Origin: Gari tellinella
Lineage: Eukaryota > Mollusca > Bivalvia > Cardiida > Psammobiidae
DNA length: 64,000 nucleotides
NCBI GenBank assembly: GCA_922989275.2
Contig: OV277867.1
Span: forward strand, 3,844,001-3,908,000
Direction: 5' to 3'
Under the pieces are notes generated by a model. That model saw nothing but the letters and a program-made list of their open reading frames with translations. It had not been told where the DNA came from and ran no database searches. Each line of letters begins with the position of its first letter. Positions within the stretch are counted from its first letter, which is position 1. Positions 1-64,000 of the stretch are shown here, piece by piece. The position numbers and the translations under genes are program-made.

Positions 1-325
1 GTTTTGATTATGTATTTATAGTTTTTGAGTATACCTGTACTGATAGGCCTATGACCTTTTGTATCAATAAACTATCTATCATTAACACACTCCCTGCTTT
101 AACCCGGATACAAGTTATTTGCATTGGCATCTGTTCAGGATCCAAACTGGTTTATACTCGTTTCAATATTTCAATATAAGTCAAAATACCTAACATTAAA
201 ATTTCAGAAATAAAAGGCAGACGACATTTTTCTAACATTGATGACGTCATTTCATTGACGGGGTTAATACTATGAATATTAAACGGGTAATTAACACACT
301 GTAGATCAAGTAGTTTAATTTACAC

Positions 326-560
326 ACCTACGCCCTTTCATGATCACATTTATCGTGAGGTTGTTGCCCCTTCGCCGCCATCGTGTCGTCTGCTTCAATA
401 ATGTTGTCTGCAATGTCGTTTCAAAGTTAGATTTAAGGCAGTATAACTGAGGTAATTTCAAAACAAGTTGCAAATAGTTTTGACCCTTATCAGCATCAAA
501 ACTATTTGCAAATGTGCTTAATGACGTTATTGAGAGAGAAAGGGTTGAAATATGCAAATT
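326..560. mobile_element. Family N repeat copy 1
   Basis: It contains the 'cttcgccgccat..tgtcgtctgcttcaa' block and a hairpin built on caaatagttttgacccttatc. The same block occurs at 11791 and, more diverged, at 34271. Edges are approximate. Confidence 0.5.
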
Positions 561-693
561 AAGAGAATGTAAAACTCAAAATGATATGACTCTATACATA
601 AATAATATCTAACATTATGTATACATTAAATGTATGTGGTACATGTATAACTGTTGCAAACAGATTTGAACATGGCAGTGTGGATCATATGAG

Positions 694-943
694 TACAGTG
701 GAGAATCTGTTATTCTTTCCCGTTTAAACGCAAACGTACGCAAACGCATTGTACTAAAACATAGAAAAGGACAACTTTTCGACAATTTTGACTATTCATG
801 TTGATCTGAGTGGCAAACAGTTTGGAGCCTGATCAGACGCCGGGTTACCCGACGTCTAATCTGGCTCCAAACTGTTTGCAATGGAAAAAATAGTTTTAGC
901 GTAAACGCGTTTATTGGGAAAGAATAACGTTTTCTCCACTGTA
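694..943. mobile_element. Family A MITE, copy 1 (TA target site)
   Basis: 250 bp from TACAGTGGAGAATC to TTCTCCACTGTA, with subterminal gcaaacgtacgcaaacgc and gcgtaaacgcgtttattggg. The centre is a ~60-bp hairpin, caaacagtttggagcctgat against its inverse. Ends, TA flanks and lack of an ORF fit a Tc1/mariner-type non-autonomous element. Confidence 0.9.
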
Positions 944-2025
944 AACCGATGTTTTATCTTGATTGAACTGTTTCAAGCTTTGTGACTTTATCTAAACAAA
1001 CTAACACATAAATAACGAATTAAATGTTCTCCGAAGGCGGATGCAGACGACATTTTTGTAGACAAAATCCAATAAATTAACGGAGTGTCACTAGCGAATT
1101 TGACGTGAAATCGCTATTGACATTTGAGAGTAAATCAAGTCGAGAGTAAAACTCCAATATTATTGGCAGAACTTTTACATAGATATATTTTGGTATATTT
1201 TACCTGTTTAAAACGCCCCAAGAAATCACCAGATACCATATGGAAGAAAATAGTTTCCGGAGGAATATGCCCCGGATCCCAACACCACTGCCCACACCTA
1301 GTACATGTAAGAGTGCGTACACTAATTGGAGCGGGTAGGGGTTAACCATTAATGACCGAAATATAATCTTGTCATTTTTTTTTACCCAAGGTTACATAAA
1401 TATGTTATTTGGAGTCGAATTTTACATAGATTTATATTAGTGATTTACCTGTTTTCGATGCGCGAAGCGTTTTCAGAACGATCCAAAGACCATCTATGAA
1501 AACATTTTCACGGGAAAGCCTGCCCCTGGACCACCCTGAGGAGAGTGCGTATACCAATTGGTCTATCTACGCCCCTCAAGCGTGCCCCCATCCCACCCGA
1601 CCCATCCACATCACCACCACCACAATCGCATTTAATGTTGGCTTCCTAATCGATTAGTGTATACATATACTCACTGGTCTGAGTCTACGCTGGTCACCAA
1701 AACCTATAAACGCCACCTAATACGTGACGTGGGGCGTTCTTTTTTAAGTCATACAAATTAGGAATTATTTCCCATTCCGCTATACAATCAGCTATATTTT
1801 AATTTTTAAAAGATAAATGGAAGATAAAAAGAGTGAAATAAAATTGATATATACATATTTCTCCTCCGCTTCATACTTCCTTTTATTCGATAAACTAATG
1901 CAAACATCACAAAATTCTCATACGATACCAGGGAGTGCTGCCTTAAGTCCAGCTCACAGTAATAGTTTATAGTTATGCGCTTCCACATAACCAAAATATA
2001 ACATAAAAATAAAAACGACTGTCAA
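944..2025. other. Intergenic/intronic spacer, no gene recognised
   Basis: Low-complexity AT-rich DNA. A single unit of the 43-bp repeat found at 2030-2205 (actagcgaatttgacgtg) lies at about 1087-1125. ORFs here show no recognisable domain. Confidence 0.4.
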
Positions 2026-2205
2026 TAGCGATTTCACGGAGAATTCGCTAGTGACAGTCGACTGTCACTAACGTTTTGAACGAAAAACCGCTATTGACAG
2101 TCGACTGTCACTAACGAATTTGACGTGAAATCGCTAGTGACAGTCGACTGTCAATAGCGAATTTGACGTGAAATCGCTATTGACAGTCGACTGTCACTAG
2201 CGCCT
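2010..2205. repeat. 43-bp tandem repeat with GACAGTCGACTGTC palindrome
   Basis: The palindrome tgacagtcgactgtca starts at about 2053, 2096, 2139 and 2182, a strict 43-bp period. Spacers alternate between ctaacg/ctagcg and aatagcg forms and contain aatttgacgtgaaatcgcta. Confidence 0.85.
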
Positions 2206-2242
2206 TCCATAAATTAAGTGTAAGACTAGACTCGAATATAAA

Positions 2243-2440
2243 ATGTGACTATTTGCATGCTATGTATTTTTTTGTCTGCAACAGAAACTGTTGTCGCATA
2301 CTACTGTTCTAAAAATGGATTTTTCAAAATTTATTTTTTAAAAAATAGGGTTAAATTGTCAAACAGTGAGGAGCCTGATAAGACGCCGCGGGTACGCGTC
2401 ATTTCATCAGGCTCCAAACTGTTTGCAATAGTTATCACCG
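2243..2440. mobile_element. Family H hairpin element, copy 1
   Basis: The block tactgttctaaaaatggatt followed by a hairpin caaacagtgaggagcctgat / atcaggctccaaactgtttg. Similar blocks occur at 22676, 29985, 46945, 53980 and 59445. Confidence 0.6.
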
Positions 2441-2730
2441 TCGAACCTTGCTATCTAGAATTCACCTTACTCGACATTTCCCGCATACCCACTATTATTT
2501 TTCATTATTTCGGACTTGCTCATTTCGAACATATCCGTATTTTAGAGTTACATCTTTCCACCATCACTGGACAAGTCGAACATCGATGTCCGAATTCACT
2601 TAACTCGATATCACCCGTATATTTGCAACAAATTTTTATTATTTCTATAACGCGCTTACGTCTAACATACTCGTACATGTAGGGTTTAGTCACCTCTTAA
2701 CGGGTATGTTTGACTTCGATATATCGAGAT
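2440..2730. repeat. Degenerate 'cgaact/ttcgag' MITE remnants
   Basis: Repeated pieces of the element seen intact at 35091-35288 (tcgaac, cccgtat, ttcgatatatcgag). Too decayed to bound precisely. Confidence 0.4.
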
Positions 2731-2885
2731 TCGATTGTATTCGTTTGTAACGTAACCAACCAGACTAGCGAATCTGAAGTCACTTTTCAATTTCAAATTA
2801 TACAACCTTGTGAAAAATCCAGACTACATAGGAAAACCGATCTTTTACTGCATAAAATGAATGATGTAGATCCAATTCCTTGCAG

Positions 2886-3029
2886 GACCCGTTTCGAGCA
2901 TTCTCATCAACAAGTTTGGTTGTCGGGCAGTGACGGTGGCTGGGGGAATCATCTGCACACTCGGTTATATCGCCAGTGTGTTTGGGACAAGTGTGTTCAA
3001 CCTTTATATCAGCCTGGGGATAGTTGGAG
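2886..3029 (+). CDS. SLC16-like exon: TM2-TM3
   Basis: Acceptor ccttgcag, donor g|gtatac. The exon begins with the last two bases of a Gly codon and reads PVSSILINKFGCRAVTVAGG, then a hydrophobic helix ending SLGIVGG; it ends in phase 1. Length is 144 bp. The intron is hit almost at once: a family-A-like MITE end (tacaggagaa) begins at 3033, so donor positions +4 to +6 belong to the element. Confidence 0.9.
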
Positions 3030-6000
3030 GTATACAGGAGAATATGTTATATTCCTACCCCGTTTAAACGAAACAAAACACAAACTCAAAGCTATTAAAA
3101 TTGAGTGATTAAAAGCGTTTTTCCACAAAGTCACTTATTGGACTGTTTGACAGGAGAAAAAAAACAACATAATGACGAGTGGCAAACAGCTTGAATCCAG
3201 ATCAGAAGCCGCGTTATGCGACGTCTGATCTTGATTCAAGATGTTTGCAAATGTACCCAAAGTCTTGATATTCCCTCCCAGTAACGACTCACCCCGAACA
3301 AAACACAATTTGTGTCTCCCATTGGGTGTCGTTGTAGGGAGGGAGCAATGTATATAAGTCTGGAATATGCTATGTTCTGTTCTTGACTTAGATGTTCAAC
3401 GAGAAATGATTGGCAGCATTTGTCAAATAGGATGCAGGTCAACTCTCTCAGTGCCGGATTTTAGTCTTTATATGCTCTGTAAACAGCGCACACACAGACT
3501 AAAATGCTCTAACAGGAGTCCCATGGTCAGGGACAGCACTGTAATACTTTTGAACATTTTGGGGACAAAATTCGAGGGTCAGTGTAAACCGGCGTTTTAT
3601 GAAAATAGAAGAGACCCTTTCAAAATTCAGAGTTGTAACTTTAAAGAGGCTCGCAACCGGATCAAGCATTAAAAATAGTAATTTGTAAATATACAAAATG
3701 TACATCAAATGCTTATATAAATGGGTAAAATTTAGTTTAGGATAATAAATTCTGTTAAAAAATGCATTTCCAAAAAAAAAAAAAAAAGAGGCTCTGGTGG
3801 GATTCGAACCCGTGACCATCCATGCGGAGACAAAAATGAAAAATGAGGCATCGCCTTTACGCCCTCGGCTACGGACGCTCTCTATATATATGGTAGCGAA
3901 TTAACGTACTTCAATGATAGCTATTAATAGAACATTATTTGGCTCGGGTTTATGTCTGACCCCGTGTAGAGAAGCAACAACAACAACTATACCGTTAGCT
4001 AACGCTATCGAAAAACGATCGAAAATATCTAAAAAACTAAGATTCGGTGACGATTCTTGAGACGTTTTTTGGACTGATCATATTTTTTTAATGTCAAAAG
4101 CCAGATAATGCCACAAATTTGCTTTTATTTGAGTATTTTATTTTATTTTGACAAGAACACCATCCGGTTGTGAGTCCCTTTAAAGGGCTAAAACATAATT
4201 AAAGACAGTATACACACATGAAAACCACAGTAATCTGTACAGTCGGTGAACTGATGAATCTGAACCTACGTACATTTGCGGACATTTAATCACTTCATTA
4301 TCATTTTTCACAAAATTTACTCTGCACATACAGTGGAGAATATGTTATCCTTTCCCGTTTAAACGCAAACGTACGCAAACGCAAAGCACTAAAACGTAGA
4401 AAAGTACAACTTTTGGACAATTCTGATAATTCTTGTTTATCTTGGTGGCAAACAGTTTGGAGCCTGATCAGACGCCGGGTTACCCGGCGTCTGATCTGGC
4501 TCCAAACTGTTTGCAGTGCAAATAATAGTTTTAGCGTAAACGCGTTTATTGGGAAAGAATAACAGATTCTCCACTGTACAAGTCGATGTGTAACATGAAT
4601 TTTGTATTTTATTGGCTATTGCCACGTTTGTTGCAGGCATTGGGTTTTCCCTGCTCGTCATACCGTTTAATGTCATGATTGTCCAGTACTTCGTTCGTAG
4701 AAGAGCTCTTGCAATGGGAATAGCAGTATGTGGATCAGGTATGACAAGATGGATTTACTACTTACAGTGGAGAAAACGAAACGAAACGCAAACGCAAATA
4801 AACGTAGAAAAGGACAACATTTCGACAATTTTGACTATTCATATTGATCTCAGTGGCAAACAGTTTGGAGCCTGATCAGACGCCGGGTTACGTCTGATCT
4901 GGCTCCAAACTGTTTGCAATGGAAAAAATAGTTTTAGCGTAAACGCGTTTATTGGGAAAGAATAACGTTTTCTCCACTGTACTTAATACATGTACATCTA
5001 GTTTTATATCTATCAATATGTGTATATGTTTGGTGCCCGTCTTACCAAACTTTGTACCACAAATTTAATATTGTCGAAAGTCATATTCTAAAACTCTCAA
5101 TAATTATTGTTCCTCAATCTAATCCTGTCTTATGAAATCTCGTTGAAATCATCTTGAAAAGACTATTCAAAAGAAATATCACAAGGAAGGGTTAGATGGA
5201 GAAATCAGAAAATACATGTATTTTGATTTTTGACTTACGACAGTTTCTGTCGTACGATGTTACGTTAGACAACCCCCTGGTGTGGAATCATGATTTCACT
5301 GAATATTCCAAATTCGTTTGCTAGTATTAAAGATAGCTAAGGTAGGTTTGGATAAATGTTTTTCAGCATACAATACTTTAACATCTATTGACAGCAGGTA
5401 TGGAAACACGGTTTTCACCAAATAACAGTTTTTCAAGTGTTATAAACATCTATTTACAGATTGTATGGAAACATATTTAGACTAGTGTATTAGATATATG
5501 GGCGTTTATATGAGTGTTCGTAATGTTTTGGATTTGTCCAAGGAGTCTTTTAGAAACCAAGCAACTCCAAATGAATGGCTCATATTAGTACTGAGCGCGA
5601 AATGCGTAGACAGGAACACAAATTAATTCAATCTTATTCGGTTTTTATAGCTTTAGGTCTATTATAATGTTTTACATGTACATTATAAATAAACAGTTTC
5701 ATATAAATGTAATGTTGATAAATTAAAACAAAATTCTATGAATTAATTATACGGGAAGGAAGATAATATAGGATATTAAAAGTGTTGAAATGACGCCATA
5801 AGTACACCCAGTCGTCGCATACATTGAGGATCTTACATGAGTGATCATTATTTAACATTTTTAATAAACGAATTGACTAAAACAATATGATGAGAGCCTT
5901 GGCGAGCATCATATTGATTTTAGTCAACGAGTTTATTAAAAATGATAAGTAATGAGCACGAATGTGAGATTCTTTTTATCACATAACAATTTAAACACCT

Positions 6001-9000
6001 ATTAAATCACTCGAATCTGTAGTTTGTAGTCTTCCTCCTCTATTAATTTCCCGCCAAAACCTGACCATGTTTACGGCAACGTCATCTCAGATGACGTCAT
6101 TTGGCGTCCGGCTACATGCAGCGCTTATGGACGAAAAGGTTTGGCCGGAGCCCAAAAAACGATATTTCATTAGAGGATTACGATATTTATATAATGGCTT
6201 TATTCCGCTCCCAACCCGCAAGTTATGTGATAAGTTATTTGCATAGTTACACCAGCAGTTATTTACGAAAATTAAACAATGTGTGTTATGCAAAGCTCTA
6301 ATCGTCTGTTATGTTTTAATATAATCATGACAGAGAAGGAAACAGGTTTTTTATTGTTTGACAACATTGACCTGACGTTGAACTTTATGCATGAATAAAT
6401 TATAATAAGATGACACAGTATAAATAAATAATCGATAGCCTACGTACAAGTTCGGGTTATTTCGGCTGATTACGTGAATCTTGTTACAGTTGTGATCCTC
6501 AGTGGATTAACACTCCACATTGAGCAAGTTCAAAAAATTGTTGTTGATAAACTATTTTTCCCGAGTCTCCTAGTATAATCGCATCTACTAAAACGCACCA
6601 TGTTGCGAATTCGAGTGGGTTTTAATCCAGGTAGGATCATCGATGTACGCATCCGCGACTCGAAATATCTTGCCAATACAACTGTATATACCTAATTTAC
6701 AACCACTAGATGTAACTTATCTGCAATAGGTGTGTCGATAGAGCAAGAGATTTGTAACATCGAGGTTCCGGGTTCGAATCCCGATAGCGTGGAAAATTTT
6801 ATTTTATAAAATGTTATTATATAGACCAAACAGACGCTTTGACATAATGTTTTTAAAAATAACAAAAGAATCGTGTTCCAATCGAAATAGATGCTGTATG
6901 TTTACTTAAAAAGAAACAGTATAAATTGTAAAAAAAAAAAAAAAAAGTGAAAAATGTATGAATATTGCATGGGGTTCGAACCACTGACTGTAGGGGAAAA
7001 TAAGGTATAGTCGCCTCTCTTACCACTTGCGCTAAATACCTGTCGATATGTGGTACCGAGCAATGCTATAGTTTCTCGGTACCGATGTGGTAACTATGTG
7101 CGTTCTCGTATAAATGATAACGAAGTGTTCCGAAGCTATATTTAGAAATGCAACAAAGTGTGAAATTATGCTAATAGAGGTCACCAACGTCAGGTCAATA
7201 TTGTCAAACAATACCATATGATACTTTCACTAGTGTTATAGAAATTTATTTCCGGCCTGTTTGGAAACATGTTTTTCACATAATAATACTTAATAACTAG
7301 TATTATAGACATCTACATACGACAGATATGGAAACATGCTTTTCACACAAAAATACTTTAACTAGTTTTATAGACATCTACATACGATATGAATGGAAAC
7401 ATGCTTTTCACATAATAATACTTTAACAAGTCTTATAGACATCTACATACGACCGGTATGGAAACATGTTTTCACATAATAATACTTTAACTAGTGTTGT
7501 AGACATCTACATACGACGGGCAGGAATGGAAACATGCTTTTCACATAATAATACTTTAACTAGTGTTATAGACATCTTAGTAACATACGACAGGTATGGA
7601 AACATGCTTTTCACATTATAATACTTTAACTAGTGTTATAGACATCTACATACGACAGGTATGGAAACATGCTTTTCACATAATAATACTTTAACTAGTG
7701 TTATAGACATCTACATACGACAGGTATGGAAACATGCTTTTCACATTATAATACTTTAACTAGTGTTATAGACATCTACATACGACCAGCATGGAAACAT
7801 GCTTTTCACATAAAAATACTTTTTTCTATGTTACAGACATCTACATACGACAAGTATTGAAACATGCTTTTCACATAACAATACTTTAAAATAACTAGTG
7901 TTATAGACATCTACAGTGGTAAATACGCTATTCCTACCCCACTTTAAGCGTTTCTTATGCGGTTCTTACGCGTTCGTTAAGCGTTCGTTAACCGTTCACT
8001 AACCGTTTCGTTAAACGCGTTTACTATCCGTTTTTTTACGAGTTTCTTAACGCGTTTAAAAGAGCCCGGATGAAAGGGGAGTAATCATGGAGAAAGGGAG
8101 GTAATCCATGTATGACGTGGAGGCCGGTCTTATCCTACTTAAGAACTTAGCAAATATCGTTACAGTGGAGTAAATATAATCTTACATAATTTCATTGAAT
8201 CATTTTCTTTTAAGAAGAAAGGTTATCCTGTGAGAGTTTTATGAATATACATCTATTTTCCCATATAAAGGATACGGTTTAAAAAGGATTCTGTAAATTG
8301 TGTTTATTACTATTACTATGAACATGCGGAATTCCAAATAGCACATGTGGCATGCATGTTACATCACAGGGCAATCCGCTAACAGTGTTGCGTCACAAGC
8401 CGGATAGGGGGGTAATAAAACTGCGGCTTATCAAAGTATGTATCCTAATTGGGGTTGATTGGAATATCAACCAAATAAACCAAATCTTATATGCGAGTAT
8501 GTGTGAGTTATACTCTCTCATCAAAGTAAAAGATATCTGTATAGTTTGAATATGGATGAGACTCCCGTAACTCGGCATTTCATCTAGAGCCAAACTGTAA
8601 AAATGAAATCAAGACCGTTTGCTTTATTCTTAGCTGTAAACCATAAGAACCGAACTATTCGGCGTCCCATCTACATCTACATCGATAGTGTTAACTATTA
8701 TGAAAAGTAATTGGGTTTATTCAAAGCTGTCAGTTTGGATCCTGATGCTATGCCGATCTATACAGCCAGGCGTTTGATCTCGATTCAAACCGTTTGAATA
8801 GAAATCAACATGGAAGGAATTATTCTAATACATATCAAACAGAAATAATCTCGATGAAACGCCGAGTCACTCAACATTATGATCGAGATCCAAACTGTCT
8901 ATATTTATATAAATTGTATAAGCGAAACCAGTTTAGATCCTGATAAGAGGCGTCTCATTTACAGAAAATGTTTTCAAAAATCGCATTACAATATGAGTTT

Positions 9001-12000
9001 TATCGCGAAAATGCTCCAGTGACAAATCGATTCTTGTTTTTGATAAACCCGTTTCATTCGGATTTTTCGAAAACGGCAATCATCGATAATATCCGAAATC
9101 TCCACGTGAAACGGAAAACGGACGCCCCAATCGCAACATCTCGGGTATATTCGTTTATTAACGCGTTTAAACGAGTTCAAATCGTTAGGCCTTAACCGTT
9201 CGTTAAGCGTTCGTTAAGCTTTCGTTAACCGTTCACTATGCGTTTCTTACGCATAGATAAACGCGTAAATGGGTAGGAATAGCGTATTTACCACTGTACA
9301 TACGACAAGCATGAAAACATGCTTTTCACATAGAAATGCTTTTTACTATGTTACAGACATCTACATACGACAGGTATGGAAACATGCTTTTCACATAATA
9401 ATACTTTTTAACTAGGGTTATAGACATCTACATACGACAAGCATTGAAACATGCTGATCACATAACAATACTTTAACTAGTGTTACACACATCTACATAC
9501 GACAGGGTTTTCAAATATGGTTCACCAAATTATGCTTTACCATTGAAATAGACATGTTCTTGTGACAGTAATAGAAAAACATGTTTTTTTCAAGTAGCAA
9601 GTAAAGTTATACCAGTGTTATAGACATGTACTTGTGGCAGGTATGGGGACATGGCTTTCCCAAGAAAAACTTTAACAAGCTGTTCACCACAAGTATAAAC
9701 CTTAGTGTCACAAAAAAGTACTATTACTAGTTTGATCTTACCTGATGCTACAGTGGAGAATCTGTTATTATTTCCCGTTTAAACGCAAACGTACGCAAAC
9801 GCAACTCACTAAAACGTAGAAAAGAACAACTTTTTTACAATTCTGATAATTCTTGTTTATCTTGGTGGCAAACAGTTTGGAGTCTGATCAGACGCCGGGT
9901 TACCCGGCGTCTGATCTGGCTCCAAACTGTTTGCACTGCAAATAATAGTTTTAGCGTAAACGCGTTTATTGGGAAAGAATAACAGATTCTCCACTGTATA
10001 TTCCAATGCAGGAGTTGGAAGCATTGTGTTTAGCCCTTTGACTAAATTGTTGATTGATGAGTTCGGGTGGAGAGGTACCCTGCTTATCGAGGCTGCTCTG
10101 GTTCTCCACTGTGTGCCGTGTGGCTTAGTGATGAGACCATTATTGGCTGACAGAAATGGAAAGGTATGTAGTACTGCATCACGCAAACCCCTTATCACAC
10201 AACTTAACTGAGATTTGCAAACAGTTGGAATCTACAATATCAGAGGCCGAGTTACTCGGTGACTGAACAGGACCAAACTATTTACGATTAGTATTGTTTC
10301 TTCACATAAAATGTATATAAAAGTTTTCTTGTTTTATCCGGGTCGATGCAGTTTGAGAGCCCACTGAGAGCCCAAAGGTCTGCTCCCTTCACTCATTTTC
10401 ATAACACAGAATAACCACTTACGCCTCCATCAAAGCCATCGGTAGGGATTTGTATTTTGTTTCATAATCGATGTTATATAAAAATGAAGTTTAATATTTT
10501 ATTGTTTTCCGTATGTTTTTTTTTAAAAAGAAAACAATGATTGAAACATCAGATAAAAGTGGTAAATTTCGATTTAATAGAAAAAGAATAACATAGACCT
10601 ACTCTATATCAAATACAAACAGTTAGTGTGGTCGCTTAGTATTAAATAAATACACATATATTGACAAACTCATTCAATGGCATAGGTGCCTTTAGGAACG
10701 TTTGCAAACACTTTGAATCCTGATCAGGTGCCACGTAACGCGGCGTCTGATCAGAATTCAAAATGTTTGAGGCTCGTACCAGTATTTTTGTCAACCAGAA
10801 TGCCTTTAACCATTTGAACCCTAATCCCGCTTATATGTGTCCTTTTCAAACAGTGTACATGTAAATAGTACATTTGTCTTATGCAAACAGTGAAGACCCA
10901 GATCAGAGGGCTCCGAAAGGAGCCCTCTGATCAGGGTCTTCACTGTTTGTCATAATGCCAAACATTGACAAAAGCAACCCTTAAAAGTCAGAAATGGACT
11001 AGACTAAAATGGAAACTGGAATTGGCCATTTAAAGTTTCAGGGAGGAAAGAGTTAATCTTACATCGAAATATGTTGCAGACAACGGTATCAATTCAGACG
11101 ATATTACGGCGGTTCACCCATTACCCCACAGGTACTTGACACATACTTTATTATCTATTAACACCACCCCACTTTAAAAAAAAATATTTTTTTTTTTTTT
11201 ACTATACTTCTATTATAGATACAAGGTAAACAGCGCAATTCAACACCTAGTCTTTGCTATCGACTTAAGCTGATGCTAAAATAGACTCGACATAAAACTT
11301 TTCACATTTTCGTTATAATTCACGTACTGTGGCGTTATTTGACGGAATTTGATGAAATAAAAAGTACATATTGGTAAATTAATCATTTCCCGAGGGTACT
11401 ACAAGAGAATATCGGCGATCGAGTCTATTTTAGCATCAGCTTAAGTCCTTTTTTTTAAAGGGGGGGTGGTGTTAATAGATAATAAAGTATGTGTCAAGTA
11501 CCTGTGCATTACCCCATAGCCTGTTTCTAGTTTTGAAGATAGATGACTACTTAAAGCAGGTTGAAAGTAAAGCAGAATGCGCCTTAGGGCGCATTCTGCT
11601 TTACTTTCAGCCTGATTTAACTATCATCTGCTAGAATATAGAAGAAAAAAAGTATATTGCATAAGTATGACTGTATAAATTGGATTTATTTTCTTCAGTG
11701 GATGAATAAACTAGTGGCGTAAAAAGCTGTATTTATGGGGTAATGGGTTAAAGATTTAAAGCAGGCAATAAAATGTTTGAGTTGCAAGGATTAACCCTTT
11801 CATGATCAAATTTATCGTGTGATCTTTACCCCTTCGCCGCCATATTGCTGTCTGCTTCAAATTTGTTATCTGCAATATCGTTTCAAAGTTAGATTATGAT
11901 GAAATTTCAAAATGAGTTACGCGGCGTCTAATCAGGATACAAACTGTTACAGTGAAGAAAACGTTATTCTTTCCCAATAAACGCGTTTACGCTAAAACTA

Positions 12001-15000
12001 TTATTTGCACTGCAAACAGTTTGGAGCCAGATCAGACGCCGGGTAACCCGGCGTCTGATCAGGCTGCAAACTGTTTGCCACCAAGATAAACATGAATTAT
12101 CAGAATTGTCAAAAAGTTGTACTTTTCTATGTTTTAGTGTTTTGCGTTTGCGTACGTTTGCGTTTAAACGGGAAAGAATAACAGATTCTCCACTGTAGCA
12201 AACGCGCATTTTGGCATCATTGATAATGAAAGGGATAAACTGAACGCCGCTTTATCTATCAGGATTCAAATTTTTGCAAATTCCTGCCAGGCCGCTTTTA
12301 GCTAGCAAAGGGAGAAATGAATTCTAGTTAAAGTGGTGATTTTCATTTCAGAAATCAAGGACAATACAAACTTCAGGTGGTGACCATGATCCAGAGGCTA
12401 CACACTCATTTCTACACAACCACCATGACAAAGAAATAATTGTAATGACAGAGACAGACACAATGACCAACAATGGTGATACGTATCAACGTGCAATAGT
12501 CTCCAAATACACCAAAGCGGAAACAGAGATTTCTGCAGATCTATTTGAGAACACCTCTAAGAACAATGAAACTAATACAGACACGCACGTATTAGATAAA
12601 GACTCCGTGAATACAGCAATCGGATGCTCTAAACAATTATGTGAAGTAGATGCACGGGGACCCAGATGGCGAGAAGACTTTCAACATTTATTTCATATAA
12701 GCATTTTAAAAGATCCTGCCTTCATTATCATGCTGGTTTCATATTTATTTGAAGGACTTGCCTACTCCATTCCGTTTACATTCCTGCCTGATCTAACTGT
12801 GACATTAGGATATACAAGATCAGACGCAGCCGTCCTTCTATCCGCAATAGCCATTGCCAACACTGTTAGCCGGGTACCAGTCGGACTATTGGCAGACATG
12901 ACATGTGTCAAAAAACTATACATGTATATATGTGCTCTGGCTTTGGTTGGAGTATTTTTAATCTTAGTAGCATTTTCCAAGGATTACAAAGTTCTACTAT
13001 GTTTCTGTATAATGTACGGAATATGTGTAGGTACGTATGACTGAAATTTATCAAGTTACAAACACAGGGTTGCCATAAATTGACATGAAAAATCCTAAGA
13101 TTTCCAAAGTTGCATTTTTCAAGTGCGATTTTACGAATCGTACCTTTTACCCATCGCCTGTTTTTAGTTTTGTTGACACGTAGTTGCTTAAAGCAGGCTG
13201 AAAGTAAAGCAGAATGCGCCATAAGGCGCATTCTGCTTTACTTTCAGCCTGCTTTAAGCTACCATGAACTAGAAAAAAATCCGAAGATTTAGGAAAAATC
13301 CGGAGAAATGGCAGCCCTGCAAACACCGTATATTTAACCCTTTCACTGCGATTATCTTACCTCCTACTAAATTCTAGACATCCCATTGGTCAACGAGGTC
13401 CCGAGAAGACTCCATAAATAACAGTATTGGGTTAGTAAAATTCATATTAGGTCTGTACAAGAGTTAATTCCCTTACTTGAAGCCATATTGTTTTCTCCAA
13501 CTTACCATGATCATTCATGTTTTTCCGAACTTAGTTTTTGAAAATACATAACAGATGAGTTATGCTTTATCGGCCTGAAATTCTAAACATAAGTAAGTTT
13601 TATAATGATAAAAAAAAATAAAAAAAAATATATATATATATATAGACGGAAAATGTAAAATATCCCGGCAAATGCCGGACCGGCAAAAGTATATATAATT
13701 GTAAAGGTAAAAATGACTAAACACACCTTCTATTTTTTCTTTTTTATTACCATACGCGTTTCGCCTCTCGGCTCATCAGTGATTGTAATATATTTGTTGC
13801 TATGACGTGGCGTCAAATATATATATATATGTAAACGCTCTTGAGTAATAAAATTAGTTGTTTCTCTTTTCTTTACTGTTATAAGGATGTAATTTATAAT
13901 AGTTGTTCTAACACCTTTAACGTGTTTCGAAAAGAGTATCTATCGGGAGTAAATGGTTAAAATATAGATATATGCTAGAAAAATATACAAATTGATACGT
14001 GTAGAAGATTATAGATTTGAGGTACTCTGTTTAGATATAGTGTGAGACAGCGATTGATCTATTTTAGCATTTTGCGGTTGTTGTTAAGAAAGAGTTACGT
14101 CCGCTCAAAGCCATACTATCATGCGTGTAAATGCTTGAAATTAAAAGTTGTCGCCTCGGTAACATTATAATGATAATGTACTGCTTAGAGATGACGCTAT
14201 TGCTTACAGTGGAGAATCTGTTATTCTTTCCCGTTTAAACGCAAACGAAACGCAAACGCAAAGTACTAAAACGTAGAAAAGTACACCTTTTGGACAATTC
14301 TGATGAATCATGTTTATATTGGTTGCAAACAGTTTGGAGCCTGATCAGACGCCGGATCTGGCTCCAAACTGTTTGTAATGGAAAAAATAGTTTTAGCGTA
14401 AACGCGTTTATTGGGAAAGAATAACGTTTTCTCCACTGTATTTGTATTGTTTCTGCTAAGGTTTAACGTCCCTTCGAGGTGCTGAAACTATGTCATCCCT
14501 TGATTGCTATGTTTTTCATTAATTCTAAAATTAGAACTTCATGTTTCAAGTTTATTTGAACAACAACATGATACAAACCTTAATTATTACAGTGGAGAAT
14601 CTGTTATTCTTTCCCGTTTAAACGCAAACGTATGCAAACGCAAAACACTAAAACGTAGAAAATGACAACTTTTTGACAATTCTGTTTATCTTGGTGGCAA
14701 ACAGTTTGGAGCCTGATCAGACGCCGGGTTACTGTTTGCACTGCAAATAATAGTTTTAGCGTAAACGCGTTTATTGGGAAAGAATAACGTTTTCTCTACT
14801 GTACTAATATTCATAGAATTAAATAATTATAATACGTCGTAGAATAAAACTTATGCAAAATACAAAAAGTAGATGTTTTTGGAACGTAAAGTGGGGTAAT
14901 TCATGAGGTTTACATAAAGTATAGATTAAACTTAAAATATTTCAAATCAAACGTAGTCCGTAAGATTTATTCGTTATGCCATGCTTATTGTACCTAATAT

Positions 15001-17874
15001 GGAATATACAGTGCCATCGCCTCGTCCCACATTAATTTTTAATGGCACTGTATATTCCATATTAGGTACAGTGGAGAATCTGTTATTCTTTCCCAATAAA
15101 CGCGTTTACGCTCAAACTATTATTTGCAGTGCAAACAGTTTGGAGCCAGATCAGACGCCGGGTAACCCGGCGTCTGATCAGGCTCCAAACTGTTTGCCAC
15201 CAAGATAAACATGAAATATCAGAATTGTCCAAAAGTTGTTCTTTTCTACGCTTTAGTGCTTTGCGTTTGCGTACGTTTGCGTTTAAACGGGAAAGAATAA
15301 CAGATTCTCCACTGTACACTAAGCACGACATTACTAATATTATGACGCCAATATCCGTCTAACAAATTATCTGCCATAACATCGTCTGCTTTTGTTGCTA
15401 AAGTTTCAACTATTTTAGGAGTGTCAACCAATTTAGATTCGAATCAAACGCATCTAAAGTGTTTGCATATGTTAACCCTTAGCCTGCCACTCACGACAAT
15501 AGCTGCATATGCAAACAGCTTGGATCCGGATGAGACGCCGAGTAACTCGGCGTCTCATCCGGATCCAAGCTGTTTGGCACTTGGACAACATTTTCAGCAA
15601 TTTTGAGCAACTTTGAAGCACTTTGAAACTTGAAGCAGACGAGAAATATAGCAGACGACAATTTATTTGGCGGGCTAAGGGTTAATGTAAAATAGCTTGG
15701 CAGTGAAATAATTAATCATATTTACAATCAACAACCAGTGTCTCCCGTACGAACTATCTACTTTACATTCAATATGTTTTAAATCAATATCAAACAATGT
15801 TTGTTTTACTCCTTTATACGTATGACGGTGGCTTAAGTGTCATGTCCTTAATATTTGCTTTAACTCATTCAACTTTAAGTAACTCTTGTGGGTTATTATG
15901 TTCCCTTGTGGATTTTTTCGTATCTAAAACAGGAACCAATCTACTTGGAATTTTAGCAGTTTATTTAATATATTAAAACCTTTAAAAATATTCTATCCTG
16001 AAACCGTAAGACCCAGACCTTTTATATTAGGCATCTAGTTTTGCCTTATGGTCCTCTACCAAAATTGTTCAAATCATGACTCCTGTTTTAAAAATGGCCC
16101 TGCCCCGGGGCTTATCAGTTCACATAGACTTACCCAGGAAACCCTTTAAAAAATCTTCTAGTCTGAAACTGTAACTGTTGTCAGAATTGAATAATATTTG
16201 AATGAATAATAATTAAGAACACCCTTTATTAGGGACTTTTATATCGTTTCTATATATTTTCAGTTTTGCTCAAACAGTAATAATGACAAAAGGATTCTGA
16301 GTTACTTCTTCATGCAACAGTCCACATACATGCAATGACAAACTTCATTTTGCATTTAGTACAATACAATAGTTCCTCAGGTGAGCGCTTTTTGGCCGCA
16401 TGCGGCTCTTGTAAGGCTTTATAAACGCGTTAACTGGGAAATATATTCCTCTCCACCAGAGACAGTGTATACAGTACTGAACCTTAATAAATTAAATTGA
16501 TAATCGCAAGCGAATTGCCATCGAATTGCCATCGAATTGCCATCGAATTGCCATCGAATCGGGCGCTTCAAAAAACAAATCCTACGTTGAAAATCTTTAC
16601 GCGAATTTTCCGAAGCGGTTTTGACAAATATGGAATCGAAAAAAATAACGAAGGCATATTTGCGAACATTTGGGAGAGACAACATTCAAGAAAACTTACC
16701 CGAGGGTAAAGTTACAATTTTGAATCGCAAGCGAATTGCCATCGAATTGCAAGCGAATTGCCATCGAATTGCAAGCGAATCGCAAAAATTGTTAATTTAA
16801 TAAGGTTCAGTACTGTACCATACACTGTCTCTGTCTCCACTGTACAAGTACATGTATTTTTTTGTGAAAGCAAGCAATTATCGTTATCTGTCTACGAATG
16901 TAACTAAATTTTGGCGCAATCTTTATTTTTCAGGATCGTATGTAGTTTTACTACCTCTGGTGCTAGCGGATCTATTCGGTGACAAGTTGTTGTCTGAAAC
17001 AAAGGGATTTACTTGTTTCGTTAACGGGGTGGCTGGCCTCATTGGATTGCCTATTTCGGGTAGGTCACCATACAGTGGAGAAAACGTTATTCTTTCCCAA
17101 TAAACGCGTTTACGCTAAAACTATTATTTGCAGTGCAAACAGTTTGGAGCCAGATCAGACGCCGGGTTACCCGGCGTCTGATCAGGCTCCAAACTGTTTG
17201 TCACCAAGATAAACAAGAATTATCAGAATTGTCCAAAAGTTGTACTTTTCTACGTTTTAGTGCTTTGCGTTTGCGTACGTTTGCGTTTAAACGGGAAAGA
17301 ATAACAGATTATCCACTGTAGCATAACATACAGTGGCGAAAGACGTTTATTACTCCCAACAAACGCGCTCGGTTAAAACATTTACAGTCGAAAATCAATA
17401 CTGCGAACTCGCTTATATCGATCATACCTGTATTTCATAAGTTGAATTTTGACAAGTCGATCTCGCTTAAGTCGAGCACACCCGTATTTAAAAGTTAAAA
17501 TATTCCTAAGCCTGGTGAGTGGTAAGTGGGTAAGACACGTTTTAACTTTGAAATACGGGTATGTTCGAACTAACGCGAGTTCGAGGTATCGAGTAATCGA
17601 CTGTAACACAATTGGAGTCAGTACATCGTGTATTCGCCCTTTTACACAGAGGTGATCTGCATTGTAGACATAAACAGATACTTTTGTTCCAGGTAAGAAC
17701 TGTTGTGACTATCCTCTAGTATAATAACGTAGGTATGTGTTTATACTTTCAGGTGCCTTGTTTGATGCCAGTGGAAATTATACTCAGTCGTTCGTGCTTG
17801 CAGGATCAGAGTATCTCATAGGCGGAGTAATCCTCATACTTACAACGTGTACGCATATAAAAAAAAGACTCTAG
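2886..17874 (+). CDS. Monocarboxylate-transporter-like gene (SLC16 family, MFS), 5'-truncated by window edge
   Basis: Six exons (2886-3029, 4637-4738, 10012-10163, 12352-13030, 16934-17059, 17753-17874) join in frame, 1325 nt including the stop. SLC16 proteins are 12-helix plasma-membrane carriers that usually move lactate, pyruvate or related solutes, often with a proton. Seen here: the Gly-Pro-Val entry to TM2 with an FGCRAVTVAGG loop, the YFVRRRALAMGIAVCGSG segment (TM4-5), a GWRGTLL segment before TM6, a long hydrophilic loop between TM6 and TM7, then TM7-12 and a short tail ending HIKKRL. The 144-bp first exon matches a conserved SLC16 exon size as I recall it. The TM1 exon with the DGGWGWVV motif is absent, so it should lie left of base 1 behind an intron over 2.8 kb. 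The substrate cannot be read; it is closer to the MCT9/12/13/14-type group than to a proven lactate carrier. No poly(A) signal was identified after 17874. Confidence 0.9.
3033..3110. mobile_element. Family A-like MITE fragment at a splice donor
   Basis: tacaggagaatatgttatat then ccgtttaaacgaaac resembles the left end of family A. It begins at intron position +4 of the preceding SLC16 exon. The right end is not recognisable. Confidence 0.65.
3178..3355. mobile_element. Family G element, copy 1
   Basis: A hairpin of ggcaaacagcttgaatccag against its imperfect inverse is followed by ccctccc..acgactc and gtcgttgtagggagggagca. The same layout recurs at 30906, 54262 and 54925. Confidence 0.6.
3786..3880 (-). 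pseudogene. tRNA-like module 1
   Basis: On the minus strand an A-box-like tagccgagggcgtaaaggc and a B-box ggttcgaatcc lie about 50 nt apart, with a long variable arm like a Leu/Ser tRNA, then a run of T at 3772-3787. The acceptor ends do not pair, so it is a tRNA-derived remnant, possibly a SINE head. Confidence 0.5.
3881..4328. other. Intron spacer, nothing recognised
   Basis: AT-rich DNA between the tRNA-like module and a family A MITE. No exon, array or inverted repeat stands out. Confidence 0.4.
4329..4578. mobile_element. Family A MITE, copy 2
   Basis: Full-length, 250 bp. It ends 58 nt before the SLC16 exon at 4637. Confidence 0.92.
4637..4738 (+). CDS. SLC16-like exon: TM4-TM5 loop
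   Basis: Acceptor tttgttgcag, donor g|gtatga. The 102-bp exon is phase 1 to phase 1 and encodes IGFSLLVIPFNVMIVQYFVR followed by RRALAMGIAVCGSG, the typical short basic loop of SLC16 carriers. It is sandwiched between two family A MITEs, one ending at 4578 and one starting at 4763. Confidence 0.9.
4763..4981. mobile_element. Family A MITE, copy 3 (shortened)
   Basis: 219 bp with both ends. One arm of the central hairpin is shortened (missing the ccgggtaacccgg tip). It starts 24 nt after the exon ending at 4738. Confidence 0.9.
5375..5480. repeat. Diverged units of the ~65-bp satellite
   Basis: acatctattgacagcaggta, tggaaaca and ttttcac blocks match the array at 7214-9650, from which they are separated by two inserted elements. 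Confidence 0.6.
5816..6240. mobile_element. ~400-bp palindrome-headed repeat, copy 1
   Basis: A long hairpin (tttaataaacgaattgacta against tagtcaacgagtttattaaa, loop gagccttggcgagc) is followed by ~250 bp with ctacatgcagcgcttatgga and ccggagcccaaaaaacgata. A second copy lies at 21438-21842. Confidence 0.75.
6713..6793 (+). pseudogene. tRNA-like module 2
   Basis: gtcgatagagcaagag as D-arm/A-box, an anticodon-like loop tttgtaaca, and B-box gggttcgaatccc with four paired T-stem bases. It looks like a decayed Thr(TGT)-type tRNA; the acceptor stem is not closed. Confidence 0.5.
6965..7041 (-). pseudogene. tRNA-like module 3
   Basis: On the minus strand ttagcgcaagtggtaagaga and the B-box ggttcgaacccc, then a long T-run (plus strand A-run at 6930-6946). 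The acceptor stem is not paired. Confidence 0.5.
7214..7911. repeat. ~65-bp satellite array, left part
   Basis: About ten units of the form gacatctacatacgacaggt, atggaaacatgcttttcaca, taataatactttaactagtg. The array resumes at 9299 after an insertion. Confidence 0.92.
7912..9298. mobile_element. 1.38-kb TA-inserted element with CAGTGGTAAATACGC ends
   Basis: Terminal repeats cagtggtaaatacgctattc / gaatagcgtatttaccactg, flanked by TA, sit exactly inside a satellite unit (gacatcta|tacatacgac). Subterminal gcgttcgttaagcgttcgtt iterations occur at both ends. The CAGTGG tip and TA site match family A, so this may be a longer relative. The 75-codon ORF at 8968-9195 matches nothing I know. Confidence 0.88.
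9299..9660. repeat. ~65-bp satellite array, right part
   Basis: Three to four good units followed by decayed ones (caggtatgggg, atggcttt), continuing the array broken at 7911. Confidence 0.85.
9749..9998. mobile_element. Family A MITE, copy 4
   Basis: Full-length, 250 bp, ending 13 nt upstream of the SLC16 exon at 10012. Confidence 0.93.
10012..10163 (+). CDS. SLC16-like exon: TM5-TM6
   Basis: Acceptor tattccaatgcag, donor aag|gtatgt. It encodes VGSIVFSPLTKLLIDEFGWR then a hydrophobic helix ending MRPLLADRNGK; phase 1 in, phase 0 out. A family A MITE ends at 9998, only 13 nt before the exon, so its terminal sequence (cagattctccactgta) supplies most of the region where the polypyrimidine tract should lie. 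Confidence 0.9.
10164..10805. other. Intron spacer with small hairpins
   Basis: Contains a hairpin remnant of the family G/H core at about 10700-10773 (aaacactttgaatcctgatc) and otherwise AT-rich DNA. Confidence 0.45.
10806..11056. mobile_element. Family E MITE, copy 1 (TTAA)
   Basis: About 250 bp between TTAA sites: ttaaccatttgaaccctaat, hairpin caaacagtgaagacccagat with apex ggctccgaaaggagcc, and gggaggaaagagttaa at the other end. Confidence 0.85.
11113..11751. mobile_element. Family B MITE split by an hAT-like insertion
   Basis: Left end cacccattacccca and right end tatggggtaatgggttaa. The core hairpin is aagcaggttgaaagtaaagc / inverse. A 380-bp element interrupts it after the first ~14 bp. 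Confidence 0.85.
11127..11506. mobile_element. hAT-like non-autonomous element nested in family B
   Basis: Terminal repeats cacaggtacttgacacatac / inverse (~40 bp), flanked by an 8-bp direct repeat CATTACCC (11119-11126 and 11507-11514). A partial second copy lies at 26568-26820. Confidence 0.85.
11791..12236. mobile_element. Family N element split by a family A MITE
   Basis: ttaaccctttcatgatcaaa .. gataatgaaaggg ends with the cttcgccgccat block inside. The family A copy sits at a TA in the hairpin tip. Confidence 0.7.
11948..12197. mobile_element. Family A MITE, copy 5 (inverted)
   Basis: 250 bp, reverse orientation to copy 1, nested in the family N element at a TA dinucleotide. Confidence 0.92.
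12352..13030 (+). CDS. SLC16-like exon: central cytosolic loop and TM7-TM9
   Basis: The largest exon, 679 bp, acceptor tttcatttcag, donor g|gtacgt. The first ~105 codons are hydrophilic (rich in Thr, Asp, Asn, Glu) and form the TM6-TM7 loop. The rest encodes DPAFIIMLVSYLFEGLAYS and two to three more helices. In the TM8 motif that in MCT1 reads D-x3-R, the Arg is kept (codon 12871-12873) but the Asp position is Asn (12859-12861). A family C element begins 34 nt after the donor. Confidence 0.92.
13065..13319. mobile_element. Family C MITE, copy 1 (hAT-like)
   Basis: 255 bp, cagggttgccat .. atggcagccctg, with core 2 hairpin taaagcaggctgaaagtaaa. Flanks share CAAACAC, a probable target duplication. 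It starts 34 nt after an SLC16 exon. Confidence 0.9.
13320..14204. other. Intron spacer with AT microsatellites
   Basis: (AT)n tracts near 13628-13645 and 13820-13832. No other structure recognised. Confidence 0.5.
14205..14440. mobile_element. Family A MITE, copy 6
   Basis: Both ends intact; the central hairpin lacks its ggttacccgg tip. Confidence 0.9.
14588..14803. mobile_element. Family A MITE, copy 7
   Basis: Both ends intact (right end tctctactgta). Most of the right core arm is deleted. Confidence 0.88.
14989..15068. repeat. Short perfect hairpin at a MITE insertion point
   Basis: tacctaatatggaatataca and its inverse flank a ~25-nt loop. A family A MITE is inserted exactly at the right foot, sharing the TA. 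Confidence 0.8.
15067..15316. mobile_element. Family A MITE, copy 8 (inverted)
   Basis: 250 bp, full length. Confidence 0.93.
15472..15685. mobile_element. Family F MITE, copy 1 (TTAA)
   Basis: 214 bp from ttaacccttagcctgcc to ggcgggctaagggttaa. Core hairpin caaacagcttggatccggat / inverse with apex gccgagtaactcggc. Confidence 0.92.
15686..16440. other. Intron spacer, nothing recognised
   Basis: AT-rich, no repeat or exon signal found. Confidence 0.4.
16457..16833. mobile_element. 377-bp element with 11-bp internal iterations
   Basis: Terminal repeats cagagacagtgtatacagta / inverse, flanked by a perfect 7-bp repeat TCTCCAC that belongs to a family A right end. Inside, cgaattgccat is repeated head to tail at 16511-16556 and again near 16732-16780. 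Confidence 0.8.
16934..17059 (+). CDS. SLC16-like exon: TM10-TM11
   Basis: Acceptor tatttttcag, donor g|gtaggt. The 126-bp exon is phase 1 to phase 1 and encodes SYVVLLPLVLADLFGDKLLS, then a Gly-rich helix ending GLIGLPISG, the conserved 'G...GPP/LPISG' region of SLC16. A complete family A MITE begins at 17071, 11 nt past the exon. Confidence 0.9.
17071..17320. mobile_element. Family A MITE, copy 9 (inverted)
   Basis: 250 bp, full length, starting 11 nt after the SLC16 exon ending at 17059. A further decayed A end lies at 17329-17384. Confidence 0.93.
17383..17605. mobile_element. TA MITE with TACAGTCGAA ends, copy 1
   Basis: tacagtcgaaaatcaatact .. gagtaatcgactgta, with internal arms gttttaactttgaaatacgg. 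It is a diverged relative of the element at 35091-35288. Confidence 0.6.
17753..17874 (+). CDS. SLC16-like terminal exon: TM12 and stop
   Basis: Acceptor tatactttcag. It encodes ALFDASGNYTQSFVLAGSEY, then the helix LIGGVILILTTC and a short basic tail, stop TAG at 17872-17874. The 'G-x-L-D-x-T-x-x-Y' motif before the last helix is typical of MCTs. The tail lacks the long acidic C-terminus of MCT1/4. Confidence 0.88.
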
Positions 17875-18043
17875 TATATACACACCGGCCCATGGATATA
17901 TATCAGCCAATTTCTGCGGACTACTTTCGGTGTAGAGTAACAAAATACGAATTAAACCCTTTCGCGACATGTCTTGAGTTTGCGAATAGTTTGTTTGGAT
18001 CAGGTTTCAAACTGTTTGACATCTTTCTTCAAGTTTCTTATGC

Positions 18044-18298
18044 CAGGGCTTCCATTTCTCCGGATTTTTCCTAAATCCCCGGATTTTTCCCCAGTTCATG
18101 GTAGCTTAAAGCAGACTGAAGGTAAAGTAGAATGCGCCTTAAGGCGCATTCTGCTTTACTTACAGTCTGCTTTAAGTAGTCGCATGTCAACAAAACAAGA
18201 AAAAGGCTATGGGGTAAAGGTACGATTCGTAAAATCGCACTTGAAAAATGCAAATTTGGAAATCTTAGGATTTTTTATGTCAACTTATGGCAGCCCTG
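18044..18298. mobile_element. Family C MITE, copy 2 (inverted)
   Basis: cagggcttccat .. atggcagccctg, core 2 hairpin, TTATGC shared by both flanks. It lies just downstream of the transporter stop codon. Confidence 0.9.
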
Positions 18299-18457
18299 TT
18301 ATGCTACAACGACATATCAAGGTTTCTTTTTTAGACATTGTTACAAAATCAAATCAAAATAAATTCAAAATATACTATTTTAATTCATATTTGGATTTTA
18401 TTTTCTATGTTTATTACGATGTTGTTTGATATGTAACGAATAACCATTTTGAAAATG

Positions 18458-18641
18458 CAGGGCTGTCGTAAGTTTAAATCCTAAGATTTCCAATTTTTCT
18501 AGTTTCAAGCGCGATTACTTGAAGCAGGTTGAAAGTAAAGCAGAATGCACCTGAAGGCGCATTCTGCTTTACTATTAACCTTCTTTATGCTAGTATCTTC
18601 TAGGATAGAAATACGAAAAGTTCGGAGAAATTGCAGCCCTG
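18458..18641. mobile_element. Family C MITE, copy 3 (decayed)
   Basis: cagggctgtcgtaa .. ttgcagccctg, 184 bp, with internal deletions but both ends. Flanks gaaaatg / gaaatgc. Confidence 0.82.
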
Positions 18642-19427
18642 GAAATGCCAAAGTGTTTCCCTGGAAAAAACGCCTTTGTGCAAAGTCAGCTGTTTCAAAG
18701 AATTGTTTTTGGTGAACATGATACAGTAATCTTATTTACTATTGTCCGAAAGTCAGACAACACGAAACACTAGTAATTATATAGGTAGTGCAAATGTTTC
18801 AAAAACGTAGTGCTTACGTTGCCGAAACGGTTTTATTTCAAAGCTAAGAATACTTAAAGGCACAATCCCGCTCAAATTGGTGTTTAAAACGCGCAATTTC
18901 TTATATGTGTGCATTTTCTATGTATTAAAACTAAGTGAAATCGAGTGTAAGAAGCCTGACATATGCACCCACTTCGTAAAGAATCCTACCTAAATGTGTC
19001 GAATTCTTATCGTGGTGGTTTACATTATAAGCGGGTTTGTTTACAAATAAGATTACGGGCTGGTTCCGAGAACTTTCGATCGATCGCATAAAGGTCACGT
19101 GATTGATTCGGCCGCGACAATGTGTATACATTACATCAGTTTAACGGCCAAACTTAAAGGAGTTGTCTCTCTTTGGTTGTAAAGCACTCGACTTGTTGTA
19201 TAGAATTATGCAAATGAGCTTTACCGAGTATGTCCGTAAATTTTCGTCGCTATTCAAAAATAAACAAACTTGATTACTTGTTTCCACAAATTTCACTGTT
19301 CGTTAGCAATATTGCTTCAAATATCACCACGTATTACTTCTTTTTATATGGAACGCTTACGATAGTGTCATAAATTTCATGTAAGAAAAATGTTTGATTC
19401 TGATTATGTGGGAGTAATATAGTGGCT
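18642..19427. other. Spacer with a diffuse repeat
   Basis: The stretch at about 19200-19400 (aatattgcttcaaatatcac, cataaatttcatg) has a diverged partner at 42370-42570. No gene seen. Confidence 0.45.
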
Positions 19428-19429
19428 TT

Positions 19430-20475
19430 AAGGTACTTCGCATACGGAAGTCACTCCTGCGGGCGAACGGAAATGCGTCTTCACGAAATAGACTTTTCTT
19501 GCACGTGCTTATACAAGAACATTTATATAAAGGAAATGTTGATAAGATTTAGTGTAGTTCTTAGCGCAGTCGGTAGAGAGGTTGACTAGCAATCCAAAGG
19601 TCATAGGTTCGATTCTCATTCGATCCACATATTTTTTTAATGAAGTGTCCGATTTATTGACTTGTCAATCCATAACGCAGTGATCAAGGGGCACGTTACA
19701 ATGTATATTTAGTCTTCGTTAATAAGCATTAGTGATGCTATATATACGGTCCAATTATATGTTCACTTACATGTACGTATTAGTTTAATGACTTACAAGT
19801 CAATAAAATCGGTATACATGTATGAGATTTGATCGAACTATAAAGCCACACATGAAAGCTTTTCAAGATCGATATTGCCCATTATTATGTTTAAACAATT
19901 TAGTTAACATTGTATGCAAGTCCATGCCATATTAATGCATTTTTATGGCAGAATTTTAATTTCAAGGTAGGTAACTGTGTCTCAACTTCAAATTTCCCAC
20001 ATTTTAATAAGAAAAAACTGTTATTACAACAAAGCCTGACTGTAATATTTTCTAATTTTTTGTGACCAACTACTTCATCAACCATATATGAGAATAAAAC
20101 GAAAAGAAATATACATTGAATGATTCACTTTTTTGTAATTCAATTTTTTAGCATTTTGCAAAATTTAAATAGCTGATAACATCTTTCTGAACACCTTTAT
20201 TCAAAATGTTTTTAGCCTTTCTTGTAATGAATGTTGTGGACTACTTATTGGACAAGACTTATAGTCATTAGCTTTATTTATTTTTGAAAAAAATTAAATC
20301 ATCAAAGATTCAAAATTCCAGGCCGTTTTTGTCAGAAAAAGAGACCTTCAAGACAAACCATACGATAATGTTTGCCTATATTTTCACACATTGTTTCTTA
20401 GGCTATAACAATTTTTCAAAAACCGTTTCATAACACCTTGTATGAAAACTAAGCGCACCCGTGAAGTACCTTAAA
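19430..20475. mobile_element. Possible ~1.05-kb element with ttaaggtacttc ends
   Basis: ttaaggtacttc (19431) and gaagtaccttaa (20463) form a short terminal inverted repeat. A tRNA-like module lies inside at 19553-19628. Only the ends support this. Confidence 0.4.
19553..19628 (+). pseudogene. tRNA-like module 4
   Basis: ttagcgcagtcggtagagag is a good D-arm/A-box, the anticodon region reads gactagcaatcc, and aggttcgattc is B-box-like. The T-stem and acceptor stem pair poorly, so I call it a pseudogene or SINE head. Confidence 0.55.
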
Positions 20476-20599
20476 TGTAAAATGGCATGAAAACACAAGA
20501 TAAAACGAAATGCAAACGTTGGCAAAATATTTTCATTTCAAAATGCGAAAACAAGAAAGAAACGCAACGAAACGTTTCAAAACATGTTTTCATTTGAAT

Positions 20600-20704
20600 C
20601 ATTCGTGTTTTTTCCCCACTGCGGCAACCCTGTGGAACAGAGAATCTAGAAGCGGCCCCAGCCTAGAGACCTTCAAAGTTGGGATCTCAGCAGCCTTTCA
20701 GTAA
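20600..20704 (+). pseudogene. LINE reverse-transcriptase C-terminal fragment
   Basis: FFPTAATLWNRESRSGPSLE then TFKVGI matches the 'FFP-x3-x-x-WN-LP ... SL-x-x-FK' tail of non-LTR retrotransposon proteins. Only this tail remains. Confidence 0.6.
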
Positions 20705-20747
20705 TCATCTCATTCAGTTTGAACCTTGGACTCTCCGTCACACATTG

Positions 20748-21001
20748 CAGGGCTGCCATTTCTGCGGATATTTCCTAAACCTTCGGATTTTTTTCTGATA
20801 CATTGTAGCTTAAAGCAGGCTGAAGGTAAAGCAGAATGCGCCTTAAGGCGCATTCTGCTTCACTTCCAGCCTGCTTTAAGTAGTCACATGTCAACAAAAC
20901 TAGAAACAGGCTATGTGATAAAGGTACGATTCGTAAAATCGCACTTGTAAATGCAAATTTGGAAATCTTAGGATTTTTCATGCCAACTTATGGAAGCCCT
21001 G
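20748..21001. mobile_element. Family C MITE, copy 4 (inverted)
   Basis: cagggctgccat .. tggaagccctg with core 2 hairpin; flanks share ACATTG. Confidence 0.9.
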
Positions 21002-21226
21002 ACATTGTACATACCATTAACATAATTTGGTGCGAGAATGCTGCAGATTGCGGCCCTGCACGACACGAAGAAGACTTATAAATTGGAACCATTTTCTTCA
21101 GTGGAGGATTAAACTAACGTCTTAATAATGCGTATATATGGAGCAATTGGTTACAAGAGACTCTCTTAACTGTTTGCAGAGGAATTTGACCCAGGATGAA
21201 TAGTTATTGTCACACACAGCAGATAC

Positions 21227-21350
21227 AGGGCTGCCATTTCTCCTGATTTTTCCGGTATCTTTCGATTTTTCTTAATTTCTTCGGACCTACGGAAATTTCC
21301 TGAAATCTTCGGATTTCTGCTTTTACTTTCAACATTTAGAATTTTATGAG
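21227..21350. mobile_element. Family C fragment
   Basis: Left end cagggctgccatttctcctg with iterated cttcggattt pieces and no right end. Confidence 0.6.
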
Positions 21351-21437
21351 TTTTTACTTAATATGGGTGTCAAGCAGTTTAGACCCAGATATGACGCCGC
21401 GTTAGGCTATATGCATAAGTATGTTTGTACATAGAGG

Positions 21438-21842
21438 ATCTTGTATGAGTGCTCATTATTTATCATTTTTAATAAACGAGTTGACTAAAATAATATGATG
21501 CGAGCCTTGGCGAGCGTCATATTCATTTTAGTCAACGAGTTTATTAAAAAAGATAAATAATGAGCACGAATATGAGATTCTATTTATCACATAACAAGTT
21601 TAAGCACCTGTTAAATTGATTGAAGCCGTAGTTTGTAGACCCTTCACTATATAGAATTTCCGCCAAACGTTACGTGGTTTACGTTAACTTCATAGCAAAT
21701 GACGCCATATGGCGTCCCGCTACATGCAGCGCTTGTGGACGAACAAGTTGGGCCGGAGCCCAAAAAACGATATTCCACTAGTGGATCACGATATTTATAC
21801 AATCGCTTTATGCAACTCCCAGACCGCAAATTATGTGATAAA
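21438..21842. mobile_element. ~400-bp palindrome-headed repeat, copy 2
   Basis: Colinear with 5816-6240: hairpin with loop gagccttggcgagc, then ctacatgcagcgcttgtgga and ggccggagcccaaaaaacga. Confidence 0.75.
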
Positions 21843-21941
21843 AGTGTTTAGAGCCTAGCTGACAGCGAAAGGGAAAAATACAATTCCTGAAAGAACGCTG
21901 GAAAATTTGGAAATCTTTGGTTTTTTATCAATGATTTATAT

Positions 21942-22191
21942 TACAGTGGAGAAAACGTTATTCTTTCCCGTTTAAACACAAACGTACGCAAACGCAAAGC
22001 ACTAAAACGTAGAAAAGTACAACTTTTGGACAATTCTGATAATTCATGTTTATCTTGGCGGCAAACAGTTTGAAGCCTGATCAGATGCCGGGTTACCCGG
22101 CGTCTGATCAGGCTCCAAACTGTTTGCATCGGAACTAACAGTTTTAGCGTAAACGCGTTTATTGGGAAAGAATAACAGATTCTCCACTGTA
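21942..22191. mobile_element. Family A MITE, copy 10
   Basis: 250 bp, full length. Confidence 0.93.
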
Positions 22192-22398
22192 CCTATCGTG
22201 GTATACAGTGTCTCTGTTTTTATGAGCATTTTATGGTAGCCCTGCATATATCCTAAGTACACACAGTTTTAATCTTGATTTACACTATTTAAAGCTGTCT
22301 GAACTGTTTTCTCATTATGCGGAAAGCATGTTAAATCTGTCACATGATAAAGAGACAGCATGTTAAGTATTCTACCATCACGCACCGGTCCTTTACAG

Positions 22399-22437
22399 GA
22401 GGTTAGGGTTAGGGTTAGGGTTAACCCTAACCCTTTA
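22399..22437. repeat. Telomere-like TTAGGG run meeting CCCTAA
   Basis: About three TTAGGG units followed by TTAACCCTAACCC. The right half may simply be the start of the family B element that follows. Confidence 0.6.
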
Positions 22438-22678
22438 CCCCATAGCTTGTTTCTAGTTTTTATAACAGGTGAGCACTTAATGCAGGTTAAAAGTAAAGCA
22501 GAATGCGCCTTAAGGCGCATTCTGCTTTACTTCCAGCCTGCTTTAAGCAACCATCTACTAGCATATTACAGATATTACTTTTGGTACATGTTTACGACTC
22601 TATAAATTGGAATGCATTTCTTCGGAGGAGAAATACATTAAATGTGCTAAAAGGCGCTTCTATGTGGGAAAGGTTTAA
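22421..22678. mobile_element. Family B MITE, copy 2
   Basis: ttaaccctaaccctttaccc .. gggaaaggtttaa with core 2 hairpin, apex gcgccttaaggcgc. Confidence 0.85.
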
Positions 22679-22862
22679 CTCTTCGTGATGCTGGGTATTA
22701 CTAATAGTCTTACATAAGAATTTTCAAAAATTATTTTCAAAACAGGGTCAGAGTGTCAAACAGTGGATTCTGATGGAATGTCGTTTTACAGGGCATCTAA
22801 TCAGACTCCAAACTGTTTGCAATGGTTATCATAGTTTCACCTTTATCATACTAAGAGTTAAA
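22679..22862. mobile_element. Family H hairpin element, copy 2
   Basis: attttcaaaacagggtcaga then gtcaaacagtggattctgat / inverse and gttatcatagtttcacc; it abuts the family B copy. Confidence 0.6.
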
Positions 22863-22897
22863 GGGCCAAAGGAGTCAAAGGACACAATTAGGGCTCT

Positions 22898-23147
22898 TAC
22901 AGTGGAGAATCTGTTATTCTTTCCCGCTTAAACGCAAACGTGCGCAAACGCAAAGCACTAAAACGTAGAAAAGAACAACTTTTGGACAATTCTGATAATT
23001 CTTGTTTATCTTGGTGGCAAACAGTTTGGAGCCTGATCAGACGCCGGGTTACCAGGCGTCTGATCTGGCTCCAAACTGTTTGCACTGCAAATAATAGTTT
23101 TAGCGTAAACGCGTTTATTGGGAAAGAATAACAGATTCTCCACTGTA
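22898..23147. mobile_element. Family A MITE, copy 11
   Basis: 250 bp, full length. Confidence 0.93.
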
Positions 23148-23395
23148 CCTACCTCTCTTACCTTTTCTTTCCTTCCAACCAAGAAACGACCACTGGTGCA
23201 TAATTGCATTATCCAAAGGTTTACAAATCAAACAGACAGAGATCCTGTTCATGTGACCCTTTAATAACAAATCTGAGATGGTCAAGACAAAAAACATTTA
23301 TCCGTTGATCATTTATATAAATAAAATCTACAAAATGTGGTACCTTTTTGCTTTCATCCTCCTGACATTCCAAAACACATAAACAGACATGCATT

Positions 23396-23653
23396 CTAGG
23401 ACTGCCATAATTTGACATGAAAAATCCTAAGATTTCCAAATTTGTATTTTTCAAGTGCGATTTTACGAATCGTACCTTTACCCCATAGCCTGTTTCTTGT
23501 TTTTTGACACGTGGCTGCTTAAAGCAGACTGGAAGTAAAGCAGAATGCGCCTTAAGGTGCATTCTGCTTTACTTTCAGCCTGCTTTAAGCTACCATGTAC
23601 TAGAAAAAAAAAACCCAAAGATTTAGGAAAAATCTGGAGAAATGGCAGCCCTG
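23396..23653. mobile_element. Family C MITE, copy 5
   Basis: ctaggactgccat .. atggcagccctg, core 2 hairpin; flanks share GCATT. Confidence 0.88.
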
Positions 23654-23713
23654 GCATTACAGAAGACTTTTTGCAATTTAATAAACTTGTTTCTGATATT
23701 CTTGAAGGCTATA

Positions 23714-23951
23714 TACAGTGGAGAAAACGTTATTCTTTCCCGTTTAAACGCAAACGCAAAACACTAAAACGTAGAAAAGTACAACTTTTTGACAATGCTG
23801 ATAATTCATGTTTATCTTGGTGGCAAACAGTTTGGAGCCTGATCAGACGCCGGGTTACCCGGCATCTGATCTGGCTCCAAACTGTTTGCACAGCAAATAA
23901 TAGTTTTAGCGTAAACGCTTTTATTGGGAAAGAATAACATTCTCCACTGTA
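23714..23951. mobile_element. Family A MITE, copy 12
   Basis: 238 bp, both ends, small internal deletion in the left subterminal repeat. Confidence 0.92.
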
Positions 23952-24110
23952 CATCAGTAACATGCAGTCAAAGCTGTATTTGAGAGACCTAACATTGAGA
24001 AGGCATAAAGTCATTTAAAAACGAAAATGTATAAGTGGGGCAGACATTATTCTCTCCTGTTTAACCCTTTACTCCATAGCCTAGTTCTAGTTTGGAAGAC
24101 AGGTGACTGC

Positions 24111-24362
24111 TTAACCCTTTACCCCATAGAAGTGACTTTTAGCGCATTTAATTTATTCCTCCGCTGAAGAAAATAGTTCCAATTTATACAGTCATGAATA
24201 TAATTCTGAATAATTATTTTCAGTTTCCTTGCAGATTATAGCCTAAAGCAGGCTGAAAGTAAAGCAGAATGTGCCTTAAGGCACATTCTGCTTTACTTTC
24301 AACCTGCTTTAAGTAGCCATCTATCCTCAAAACAAGAAACAGGCTATGGGGTAAAGGGTTAA
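24111..24362. mobile_element. Family B MITE nested in another family B copy
   Basis: ttaaccctttaccccataga .. ggctatggggtaaagggtta, inserted between gtgactgc and agcaggttga, which are adjacent in uninterrupted family B copies. Confidence 0.9.
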
Positions 24363-24429
24363 AGCAGGTTGAAAGAAAAGTAGAATGCGCCCAAAAAAAG
24401 GCGCATTCTGCTTTACGTTCAGCCATCTT

Positions 24430-25270
24430 TAAACTACTATCTGCTAGGATGCATTACTTTCAGCCTGCTTTAAACTATCACCTGCTAGGATGCATTACTT
24501 TCAGCCTGCTTTAAACTATCACCTGCTAGGATGCATTACTTTCAGCCTGCTTTAAACTATCACCTGCTAGGATGCATTACGTTCAGCCTGCTTTAAACTA
24601 TCACCTGCTAGGATGCATTACTTTCAGCCTGCTTTAAACTATCACCTGCTAGGATGCATTACTTTCAGCCTGCTTTAAACTATCACCTGCTAGGATGCAT
24701 TACTTTCAGCCTGCTTTAAACTATCACCTGCTAGGATGCATTACTTTCAGCCTGCTTTAAACTATCACCTGCTAGGATGCATTACTTTCAGCCTGCTTTA
24801 AACTATCACCTGCTAGGATGCATTACTTTCAGCCTGCTTTAAACTATCACCTGCTAGGATGCATTACTTTCAGCCTGCTTTAAACTATCACCTGCTAGGA
24901 TGCATTACTTTCAGCCTGCTTTAAACTATCACCTGCTAGGATGCATTACGTTCAGCCTGCTTTAAACTATCACCTGCTAGGATGCATTACTTTCAGCCTG
25001 CTTTAAACTATCACCTGCTAGGATGCATTACTTTCAGCCTGCTTTAAACTATCACCTGCTAGGATGCATTACTTTCAGCCTGCTTTAAACTATCACCTGC
25101 TAGGATGCATTACTTTCAGCCTGCTTTAAACTATCACCTGCTAGGATGCATTACTTTCAGCCTGCTTTAAACTATCACCTGCTAGGATGCATTACTTTCA
25201 GCCTGCTTTAAACTATCACCTGCTAGGATGCATTACTTTCAGCCTGCTTTAAACTATCACCTGCTAGGAT
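24430..25270. repeat. 41-bp tandem array, about 20 units
   Basis: Unit gatgcattactttcagcctg + ctttaaactatcacctgctag, nearly identical throughout (two units carry acgttcag). It is an amplification of the right core arm and adjacent stretch of the family B element that contains it. Confidence 0.95.
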
Positions 25271-25379
25271 ATAGAAAATATTTCTATGGTTCATATTCAG
25301 TACTGTAAAAATTGGAACTATTTTCTTAAGTAGAAGAATAAATCAAATGTGCTAAAAGGTGCTTCTAGTGGGGAAAGGG

Positions 25380-25632
25380 TTAACCCTTTACCTCATAGCT
25401 TGTTTCTAGTTTTGAAAAACATGTGACCATTTAAAGCAGGTTGAAAGTAAAGCAGAATGTGCCTTAAGGCACATTCTGCTTTACTTTCAGCCTGCTTTAA
25501 GCTAAAATCTGCTATGCTATATAAAAGATTTATAATGGTTATTGTTCATGAGGGTATAAACTGGAACTATTTTCTTCAGCGGAGGAATATATAAAATACG
25601 CTAAAAGTCGCTTCTATGGGGGAAAGGGTTAA
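25380..25632. mobile_element. Family B MITE, copy sharing a TTAA with its neighbour
   Basis: ttaaccctttacctcatagc .. gggggaaagggttaa, apex tgccttaaggca. Its first TTAA is the last TTAA of the preceding expanded element. Confidence 0.9.
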
Positions 25633-25698
25633 CACAAGCCTGTGTTCTGGGCAAAGAATATCGCTTTCTCCCAACTTACATGTTCACAAGATGAGTGT

Positions 25699-25891
25699 AC
25701 CATATTCCAAGGCTCCAGATAAGGGGAGTATTTCGTAAATAAAAATCTCTATGTCTGCATTAAACCCTATTGTGTGACTACTCATTAGAATTGTCTCTTG
25801 AATACAGTTTCTGATGAGTAGTCTCACCATAAAGTTTGGTGTAGACATGAAAGAGAATATATTGAAACTCTAAAGGTTACTCCCATTTATC
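25699..25891. mobile_element. Family D MITE, copy 1 (decayed)
   Basis: ggctccagataaggggagta .. tctggagccctg with ctactcattagaattgtctc / gatgagtagt arms. Confidence 0.8.
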
Positions 25892-25962
25892 TGGAGCCCT
25901 GATTTATTACTACAACTGTTAACTGCATTTATTCCACACTATACAATAAATAGTTTAAGGTT

Positions 25963-26155
25963 AAAGACCCCTTATGAGATCTGGGTCCATGCTTATTAAA
26001 CGTTTGAGTTGAGTCTGAAATCGTTCTCAAGCATTTGATTGGTCAGATTTGAGCCTCGGCTCAAATCTGACCAATCAGATGCTTGAGAACACACTCAGAC
26101 TCAACTCAAACGCTTTACAAGCGCTGGACCTGATCTTGTTAGGGGTCCTCAACCT
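25963..26155. repeat. Long near-perfect palindrome
   Basis: gtttgagttgagtctgaaat, tcaagcatttgattggtcag and inverses surround a gagcctcggctc tip; outer ends agacccctta / taggggtcct. A partial relative lies at the window end (63880-63985). Confidence 0.8.
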
Positions 26156-26415
26156 TTATTAGCACAATTAAAACCAGCACCACATACAGTTTGAACCTTG
26201 ACCTGCATTCTGCACTGTGAAGCACAACAAACATAATTAGCCATCATGAGGCAACCAAACTTTCATTCTTCAATACTATGTATTAAACCCCTTTTACAAA
26301 TAAAACATTCTTGCTTAAAATTGTCTCCATTTGATTTCTTTGAATTTATATATACACAACATTTTTTCAGATGAAATATCCATAAATGAACCCTCTTTAT
26401 TTGTTCTTAACCGAC

Positions 26416-27054
26416 TTAACCCATTATCCCATGTATACACATGTTTATAACATAACAGACGGCGTGAGCGTTGAATAACACCCGTTGTTTAAATGTCATA
26501 TATAACTAGTTATATAACTATGCAAATGAGGTACGCCACGACGTCGTTTAACAGAAAACTTTTTTATGCTTATTTTCGTTATAATTCACGTACTGTGGCG
26601 TTATTTGACGGAATTTGATGAAATAAAAAGTAGATATTGATAAATTAATCCTTTCCCGAGGATACCACAAGAGAATATCGGCGATCGAGTCTATTTTAGC
26701 ATCAGTTTAAGTGGATAGTAAAGACTAGGTGTCGAATTGCGCTGTTTACCTTGTATCTATAATAGAAGTATAAAAAAAAAAAAAAAAATAGATAATAAAG
26801 TATGTGTCAAGTACCTGTGCACTCATGTAATATCCTATATTTACACCTTTGATTTATTCCTCCACTGAAAAAATAGTATACAGTCATGAATATGTATAAT
26901 AAGAAATAATTTCTATATTCTAGAAGATTGTAGCGTTAAGCAGATTGAAAGTAAAGCAGAATGCACTTTAAGGTGCATTCTGCTTTACTTTCAACCTGCT
27001 TTAAGTGGTCATCTATCTTCAAAACTAGAAACAGGCTTTGTGGTAATGGGTTAA
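26416..27054. mobile_element. Family B MITE with nested J element
   Basis: ttaacccattatcccatg at the left, core 2 hairpin at ~26940-27005, and ggtaatgggttaa at the right. A J element (26432-26843) lies inside, itself containing part of the hAT-like element of 11127-11506. Confidence 0.82.
26432..26843. mobile_element. J element, copy 1, with hAT-like fragment inside
   Basis: ttataacataacagacggcg .. cactcatgtaatatcctata as at 52449-52942. From 26568 to 26820 it carries the hAT-like sequence (right end gtgtcaagtacctgtg). Confidence 0.65.
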
Positions 27055-27125
27055 GTGCAAAAACATATCCAATGGGATGTATATATGGACAGGGGTCAAA
27101 CCTGTATTAAGATAAGCGACCACTG

Positions 27126-27382
27126 CAGGGCTGCCATTTCTCCGGATTTTTCAGAAATCTTCGGATTTTTATTCCAACAGATGGAAGCTTAAAACAGGCT
27201 GAAAGTAAAGCAGAATGTGTCTTAAGACACATTCTGCTTTACTTTCAACCTGCTTTAACAATCACATGTCTTAAAAACTAGAAACAGACTATGGGTTAAA
27301 GGTATAAGCAGGAAAATCGGTCTTGAAAAAATTCAAAAATTGAAATCTTAGGATTTATTTTTATCAACTTATGGCAGGCCTG
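27126..27382. mobile_element. Family C MITE, copy 6 (inverted)
   Basis: cagggctgccat .. atggcaggcctg with core 2 hairpin apex tgtcttaagaca; flanks share CCACTG. Confidence 0.9.
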
Positions 27383-27427
27383 CCACTGAATGAAGATGCA
27401 TGGTGATCTTTGGAGTCAGGTGACCAC

Positions 27428-27688
27428 TTAACCCTTTGAACCCTAGTCCCGCATATAGGCGTCCTTTTCAAACAGTGTACATGTGAATAGTACACTTGTC
27501 CTGTGCAAACACTTTTTAACAGTAAAGACCCAGATCAGAGGGCTCCGAAAGGAGCCCTCTGATCAGGGTCTTCACTGTTTGTCATAATGCCAAAAATGGA
27601 CAAAAACAACCCTTAAAAGCCAGAAATGGACTAGACTAAAATGGAAACTGGAATTGTCCATTGAAAGTTTCAGGGAGGAAAGAGTTAA
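27428..27688. mobile_element. Family E MITE, copy 2
   Basis: ttaaccctttgaaccctagt .. gggaggaaagagttaa, apex ggctccgaaaggagcc. Confidence 0.9.
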
Positions 27689-27732
27689 TGGCAGACAAAA
27701 GTCATGCAGAACGCTCCTATACGACTTTTGAC

Positions 27733-27927
27733 CTGCATTAATCTACCATCTGTCATGAATACTGCAAATTCCTGCATTAATCTACCATCTGTCATGAATA
27801 CTGCAAATTCCTGCATTAATCTACCATCTGTCATGAATATTGCAAATTCCTGCATAAACCTACCATCTGTCATGAATACTGCAAATTCCTGCATTAATCT
27901 GCCATCTGTCATGAATACTGCAAATGG
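27733..27927. repeat. 39-bp tandem repeat, 5 units
   Basis: Unit ctgcattaatctaccatctg + tcatgaatactgcaaattc. The period is a multiple of three, so both strands show open repeated frames; these are not evidence of a gene. Confidence 0.92.
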
Positions 27928-27989
27928 TATTATCAGTGGTTATTTAACAAATTTAACCTTAGCGATGAGTATACTTGTCATAAATAAGA

Positions 27990-28190
27990 TATACACCAGT
28001 CAATAGTACACTCGTTCTATGCAAACAGTGAAGACACTGATATTAAGGAGCCCTCTGCTCAGGGTCTACACTGTTTGTTATCTTATAAAGTATTGTTAAA
28101 TTCCACCCGAATTATTCAAAAATGGACTAGATTCAATTGTAAATTGAAATTGTCCATTTAAAGTTTCAGGGGTGAATGAGTTAATGCAGG
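27990..28190. mobile_element. Family E fragment
   Basis: tatgcaaacagtgaagacac .. ggagccctctgctcagggtc and a gttaa end; left end lost. Confidence 0.65.
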
Positions 28191-28550
28191 TGTGACTGTA
28201 TATGGCCTTCATAACATAAATAAATTGATAATTCTATTGATGAATAAGGCTTTACAAGCCAAACTGTACACATTATATCACATCTCGTATGTTGCTTGCA
28301 AGACTCAAGTACCGGTAACATTGTGTTTTATACATACATGTATATACCTATTCATAATTGCAACAGTGTGTGATATTCGGTTTGCATTTCATAGTCTATC
28401 CTTTGATAACTCAACCTGGATTAAGTAGAATTCATATTTCTACCATTGTGTTTCTTTAAATCAAACTAACTTTAGTAAAAAATATCCATACTTTAAAGTT
28501 AAAACAAGGCTAGGCCACATTTTAACTTGAGATATTGCTAAGGGTGGTTT
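28191..28550. other. Spacer, nothing recognised
   Basis: AT-rich DNA. A 78-codon ORF at 28192-28428 has no recognisable domain. Confidence 0.4.
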
Positions 28551-28552
28551 AA

Positions 28553-29046
28553 CCCTTCACTCCATAGCCTGTTTCTAGTTTTGAAGACAGTCAACCACTT
28601 AAAACAGATTGAAAGTAAAACAGAACCACCTTAAGGTACATTCTGCTTTACTTCCAGGATGTTTTAAGCTATCATCTGCTAGGACTTAGAAAAACATTTC
28701 TTACGGTAAATTTGATTGACTTTATAAATTGGAACTGTTTTCTTCATAAGAGGAATAAATAAAATACATTAACCCTTTACCCAATAGCCAGTTTCTAGTT
28801 TTGAAAATAGGTGACTATTTAAAGCAGGTTGAAAGTAAAGCAGAATGCGCCTTTAGGCGCATTCTGCTTTACTTTCAGCCTGCTTTAAGCTACAACCTGC
28901 TAGGTTATAGAAAATATTTCATATGGTGTTTATTCATAACTGTACAAATTGCAACTATTTTCTTCAGTGTATGAACAATTGAATGGGATAAAAAGGTGTA
29001 TTTATGGGGTAATGGGTTAAAAGGCACTTCTATGAGGGAAAGAATT
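28553..29046. mobile_element. Family B MITE containing a second family B copy
   Basis: The outer left part (ttaacccttcactccatagc, decayed core) runs to aaaatacattaa at 28772. The inner copy spans 28769-29020, and the outer right end resumes as aaggcacttctatgagggaa. Confidence 0.82.
28769..29020. mobile_element. Family B MITE nested in family B
   Basis: ttaaccctttacccaatagc .. ggggtaatgggttaa, apex gcgcctttaggcgc. Confidence 0.88.
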
Positions 29047-29324
29047 ATTGAGGTTAGACCGTGTAAAAAAACTAAGTCCCTTATCAATAATAAAGTTAGA
29101 TCTACAACACTCCTAAAACAACATCAAAAATGTAAAATATACTGTTTAAGGCACCGATAATGATTAATGTGGAAACAAAACCTATACAAATCAAAATTAC
29201 AGTATACGAAATAGGCTTTGGCTGCTAATATTAATAGCCTAGGCCCTTCTATGTATACCAATATTCAATATGAAACTGGCTATACATACACAAAAGTTCT
29301 CCACATGACTTTAGCTCATATTTA

Positions 29325-29572
29325 CAGGGCTGCCATAAGTTGATCATAAAAATCCTAAGATTTCAAATTTTCAGACGCAATTTTACTAATCGTACCTTTA
29401 CCCCATAGTCTGTTTCTTGTTTTGATAGCACATTTCTGCTTAAAACAGGTTGAATGTAAAGCAGAATGCGCCTTACGGCGCATTCTCCTTTACTTTCAGC
29501 CTGTTTTAAGCTACGATCTACTAAGATAAAAATCCAAATACTTAGGAAAAATTCGGAGAAATGACAACCCTG
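29325..29572. mobile_element. Family C MITE, copy 7
   Basis: cagggctgccataa .. atgacaaccctg with core 2 hairpin; flanks share TATTTA. Confidence 0.9.
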
Positions 29573-29666
29573 TATTTAGAATGAGATACTTCAAAGTTTT
29601 TCAGCCAAAATTTCATGACAATCTAAAACAATCAAGTCCATTTAAGTAATAGTATATTTCTTCTTC

Positions 29667-29945
29667 AAGTGAAAACATCACTTGCATTCAAGAGAATCAA
29701 AAATACAGAACAGAACAGAATAGAACATATATACAGTTTATCAACGTGAAAACATCACTTGCATTCAAGAGAATCAAAAATACAGAACAGAACAGAACAT
29801 ATATACAGTTTATCAATGTGAAAACATCACTTGCATTCAAGAGAATAAAAAATACAGAACAAAACAGAACATATATACAGTTTATCAATGTTAAAAACAT
29901 CACTTGCTTTCAAGAGTATCACAACTACAGTTTATCAATGTTGAA
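29667..29945. repeat. ~73-bp tandem repeat, 3.5 units
   Basis: Unit gaaaacatcacttgcattca, agagaatcaaaaatacagaa, cagaacatatatacagttta. It creates open frames on both strands that I do not regard as genes. Confidence 0.9.
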
Positions 29946-29984
29946 TACATCAGTAGTGACTCCACATTTTGCCCACCAAATTAT

Positions 29985-30190
29985 TATTTGCTTCAACTCT
30001 TTGCACATGGGTAATTATTTAGTGAGCAACAATTGTGTCTGCTGCTATTCTAAAATAAGAGTTTTCAAAATTCCTTTTCAAAACATGGTCAGAGTGTCAA
30101 ACAGTTTGGATCCTGATGTGCTGCAGAGATATGCGGCATCTCATCAGGATCCAAACTGTCTGCAAAGGGGTGTTACGGTTTCACCAAACT
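29985..30190. mobile_element. Family H hairpin element, copy 3
   Basis: tattctaaaataagagtttt, gtcaaacagtttggatcctg / inverse and gtgttacggtttcacc. Confidence 0.65.
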
Positions 30191-30344
30191 TTAGAATATT
30201 ATCATCTGCAAAATCTGTAAAATCTACTGTGTACTTTTGACTCCGTAAAGATCAACAAGAGTGTTTTGATCAGACACCAAGATGCACAGGGCCTGATCAG
30301 GAGCTACAATGCTTGTACATGTATGTCAAGTATGGCATATAGTA

Positions 30345-30755
30345 AAACCTCTCTATTAAAGCCACTAAAACGAAGGCTAGTTTAAATGTATAGGCTACAG
30401 CTTAAAGCAATGTGACAATGTCACCTTGCTTTAAGCAGTCACCTGTCTTAACTCTTTCCTCCCTGAAACTTTAAATGGACAATTCCAGTTTCCATTTTAG
30501 TCTAGTTCATTTCTGACTTTTAAGGGTTGTTTTTGTCAATGTTGGCATTATAACAAACAGTGAAGACCCTGATCAGAGGGCTCCTTAAGGAACCCTCTGA
30601 TCTGGGTCTTCACTGTTTGCATAGGACAAGTGTACTATTCACATGTACACTGTTTGAAAAGAACGCCTATATGTGGGACTAGGGTTCAAAGGGTTAGACA
30701 CATAATCATTAACACAATGAAGTGGTCCTTATAGAGAGTTTTTACTGTAATAAGT
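30345..30755. mobile_element. Family I repeat with family E inserted
   Basis: agtaaaacctctctattaaa and ttaaagcaatgtgac pieces surround a family E copy (30448-30697: ttaactctttcctccctgaa .. ggttcaaagggtta). Confidence 0.75.
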
Positions 30756-30905
30756 ATATTAATGGGCTATCACGTGTTCTGAATGACACATTTATATATC
30801 ACAGTATGGTTGAGTGAAAAAGAGATGGTAGATGAACTACAGCCATACCTCCATATCTTTGAGCTTTCTTTAGTCAAACTGTGGGACATTTTGTTAGAAT
30901 AAGTA

Positions 30906-31092
30906 TAATGACAAGTGACAAACAATTTGAATCCAAATCAGACGCCGCATTAGGCGGCATCTGATCTGGATTCAAGCTGTTTGCAAATGTAAGCCAAATC
31001 TTAATTTTCCCTCCCTAAAACAACTTCCTCCAAACAACACAACACTCTCTGTATCCCATTGGGTTTTGTTGTAGAGAGGGAGCACTGTACTA
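30906..31092. mobile_element. Family G element, copy 2
   Basis: gacaaacaatttgaatccaa hairpin, then ttccctccctaaaacaac and gttgtagagagggagcactg. Confidence 0.65.
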
Positions 31093-31194
31093 TATATAGT
31101 TGCATATAAATGTTATAGAATAATGCCTTCTCCACACACCACATATTGCACAATAAAACATAGCAGGGACACTGTCAGTACATTCAGTGTGAAG

Positions 31195-31447
31195 CAGGGC
31201 TGCCATAATTTGACATGAAAAATCCTAAGATTTCCAAATTTGCATTTTTCAAGTGCGATTTTACAAATCGTACCGTTACCCCATAGCCTATTTCTAGTTT
31301 TGTTGGCATGTGACTACTTAAAGCAGGCTGGAAGTAAAGCAGAATGCACCTTAAGGTGCATTCTGCTTTACTTTCATCCTGCTTTAAGCTACCATGTACT
31401 AGAAAAATCCGAAGATTTAGGAAAAATCCAGAGAAATGGAAGCCCTG
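31195..31447. mobile_element. Family C MITE, copy 8
   Basis: cagggctgccataa .. atggaagccctg, apex gcaccttaaggtgc. Confidence 0.9.
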
Positions 31448-31469
31448 GTAAAGTCTTATTCTATTATGT

Positions 31470-31708
31470 TAAAATATATTCCTTTTATGCCTTTAATTCA
31501 TTCCTCTACTGATTAAAATATATCCATTTTATACAGTCATGCATATGCACCATAAGAAAAAGTTTACATATCCTAACAGATAGTAGCTTAAAGCAGATTG
31601 AAAGTAAAGCAGAATATGCCTTAAGGCATATTCTGCTTTACTTTGAACCTGCTTTAAGTGATCACCTGTCTTGAAAACAAGAAACAGGCTACGGAGTATT
31701 GGGTTAAC
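31470..31708. mobile_element. Family B MITE (left end decayed)
   Basis: atgcctttaattcattcctc, core hairpin with apex atgccttaaggcat, right end ggagtattgggttaa. Confidence 0.8.
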
Positions 31709-31923
31709 TGAATGGTATTAGGTTAATACACACTGGAAAATGTCTTACAGTACTTAAAGTGGGGAGGACAAAGAATTTGGAAATCTGTAACGGCCCCCTT
31801 TGCTTTGAGATTCTTCCTCACGGGTTGACACTCACAGTCATACAACAATTACAATAAAATATCTAAACAGAACTGCAGAAATGTCGTCTGCTTAGAGATT
31901 GTCCTCTAGTTTTATCTCTCCAA

Positions 31924-32168
31924 TTAACCCATTACCCCATAAATATCCCTTTTTACGCCTTTAATTTATTCATCCACTGAAGAAAATAGTTTCAATTTAT
32001 ACTGTTACAAATAAGAATCATAAGAACAATTTTCTATATTCTAGCAGATAATAACTTAAAGCAGACTGAAAGTAAAGCAGAATGCGCCTTAAGGGGCATT
32101 CTGCTTTACTTTCGACCTGCTTTAAGTGGTCAACTATTTTCAGAAATTGAATCAGGCTATGGGGTAAG
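31924..32168. mobile_element. Family B MITE
   Basis: ttaacccattaccccataaa .. aggctatggggtaa; apex cgccttaaggggc is imperfect. Confidence 0.85.
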
Positions 32169-32337
32169 ACCTGTGGTATTTTGACTGAGTAGATGTCTAC
32201 AATGATTTGTCAACATAATTACATTGATCTAGATTAAATACCTGTTTAATTCCACATCTGAACTAGCTCAAAACTGTTTCCTACTAAGAATAAAGGAAAC
32301 CTTTAATTAATATCTTCAAAAACTACCATTTTTCTCC

Positions 32338-32575
32338 ATTTTTTTGCATTAAATTTCTAGTTAAGACAGGTGACCACTTGAAGCAGGTTAAAAGTAAATC
32401 AGAATATTCCATAAGGCACATTCTGCTTTCCTTTCAGCTGTTATCTGCTAGGATTTGGAAAATATTTCTTATGATACATATTCATGACTGTATAAAAGGG
32501 AACTAGATCTATTTTCTTGAGTGGAGAAAAAAATTAAACGCGCAAAAAGGTGAATTTATGGGGAAATGGTTTAAA
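32338..32575. mobile_element. Family B MITE, decayed
   Basis: gcattaaatttctagttaag, a broken core 2 hairpin and tatggggaaatggtttaa. Confidence 0.65.
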
Positions 32576-32590
32576 ACAAATAAATCTAAA

Positions 32591-32815
32591 TTAAACACAT
32601 TACCCCATAGTCTATTTCTAGTTTTGAAAACAAACACTCACTTAAAGCAGGTTATAGCACATTCTGCTTTACTTTCAGCCTGCTTTAAGCTACTATCTTA
32701 TATAATGTAGAAATTATTTCTTCTGTTACATATTCATGACTGTATAAACTATTTTCCTCAGTGGAGGAATAATTTAAAGGGCGTAAAAAGGCGTATTTAT
32801 GGGGTAATGGGTTAA
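32591..32815. mobile_element. Family B MITE, left core arm lost
   Basis: ttaaacacattaccccatag .. tatggggtaatgggttaa. The hairpin is truncated to agcaggtta / the right arm. Confidence 0.82.
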
Positions 32816-32930
32816 AACAAAATGCATGTATACGCAACCCGTAAGCAGAGGATATTATGACAGTAATAGACTAATCTGACCTGGAATGATAATATTTCTA
32901 AATGATCTGCAGTTTTTCTAGAAGAATTCC

Positions 32931-33130
32931 TTAACCCTTTGCCTGCTGGTCGCGACTTTATTGATTTTTGAAAACAGTTTAGATCCAGATAAGACGCCGC
33001 GTAACGCGGCGTCTTATCTGGATCCTAACTATTTGACACTTTTCTTTAGGTTTCTTTACTTAAAAAATGTATAAATTTCAATTTTACAAACTTTGCAGAC
33101 GACAATTTCGAAGCAGACGAAATCACCGCA
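32931..33130. mobile_element. Family F-like element, copy 7 (diverged)
   Basis: ttaaccctttgcctgctggt, hairpin aacagtttagatccagataa with apex gccgcgtaacgcggc. The matching empty TTAA lies at ~33695 in a neighbouring duplicate. Confidence 0.75.
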
Positions 33131-33205
33131 GGCACACCATATCATTATGATTTTGGTGTTTTAGGAATGTGGTTGTTTCACTCTTTTGCTGCCAAGTTTT
33201 ATCAT

Positions 33206-33669
33206 CATGTCAAATGATTCAATGAAATATATTGTCTGCATGTTAAATGTGTCAGTGGTTAATTCACTAGCAGATCATATCATTATCTGCAAGAAACGTA
33301 CTTAATGAAAGATTTAGAGCAAATTTCACTTAGATATTGGCTAAATCTTATTTAAAAATCAATTTTTAAACACTTAAACCTCTATAAATAAGCTTTTTAA
33401 ACAATTAAGCAGATAATAGCTTCTATTACACGCTCCTACACAAAATAACTGCCACAAGCTCTGCAAAAAATACCAAAATTCGTTAATTTTTTTTAAGGCG
33501 AGTGAAAAACTAGGGTTGGTCGGGTTACCGGTGTCAGATCAAATTTGGACCCCGTAAAAAATGGACCCGCGGCGAGTGAAAAACTAGGGTTGGTCGGGTT
33601 ACCGGTGTCAGATCAAATTTGGACCCCGTAAAAAATGGACCCGCGGGTCCATTTTTGATAGCGAAATGA
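33206..33669. repeat. Segmental duplicate with empty TTAA sites
   Basis: Colinear with 56552-57420, but lacking the family F and B insertions present there. It carries its own ~75-bp tandem duplication (33497-33571 and 33572-33646, ggcgagtgaaaaactagggt..). Confidence 0.9.
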
Positions 33670-33778
33670 TCTGCAGTTTTTCTAAAAGATTTCCTTAAAA
33701 GCACACCATATCATTATGATTTGGGTGTTTCAGGAATGTGGTTGCTTCACTCTTTTGCTGCCAAGTTTTATCATCTGC

Positions 33779-34274
33779 TTTAACCTTTTCCTCCCTGAAA
33801 CCTCAATGGACAATTCTTGTTTTCAATTTAGTCGAGTCCATTTTTGACATTTAGGGTTGATTTTTACAAAATATGTCAAAATGACAAACAGTGTAGACCC
33901 TGATCAGAGGGCTCCTTAAGGAGCCCTCTGATCAGGGTCTACACTGTTTGCATAGGACAAGTGTACTCCTCACAGGTACCTGTTTGCAAATGACGCATAT
34001 ATGCGTGACTAGGGTTCAAAGAGTTAGCTCATTATCCCCTGAAACTTCCAATGGATTAATCCAGTTTACAAAAAAAGCTGGTCCATTTAAGACTATTTAG
34101 GGTTGTTTTTCATAATGAATTTCAAAATGACAAACAGTGAAGTCCCTGATTAGAGGGCTTCTGCAGGAGCCCTCTAATCAGGGACTTCACTGTTTGCATA
34201 AGACCAGTGTACTTTTAACAGGTACAATTTTGGTAAAGGATGCATATATGCGTAACTAGGGCTCAATGAGTTAC
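33779..34274. mobile_element. Two family E MITEs joined at a TTAA-like site
   Basis: First copy 33779-34026 (apex ggctccttaaggagcc), second 34023-34274 (apex ggcttctgcaggagcc). They share gttag at the joint. Confidence 0.85.
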
Positions 34275-34485
34275 CCCTCTTGCCACCAAAATATCATCTG
34301 TATTGATAGTGTTGTCTGCAATATTTCAGTCAGATTCCAGGCTGTTTTGACTAAAGAAATGTCAAAATGAATGTCAAACAGTCTGGATCCTGATCAGATG
34401 CTGCATTACACGGCGTCTGATCAGGATCCAAATTGTTTGCAAAGTCAACTTTTGGCGGCATTGGCAGTGAAAGAAACCAAAGCAC
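34271..34485. mobile_element. Family N-like hairpin element
   Basis: gttgtctgcaatatttcagt and hairpin gtcaaacagtctggatcctg / gatccaaattgtttgcaaag; diverged. Confidence 0.55.
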
Positions 34486-34560
34486 AGTGAAATTTGACTA
34501 GACAGTTACCAAAGGTGATTTCTACTTTACTTTTATCTCACCTTTAGCTGTCACTTGTTT

Positions 34561-34803
34561 TTAACCCTTTCAACCCTACAGCCTTCTGTAGAGATTACAT
34601 ATTACAAATGCAAACAGTGTAGACCCTGATCAGAGGGCTCCTATAGGAGCCCTCTGATCAGGGTCTGCACTGTTTGACAGTTTCATTGGCTTTTGTTGTC
34701 ATACCAAAAATGTAACAGTAGACTGGTTCAAAATACCTGTACTAGAAGAGTCCAAGAGGATTATAAATACCCACAAGAGAAATTTAGGGTTGAAAGAGAT
34801 AAT
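34561..34803. mobile_element. Family E-like MITE, variant
   Basis: ttaaccctttcaaccctaca .. tttagggttgaaagagataa, with a long perfect hairpin caaacagtgtagaccctgat / inverse, apex ctcctataggag. Confidence 0.82.
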
Positions 34804-34849
34804 ACCATCATTGATTCTTTGTAAACAATGGGACTCTTCTGTAGAGTGG

Positions 34850-34997
34850 AGAAGAAGTTATTCTTTCCAAAAAAAAGGTTTACACCAAAAAACTATCATT
34901 TCTGTTGCAAACAATTTGGAGCCAGATCAGACAGCGGGTCACCCAGCATCTGATCAGAGTTTCAAAACTATTTGCCACTCAGATAAAAAAATGTAAA
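34850..34997. mobile_element. Family A fragment (decayed)
   Basis: gagtggagaagaagttattc, caaacaatttggagccagat and an imperfect inverse; right end missing. Confidence 0.65.
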
Positions 34998-35090
34998 CAT
35001 TTTCAAGAAGCTATCTTGTTTTTACTTTGTATTGCATTGTTTTTGCCTTTACATTTTTTTAAGCCGTAAAGAATAAGGCCTTCTAGCCTG

Positions 35091-35288
35091 TACAGTTGAA
35101 CTTCAATATCTCGAACACGCCTTACTCAAACTATCAAACAGTTCGACACATGAACTGCATTATTTCATGCTCGGTTAGGTCGAACATACCAATATTTCAA
35201 AGTTAAAACGTGGCTAAGCCACGTTTTAACTTTGAAATAAGGGTATGTTCGATTTAACCGAGTTCGAGATATTAAACTTTGACTGTAT
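35091..35288. mobile_element. TA MITE with TACAGTTGAACTTCAATATC ends
   Basis: tacagttgaacttcaatatc / gatattaaactttgactgta with inner hairpin aaagttaaaacgtggctaag / inverse; about 195 bp. It lies just past the 3' end of the hexosaminidase. Confidence 0.85.
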
Positions 35289-35367
35289 GTGTTTATCAGA
35301 ATACAAACAGCTGCCTATACGCTACACTGACAGATCAACATTGAGCTAACTCTGGCGGTGACAGCTG

Positions 35368-35437
35368 TCAATCCATTTTATGCGATTTCTCTGGCTTCAC
35401 TGTTATTATTCGACTGAACCGTTTACCATCAAATGAC
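35368..35437 (-). CDS. Hexosaminidase terminal exon and stop
   Basis: The 70-bp exon has acceptor cttgtgattacag. It encodes the final strand, FDGKRFSRIITV, then a Lys-rich tail and TGA at 35368-35370. The D-G-K-R-F/Y-S-R motif matches the end of bacterial chitobiase, so the protein is complete at its C-terminus. Confidence 0.9.
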
Positions 35438-38400
35438 CTGTAATCACAAGAAAACAAACAGGATATAATGACATCATAATGGCTGTGAACGAGAACTCCT
35501 GATAAGAGGGAGTAAACTGAATAAGTCCAGCATACAGTGGAGAATCTGTTATTCTTTCCCAATAAACGTGTTTACGCTAAAACTATTATTTGCAGTGCAA
35601 ACAGTTTGGAGCCAGATCAGACGCCGGGTAACCCGGCGTCTGATCAGGCTCCAAACTGTTTGCCACCAAGATAAACAAGAATTATCAGATTTGTCCAAAA
35701 GTTGTTCTTTTCTACGTTTTAGTGCTTTGCGTTTGCGTACGTTTGCGTTTAAACGGGAAAGAATAACAGATTCTCCACTGTATTCTCGCTCATCTCAGCA
35801 TCAAATCCTATGGTGTTGCCATAGGGTTTAATGCAGAAATAAAGATTTCAGTTTTTTAATCACTCACCTTATCTAGAGCCCAGTGTGAAAGGGTTAAAGT
35901 TAGTCAAAGCTTTGAAACATCTGTTTAACCCTTTACTCCATAGCCTTTTTCAGTTTTGAAGACAGCTAGGTGACCACTAACAGCAGGTTGAAAGTGAAGA
36001 AGAATGTGTCTTACGGCGCATTCTGCTTTACTTTCTGCCTGATTTAAGCTACCATGCTAAGATATAGGGAAATTTAATATGTGATTACTGTATAAAATGA
36101 AATGATTGCCTTCAGTGGATGAATGAATTAACAAGAGGGTCTGAAGGCCCTGATATCGCTCACCTGTTGTACTTAAGATTGATGATTTTCCTTTCTTTTA
36201 AACCCTTTTTAATCTAAACCCATTCAAATTTGTAGTATAGTATGTAAACAATTTTGGAATACAACCTCATAATTCTAGTATAGTAGAGTACATCAAGGGC
36301 AGATAACTAGAGCCTGAACAATACTGAAATGAAGCCTTTAAATTTCTAGCATTTCAAAGTATATCAAGGGCAGATAACTATTGCCACAATGATTAGATTT
36401 CAACAATAATAGCACTCCTATGAGAACTTGTAGCTATATACTTTGTGTGCAAGTATAAACAAAATCCATTGAAAGCTGTAGTTGCAAGAGTGTAAACGCC
36501 TTTAAATATGGTTTTTCAGCATTTCAAGGGCAGATAACTCTTGACCTATTCAACAGTTTTCAACTATAATCAAATTTGTCTGAACTCTTATGGTCATATA
36601 CAATCTGAGCAAGTTTGAGGAAGATTGGATAAAAAGTGTGGCCTCTAGAGTGTAAACACCCTTAAATATGTCATTTTCAGCAATTCAAAGGTAGATAACT
36701 CTTCACCATTTTGTCCGATTTCAACCATGATCCTACTCATCTGAACTCTTATAGTCATATACAATCTGAGCAAGTTTGAGATAGATTGGATAAAATTTGT
36801 GGCCTATAGGGTGTAAACACCCTAAAATATGGCATTTTCAGCAATTCAAAGGTAGATAACTCTTGACCTATTTGTACGATTTCAACTATAATCGAACTCA
36901 TTCGAACTCTTATGGTAATATATAATCTGGGCAAGTTAAAGAAAGATTGGATAAATATTTTGGTCTGTAGAGTGTAAACACTGTTAAATATGGCATTTTC
37001 AGCAATTCAAAGGTAGATAACTCTTGACCTATTTGTCAGATTTCAACCATTATCGAACTCATCCGAAATCTTATGGTAATATACAATCTGAGCAAGTTTG
37101 AGAAAGATTGGATAAATATTGTGGCCTTTAGAGTGTAAACACTAAAATTGTTGACGACGGACATTCAAGGATTGCAAAAGCTCACCCTGAGCTAGCTCAG
37201 GTGAGCTAAAAAGGCATATCAATGGAGTAAAGGGTTAACTGAATATCTTTACATTTTTAGATTTCAATATTACTCCTTCACTGCCATTTCTTGCATTTCA
37301 GAACAATTTTGATCTAGATCAGACACCAAAATCCTAGTTGTTCTAGACTTATGTCTATGTTTCTTCTGTTAAACCTTTACCTTATAGAAGCGCCTTTTAG
37401 CGCATTCCCTTTAATCCTCCGCGGAAGAAAATAATTCCAATCTAAACAGTCATGAATATGTATCATAAGGAATATTTTCTTATTTATATCAGCTGGTAAC
37501 TTAAAGCAGGCCTTAGGGTGCATTCTGCTTTACTTTCAACCTGCTTTAAGTAGTCACCTATTTTTAAAACTTGAAACAGGCTATAGGGTAAAGGGTTAAA
37601 AATAGCTTTACCTTTACACCATAGCCTGTTTCTAGTTTTAAAGACAGATGACTACTTAAGGCAGATTGAAAGTAAAGCAGAATGCATCTTAGCCAGTCTG
37701 CTTTACTTCAGCCTGTTTTAAGCTACAGGGCTTCCATTTCTCCGGATTTTTCCTAAATCTCCGGAATTTTTCCCAGTTCATGGTAGCTTAAAGCAGGCTA
37801 AAAGTAAAGCAGAATGCGCCCAAAGGCGCATTCTGCTTTTCTTACAGCCACCTTTAAGTAGTCGCATGTCAACAAAACAAGAAAAAGGCTATGGGGTAAA
37901 GGTACGATTCGTAAAATCGCACTTGAAAAATGCAAATTTGGAAATCTAAGGATTTTTCATGTCATCTTATGGCAGCCCTGAAGCTAGCATCTGCTTGAAT
38001 ATAGAAAATATTTCTTATGTTACATGTTCATGACTGTATAAATTGGTAATATTTTCTTCAGTAGAGAAGTAAATTAAGCACGCTAAAAGGTGCTTCTATG
38101 GGGGAGAGGGTTAAAAATGAATTTGAATAAAACATGCAGCTGAAAAATTGACAATTTATTACAAAAATAAACAGGGTACAATTGACTTACCACCTACATA
38201 TATACGTATTTCAATTTCTCCCATAACTAGATCTATTTCTGTTTTCAATAACAAGCAACGATTGCAAACGTACATCCTTGTCTCCAACATGTGGGAGATC
38301 ACTTTGATGATGTCACTCTATTTTAAGACATCACCTATGTCCACTTTGATGACCAAACTCTATTCCAAGACAGATCTATTGCTTCAAATACCTTAAAGTC

Positions 38401-41400
38401 TTTGGTTATGTGAGAAAAAGAATGTCACTTGTCCATCTTTGAGACAAGTTGATCTCAACCTCATCTAGAATAGAAAAGTTATTAAGCTCCTCAAGGCTCT
38501 CTTAACCCATAGCCTGTTTCTAGTTTTGAAGACAGGTACCCACTTAACCCTTTGAACCCTAGTCCCGCATATAGGCGTGATTTTCAAACAGTGTACATGT
38601 GAATAGTACACATGTCCTATGCAAACAGTGAAGACCCAGATCAGAGGGCTCCGTAAGGAGCCCTCTGATCAGGGTCTTCACTGTTTGTCACAATGCCAAA
38701 CATTGACAAAAACAACCCTTAACCCATTAAGCCATACTGACTCATTTTGACTCATTGCGCAATAGCCTCATACTAACTCATTTTGACTCACTTTAATCAA
38801 CTAGCATGCATTGAGGTGAGCACTGATAATTGTTAATCGCTTATGAGTTAATGGGTTAAAAGTCAGATATGGACTAGACTAAAGTCGAAACTGGAATGGT
38901 TCATTTAAAGTTTCAGGGAGGAAAGAGTTAAAGTGGTTTGAAAGTAAAGCAGAATGGGCCCCAAGGCTTTAAGCTACAATCTGCTAGGATGCAGAAAATA
39001 TTTATTTTGGTACATGTTCATGACTGTATAATTGGCACTATTTTCTTCAGTGGAAGAATACAATGTGAATAAAATGTGCTAAAAGTCCCTTTTATGACAG
39101 AAAGGGTCAATAACGTGTCAATTCTAGACTCGATTGAGATCAGTTTGTCTCAAAGATTGACTCATGATAGATTTTATATGTCTACTTACCTTGTGCGAAT
39201 CTTTAGTTGACCTGTTATCGGCATATTGTGTTGGATTATTTTCCATGTTTTCTCTGCCTCAACAAAGTACTCAATATCTAACCCTGGGAACTCTGTTCGA
39301 AACATCACTTTCCCGTCCTCAACCCTGAAATTGTTTATGAATTCTTCATAAAGTACTTTAACCCATTGCCCCATAGAAGCGACTTTTAGTGTTTTTAATT
39401 TACTCCTCCGCTGAAGAAAATAGTTCCAGTTTATACCCTCATAAACAATTACAATAACAAATATTTCTATATAGCCTAGCAGATGATAGTTTAAAGCAGG
39501 CTGAAAGTGAAGCAGAATGTGCCTTAAGGCACATTCTGCTTTACTTTCAACCTGCTTTAAGTGATCACCTATATTTGATGTTTAAAACGGGTTATTGGGT
39601 AACGGGTTAAGAACTGCGTACTCATACAGTGGGAAACATGCCAGATTCCTATTTAACCCATTACCCCATAGCCTGTTTCTAGTTCTGAAGACAGGTGGTC
39701 ACTTAAAGCAGGTAGAAAGTAAAGCAGAATGCACCTTAAGGTGCATTCTGCTTTACTTTCAGCCTGCTTTAAGCTATTAACTGCTCGAATATAAAAAATA
39801 TTTCTTATTATTTTTATTTGTGACAGTATAAATTGCAACTATTTTCTTCAGAAGAGGATTTAATTAAAGGCGTAAAAAGGGGTTAACCAATTACGCCTTT
39901 AATTCATACCTCCAATAAAGAAAAGTTTCATTTCGTACAGTAATGAATGTGAAACGTAAGAAATATTTCATAGTAGACAGGGCTCCAGATAAGAGGGAGT
40001 AATCTGAACAAATCCAACATTTTCTCTTTCATGCAGCACCAAATCCTATGGTGTTACTACTCATTAGAATCGTCTCTTTGAGACGATTCTAATGAGTAGT
40101 GACACCATAGGGTTTAAAGCAAAAATAAAGGTTTTAGTTTTTGAAATACTCCCTTTATCTGGAGCCCTGAGTAGATAGTAAGTCATAGTAAATAGTAGCT
40201 TAAAGCAGGTTGAAAGTAGAGCAGAATCCGTCTTCAGATGCATTCTGCTTTAATTGTTAACCAGCTTTAAGTGGTCACCAGCCTTCAAAACTAGAAATAG
40301 GATATGGGGTAATAGGTTAACCCTCTATCTCACTTATAGAGCAGGCCCGTAGAAACAATTATAGTAAGCAAGCAAATTTTTATATATTTGTACTAAAAAA
40401 GGCCTAAAAACGCTTGTTTTTACCTAAATTTTAACGCACAACCAAAAAAAAAATAAAACGTTGTCAAAAGATAAAAAATCGGAGGTGCCCCCCCAATGTT
40501 GAGTGACCAATATAGAGTGTGCCCCCCCAATCCAATTTTGCTTCCTACGGGCCTGTAGAGGCAGGTTGAAAGTAAAGCAGAATGTGCCTTAAGGCACATT
40601 CTGCTTTACTTTCAGCCTGCTTTAAGCTTAAATCTGCTAGGCTATATATCTCATCCGGATCCAAGCTGTTTGACACTCGGACAACATTTTCAGCAATTTT
40701 GAGCAACTTTGAAGCACTTTGAAACATGAAGCAGACGAGAAATATAGCAGACGACAATTTATTTGGCGGGCTAAGGGTTAACTTATTCATCCCTGAAACT
40801 TCACATGGATAATTCCAGGGTAAAATTATTTTGAACAAATCTTAATGCAAAAGCAATTCAATCAAATGAAGAAAATGACAATTTATTTTGATCTGAGTAG
40901 AAAACTGTTTGGGGCCTGATCAGATGCCAGTTGGCCTGGCACCTTCCATGAGTTCAGTAAAGAAATTGATGGCCGTCGATGGCCATCGATTGCGAGTTCA
41001 ACTGTTGGCTACCGGTCTGAAATACAGTGGAGAAAACGTTATTCTTCCGTTCAAACGCAAACGCATTGCAATGAAATATACAAAATGACAACTTTTTAAC
41101 AGTTCTGACTACCAGTTTTAATCTGAGTGGCAAACAGTTTGGAGCCAGATCAGACGCCGGGTTACCCGGCGTCTGATCTGGCTCCAAACTGTTTGCAATG
41201 AAAAAAATGGTTAAAGTTTAAACGCGGTTATTTGGAAATAAAACGTTATCTCTACTGTACTGTGCACGCTGTACATTGGACACAAACTGCTAACTTAAAC
41301 AGTAAACAGTGGAAACTGAACACGAAACTGATCTGATTCCAAATTGTTTGTAATGAAAATCATAGTTTTAGCATAAATGCATTTATTTAAGAAATGAATG

Positions 41401-44400
41401 GATTTTTTCGGCGTTCAAGCGCAATTCATGGTAAATTTGCCGATAATTTTCTGTCGTTCATTTCGCTTGAATGCCGAAAAAATCTGTTCATTTCTTATAT
41501 TTACATTTGTATTTGCTGTAATTTCTAATATTAGATTAACATTTTGTTAGTACGCATGTATGTTTAATCCATATTAGAGGTAGATAACACAAATAATGTG
41601 AACCCTATAAGGAACAGCCATGACCGATTTACTATAGCTGTGTACATTCGAAAGCAGAAAAATAAGTCCCATTGTTTACATTCTAAATCAACAACTTGAC
41701 AGTTTGGCGCGAAAAATGCCGATTTTTGACGTCATTGAAAGTGACGTCGTTTTAAAGTAGGATAAATATATCAGGTTTTTTGTCATAAAGAAACCCAGAT
41801 AGCCGCTGTTTATAAGGTATGTCAATTTTCTTGCAATAAAACTCATTAATAAAGAAGAAATTTAGTCGGGAATCATGGTTTTCACTAATAGGAAGGCATA
41901 GATCGGTTAAGAACAAATTTTGAAAAATCTGCCAAATGTTTGCTGTCAAAGTTCCAAAGATTAATTCGCGAATGAAAATTGCATATGCCCTGCCTCCCCT
42001 TCGAAACTTATCAACAAGTCCCGCCCTCTCGAAAAGTGGTGTTTATATATGAAATGAACAGCAGTTTTTTCAATGGAATTGAATGGGGCGATTGTAAATA
42101 TTGGGAAATAATAGTATCATCCCCAATGTACAGACTGAATCCTAAGCTCGTATATCGTTACTTTCTGTATGGGGATAATGACTGGCATGAACAACAGCCC
42201 AAGTTTTAAACATGGCAAACTTAGACACATCTCAAACTTGCTTAAAGCATGCTGGCAGCGAAATGTTTGGATACAGATTAGCTTATTTAACATCTATTGA
42301 GGACTCTTTGATTAAAAGCGCTCATAGTTCTCACTGCAAATAGCTATGACGTCATTGACGTGTGTGTATAGGATATGCTAATGAGCTTTTACTGAGAATC
42401 TCCGTCGGTATCCTCGAGTATAAACAAACTGGATTTAAAACTCGACTTATTTCCATAAATTTCTTGGGTTTGTATGCAATATTGCCTAAAAAATCACCAC
42501 GTTTTTCTTCTTTTTATATGTAACAATTACAACAGTGCCATAAATTTCATGTTAGAAAATAGCTCGATATTGGTAATTTGAGAGCAAAACTCTGGCTATA
42601 AGCCAGTTTGAAGTTTGACATAGATACTGACTTACCTAGCCCCTGGAGGTGGAACCCTATAGTATACCCTGAGCCTATCTAGCCTCCTTAGTTCTCTACT
42701 GCCAGTTTACTAACTTACCTAGCCCCTGGAGGTAGAACCCTATAGTATACCCCGAGCCTATCTAGCCTCCTTAGTTCTCTACTTCCAATATACTAACTTA
42801 CCTAGCACCTGGAGGTGGAACCCTATAGTATACCCCGAGCCTATCTAGCCTCCTTAGTTCTCTACTGTCAGTTTACTAACTTACCTTGCAACTGGAGGTG
42901 GAACCCTATAGTATACCCCGAGCCTATCTAGCCTCCTTAGTTCTCTACTGTCAGTTTACTAACTTACCTTGCAACTGGAGGTGGAACCCTATAGTATACC
43001 CCGAGCCTATCTAGCCTCCTTAGTTCTCTACTGTCAGTTTACTAACTTACCTAGCCCCTGGAGGTGGAACCCTATAGTATACCCCGAGCCTATCTAGCCT
43101 CCTTAGTTCTCTACTGTCAGTTTACTAACTTACCTTGCAACTGGAGGTGGAACCCTATAGTATACCCCGAGCCTATCTAGCCTCCTTAGTTCTCTACTAC
43201 CAGTATACTAACTTACCTTGCAACTGGAGGTGGAACCCTATAGTATACCCCGAGCCTATCTAGCCTCCTTAGTTCTCTACTACCAGTATACTAACTTACC
43301 TTGCAACTGGAGGTGGAACCCTATAGTATACCCCGAGCCTATCTAGCCTCCTTAGTTCTCTACTGTCAGTTTACTAACTTACCTTGCAACTGGAGGTGGA
43401 ACCCTATAGTATACCCCGAGCCTATCTAGCCTCCTTAGTTCTCTACTACCAGTATACTAACTTACCTTGCACCTGGAGGTGGAACCCTATAGTATACCCC
43501 GAACCTATCTAGCCTCCTTAGTTTTCTACTACCAGTATACTAACTTACCTTGCCCCTGGAGGTGGAACCCTATAGTATACCCCGAGCCTATCTAGCCTCC
43601 TTAGTTCTCTACTACCAGTATACTAACTTACCTTGCCCCTGGAGGTGGAACCCTATAGTATACCCCAAACCTATCTAGCCTCCTTAGTTCTCTACTACCA
43701 GTATACTAACTGACCTTGCCCCTGGAGGTGGAACCCTATAGTATACCCCGAGCCTATCTAGCCTCCTTAGTTCTCTACTGCCAATATACTAACTTACCTA
43801 GCACCTGGAGGTAGAACCCTATAGTATACCCCAAGCCTATCTAGCCTCCTTAGTTCTCTACTACCAGTATACTAACTTACCTTGCCCCTGGAGGTGGAAC
43901 CCTATAGTATACCCCAAACCTATCTAGCCTCCTTAGTTCTCTACTACCAGTATACTAACTTACATGTACATTGTACCTTGCACCTGAAGGTGGGACCCTA
44001 TAGTTTGCCCCGAGCCTATCTAGACTCCTTAGTTTTCTACTGCCAATATACTAACTTACCTTGCACCTGGAGGTGGAACCCTATAGTATACCCCAAGCCT
44101 ATCTAGCCTCCTTAGTTCTCGACTGCCAATTAGGTTCACAAATGCCGCATATTCCAAATCTTTGGCCTTTTTGTCTGTGTCACTTGAGATTTTGTCCTCC
44201 CAGGGCGATTTATGCCAAGCCCTTTCGGCTACAGCTAAGAGTCTTGGAAATAACATATAATCCATCTGTTCGTCTGTCCGGACTGTTTCACTCCATAGTT
44301 GGGCTTGAATACCTGAAAACATTTAAACAGTGCAGTAGTAATCCATTTACCTCTCCAGGGCTGCCATAAGTTGGCATGAAAAATCCTAAGATTCAAAATT

Positions 44401-47400
44401 TGCATTTTTCAAGTGCTATTTTAAGAATCGTACCTTTACCACATAGCCTGTTTCTAGTTGTGTTGACATGTGACTGCTTAAAGCAGGCTGGAAGTAAAGC
44501 AGAATGCGCCTTAAGGCGCATTCTGCTTTACTTTCAGCCTGCTTTAAGCTACCATGTACCAGAAAAAAATCCGAAGATTAAGGAAAAACCCGGAGAAATG
44601 GCAGCCCTGCCTCTCTGTTTGTTACTTGTCTTAACCCTTTTCCCGACAGAAGCGACTTTTAGCATTTTTAATTTATTCCTCCGCTGAAGAAAATAATTCC
44701 AGTTTATACCTTCATGAACAATAACCATAATATATTTTATATAGCCTAGCAGATGGTAGCTTAAAGCAGGCTGAAAGTAAAGCAGAATGTGCCTTAAGGC
44801 ACATTCTGCTTTACTTTCAACCTGCTTTAAGTGATCACCTGTATTTAATGTTATAAACGGGTTATTGGGTAAAGGGTTAACTTCTCTTAACAGACCTGCA
44901 AATCCTGTTAACCCTTAGCCCGCCAAATAAATTGTCGTCTGCTATATTTCTCGTCTGCTTCAAGTTTCAAAGTGCTTCAAAGTTGCTCAAAATTGCTGAA
45001 AATGTTGTCCGAGTGTCAAACAGCTTGGATCCGGATGAGACACCGAGTTACTCGGCGTCTCATCCGGATCCAAGCTGTTTGCATATGGAGCTATAGTCGT
45101 GACTGGCAGGCTAAGGGTTAAGATGGCTCCTCTGAAAGCACAGTATGATGTGGAAGAGAGGGGTATCCAAAGTTGGTCTCTGCCTTTGATATGGATATCT
45201 TTAGTAAAACCTCTCTATTAGGACCACTTAATTGTGTTTACTATAAGGCGCTTATAGTAGGTGACTGCTTAAAGTAAGGTGACAGTAAAACAGAAAACTC
45301 CTTTAGGAGTTTTCTGTTTTACAGTCACCTTCCTTTAAGTTTAACCCTTAGCCTGCCAGTCACGACTATAGCTCCATATGCAAACAGCTTGGATCCGGAT
45401 GAGACGCCGAGTAACTCGGCGTCTCATCCGGATCCAAGCTGTTTGACACTCGGACAACATTTTCAGCAATTTTGAGCAACTTTGAAGCACTTTGAAACTT
45501 GAAGCAGACGAGAAATATAGCAGACGACAATTTATTTGGCGGGCTAAGGGTTAAGCCATCACCTGTCTTTTATACAATCAACTAACCTTCTTGTATACAT
45601 GTTATTTCACTGTAATAGGCTTTGTGGTGTAAGAAACTAAGAATAAAACGTTTAAGGGGAAGGGGGTATCCAAAGTTGGTGTCTTCCTTTAGTATTGCTA
45701 TTGTTGGTAATTCCACTATGATCTGCTTTGTGGTGTAATATTAAGAGTTAAACATTCAGGTCAAAAACGTTGAAATCAGATTTTATAATCCCTCCCTTTA
45801 CCCCGTTACTACCATGACTTCATCTGCTTAACCCATTACCTCATAAATACATCTTTTTACGCTTTTAATTCATTCCTCAACTAAAGAAAATAGTTCCAAA
45901 TTATACCTTCATACATATTTACCAGAGAAAATATTTTCTATATCCTAGAAAATTTTGGCTTAAAGAAGGCTGAAAGTAAAGTAGAATGTGCCTTAAGGCA
46001 CATTCTGCTTTACTTTCAACCTGCTTTAAGTGGTCACTTATTTTCAAAACTAGAACAGGCTATGTGGTAATGGGTTAAAAAAAATGCTGTCATCTTCTTT
46101 TCTCAGATGTAAATTTTTAAGTTCTAGCTATGCACAGCTGCGGCAAATAGGCCATATTAGACAGTACCTTTCCCCTGAAGCTACAAACTTTGGTCAATTC
46201 TTTGGTCATATTGAAAATTGACTACTGCAACTCACTGCTGTATGGGATTCCCTATGGGAAACACTCTAAAAATACTGTAGCGTGTGCAAAATACAGCAGT
46301 CCGTATCATAACCAGGACTCCTCGGTACATATAGGATCTATCATGAGTCGAGATTAAAAATAAGCTGATCTCAACCAAGTCTAGAGTTGAAATGTTATTA
46401 AGCGAGCCATGGCATCTATTCTAGACTAGGTTATACTGTAATAATAATAATAATAATATTTGAGAAATGGGTGTCAAATAGGTTGGCGTCAGATCAGACA
46501 CAACATTCCCCAGTACATAAATTATCATCTGGATCCAAACTTTTTACAAAGATGACGTAAGTTGCCTATGGCAAGGAATTGGTTGAGTTTACCTGCGATG
46601 TTTTCTGGCTTTTTCAGCTTGTAGCAGTCTGTTTTATCGTGTACAGTGTTGGGACACTCCAATTTCATATCACCTTCCGATATCTTTGAGCTGAATTCCC
46701 ACACATCTTGCAGCGATATTTTTCTTGCTGCCCAGTACAGACCCCTCTCCTCGGGGTCTGCCTCATACGGGTGGTCGAAGTAAAAGTGAGATCCATACGC
46801 CAGAATAACCTACATAAAATATCACCAAAGCAACTTTTTATGAGATCCATACGCCAGAATGACCTACATAAAATATCACCAAAGCAACTTTTAATGAGAT
46901 CCATACGCCAGAATGACCTACTTAAAATATGACAATGGTAACTACATGTTGTAACTATTTGCATGCTGGGAAATTTTTTCGTCTGCATCATTTGTTGTCT
47001 GCATCATTTGTCAACTATTGTTCTAAAAATAGAATTTTCAAAGTTTCTTTTTCGAAACTGGGTCATAGTTTCAAACTGTTTGGATCCTGAAGAGACTGCA
47101 TTATGATGCGCCTCTGCTGGATCCACACTGAATTCCAGAATAATATTTTGTAAATAGTTTCAGTTTAGGAAAAGGTCTCAAGAAAAAAATAATTGCAAAG
47201 AAATCTTAATGAGGATGATTGAATTTAAAACACAGGCTCTAAAGGCTAAACAAATTTAACCCTTTAACCAATAGCCTGTTTCTAGTATTTAACATATGTG
47301 ACCTATTAAAGTAAGCACATTCTGCTATACTTTCAGCTTACTTTAAGTTACTATCTGCTAGTATATAGAAAATATTTCTTATAGTTCATATTCATGGCAG

Positions 47401-50400
47401 TATAAAATGGAACTATTTTCTTTGGCGGATAAATAAAATGAATGCGCTAAAAGTCGCTTCTATAAGGGAAAGGGTTAAATAACTTGATGCTCTACCTATT
47501 GAGCAAGCCAGGCAAATGTTAGATGTTGGTGTGAATTGTATGCTATTTTATACAGTCATGAATATGCACGATACAAAATGTTATCTATATTCTAGCAGAT
47601 GGTAGCTTACAGCAGGCTGAAAGTAAAGCAGAATGTGCCATACAGCACATTCTGCTTTACTTTCAACCTGTTTTAAGCGGTCTCATTTCTTCAACACTCG
47701 AAACAGGCTATGGAGTAGATGTTTAACTACCAATCAATAATCGCATTATAAAACTAACTGGTTATATTGTACCTTATATCCATAGTTTGCCAGGAGTCTC
47801 AAACGATGGGGTGTTGTCTCCATTAAAGGTCTTTTCCACACATACACCAATATATCTCTGAAATATGTAATTGTAGTATTGACATTGTTAAGAAATATTC
47901 GAGGCAATCCAGCCTAGTCAAGCCTTTCTGTTACAGTAAAAACCTCTCTATTACGACCACTAAATTTTGTAAATTATTAGGTTGTTTAAGATAGGTGACC
48001 GCTTAACTCTTTCCTCCCTGAAAAATTAAATGGACAATTCAAGTTTCCATTTTAGTCTAGTCCATTTCTGACTTTTAAGGGTTGTTTTTGTCAATGTTTT
48101 GCATTATGACAAACAGTGAAGACCCAGATCAGAGGGCTCCGTAAGGAGCCCTCTGATCTGGGTATTCACTGTTTGCATAGGACAAGTGCACTTTTCACAT
48201 GTATACTTTTGAAAACAATGCCTATATGCCGGACTAGGGTTCAAAGGGTTAAAGCAAGGTGACAGTGAAACAGAAAGCTCCTTTAGGAGCTTTCTGTTTC
48301 ACTGTCACCTTGCTTTAAGCTGCCACCTCTCTAATATACAATCAATTAGCCTTCGTTTTAGTGGTCTTAATAGCTGTATAGTGTAGAGTACATTATTATC
48401 TTCCATTTAACCCATTACCCTGTAAATACGCTTTTTACACCTTTGATTCATTCTTCCACTGAAGAAAATAATTCCAATTTTACACAGTCATAAATATTTA
48501 CCATAAGAAATAGTTCCTAGTATATCCTGGCAGATGGTAGCTTAAAGCAGGTTGAAAGTAAGGCAGAATGCTTAAAGTGGTCACATATCTTCAAAACTAG
48601 AAACAGGCTATCAGGTAATGGGTTAAATGAAACTAAACAAGACTACAATGCAATGAAATGTCACTGTCTGTATCGGACTGGTAGTCTTTTTTTATCTTCG
48701 ATTCATGGTACTTGTTTTTGTAACACCCCTGTCACACAGAGCCATCGGTGATAGATTGGTTGTTTTTTCGCCAAACTAGGGAGGGGACCGATGGCAAGCT
48801 ACTTACTACCGACATCACCTATTAGCCCCTGTTTTACACCTATCAATCGCTATTGGGTAAAGATGAGTTTCGTTGGCGAAAAATCACCGATTGGGATTTT
48901 TAAACATGCTTAAAATTCTCGATCGGTGAAAATATTTTACAAATAACCAATTGACAACCTGTCTACTACCGATATCACCGACAAGTCACCGATAAACCAC
49001 CAATAAAGCACCGATGAACTGATACTTACCACCGATGAAAAAAGATGAGAATTAAAACGCAGGATCTCGTCGGTTTTCATCGGTTGTTAATGGCAGTTCA
49101 ATCGGTGATCAATCGATTGCCGCCAGCATTTCATCAGTGTTTTATCGGTATTTCAATTATTGATATGGGCGCTTTTAATCGGTGGCCCATAGGAGTTCAT
49201 GAGTTGCCAATCGGTGGCGGGATGGCGTTTCACCGATTGAACAATTATTTATCACCGATACCCGGTCACACAGAATGCCTGAAATTAAATCACTTATGAC
49301 AACCGATCAAAACAGCAAATAATTCGACCGATTGGGTACCGATTTAAGCCCGACCATCTGTGTGACCGGGGCATAAACGACCGGGGCATAAACAATCTAG
49401 AAGCAGTCATTACCCAGTACGGAAGTTCTCCCTACTTTATAATTATCATGCAGGGCTCCAGATAAGAGAGGGTAAACTGAACGAATCCAACATTTTCTTA
49501 CTTATTTCGACACTAAATCCTATGTTGTTACTACTCATTAGAATCGTCTCTTTGAGACGATTCTAATGAGTAGTGACACCATAGGGTTTAATACAAAAAT
49601 AAAGATTTTAGTTTTCGAAATCCTCCCCTTATCTGGAGCCCTGTCATGGAGTCTGCTTCAAGGTCAAACACACGAGAAAGATATGATTACGCTGTAAATA
49701 CGAACATTGTTACTAAAATTTACTTGTTTAATGTTCTTAAATAGTTTTATCCAATTTTAAAGCGATAAACAACGCAAAAGTGCTTCATAGTTGGGAAACA
49801 ATCTTGGGACTCGGTATATTTTGCATGGGACTCAACTTCTGACCTACAGGACTCAGTGAATTTCAAAGCTAATACAAACACTGACTTTATGTTAAATGGT
49901 GACCCTGGGGCCAGGCCGATTTTGACTCCCGGGGCAACTTTGCCAAATAACTAAGCTATGGCGTTTGTGGTTTTTGTGACAAAAGTTTTTTTTAAGATTT
50001 CCTTATTGTTTCACTTTGGTTGCCATGACAACCAGATATCTGCATTGTTTCAAATCTTTAAACAACTTTGAGTACAGTATTTCTAGTGATGAATTCCTAT
50101 AAGTGAAGCTTATCAAAGACTAACATATCCCTATTTTGAAGTTAAAATGGGCTCAGCCAAGTTTTAGCTTAGAAAACTTAACCCTTAGCCCGCCAAATAA
50201 ATTGTCGTCTGCTATATTTCTCGTCTGCTTCAAGTTTCAAAGTGCTTTAAAGTTGCTAAAAATTGCTGAAAATGTTGTCCGGGTGTCAAACAGCTTAGAT
50301 CCGGATGAGACGCCGAGTTACTCGGCGTCTCATCCGGATCCAAGCTGTTTGCATATGGAGCTATAGTCGTGAGTGGCAGGCTAAGGGTAAACCCTTTACC

Positions 50401-53400
50401 CAATAGCCTTCTTTAAGTTTTGAAGATAGGTGGCCACTAAAAGCAGGTTGAAAGTAAAGTAGAATGCACCCTTGGGTGCATTCTGCTTTACTTTCAGCCT
50501 GCTTTAAGCTACCACCTGCTAGAATTAAGAAAATATTCTTTCTGATACATATTCATGATTGTATAGATTGGAATTATTTTCTTCCGCAGAAGATTAAAAG
50601 AATGCGCTAAAAAACGCTTCTATAAGGTAAAGGGTTAACTCTTTCCTCCCTGAAACTTTAAATGGAAAATTCCAGTTTCCATTTTAGTCTAGTCCATTTC
50701 TGACGTTTAAGGGTTGTTTTTGTCAATGTTTGGCATTATGACAAACAGTGAAGACCCTGATCAGAGGGCTCCTTTTGGAGCCCTTTGATCTGGGTCTTCA
50801 CTGTTTGCACAGGACAAGTGTACTATTCACATGTACACTGTTTGAAAAGGACGCAAAAGCGGGACTAGGATTCAAAGGGTTAAGCAGATTCAAGTGAGTG
50901 AGACTCCCCGTTTGTGAAATTTGACATAATACTAACTTGTTCTCAAACTGATCCCTAGGAAATGGCGTGCCAAGTGCTTTTTCAACATTAGGGTGTGTTA
51001 TCATTCCATCTTCCCACGCGGCAAGCGACAGGCCGCGCTTGGAAACTAACTCTGATACTTCTTGTATGAAATATTTCATCTTCCCAAAGTGAGATTTTAA
51101 TTCTGGAAAACAAAACAAAAAATACAGTAAAACCTTTCTATTACGACCAGTAAAACGAAGGATATTTGATGATTTTGATGCAGAAAGACAGATGACAGCT
51201 TAAAGCAAGGAGACAGTAAAACAGAAAGCTCCAAAAAGAGCTTTCTGTTTTACTGTACCTTGATTTAACAAGTCACCTGTAGTAAACATCTAATAATTAA
51301 CAAATTGTTGTGGATCTAAATTGAAGTTCTGGGATTGTTCCGTCAACCCGGTGCCTGCCTGGTGGATCTTGATGGTAGGGATAATGACTCTGATCTCTTT
51401 GAAACCAGCTGGGGGGGGGGGGGGGGGGGTCTGCGGTATAATTCTTGGACAGCTGTCACCGGGAAACAGCTAACAGCTGATTTCTATTTAGATTAAATTC
51501 TTAGGTTTGTTCTTATTTATGATAAGGTTTATGGTCTCTTATAAAAATATTTTAGTTATTGTCACATGCTATTTTTCCTAGTTCTATTGCATTAGGCGGC
51601 CTGCATTGGGCGCTCTACTATTATTTCTATCAGACGGCAACCCAATGCTGATTGATAGGGGTATTGTGTTAGCCGTTTTGGGGGCTGTCTTTTGTATGTT
51701 TTTCTAGACCAGGGTTACAGATAAGGGGAGTATTGGAGTATTTACCCAATTTAAATTGTGAAAAAAGCAATTGTTTTTCAGAACAAGGAGTCTAACAAAA
51801 AGCAAAAGAATTTAGGAAAAAGCAAAGAAATTTTGGAAACCTAATCAAAATATGAATAATACCCATTAACAAAAACTCCCAATACCCAATGAAAATTGCA
51901 AAAACCCAATTCTGTAAAATATCAAGGAGTAAATACCCAATTGCATCAAAACCTTATCTGTAACCCTGTAGACCATGTAAATCCATAAGGTATCATGTCT
52001 AATTTACATCTAATTGTAGTTATTTGTCTATTCTGGCTTTGTAGGTACATTTATGTAATTTCATGTGAAGCGCTTTTGAATGCACAACCCCTGTGTGAAA
52101 AGAGCCCTATATAAGTCTGGTACAATAAAAATAATAATAAAAGGTGTATTCTGTTTTATTTTCAGCCTGCTGTAAGTGGTCACCTGTTTGCAAAAACTAC
52201 AAACAGGCAATGAGGTAAAGGTTTAACTGTAATGGGAAAATCGTTTATCCAATGCACCATCTGCAGGGGTCCAGATAAGGGGAGTATTTCGAAAACAAAA
52301 ATCTTTATTTATGCATTAAACCCTATGGTTAGAGACGATTCTAATGAGTAGTAACACCATAAGATTTTGTTGTGTAATGAGTGAGAAAATTTTGTTTTGT
52401 TCCCTTTACTCCCTCTTATCTGGAGTCCTTCTCTGGTTATTTTAAGTCTGTTTATAACATAACAGATGGCGTGAGCGTTGAATAACACCCGTTGTTTAAA
52501 TGTCACAACGTCGTTTACTTGTGACGTCATTAAAATGCGTTCTATGCGTTCGATTCCAACGTCTTCATTCCATCATGTAGATTCAATTCATAGATTTTTG
52601 GTGTAATTAATCAATATTAGATCTACATGAAAGTGTTTATTAATACATATAACAACATAAACATTATGCTAGTGAACGCGGTTAATTTGGAACAACTTTT
52701 TTCCTGTATAGATCTACTTATATCGCGCTTAGCATTCACTTGACCTCAAAGGCTGCGATAAATAGCATTTCTAGGTTATGTTATAAAAAGAATATAACAT
52801 TCGTGTTAATAATTTATTGGATTTATCAAACTCGTCGTTTTAGAAAACGATAAAAACTCGGCAAAGCCTCGTTTTTATCGTTTTCTAAAAGACTCGTTTA
52901 ATAAATCCAATAAATTATGAACACTCATGTAATATCCTATATATAAATCACATTAATGATCTTAACCATACACTACAAGGTTTAAACATGCAGGGAAGAA
53001 GTTTTCTCACATAACTACCCTTGTTTTCTATAGGGAACAACAATCATGAATATCCTTGTCTCCAACATGTGTGTGATCAATATCATGACGTCACTATAAC
53101 ATCACTATTTATAACAGCGTTTTGACGTCACCCGGGTTCCAAAAAATGCCTATTGCTTTAAAATATAGCTTAACCCATTAACCCATAAATACACCTTTTT
53201 ACGCCATTAATTTATTCCTCCACTGAAGAAAATAATTCCTATTTACAGTCATAAATATAAGTAAGATAAAAAAATATTTTTATATCTTAGAAGATGTTAG
53301 CTTAAAGCAGGCTGAAAGTAAAGCAGAATGTGCCTTAAGGAATATTCTGCTTTACTTTCAACCTGCTTTAAGTGGTCACCTATTTTCAAAACTAGAAACT

Positions 53401-56400
53401 GGCTATGGGGTAATGGGTTAAAATCGCTGGTTATGGGAGAAAAAGAATCTGTCACTTGTCGATGTTTAACACATTAGTTAGGCTCACTTAATAACATTTC
53501 AATTCTAAACTTGTTTGAGATCAGCTTGTCTTAAACATCGACTCATGACAGATCCTATATATTTTACTTCTAACAAATGGATTTGTGCTTTAATATTCAT
53601 GTTCATTGCAAAAAGTTTGGAATCTGATCAACAATGATTCCCTTGGGTGTTTTGTACTCAGATAATTCATCTTAACCCTTTCCCCCCATAGAAGCGCCTT
53701 TTAACGAATATGATTTACTCCTCCGCTGAAGAAAATAGTTCCAATTCAATTAGTCATGAATATATTTTATAGGGCATAGTTTCTATATTCTAGCACATGA
53801 TAGCTTAAAGCAGGCTGAAAGTAAAGCAGAATGCGCCTTAAGGCGCATTCTGCTTTACTTTCAACCTGCTTTAAGTAGTCACCTATCTTCAATTCTAGAA
53901 ATAGGCTATCAGGTAAAGGGTTAATACAAGCAACGCAACATCTGGCTATATCTTTAGATCATATTAACGATTTAAAACCTTAACTCTTAGCATGTTAGTG
54001 GTGATACTGCGATTGCCTTTGCAAACAGTTTGTATCCTGATGAGACGCTGCATAATGCATCAGGATACAGACTGTTTGTCACTCTAACCTTGTTTAGAAT
54101 TTTTTTAAAGAAAATTCTATTTTTAGAACAGTTGTAGACGACAACTGTTGCAGACAAAAGAAATCCCAGCATGCAAAGAGTGAATAAAAGAACAAAGCTG
54201 CATTAATGTACTACACAACATGCAAACATGTTTTTCGTAAACAGCAGGCAATTTCAAAGTACAGCGCTCCCTCTCTACAACTGCCCTCCCAACAACGACT
54301 CCCTCCTTACAACGACACTCGCCGTAATTCCCTTAACGGGATAATTAAGCCTAACTATTTTACAGCTGCAATATCGTCTGCTTAAGATTGTCGTCTGCTG
54401 TTTTCTCTCACAGTAACATTTAAGTGGAGATTTTGATAGAATACATATATTTACCAGTAACAAACAGCTTGAATCCTGATCAGACGCCGCATTGATCTGG
54501 ATTCAAGCTGTTTGCAAATGTAAGCCAATTCTTAATTGTCCCTCTCTATAACGACTCCCTCCGAACAACACACATAATCTGTGTCTCCCATTGGATGTCG
54601 TTGTAGAGAGAGATCACTGTACATATTACACACATGTTCTTGTGGCTCATACTGTCACAACCAGCAGCTAGTATTATTGTCAATTTTTACAATCCCAATC
54701 TAACGCCATACCTGCTATGAAAGAGTGGGTTATGGGATTTTTCTCCAAGAAAATTTTGAAATTCAGGATTCAAAATATTGAACTTTGAAGTTCCTGAATA
54801 ATGATATTCTCCAATGTTTCCTTGACACACCTATTTTTCCGGACGAATTTTAAGATGTCTTGAATTTTTCCTCACCTTGAAGAAAAATTTGTCTTCCCCT
54901 GACTTTTCCCTAACCCATTTGGAACCCAGTCTAGTATAGTGCTCCATCTTTACAGCGACACCCAATGGGAGACAAAGATTGTGTGCATTGGTCGGAGGGA
55001 GTATAGGGAGTGAAATTGGATCCATCTTTACAGTGACACCCAATGGGCCAGGGCTCCAGATAAGAGGTAGTTTTTTCAACAAATCCAACATTTTCTCACT
55101 CTTTTTAGCACCAAATCCTATGGTGTTACTACTCATTAGAATCGTCTCGAAGAGACGATTCTAATGAGTAGTGACACCATAGGGTTTAATTCAGAAATAA
55201 AGATTTTAGTTTTTGAAAAACTACCCTTATCTGGTGCTCTGATGGGCGACAAAGATTGTGTGCATTGGTCGGAGGGAGTATAGGGAGGGAAATTGGATGA
55301 CATTGGCAAACAGCTTGAAACCAGATCAGACGCCGAATAACGCAGCATCTGATCTGGATTCAAGCTGTTAGTCACTTGTCATTATGTTTGTTTTCTGTAA
55401 AAAAAAATTATATATGTAACTTTGAGAAAACAGCTGACAACATTTTTAAGTAGATGGTACTTGCGGCACCCAGAGAGGTTGGAATAACTGTTTTGTTTGG
55501 GGAACAAGGGCAAGTGTTGTTGTAAGGAGGGAATCATTGTTGGGAGGGCCATTAAAGGGAGGGAGCACTGTATATATTCGCAGCTCCAGATAAGGAGAGT
55601 AAATGTATTTCAAACCTAAAATCTTTATTTCTGCATTGAACCCTTTGGTGTCACTACTCATTAGAATCATCTCTTCCAGCCAATTTTAATAAATAGTTGC
55701 ACCAGTAACTCTTAACCCTTTCCCATTTAGAAGCACCTTTTACTCCATTAAATTTATTCCTCCACTGAAGAAAAAAGTTCCAATTTATAGTCATGAACAT
55801 GTACAATATGAAATATTTTCTATATCTTAGCAGAATAGCTTAAAGCAGGCTAAAATTATAGCGGAATGCCCCTTAAGGAACATTCTGCTTCACTTTCAAT
55901 CTGCTTTAAGGGGTCGCCTATCTTCATAAGGCCAAATAAAAAAGTACCTGTGTTTCCTATTACATGCCCAAAAATATTAGGGACGGTAGGTCGGATTTTT
56001 TTTGATTTTTTTAAACATAGAATAATACATTTAAATTTCTGATGGAGTATTTTATATAGCTATATTAATATATGAAAATACATGTGTATGAAAGTATTTT
56101 GTTGTGCAGATCCCTGTGGTTATTCATAAAAAACTCTTATAAATATCCATTCAAATTGCTATTCTATTGGTAAGTCCCGTTACCAAAATTACCTTAAAAA
56201 ATCTAAACAGGTATCATTGTTATTTAATAATAGTGAACCAAAACAGAAAAGTAGTGGCCCATATTAACCCATTACCCCATAAATACGCCTTTTAACGCCT
56301 TTAATTTATTTCTACACTGAAGAAAATAGTTCTAATTTATACAGTTATGAATATATATCATAAGAAATAATTTCTATTTTCTAGAAGATGGTAGCTTAAA

Positions 56401-59400
56401 GCAGGTTTAAAGTAAAGCAGAATGTGCTTTAAGGCACATTCTGCTTTACTTTTAACCTGCTTTAAGTGGTCACCTATCTTCAATACTAGAAAAAGGCTAT
56501 GGGGTAATGGGTTATAGATGCAGTTACTTATATTTTGCAATGTGTTGTATGCATGTCAAATGATTCAATGAAATATATTGTCTGCATGTTAAATGTGTCA
56601 GTGGTTAATTCACTAGCAGTTCATATCATTATCTGCAAGAAACGTACTTAACCCTTAGCCCGCCAAATAAATTGTCGTCTGCTATATTTCTCGTCTGCCC
56701 CAAGTTTCAAAGTGCTTCAAAGTTGCTCAAAATTGCTGAAAATGTTGTCCGAGTGTCAAACAGCTTGGATCCGGATGAGACACCGAGTTACTCGGCGTCT
56801 CATCCGGATCCAAGCTGTTTGCATATGGCGCTATAGTCGTGAGTGGCAGGCTAAGGGTTAATGAAAGATTTAGAGCAAATTTCACTTAGATATTGGCTAA
56901 GTCTTATTTAAAAATCAATTTTTAAACACTTAAACCTCTATAAATAAGCTTTTTAAACAATTAACCCATTCCTCTTAACCTATTTCTAGCTTTAAAAACA
57001 AGTGACCACTTAAAGCAGGTTGAAAGTAAAGCAGAATGTGCCTTAAGGCACATTCTGCTTTACTTTCAGCCTGCTTTAAGCTACCATCTTCTAGGATACG
57101 GAAAATATTTCTTCTGGTACATATTCTTGGCTGTATAAACTGGAACTTTTTTCTTCAGTAGAGGAATAAATGAGAGGTGTAAAAAGGCGTTTTTAAGGGA
57201 TTATGGGTTAAGCGGATAATAGCTTCTATTACACGCTCCTACAAAAAATAACTGCCACAAGCTCTGCAAAAAATACCCACATTCGTTGATACATTTTTCG
57301 AAAAAAAAAAAAAAAAATTTAAGGCGAGTGAAAAACTAGGGTTGGTCGGGTTACCGGTGTCAGATCAAATTTGGACCCCCGTAAAAAATGGACCCGCGGG
57401 TCCATTTTTGATAGCGAAATATGGACCCCCCCTGTAAATTTTGAACCCACCCTCAAAAGTTGGTAATGCTTCTCCCTAATGTAAAATATTAATTACTCCT
57501 ATCCTGAGGTTGTTATTCCCTGCAAATTATTTCAGTTGGAGAGGGGGATCCAAATTTGATGGCATCAAAATTGGACCCCCCTCCCTTGTCAACTCCTAAC
57601 CATCAAACCTTAAGTCATTTGATCTACACATCAACTTTAATTTTTTTCAATTAGTTGTTTAGTTTAAGTGATGTTTTTTTTCTCCTATCCTGAGGTTACT
57701 ATGCCCTGCAAATTATTTCAGTTGGAGAAGGGGGGGGTCCAAATTTGATGGCATCTAAATCTTTACATGGGGGGTCCATTTTTTACGGGGGTCCAATTTT
57801 TATATGACACCGGAAACACAGGTATTTTTTTATTATGCCTAACTAGAATTGACTATGGGGTTAAGGGTTCAAACTTTCTCTGCCAAATTTAAACCATCCC
57901 ATGGCCTGTTTCTCTAGTTTTAAACACAAGTGACCACCTAACCCTTTAAGCCATTGATACCCATTTAAAGCAGTTTGAAAGTAAAGTATTCTGCTTTACT
58001 TTCAGCCTGCTCTAATCTACCATCTGCTACCATATAGAAAATATTGGTCTTGGTGCATAATCAGTACTGTATATTGAGGAATTATTTTCTTCAGTAGAGG
58101 AATAAAGTGAAGGCGTAAAAATGAGTTAACCCATTACCTCTTAGCCTATTTCTTGCTTCGAAAACAGGTGACCACTTAAAGCAGGTTGAAAGTAAAGCAG
58201 AATGTGCCTTAAGGCACATTCTGCTTTACTTTCAGCCTGCTTTAAGCTACCATCTTCTAGGATATGGAAAATATTTATTTTGGTACATATTCTTTGCTGT
58301 ATAAACTGGAACTTTTTTCTTCAGTGGAGGAATAAGTAAGAGGCGTAAAAAGGCGTTTTTAAGGGGTAATGGGTTAAGGCTGCATAAACAGGCATATCTA
58401 CGGGTTAAAGGGTTACGGTGGAGAAAACATTATTCTTTCCGGTTTAAACCCAAACGAAATGCAAAAGCATTGCACTAAAACATAGAAAAGGACAATTTAT
58501 TGACAATTCTGACTATTTGTATTCATCGGAGTGGCAAACAGTTTGGAGCCTGATCAGACGCCGGGTTACCCGGCGTCTGATCTGGCTCCAAACTGTTTGC
58601 AATGGAAATAATAGATTTAGCATAAACAAGTTTTTTGGGAAAGAATAACATTTTCTCTACTGTAACAAGAGGGTGAACCAGAGCATTGCTGTCACTGCAA
58701 GTTACCTGGAAGTTCTTTAGACAGATTCTTGCATACTTCCGAAGTAGCCCAAGATTGTGTAGGGACCTCATCTCCACCAAAATGGAATACTTTTAATGGT
58801 TGAACATCCTTATATATATCCTGCAGCGATGATAGTATCTTATCCACAAATTTGTATGTCTTTGACATGCATGGATTGATGACGTTACCAAGAAAACCTT
58901 GCACCGACTTGAACGAACCCTTGTCACTTTCATCAATGACGTCATAAATCTCTGCTTTCATGGCGACCCTGTGGGACTTCTGGGATTTTGCATGAATGGA
59001 TCTAATGGCTGCTCGACTGTGACCAGGAATGTCTATTTCGGGGATCACCTCTATATGTAAACCTTTAGCATATTTCAACAAATCCCTGTACACGCCCACA
59101 TCAAAGTACCCAGTTCCTGAGGTATTCGTGTAGGGCCCTGAACCAAGCATAGGCATAATGCATTGTTCTTCTTCTGGGTCATGACAACGTCTTGAACCTA
59201 TCTGGAAATACAGAAGAACCTCTCTATAACGACCACAAAAACAAAGCAGGGCTCCAGATAAGAGGTAGTTTTTTCAACAAATCCAACATTTTCTCACTCT
59301 TTTTAGCACCAAATCCTATGGTGTTACTACTCATTAGAATCGTCTCGAAGAGACGATTCTAATGAGTAGTGACACCATAGGGTTTAATTCAGAAATAAAG

Positions 59401-62400
59401 ATTTTAGATTTTGAAAAACTAAGCTTATCTGGTGCTCTGACAAAGGCTAATTGGATTTGGACCCTGATGAGATGCCACTTAACGCGGCGTCCTGACAGGA
59501 TCCAAACTACATGACACTCTGACCCATTTTAAATTTTGAACATTCTAATTTTAGAAAATAGAAGACAACAATAATTGCAGGTAAAATGTGAGTTGTCAGA
59601 GAGACAAAAAGGCTCGCCTGCTGCACATTTTGAAATTTAAAAGCAGATTCTGAGTTCAAGGTCACAGGGGTAAAGCTTTTCGGCCACATACAAATGCATA
59701 CCAAATATGAAGCAATACCTCATGAGACATAGAAGTTACCTTAACACAGATTTTGAAACCTACAAAAGGGCCCTTTGTTAAAGGTTAAGGTCACTGGGGT
59801 AAATCATTTGTGTGCATGGAAAGGTCTTCAATAATATCTTTTGTCCATATACACATGCATATTAAATATAACAAGAGCCCAATGGGGCATATTTCGCTCA
59901 CCTGAGAATAGCTGATAAAATGGAGGTAATGATTTATGTCCAGGACTGACCTAGATATGCAACAGACCAGAACCATTTGCACAAAATATGTAAAGGATAT
60001 TTAAAAGTGTCACCATACCCGAATATAAAAGCTCTGGCCATATTAGTGTCAGAAAAGAAGATGTTTGAAATTTTCTCTTTATAACTCTATGTAAAACTGT
60101 GACCCCCAGAACGGGGCCAATTTTGACCCCAGGGGCATAATTTGAACAAACTTGATAGAGGACCTGTAGGCCATGCTATGTGCCAAAAATCTAAGCTATG
60201 GCCTTTGTAGTTTCAGACAAGAAGATTTTTTAAGTTTTCATTGAAAAAATCTATTTTTAGCTCCTGTGACCTAGTTATGCAACCGACCATAACCATTCGA
60301 ACAATTTTGGTATAGGACATCTAGAAGTGTCACCATGCCAAATATCAAAGCTCTGGCAATATTAGTTTAAGGGAAGAAGACGTTTGAAATGTTCACTATA
60401 TAACACTATGTAAAACTGTGACACCGTGGCGGGGCCAATTTTGACCCCAGGGGCATAATTTGAACAAACTTAATAGAGGACCTATAGATGATGCTATGTG
60501 CCAAATATCTAAGCTCTGGTCCTTGCAGTTTTTGACAAGAAGGTTTTTTAAGATTTCCTTATTTTTCCTGCATTGTTTTTTTATTCTTTGAACAAATTTG
60601 AAAGAGCTTGACCCAAGGAACATTTCTGTAAAGTTTGGTTGAATTCTGTCAAGAGGTATAGGAGGAGATGTCATTTGAAGCAATTGTTAACGACGGCGGA
60701 CAACTGGCGACGGACGACTGACGCTGGACACAGGACCATTTCAATAGCTCACCTTGAGCCTTTGGCTCAGGTGAGCTAAAAAGCAATACCTAAAGGATAA
60801 AGGAGTTAAAAGCATTTTTTGAAACCTAAACACAGATTTCGAAACCTAAACATTGGTCCTTACTGACCTTAGTTAAAGGTCAAGGTCATAAGGTTCAAAA
60901 GTGTTGTATGTTTTTATGAAAACCAAACCTCAAGATACAGAGAAGGTATAAGCATTGTTCAAAACCATAACACAGATTTTGAAACCTAAACAGGGACCGT
61001 AAGATCAAGATCAAGGTCGCTGGGGTCAAATATTTTGCATGTTTGTATAGATTTTGTCCATATACACATGCATAATTATAAAATATGAAAGCAATACCTC
61101 AAGATACATAGGAGTTATAAGCATTAATCAAAACCTAAAAGCTGATATTGAAACCCAAACACGGACAGTAAGTTCAAGGTCAAGGTCAAACTTTTTGCAT
61201 GCATTGAAAGGTTTTGTCTATATACACATGTATATGCATACCAAATGTGAAAGCAATACCTCAAGAGACATAGGAATTATAAGCATTTTTCAAAAGTAAA
61301 ACACATTTCCAAACCTAAAAGCTGTGGCTGCATGAGGTCAAGGTTAAAGTCACAAGGGTAAAAAATGTCACATGGTTGTAAAGGTCTTGCCCCAAGTATG
61401 AAAGATGTACAGTATAATCTGCATGATCCGACATCGGTTCGTACCGAAGCATTATGTCGGATAACACAAGATGTCGGATACTTCAGTTCTCCCACTTTTT
61501 CAGCATATTTTCGGAATTTATGACTGCCACAGCTATAAACAGGAAGTGTTGGGTGCAACAGGAAGTATAAGTTTATGAATGGGATAAAACAGCGCTTTCA
61601 AATTCATTAATCAAATCCACTTTTTTTTCAAGTGTAAGCACAATTCTTTGTCTTTTCGGCAAATTAACCGACGCAGGTTCGCTTGCATGTTGTTTTCTTG
61701 GTCTTTCCATTTCAAACGTTTAGGAACAAATGATAAAATAGTAAGACAAGTTCTCGTTAAAAGTGCTCACCAAATAGACACTTTTGTTAAAAGCATGGAC
61801 TTAAAACTTACATACGTAACGGTAGATCTAGTTACTTATTAACACATTCTATAGTCATTTCTAAAATAGACAATTGTTCGCTTGGCAAACTGAGTTTACA
61901 AACTTTTGAACAAGCAAGGGATCCGATATTTATAAGATTTGCTGCGGGTTACTTGGCGTCTGATCTGGGTCAAATATCCAATGCTTTACTAACCAGTGCG
62001 CATATTTTTTCATGATGAAAATACAACAAAATAAGCAGACGGTTTTTCAACACTTTATTAAACTAGTTACGTATTTTTATATGTAATAGGTCTAGGACAC
62101 AACTGACGGCGATAATGATCTTCAATTTGGGTTTTCCCCATGCCCGACTGACAAGCGATCAAGGTGACAGCCGCCGCCGGAGAGCAAAGGCGGTCGGATA
62201 ATGGGGTGCGAAACACGCTATATGTTAATGCAGGGACCAGCAAACTGTGTCGGATACCAGGAAACGCAAGATTCGGGATAATAGAGTCTTAATGCATATA
62301 GAAATAAGAAGGGAAATGTTCGGGACCGGAGAACGGCGTCGGATATGACACGATTCCGGATAATACAGTTTTCGGATAATGCAGTTTATACTGTAGATGG

Positions 62401-63383
62401 AAGGGCAAGAAGTTTCTTGAAACTGCTAACATGAACGGAAGGGGGAACAGAAATAATGAAATTGTAATGGAAATGCGACACCAACGACTGGGTGACAATA
62501 TAATCTCTCTGGAGACAGTCCGGCGAGCTAAAAATTACCCAACATGCAAATAAAAAATATACTGTGTATAATGCAAAGAAAATAATTATTGCAGGTTGTT
62601 TGCTTTAACTCTTTCCTCCCTGAAACTTTAAATGGACAATTCCAGTTTCCATTTTAGTCTAGTCCATTTCTGAATTTTAAGGGTTGTTTTTGTCAATGTT
62701 TGGCATTGTGACAAACAGTGAAGACCCTGATCAGAGGGCTCCTTTTGGAGCCCTCTGATCAGGGTCTTCACTGTTTGCATAGGACAAGTGTACTATTCAC
62801 ATGTACACTGTTTGAAAAGCACGCCTATATGCGGGACTAGGGTTCAAAGAGTTAACACATTACACCATAAATACACCTTTCAATGTCTTAAATTTATTCC
62901 TCCACTGAAGTAAATAGTTCCACTTTATACAGTCATGAATATGTACCATACGACATATTTTCTATATTCTAGCAGATTGTAGCTTAACCCTTTGAACCCT
63001 AGTCCTGCATATAGGTGTCATTCCAAACAGTGTACATGTGAATAGTACACTTGTCCTATGCAAACAGTGAAGACCCAGATCTTTCGGAGCCCTCTGATCA
63101 GGGTCTTCACTGTTTGTCATAATGCCAACCACTGACAAAAACAACCCATAAAAGTCAGAAATGGACTTGACTAAAATGGAAACTGGAACTGTCCATTTAA
63201 CGTTTTAGGGAGGAAAGAGTTAAAGCAGGTGACATACTTGGATTAGTTCAGGCATCCCTGGTATTTCTATTCGCCAGCCTTCGTCGTCCGAGAGGTGCAG
63301 ATGTAGTTTGTTCATTTTGTACATGGCCATAGCTGCCATGGTCTTCTTCATCTGTTCTGGATCATGGAAGTTTCGTGACACAT
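35368..63383 (-). CDS. Chitobiase-type beta-N-acetylhexosaminidase (GH20), 5'-truncated by window edge
   Basis: Eight minus-strand exons (63383-63238, 59201-58706, 51102-50937, 47857-47773, 46809-46593, 44312-44060, 39324-39190, 35437-35368) join in frame, 1568 nt including TGA. GH20 enzymes remove terminal GlcNAc/GalNAc from chitin oligomers or glycans by substrate-assisted catalysis. Seen: VSRNFHD, HLHLSDDEGWRIEIPGMPEL, EVIPEIDIPGHSRAA, the catalytic Asp-Glu in FHFGGDEVP (codons 58767-58772), AAWEDG, ERGLYWAAR, QLWSET, AERAWHKSPWE, and a C-terminal Ig-like segment. Order and spacing follow bacterial-type chitobiase (Serratia, Vibrio) rather than lysosomal HEXA/HEXB. The N-terminal carbohydrate-binding and GH20b parts (~350 residues) should lie right of base 64000. 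Many introns make it a true nuclear gene, not contamination. Secretion cannot be judged because the N-terminus is missing. Confidence 0.93.
35498..35893. mobile_element. Family D MITE split by a family A MITE
   Basis: Left part ctgataagagggagtaaact, right part caaatcctatggtgttgcca .. cttatctagagccca. The family A copy sits between them at a TA. Confidence 0.8.
35533..35782. mobile_element. Family A MITE, copy 13 (inverted)
   Basis: 250 bp, full length, in the last hexosaminidase intron, 95 nt from the terminal exon. Confidence 0.93.
35925..37238. mobile_element. Family B MITE split by a CTCACCTG element
   Basis: ttaaccctttactccatagc .. gtggatgaatgaattaa, then aaaaaggcatatcaatgg .. gtaaagggttaa at the far side. 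Core apex tgtcttacggcgca. Confidence 0.85.
36128..37211. mobile_element. CTCACCTG element, copy 1, with internal ~165-bp repeats
   Basis: Ends aagagggtctgaaggccctg..gctcacctg and ctagctcaggtgagctaaaa. Inside, agataactcttgacctattt blocks recur at about 36537, 36684, 36851 and 37012. A second copy lies at 59873-60782. Long repeats with these ends are common in bivalves. Confidence 0.8.
37369..37599. mobile_element. Family B MITE, left core arm lost
   Basis: ttaaacctttaccttataga .. ctatagggtaaagggttaa; only aaagcaggcctta remains of the left arm. Confidence 0.82.
37607..38114. mobile_element. Family B MITE containing a family C MITE
   Basis: ctttacaccatagcctgttt .. ttaagcta, interrupted, then aagctagcatctgcttgaat .. 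gggggagagggttaa. Confidence 0.88.
37726..37980. mobile_element. Family C MITE, copy 9, nested in family B
   Basis: cagggcttccat .. atggcagccctg, 255 bp, flanked by AAGCTA on both sides. Because the host is a known repeat, the target duplication is clear. Confidence 0.92.
38544..38931. mobile_element. Family E MITE nested in B, containing a 141-bp element
   Basis: ttaaccctttgaaccctagt .. gggaggaaagagttaa, apex ggctccgtaaggagcc; its conserved aacaacccttaaaagtcag is split at TTAA. Confidence 0.9.
38719..38859. mobile_element. Family K: 141-bp TTAA element, innermost of the nest
   Basis: ttaacccattaagccatact .. cttatgagttaatgggttaa, with iterated actcattttgactca inside. The only copy I found. 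Confidence 0.85.
39190..39324 (-). CDS. Hexosaminidase exon: C-terminal Ig-like domain
   Basis: The 135-bp exon has acceptor caatttcag and donor ag|gtaagt, phase 2 to phase 2. It encodes VEDGKVMFRTEFPGLDIEYF and a strand ending LKIRTR, the chitobiase C-terminal Ig-like domain (P-G-L-x-I-x-Y motif). A family M repeat reaches to within about 10 nt of the donor, and a family B element starts 33 nt upstream of the acceptor. Confidence 0.9.
39358..39610. mobile_element. Family B MITE
   Basis: ttaacccattgccccataga .. gttattgggtaacgggttaa, apex tgccttaaggca. It begins 33 nt upstream of the exon at 39324. Confidence 0.9.
39978..40169. mobile_element. Family D MITE, copy 2, nested in family B
   Basis: cagggctccagataagaggg .. 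tctggagccctg, hairpin ctcattagaatcgtctcttt / inverse. Confidence 0.92.
40345..40557. mobile_element. hAT-like element with CAGGCCCGTAG ends, nested in family B
   Basis: caggcccgtagaaac .. cttcctacgggcctg; TAGAG on both sides. Internal ggtgcccccccaat occurs twice. Confidence 0.8.
40640..40779. mobile_element. Family F fragment
   Basis: tctcatccggatccaagctg .. ggcgggctaagggttaa: right half only, joined to a family B element. Confidence 0.85.
41023..41259. mobile_element. Family A MITE, copy 14
   Basis: tacagtggagaaaacgttat .. ttatctctactgta with perfect core hairpin; subterminals diverged. Confidence 0.88.
41385..41500. repeat. Hairpin with aagaaatgaatggatttttt arms
   Basis: aagaaatgaatggattttttcggc with near-perfect inverse, ~110 bp in total. 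Confidence 0.75.
41501..42628. other. Intron spacer, nothing firm
   Basis: Single-copy-looking DNA apart from a diffuse match of 42370-42570 to 19200-19400. The 76-codon ORF at 41979-42209 matches nothing I recognise. Confidence 0.4.
42629..44129 (-). repeat. 83-bp minisatellite made of exon end plus splice donor, 18 units
   Basis: Each unit on the minus strand is ~69 nt equal to the end of the hexosaminidase exon (coding ELRRLDRLGVYYRVPPPGAR), then gtaagttagtata. The exon's own end is the rightmost unit (44041-44123). ggaggt recurs every 83 bp from 42645 to 44070. Nearly all units keep gtaagt; one has gtcagt (43712 area). One unit near 43960 carries a short insertion. 83 is not a multiple of three. 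Confidence 0.95.
44060..44312 (-). CDS. Hexosaminidase exon: end of barrel, source of the 83-bp minisatellite
   Basis: The 253-bp exon has acceptor atgttttcag and a consensus donor ag|gtaagt, phase 1 in, phase 2 out. It encodes QAQLWSETVRTDEQMDYMLF, AERAWHKSPWE and ends LDRLGVYYRVPPPGAR. Reading past the donor meets TAA at once. The last ~69 nt plus the donor are the unit of the tandem array at 42629-44129. Confidence 0.95.
44356..44609. mobile_element. Family C MITE, copy 10
   Basis: cagggctgccataa .. atggcagccctg, apex gcgccttaaggcgc; flanks share CCTCTC. It lies 44 nt upstream of the exon at 44312. Confidence 0.92.
44631..44880. mobile_element. Family B MITE
   Basis: ttaacccttttcccgacaga .. 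attgggtaaagggttaa, apex tgccttaaggca. Confidence 0.9.
44908..45121. mobile_element. Family F MITE, copy 2
   Basis: ttaacccttagcccgcc .. ggcaggctaagggttaa, 214 bp. Confidence 0.93.
45198..45620. mobile_element. Family I repeat containing a family F MITE
   Basis: agtaaaacctctctattagg, hairpin taaagtaaggtgacagtaaa / inverse. Family F (45341-45554) is inserted at TTAA just after the hairpin. Confidence 0.78.
45341..45554. mobile_element. Family F MITE, copy 3 (inverted)
   Basis: ttaacccttagcctgcc .. ggcgggctaagggttaa, 214 bp, nested in family I. Confidence 0.93.
45828..46078. mobile_element. Family B MITE
   Basis: ttaacccattacctcataaa .. tatgtggtaatgggttaa, apex tgccttaaggca. Confidence 0.9.
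46118..46335 (+). pseudogene. LINE reverse-transcriptase fragment, frameshifted
   Basis: Reads LRQIGHIRQYLSPEATN, then after frameshifts LDYCNSLLYGIP and LQRVQNTAVRIITR-like pieces in different frames. This is the region after the catalytic domain in CR1/L2-type LINEs. Followed at 46438 by (ATA)n. Confidence 0.7.
46336..46440. mobile_element. Family M fragment
   Basis: atataggatctatcatgagt .. gctgatctcaaccaagtcta, the end region of family M in inverse orientation. Confidence 0.6.
46593..46809 (-). CDS. Hexosaminidase exon: ERGLYWAAR segment
   Basis: The 217-bp exon has acceptor tttatgtag and donor g|gtaaac. It encodes VILAYGSHFYFDHPYEADPE, ERGLYWAARKISL and a Cys-containing loop (LECPNTVHDKTDCYKL). 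Its acceptor with about 25 nt of exon is repeated twice more upstream in the intron (see repeat at 46792-46930). Confidence 0.93.
46792..46930 (-). repeat. Triplicated splice acceptor (~57-bp units)
   Basis: gagatccatacgccagaat-acctac occurs three times, joined by ataaaatatcaccaaagcaa. On the minus strand each copy has a tag acceptor and the first 25 nt of the exon. The two extra copies run into stop codons (TAA or TGA) soon after. Confidence 0.92.
46945..47150. mobile_element. Family H hairpin element, copy 4
   Basis: tttgcatgctgggaaatttt, ctattgttctaaaaatagaa and gtttggatcctgaagagact with an imperfect inverse. Confidence 0.65.
47256..47478. mobile_element. Family B MITE, decayed core
   Basis: ttaaccctttaaccaatagc .. 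aagggaaagggttaa; the left core arm is reduced to ttaaagtaagc. Confidence 0.82.
47545..47728. mobile_element. Family B MITE, left end lost
   Basis: tacagtcatgaatatgcacg, core hairpin with apex tgccatacagca, right end ggctatggagtagatgttta. Confidence 0.78.
47773..47857 (-). CDS. Hexosaminidase short exon
   Basis: The 85-bp exon has acceptor acatatttcag and donor aag|gtacaa, phase 2 in and phase 0 out. It encodes DILVYVWKRPLMETTPHRLR then LLANYGYK, matching the chitobiase segment that leads into the V-I-L/V-x-x-x-x-Y-F-D strand. It is too short to be found by length alone; phases and homology place it. Confidence 0.88.
47934..48378. mobile_element. Family I repeat containing a family E MITE
   Basis: cagtaaaaacctctctatta, then family E (48003-48252) at TTAA, then hairpin taaagcaaggtgacagtgaa / inverse with apex gctcctttaggagc. 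Confidence 0.82.
48407..48626. mobile_element. Family B MITE, core hairpin deleted
   Basis: ttaacccattaccctgtaaa .. atcaggtaatgggttaa; the right arm of core 2 is missing. Confidence 0.82.
48728..49374. mobile_element. ~645-bp element with CCCCTGTCACACAGA ends and ATCGGTGA iterations
   Basis: Left cccctgtcacacaga, right tctgtgtgaccgggg. Between them atcggtga / tcaccgat and near variants recur more than fifteen times in both orientations. No transposase ORF. Confidence 0.8.
49451..49643. mobile_element. Family D MITE, copy 3
   Basis: cagggctccagataagagag .. atctggagccctg; flanks share TCATG. Confidence 0.93.
49644..50177. other. Intron spacer, nothing firm
   Basis: gaccctggggccaggccgat and nearby text resemble the inside of CTCACCTG elements (59.9-60.6 kb), but no ends are visible. 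Confidence 0.4.
50178..50882. mobile_element. Chain of family F, B and E MITEs sharing TTAA sites
   Basis: Family F 50178-50391 (right TTAA mutated to GTAA), family B 50387-50638 (apex gcacccttgggtgc) and family E 50635-50882 (apex ggctccttttggagcc) are joined end to end through single shared sites. Confidence 0.88.
50937..51102 (-). CDS. Hexosaminidase exon: AAWEDG strand
   Basis: The 166-bp exon has acceptor gttttccag and donor aa|gttagt, phase 1 in and phase 2 out. It encodes ELKSHFGKMKYFIQEVSELV and SLAAWEDGM. The Trp-Glu-Asp-Gly motif follows the catalytic strand in GH20 barrels. A family I end lies 21 nt upstream and a family E element ends about 54 nt past the donor. Confidence 0.92.
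51124..51290. mobile_element. Family I repeat, copy 4
   Basis: tacagtaaaacctttctatt, hairpin taaagcaaggagacagtaaa / inverse with apex gctccaaaaagagc. It begins 21 nt upstream of the exon at 51102. Confidence 0.75.
51411..51429. repeat. Run of 19 G
   Basis: An uninterrupted G homopolymer; length may be affected by sequencing error. Confidence 0.9.
51540..52140 (+). pseudogene. LINE 3' tail, split by a MITE
   Basis: gaagcgcttttgaatgcaca and agccctatataagtctggta followed by aataaaaataataataa is the usual 3' tail of CR1/L2-type LINEs. A MITE (51710-51968) interrupts it. Confidence 0.6.
51710..51968. mobile_element. hAT-like MITE with CAGGGTTACAGATAAGG ends
   Basis: cagggttacagataagggga .. aaaccttatctgtaaccctg, TAGAC on both sides. 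The tip resembles family D (cagggctccagataag). Confidence 0.88.
52141..52226. mobile_element. Family B fragment
   Basis: gtattctgttttattttcag .. caatgaggtaaaggtttaa; right half only. Confidence 0.75.
52266..52428. mobile_element. Family D MITE, copy 4 (decayed)
   Basis: caggggtccagataagggga .. ctcttatctggagtcctt, with one hairpin arm shortened. Confidence 0.85.
52449..52942. mobile_element. J element, copy 2, with long hairpin
   Basis: ttataacataacagatggcg .. cactcatgtaatatcctata. Near its right end is a hairpin ttattggatttatcaaactc / inverse with tip actcggcaaagcctcg. Confidence 0.7.
53040..53580. mobile_element. Family M repeat, copy 2, containing a family B MITE
   Basis: tatccttgtctccaacatgt .. 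tgactcatgacagatcctat; family B sits at 53170-53421 (ttaacccattaacccataaa .. ggggtaatgggttaa). Confidence 0.75.
53170..53421. mobile_element. Family B MITE nested in M
   Basis: Apex tgccttaaggaata is mismatched. The corresponding site at ~38396 in the other M copy is empty. Confidence 0.88.
53673..53924. mobile_element. Family B MITE
   Basis: ttaaccctttccccccatag .. atcaggtaaagggttaa, apex gcgccttaaggcgc. Confidence 0.9.
53980..54182. mobile_element. Family H hairpin element, copy 5
   Basis: ttaactcttagcatg .. cagcatgcaaagagtgaa, hairpin caaacagtttgtatcctgat / inverse: the best-bounded H copy, ends inverted. Confidence 0.75.
54262..54622. mobile_element. Family G element, copy 3
   Basis: agcgctccctctctacaact .. 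gttgtagagagagatcactg, hairpin aaacagcttgaatcctgatc inside. Confidence 0.75.
54925..55385. mobile_element. Family G element, copy 4, with tandem part and nested family D
   Basis: tctttacagcgacacccaat is present twice (54947 and 55023), the second interrupted by family D. The right part holds hairpin ggcaaacagcttgaaaccag / inverse. Confidence 0.75.
55049..55241. mobile_element. Family D MITE, copy 5, nested in family G
   Basis: cagggctccagataagaggt .. tatctggtgctctg; flanks share ATGGGC. Almost identical to the copy at 59247. Confidence 0.92.
55583..55705. mobile_element. Family D fragment
   Basis: gctccagataaggagagtaa and ctactcattagaatcatctc; right arm decayed. Confidence 0.7.
55712..55930. 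mobile_element. Family B MITE, right end lost
   Basis: ttaaccctttcccatttaga, core 2 hairpin with mutations, ending gtcgcctatcttcataag. Confidence 0.8.
55931..56263. other. Intron spacer, nothing recognised
   Basis: AT-rich DNA between two family B copies. Confidence 0.4.
56264..56515. mobile_element. Family B MITE
   Basis: ttaacccattaccccataaa .. ctatggggtaatgggtta, apex tgctttaaggca. Confidence 0.9.
56648..56861. mobile_element. Family F MITE, copy 5, with known empty site
   Basis: ttaacccttagcccgcc .. ggcaggctaagggttaa, 214 bp; empty site at 33302-33305. Confidence 0.95.
56961..57211. mobile_element. Family B MITE, with known empty site
   Basis: ttaacccattcctcttaacc .. gggattatgggttaa, 251 bp; empty site at 33405-33408. 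Confidence 0.95.
57320..57835. mobile_element. ~500-bp element with ggacccccgtaaaaaatgga ends
   Basis: accggtgtcagatcaaattt, ggacccccgtaaaaaatgga at the left and tccattttttacgggggtcc, atgacaccgg at the right. tcctatcctgaggttg..atttcagttggag is repeated inside. Confidence 0.7.
57888..58377. mobile_element. Two family B MITEs sharing a TTAA
   Basis: 57888-58129 (decayed core) and 58126-58377 (ttaacccattacctcttagc .. aaggggtaatgggttaa, apex tgccttaaggca). Confidence 0.85.
58414..58664. mobile_element. Family A MITE, copy 15
   Basis: tacggtggagaaaacattat .. acattttctctactgta with perfect core; subterminals diverged. It ends 41 nt from the donor of the catalytic exon. Confidence 0.9.
58706..59201 (-). 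CDS. Hexosaminidase exon: catalytic core with Asp-Glu pair
   Basis: The 496-bp exon has acceptor gtatttccag and donor g|gtaact. It encodes IGSRRCHDPEEEQCIMPMLG, a chitobiase-specific insertion, EVIPEIDIPGHSRAA and FHFGGDEVP with the catalytic Asp-Glu at 58767-58772. A family I repeat end starts about 8 nt upstream of the acceptor and supplies its polypyrimidine tract; a family A MITE ends 41 nt past the donor. Confidence 0.95.
59210..59246. mobile_element. Family I end at a splice acceptor
   Basis: tacagaagaacctctctata then acgaccacaaaaac is the family I terminus. On the minus strand it gives the pyrimidine-rich tract just before the acceptor at 59202-59203. Confidence 0.7.
59247..59439. mobile_element. 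Family D MITE, copy 6
   Basis: cagggctccagataagaggt .. tatctggtgctctg, flanked by ACAAAG; nearly identical to 55049-55241, including the same gtgctctg end. Confidence 0.93.
59445..59580. mobile_element. Family H fragment
   Basis: aattggatttggaccctgat / gacaggatccaaactacatg and ttctaattttagaaaataga. Confidence 0.55.
59600..61400. repeat. ~150-180-bp degenerate tandem repeat, interrupted
   Basis: Blocks cacagattttgaaacctaaa, ggtcaaggtcac, tccatatacacatgcata and gaaagcaatacctcaagata recur about six times. A CTCACCTG element splits the array at 59873-60782. Confidence 0.85.
59873..60782. mobile_element. CTCACCTG element, copy 2
   Basis: caagagcccaatggggcata, ttcgctcacctgag at the left; tttggctcaggtgagctaaa at the right, with gacggacgactgacgctgga inside. 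Internal aaactgtgacccc..ggggccaattttgacccc blocks repeat twice. Confidence 0.82.
61408..62395. mobile_element. 988-bp TA element with TACAGTATAATCTGCAT ends
   Basis: tacagtataatctgcatgat at the left, ataatgcagtttatactgta at the right, plus repeated gtcggata motifs near both ends. TA flanks and tip fit a pogo/Tigger-type element; no transposase frame remains, so non-autonomous. Confidence 0.8.
62605..62855. mobile_element. Family E MITE
   Basis: ttaactctttcctccctgaa .. ggttcaaagagttaa, apex ggctccttttggagcc; shares its right TTAA with the next family B copy. Confidence 0.93.
62852..63229. mobile_element. Truncated family B MITE containing a family E MITE
   Basis: ttaacacattacaccataaa .. gattgtagc, then family E 62984-63223, then ttaaagcagg. 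The rest of family B is missing; it stops about 8 nt from an exon. Confidence 0.85.
63238..63383 (-). CDS. Hexosaminidase exon: start of catalytic barrel
   Basis: The 146-bp exon enters in phase 1 and leaves in phase 0; donor caa|gtatgt, acceptor atttcaag. It encodes VSRNFHDPEQMKKTMAAMAM then the diagnostic HLHLSDDEGWRIEIPGMPEL. It is squeezed between TTAA elements: a family B fragment starts 22 nt upstream (63405) and a truncated B/E composite ends about 8 nt past the donor side (63229). Confidence 0.92.
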
Positions 63384-63404
63384 CTTGAAATATGTAAAAG
63401 TGGA

Positions 63405-63512
63405 TTAATCCATTACTCCATAAAAGCACCTTTTACACCTATAGTATATTCATTCACTGAAGAAAATAGTTTCAATTTATACTTTCAGGAATATGTACTA
63501 TAAGAAATATTT
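63405..63512. mobile_element. Family B MITE, left half only
   Basis: ttaatccattactccataaa .. gaatatgtactataagaaat; the core and right half are absent, replaced by a LINE fragment. Confidence 0.8.
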
Positions 63513-63519
63513 GGATTGC

Positions 63520-63755
63520 TAAAGTCCGACAGATGAACGTACCAGCAGAAAGGACCACTGGCAGACCCAAATTGTCTTGGGAGGATGTTGTGAAACGGGA
63601 CAGAAAGCCCTGGGTATGGATACCATCAACCCTCATCACAGACAGGAATGGAGAGGAAGACTCAGATCGAGACTGGACAGTCAGGCCCCACCCTCAGCAG
63701 AGGATTAATTGTGGCCTGATCAACAAATAAACCGGATAGTGAGTGAGTGAACATG
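63520..63755 (+). pseudogene. LINE reverse-transcriptase C-terminus, one frameshift
   Basis: GRPKLSWEDVVKRD (from ~63560) continues after a frameshift near 63605 as GMDTINPHHRQEWRGRLRSR and ends at a TAA at 63706-63708. 'GRP-x-x-W-x-D-V-x-x-D ... DR-x-x-WR' is the C-terminal signature of many non-LTR elements. An agtgagtgagtga tail follows, as at LINE 3' ends. Confidence 0.8.
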
Positions 63756-64000
63756 ATGGGATTCAAATTATTCCTAAACTGGAAAAAGAAGCCATGAAAA
63801 TTGTTCTGACAGCTCAGCGCTTGACATTCTGAAGTAAAACGGGGTCTTAAGTTGCAAAGTGTTTTAACTTGCTTTTGCTCAAATCTGACCAAACAAAAGC
63901 TTCCTCAAATCTTACCAAACAAAATTTTGAGAAAAATCACAGACTCAACTCAAATGCTTTATAATTTTTGTGCCAGAAAACTCATTCAAGAGCTTTCGGT
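63756..64000. other. Spacer with palindrome fragment
   Basis: gctcaaatctgaccaa and actcaactcaaatgctttat match one side of the palindrome at 25963-26155. No gene seen. Confidence 0.5.

Follow-up and report, generated by a model that had tools for sequence, protein, structure and literature searches.

Repeats across exon/intron boundaries

The closest described systems come from lancelets and from a human gene. In the amphioxus globin genes, minisatellite-like tandem duplications of exon/intron boundaries are called "mirages", a name that goes back to work on Adh3 (PMC3087553). The mirage of BflGb6 lies at an acceptor edge, has a length of 150-160 bp and occurs with 6 units in one haplotype and 3 in another, and that of BflGb9 lies at a donor edge and measures 157 bp (PMC3087553). 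Troponin C also has a mirage, and PGBD5 has similar imperfect repeats (PMC3902484). Mirages are made of minisatellite-like units that undergo concerted evolution inside the cluster (PMC3087553, PMC3902484). It has been suggested that lancelet genomes contain many of them. Adh3 data and globin RT-PCR suggest that splicing is regular despite the mirages (PMC3087553), and those of Adh and troponin C are reported to yield no aberrant mRNAs (PMC3902484). Their signals could still serve as cryptic sites, the length of the cluster varies and new introns are possible; the amphioxus draft genome also contains a mis-assembled mirage (PMC3087553).

In isoforms of human IFI6 (G1P3, 6-16), two downstream repeat units are used as splice donors (PMC4526556). 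Variable human tandem repeats at an exon-intron boundary may cause new introns (PMC2812944), and intron gain by tandem duplication of exon sequence containing AGGT has been described (PMC4974935).

The locus considered here lies in a stretch of 64,000 nucleotides (the window) from the bivalve Gari tellinella (assembly GCA_922989275.2, contig OV277867.1, positions 3,844,001 to 3,908,000). Like the reported mirages, its repeats span real exon/intron boundaries and carry splice signals in many units. However, it belongs to a bivalve gene, it has 18 units against the 6 and 3 of the BflGb6 haplotypes, and both edge types are repeated, in neighbouring exons of a single gene. In amphioxus, regular splicing and polymorphism in length have been reported, whereas the clam is represented by one haplotype and by DNA sequence alone. 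IFI6 shares with the clam a minisatellite whose units carry splice donors; there, downstream units are used and three mRNA species are described, whereas the clam unit is 83 bp long and use of a distal donor is predicted to lead to an immediate stop. The IFI6 unit measures 12 bp, and its units are reportedly alternative splice donors, to go by the title of Turri et al. (1995). Intron gain through AGGT duplication is likewise a tandem duplication bearing splice-site sequence, but the intron that holds the clam array is an existing one, and the array has apparently given rise to no new one.

The earlier note on this DNA was aware of no published example of quite this kind, a claim that the amphioxus mirages (PMC3087553, PMC3902484) and IFI6 (PMC4526556) do not support. 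Because of these two precedents the kind is already known, and the clam array is striking, but not unprecedented. A search restricted to openly licensed papers found no account of a boundary-spanning minisatellite in a bivalve.

The host gene

Judged from its predicted product, the host gene is a beta-hexosaminidase of the chitobiase type. Eight exons in succession, bordered by GT/AG and in matching phases, run on the minus strand from 63383 to 35368 and join into an open C-terminal part of 522 codons; the search of the window did not turn up the gene's 5' part. Pfam places Glyco_hydro_20 (E 8.5e-84) and CHB_HEX_C (E 1.5e-17) on the first 499 residues, and D193-E194 of the GGDE motif, which we take to be the catalytic pair, is invariant in an alignment of five sequences. 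Both domains and the D-E pair of a chitobiase-type GH20 enzyme are thus present. Among the best 120 of 6984 homologues, the closest is a beta-hexosaminidase-like protein of Ruditapes philippinarum with about 58-59% identity, and the other 119 reach at most 48%.

In the gene model, the first exon found in the window (63238..63383) is followed by the coding exon with the GGDE motif (58706..59201, also supported by alignment) and by coding exons at 50937..51102 and 47773..47857. Next come the two exons with repeated edges: one of 217 nt (46593..46809), with its authentic acceptor before 46809, and one of 253 nt (44060..44312), which also matches chitobiase structures (1qba, E 2e-21) and has its donor, CAAG^GTAAGT (^ marks the splice border), after 44060. 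A 135-nt exon (39190..39324) encodes the C-terminal domain after GAR, and the last coding exon (35368..35437; SFDGKRFSRIITVKPEKSHKMD, then the stop) can be aligned with the Ruditapes homologue in its C-terminal part. All of these lie on the minus strand. An inverted repeat at 35198-35234, whose 18-nt arms match exactly and flank a single base (CAAAGTTAAAACGTGGCT-T-AGCCACGTTTTAACTTTG), lies 133 nt past the stop codon and may be a 3' UTR structure or a further hairpin element.

Other repeats occur across the window. A 70-bp element that has inverted arms (TTTACTTTCAGCCTGCTTTAA and its complement) is interspersed through the window, for example at 44478-44547, 47607-47676 and 39491-39560, and looks like a hairpin MITE. 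Its arm matches the window, at up to 3 mismatches, 56 times on the plus strand and 36 times on the minus strand; 30 pairs of arms lie less than 80 bp apart, 27 of them exactly 28 bp. A minisatellite at 24409-25270 (41-bp unit, 21 copies, 98% matches in TRF) holds 21 of the 56 plus-strand matches and, since it contains the same arm, seems to have grown from one arm of the element. At 33497-33646 TRF reports a 74-bp unit in two copies with 100% matches, probably a recent duplication. A tRNA scan of the window with bacterial settings was empty.

A ladder of splice donors

The donor-edge minisatellite occupies 42624..44128 on the minus strand, reaching from the end of the 253-nt exon into the 4.7-kb intron before the 135-nt exon, where TRF gives an 83-bp unit, 18.0 copies, 92% matches and a score of 2424. 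Each unit combines the final ~70 nt of the hexosaminidase exon with ~13 nt of intron that include the 5' splice site. Cutting at a fixed anchor yields 18 units, of which 17 measure 83 bp; unit 2 is lengthened to 96 bp by a 13-bp insertion (43964..43976 in the alignment, its exact ends depending on gap placement) that parts GTAAGT from the AAG exon end and leaves a weaker donor matching at 8 of 9 positions. Unit 1 is the authentic exon end, 44129-44060, and every one of the 17 copies agrees with it at 62-67 of 70 positions. GTAAGT is exact in 17 of the 18 units, the sole exception being unit 5, where alignment and donor list show it mutated to GTCAGT (43709..43714). Unit 18 holds the last donor, CTAG^GTAAGT (42630..42635), and the repeat stops soon after. 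The earlier note's description, of an exon end and a gtaagt donor recurring every 83 bp in 18 units, with the coding part almost unchanged and nearly all donors intact, is borne out by TRF, the unit cut and the alignment. An 18-copy array with such identity to an exon end is no chance match, which is said here as a judgement and not as a P value.

By predicted U1 pairing, most of the donors are also strong. The 5' end of U1 pairs with donors of the consensus MAG^GTRAGT, which 11 of the 18 units match at all nine positions; outside the array, a 9/9 match occurs at only 2 of the 1422 GT sites of the gene, including the real donor at 39190. Predicted U1 pairing is -10.6 kcal/mol for 16 of the 18, the authentic donor included, and weaker for units 2 and 5; donors at -10.6 kcal/mol would pair more strongly than five of the gene's six other donors. 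Such a ladder might recruit U1 snRNP as a sink and so keep polyadenylation from occurring too early in the long intron downstream, as the absence of AATAAA/ATTAAA from the array's 1431 nt, against 10 in the next 3304 intronic nt, would suggest. However, these hexamer figures are raw counts with no expectation attached, a 4036-nt intron of the same gene (63237-59202) has 4, and no other donor edge tested in the gene is repeated, and we regard a protective role of this sort as extremely improbable.

The units carry acceptor-like signals as well. A CAG lies 7 nt ahead of the exon end in all 18, with pyrimidines at 11 of the 17 preceding positions, which falls within the range of 8-15 of 17 found for the gene's eight real acceptors. 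The units might therefore be raw material for new introns or multi-step splicing, serving as tiny exons or creating a new intron at the exon edge, and mirage-based intron gain has been proposed for the amphioxus globins (PMC3087553). But pyrimidine counts are a crude measure, and the 7-nt exon so formed would be far under the usual size and would shift the frame; this reading appears highly improbable.

Coding potential was considered and rejected: over 44128-42629 the sense frames contain 46-52 stops each, with a longest open stretch of 34 codons, and the antisense frames 26-29 each, with a longest stretch of 76 codons. In a blastn search of the window, unit 6, one of the 18 donor units, had no match beyond 42600-44140 with an E-value of 1 or less.

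A second repeat at the preceding exon

In the preceding exon, it is the acceptor edge that is repeated. At 46787..46930 on the minus strand, TRF and the exon edges delimit a minisatellite of 54 bp in 2.7 copies, with three copies of the form ...A(A/T)GTAG^GT(C/T)ATTCTGGCG whose exon-like starts are at 46917, 46863 and 46809, the last being authentic. Each of the two distal copies agrees with the first 23 exonic nt at 22 positions, and with the 31 intronic nt at 30 and 21 positions, respectively; use of either would lead to a stop within the unit. This repeat mirrors the donor array in the next exon of the same gene. Both arrays overlap the edge of a coding exon and include its splice site, and the signals are kept in many units, GTAAGT in 17 of 18 and the border AG in 3 of 3, as in the mirages.

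For the other six of the eight exons, a search that spanned 4 kb and allowed up to 5 mismatches in 26 nt found no repeated edge, the last coding exon being examined at its acceptor edge. When the gene's five larger arrays were placed at random, two or more exons were touched in 25% of trials, in a test that used five TRF arrays of score at least 250 chosen after the data had been seen and left out eight weaker and three overlapping rows inside the gene. With a quarter of random placements doing as much, the position of the arrays alone is unremarkable.

Variation among the units

Variation was compared among units 1-17; unit 18 was excluded from the column test since its tail runs past the array. 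Of the 83 columns, 17 are variable. The nine donor columns include 2 variable ones against 1.8 expected (P(<=2) = 0.73), and the six GTAAGT columns include 1 (P(<=1) = 0.64), in a test whose power is low because the units differ by only 6% on average in pairwise comparison. Selection on the donors was thus examined and set aside: at this power, nothing shows it, because the donors are no better conserved than the remaining unit. Divergence rises with the distance between units (Mantel r 0.43, matched by none of 5000 permutations), and 8 of the 136 unit pairs are identical. A mirage would be homogenised internally with its ends spared; here units 1 and 2 are among the more divergent of units 1-17, but so is unit 4, and the internal units include identical ones. 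Distance-dependent divergence together with identical pairs fits local repeat turnover.

Long arrays of near-identical units are often mis-sized in assemblies, which counts for a reading in which the array or its unit number is an assembly artefact. The eight identical pairs could be taken in the same sense, as could the mis-assembled mirage in the amphioxus draft (PMC3087553). However, the units bear distinct variants in an ordered pattern, sequence that is not repeated flanks the array on both sides, and a separate repeat of like kind lies at the preceding exon, all of which makes an artefact very unlikely.

Predicted fate of transcripts spliced at distal donors

If the authentic donor is skipped, the gene model predicts an in-frame TAA at 44056..44058 on the minus strand, directly after VPPPGAR. 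The full-length form has 67 residues beyond that point, all of them lost with any distal donor, and the loss of about 67 residues after ...VPPPGAR that the earlier note foresaw is therefore exactly that in the model. In the predicted mRNAs of all 17 distal donors the stop lies 92-1420 nt before the junction. Under the usual 50-55-nt rule, mRNAs with a premature stop so placed are targets of decay, and with the stop that far ahead of the junction, decay would be likelier than a truncated enzyme.

Among the best 120 of 6984 homologues, a PPG-type motif was found in 74, all with at least 39 residues after it (median 67), and was absent in the other 46. Two proteins without the Pfam C-terminal domain were inspected. 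P0118, from Mercenaria, extends well beyond the motif, and of the two only P0070, one of the 46 and from the land snail Candidula unifasciata, resembles the predicted truncation, ending in ...YHIPPP close to the truncation point; it is marked partial by its source, and its short end may reflect an incomplete gene model.

These observations bear on a copy-number-dependent switch, in which distal donors would be used according to their number and would yield an enzyme truncated at the C-terminus, without CHB_HEX_C. The near-complete set of GTAAGT donors, their strong predicted U1 pairing, the stop directly after VPPPGAR and the end of P0070 all lend it something, as does the IFI6 precedent of repeat units acting as donors (PMC4526556). 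On the other hand, the stop is in a position that signals decay in every distal form, the 74 homologues with the motif keep their tails, donor-specific conservation was not seen in the low-power column test, and splicing is reported to be undisturbed by the mirages of amphioxus (PMC3087553, PMC3902484). A switch of this kind is quite unlikely. In a broader version, the 18 near-equal donors would form a copy-number-dependent dial: longer alleles would send a larger share of the pre-mRNA to distal donors and so reduce full-length hexosaminidase through decay (or by way of truncated enzyme), with the acceptor ladder one exon earlier helping. This, too, seems unlikely.

Origin and splicing of the array

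The array is, with good probability, a bivalve mirage minisatellite that grew by repeat turnover and is normally spliced out from the authentic donor. A tandem repeat would have been seeded at the exon/intron boundary and then expanded into the intron. Unit 1, as the authentic exon end, would be held fixed by coding selection, while slippage or unequal exchange would drive turnover of the other 17 units and these would become homogenised; homogenisation would in turn keep the donors intact without selection for them. Most likely, the exon is joined from its own donor and the entire array is removed with the 4.7-kb intron, as exon definition should prefer an exon of 253 nt over those of 349-1677 nt and so favour the authentic donor. 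Occasional use of a distal donor would place TAA after VPPPGAR, far enough before the next junction to lead mostly to mRNA decay. We infer authentic-donor use, decay and neutrality from these features of the DNA.

Some evidence goes against such a mirage spliced from its own donor. The 16 donors at -10.6 kcal/mol are equal in predicted U1 pairing, and when equal 5' splice sites stand in tandem, the intron-proximal site can be preferred; here this would give truncation. The IFI6 repeats, moreover, can act as donors (PMC4526556).

Implications

Boundary-spanning minisatellites, described from lancelets, are now extended to a bivalve, in which the donor and acceptor forms adjoin in one gene. With 18 nearly identical donors after one exon, the clam offers a ready natural test of the choice among equal 5' splice sites, and of whether exon definition alone guards the correct donor. 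The acceptor-like AGs of the array units are also worth a look at the RNA level.
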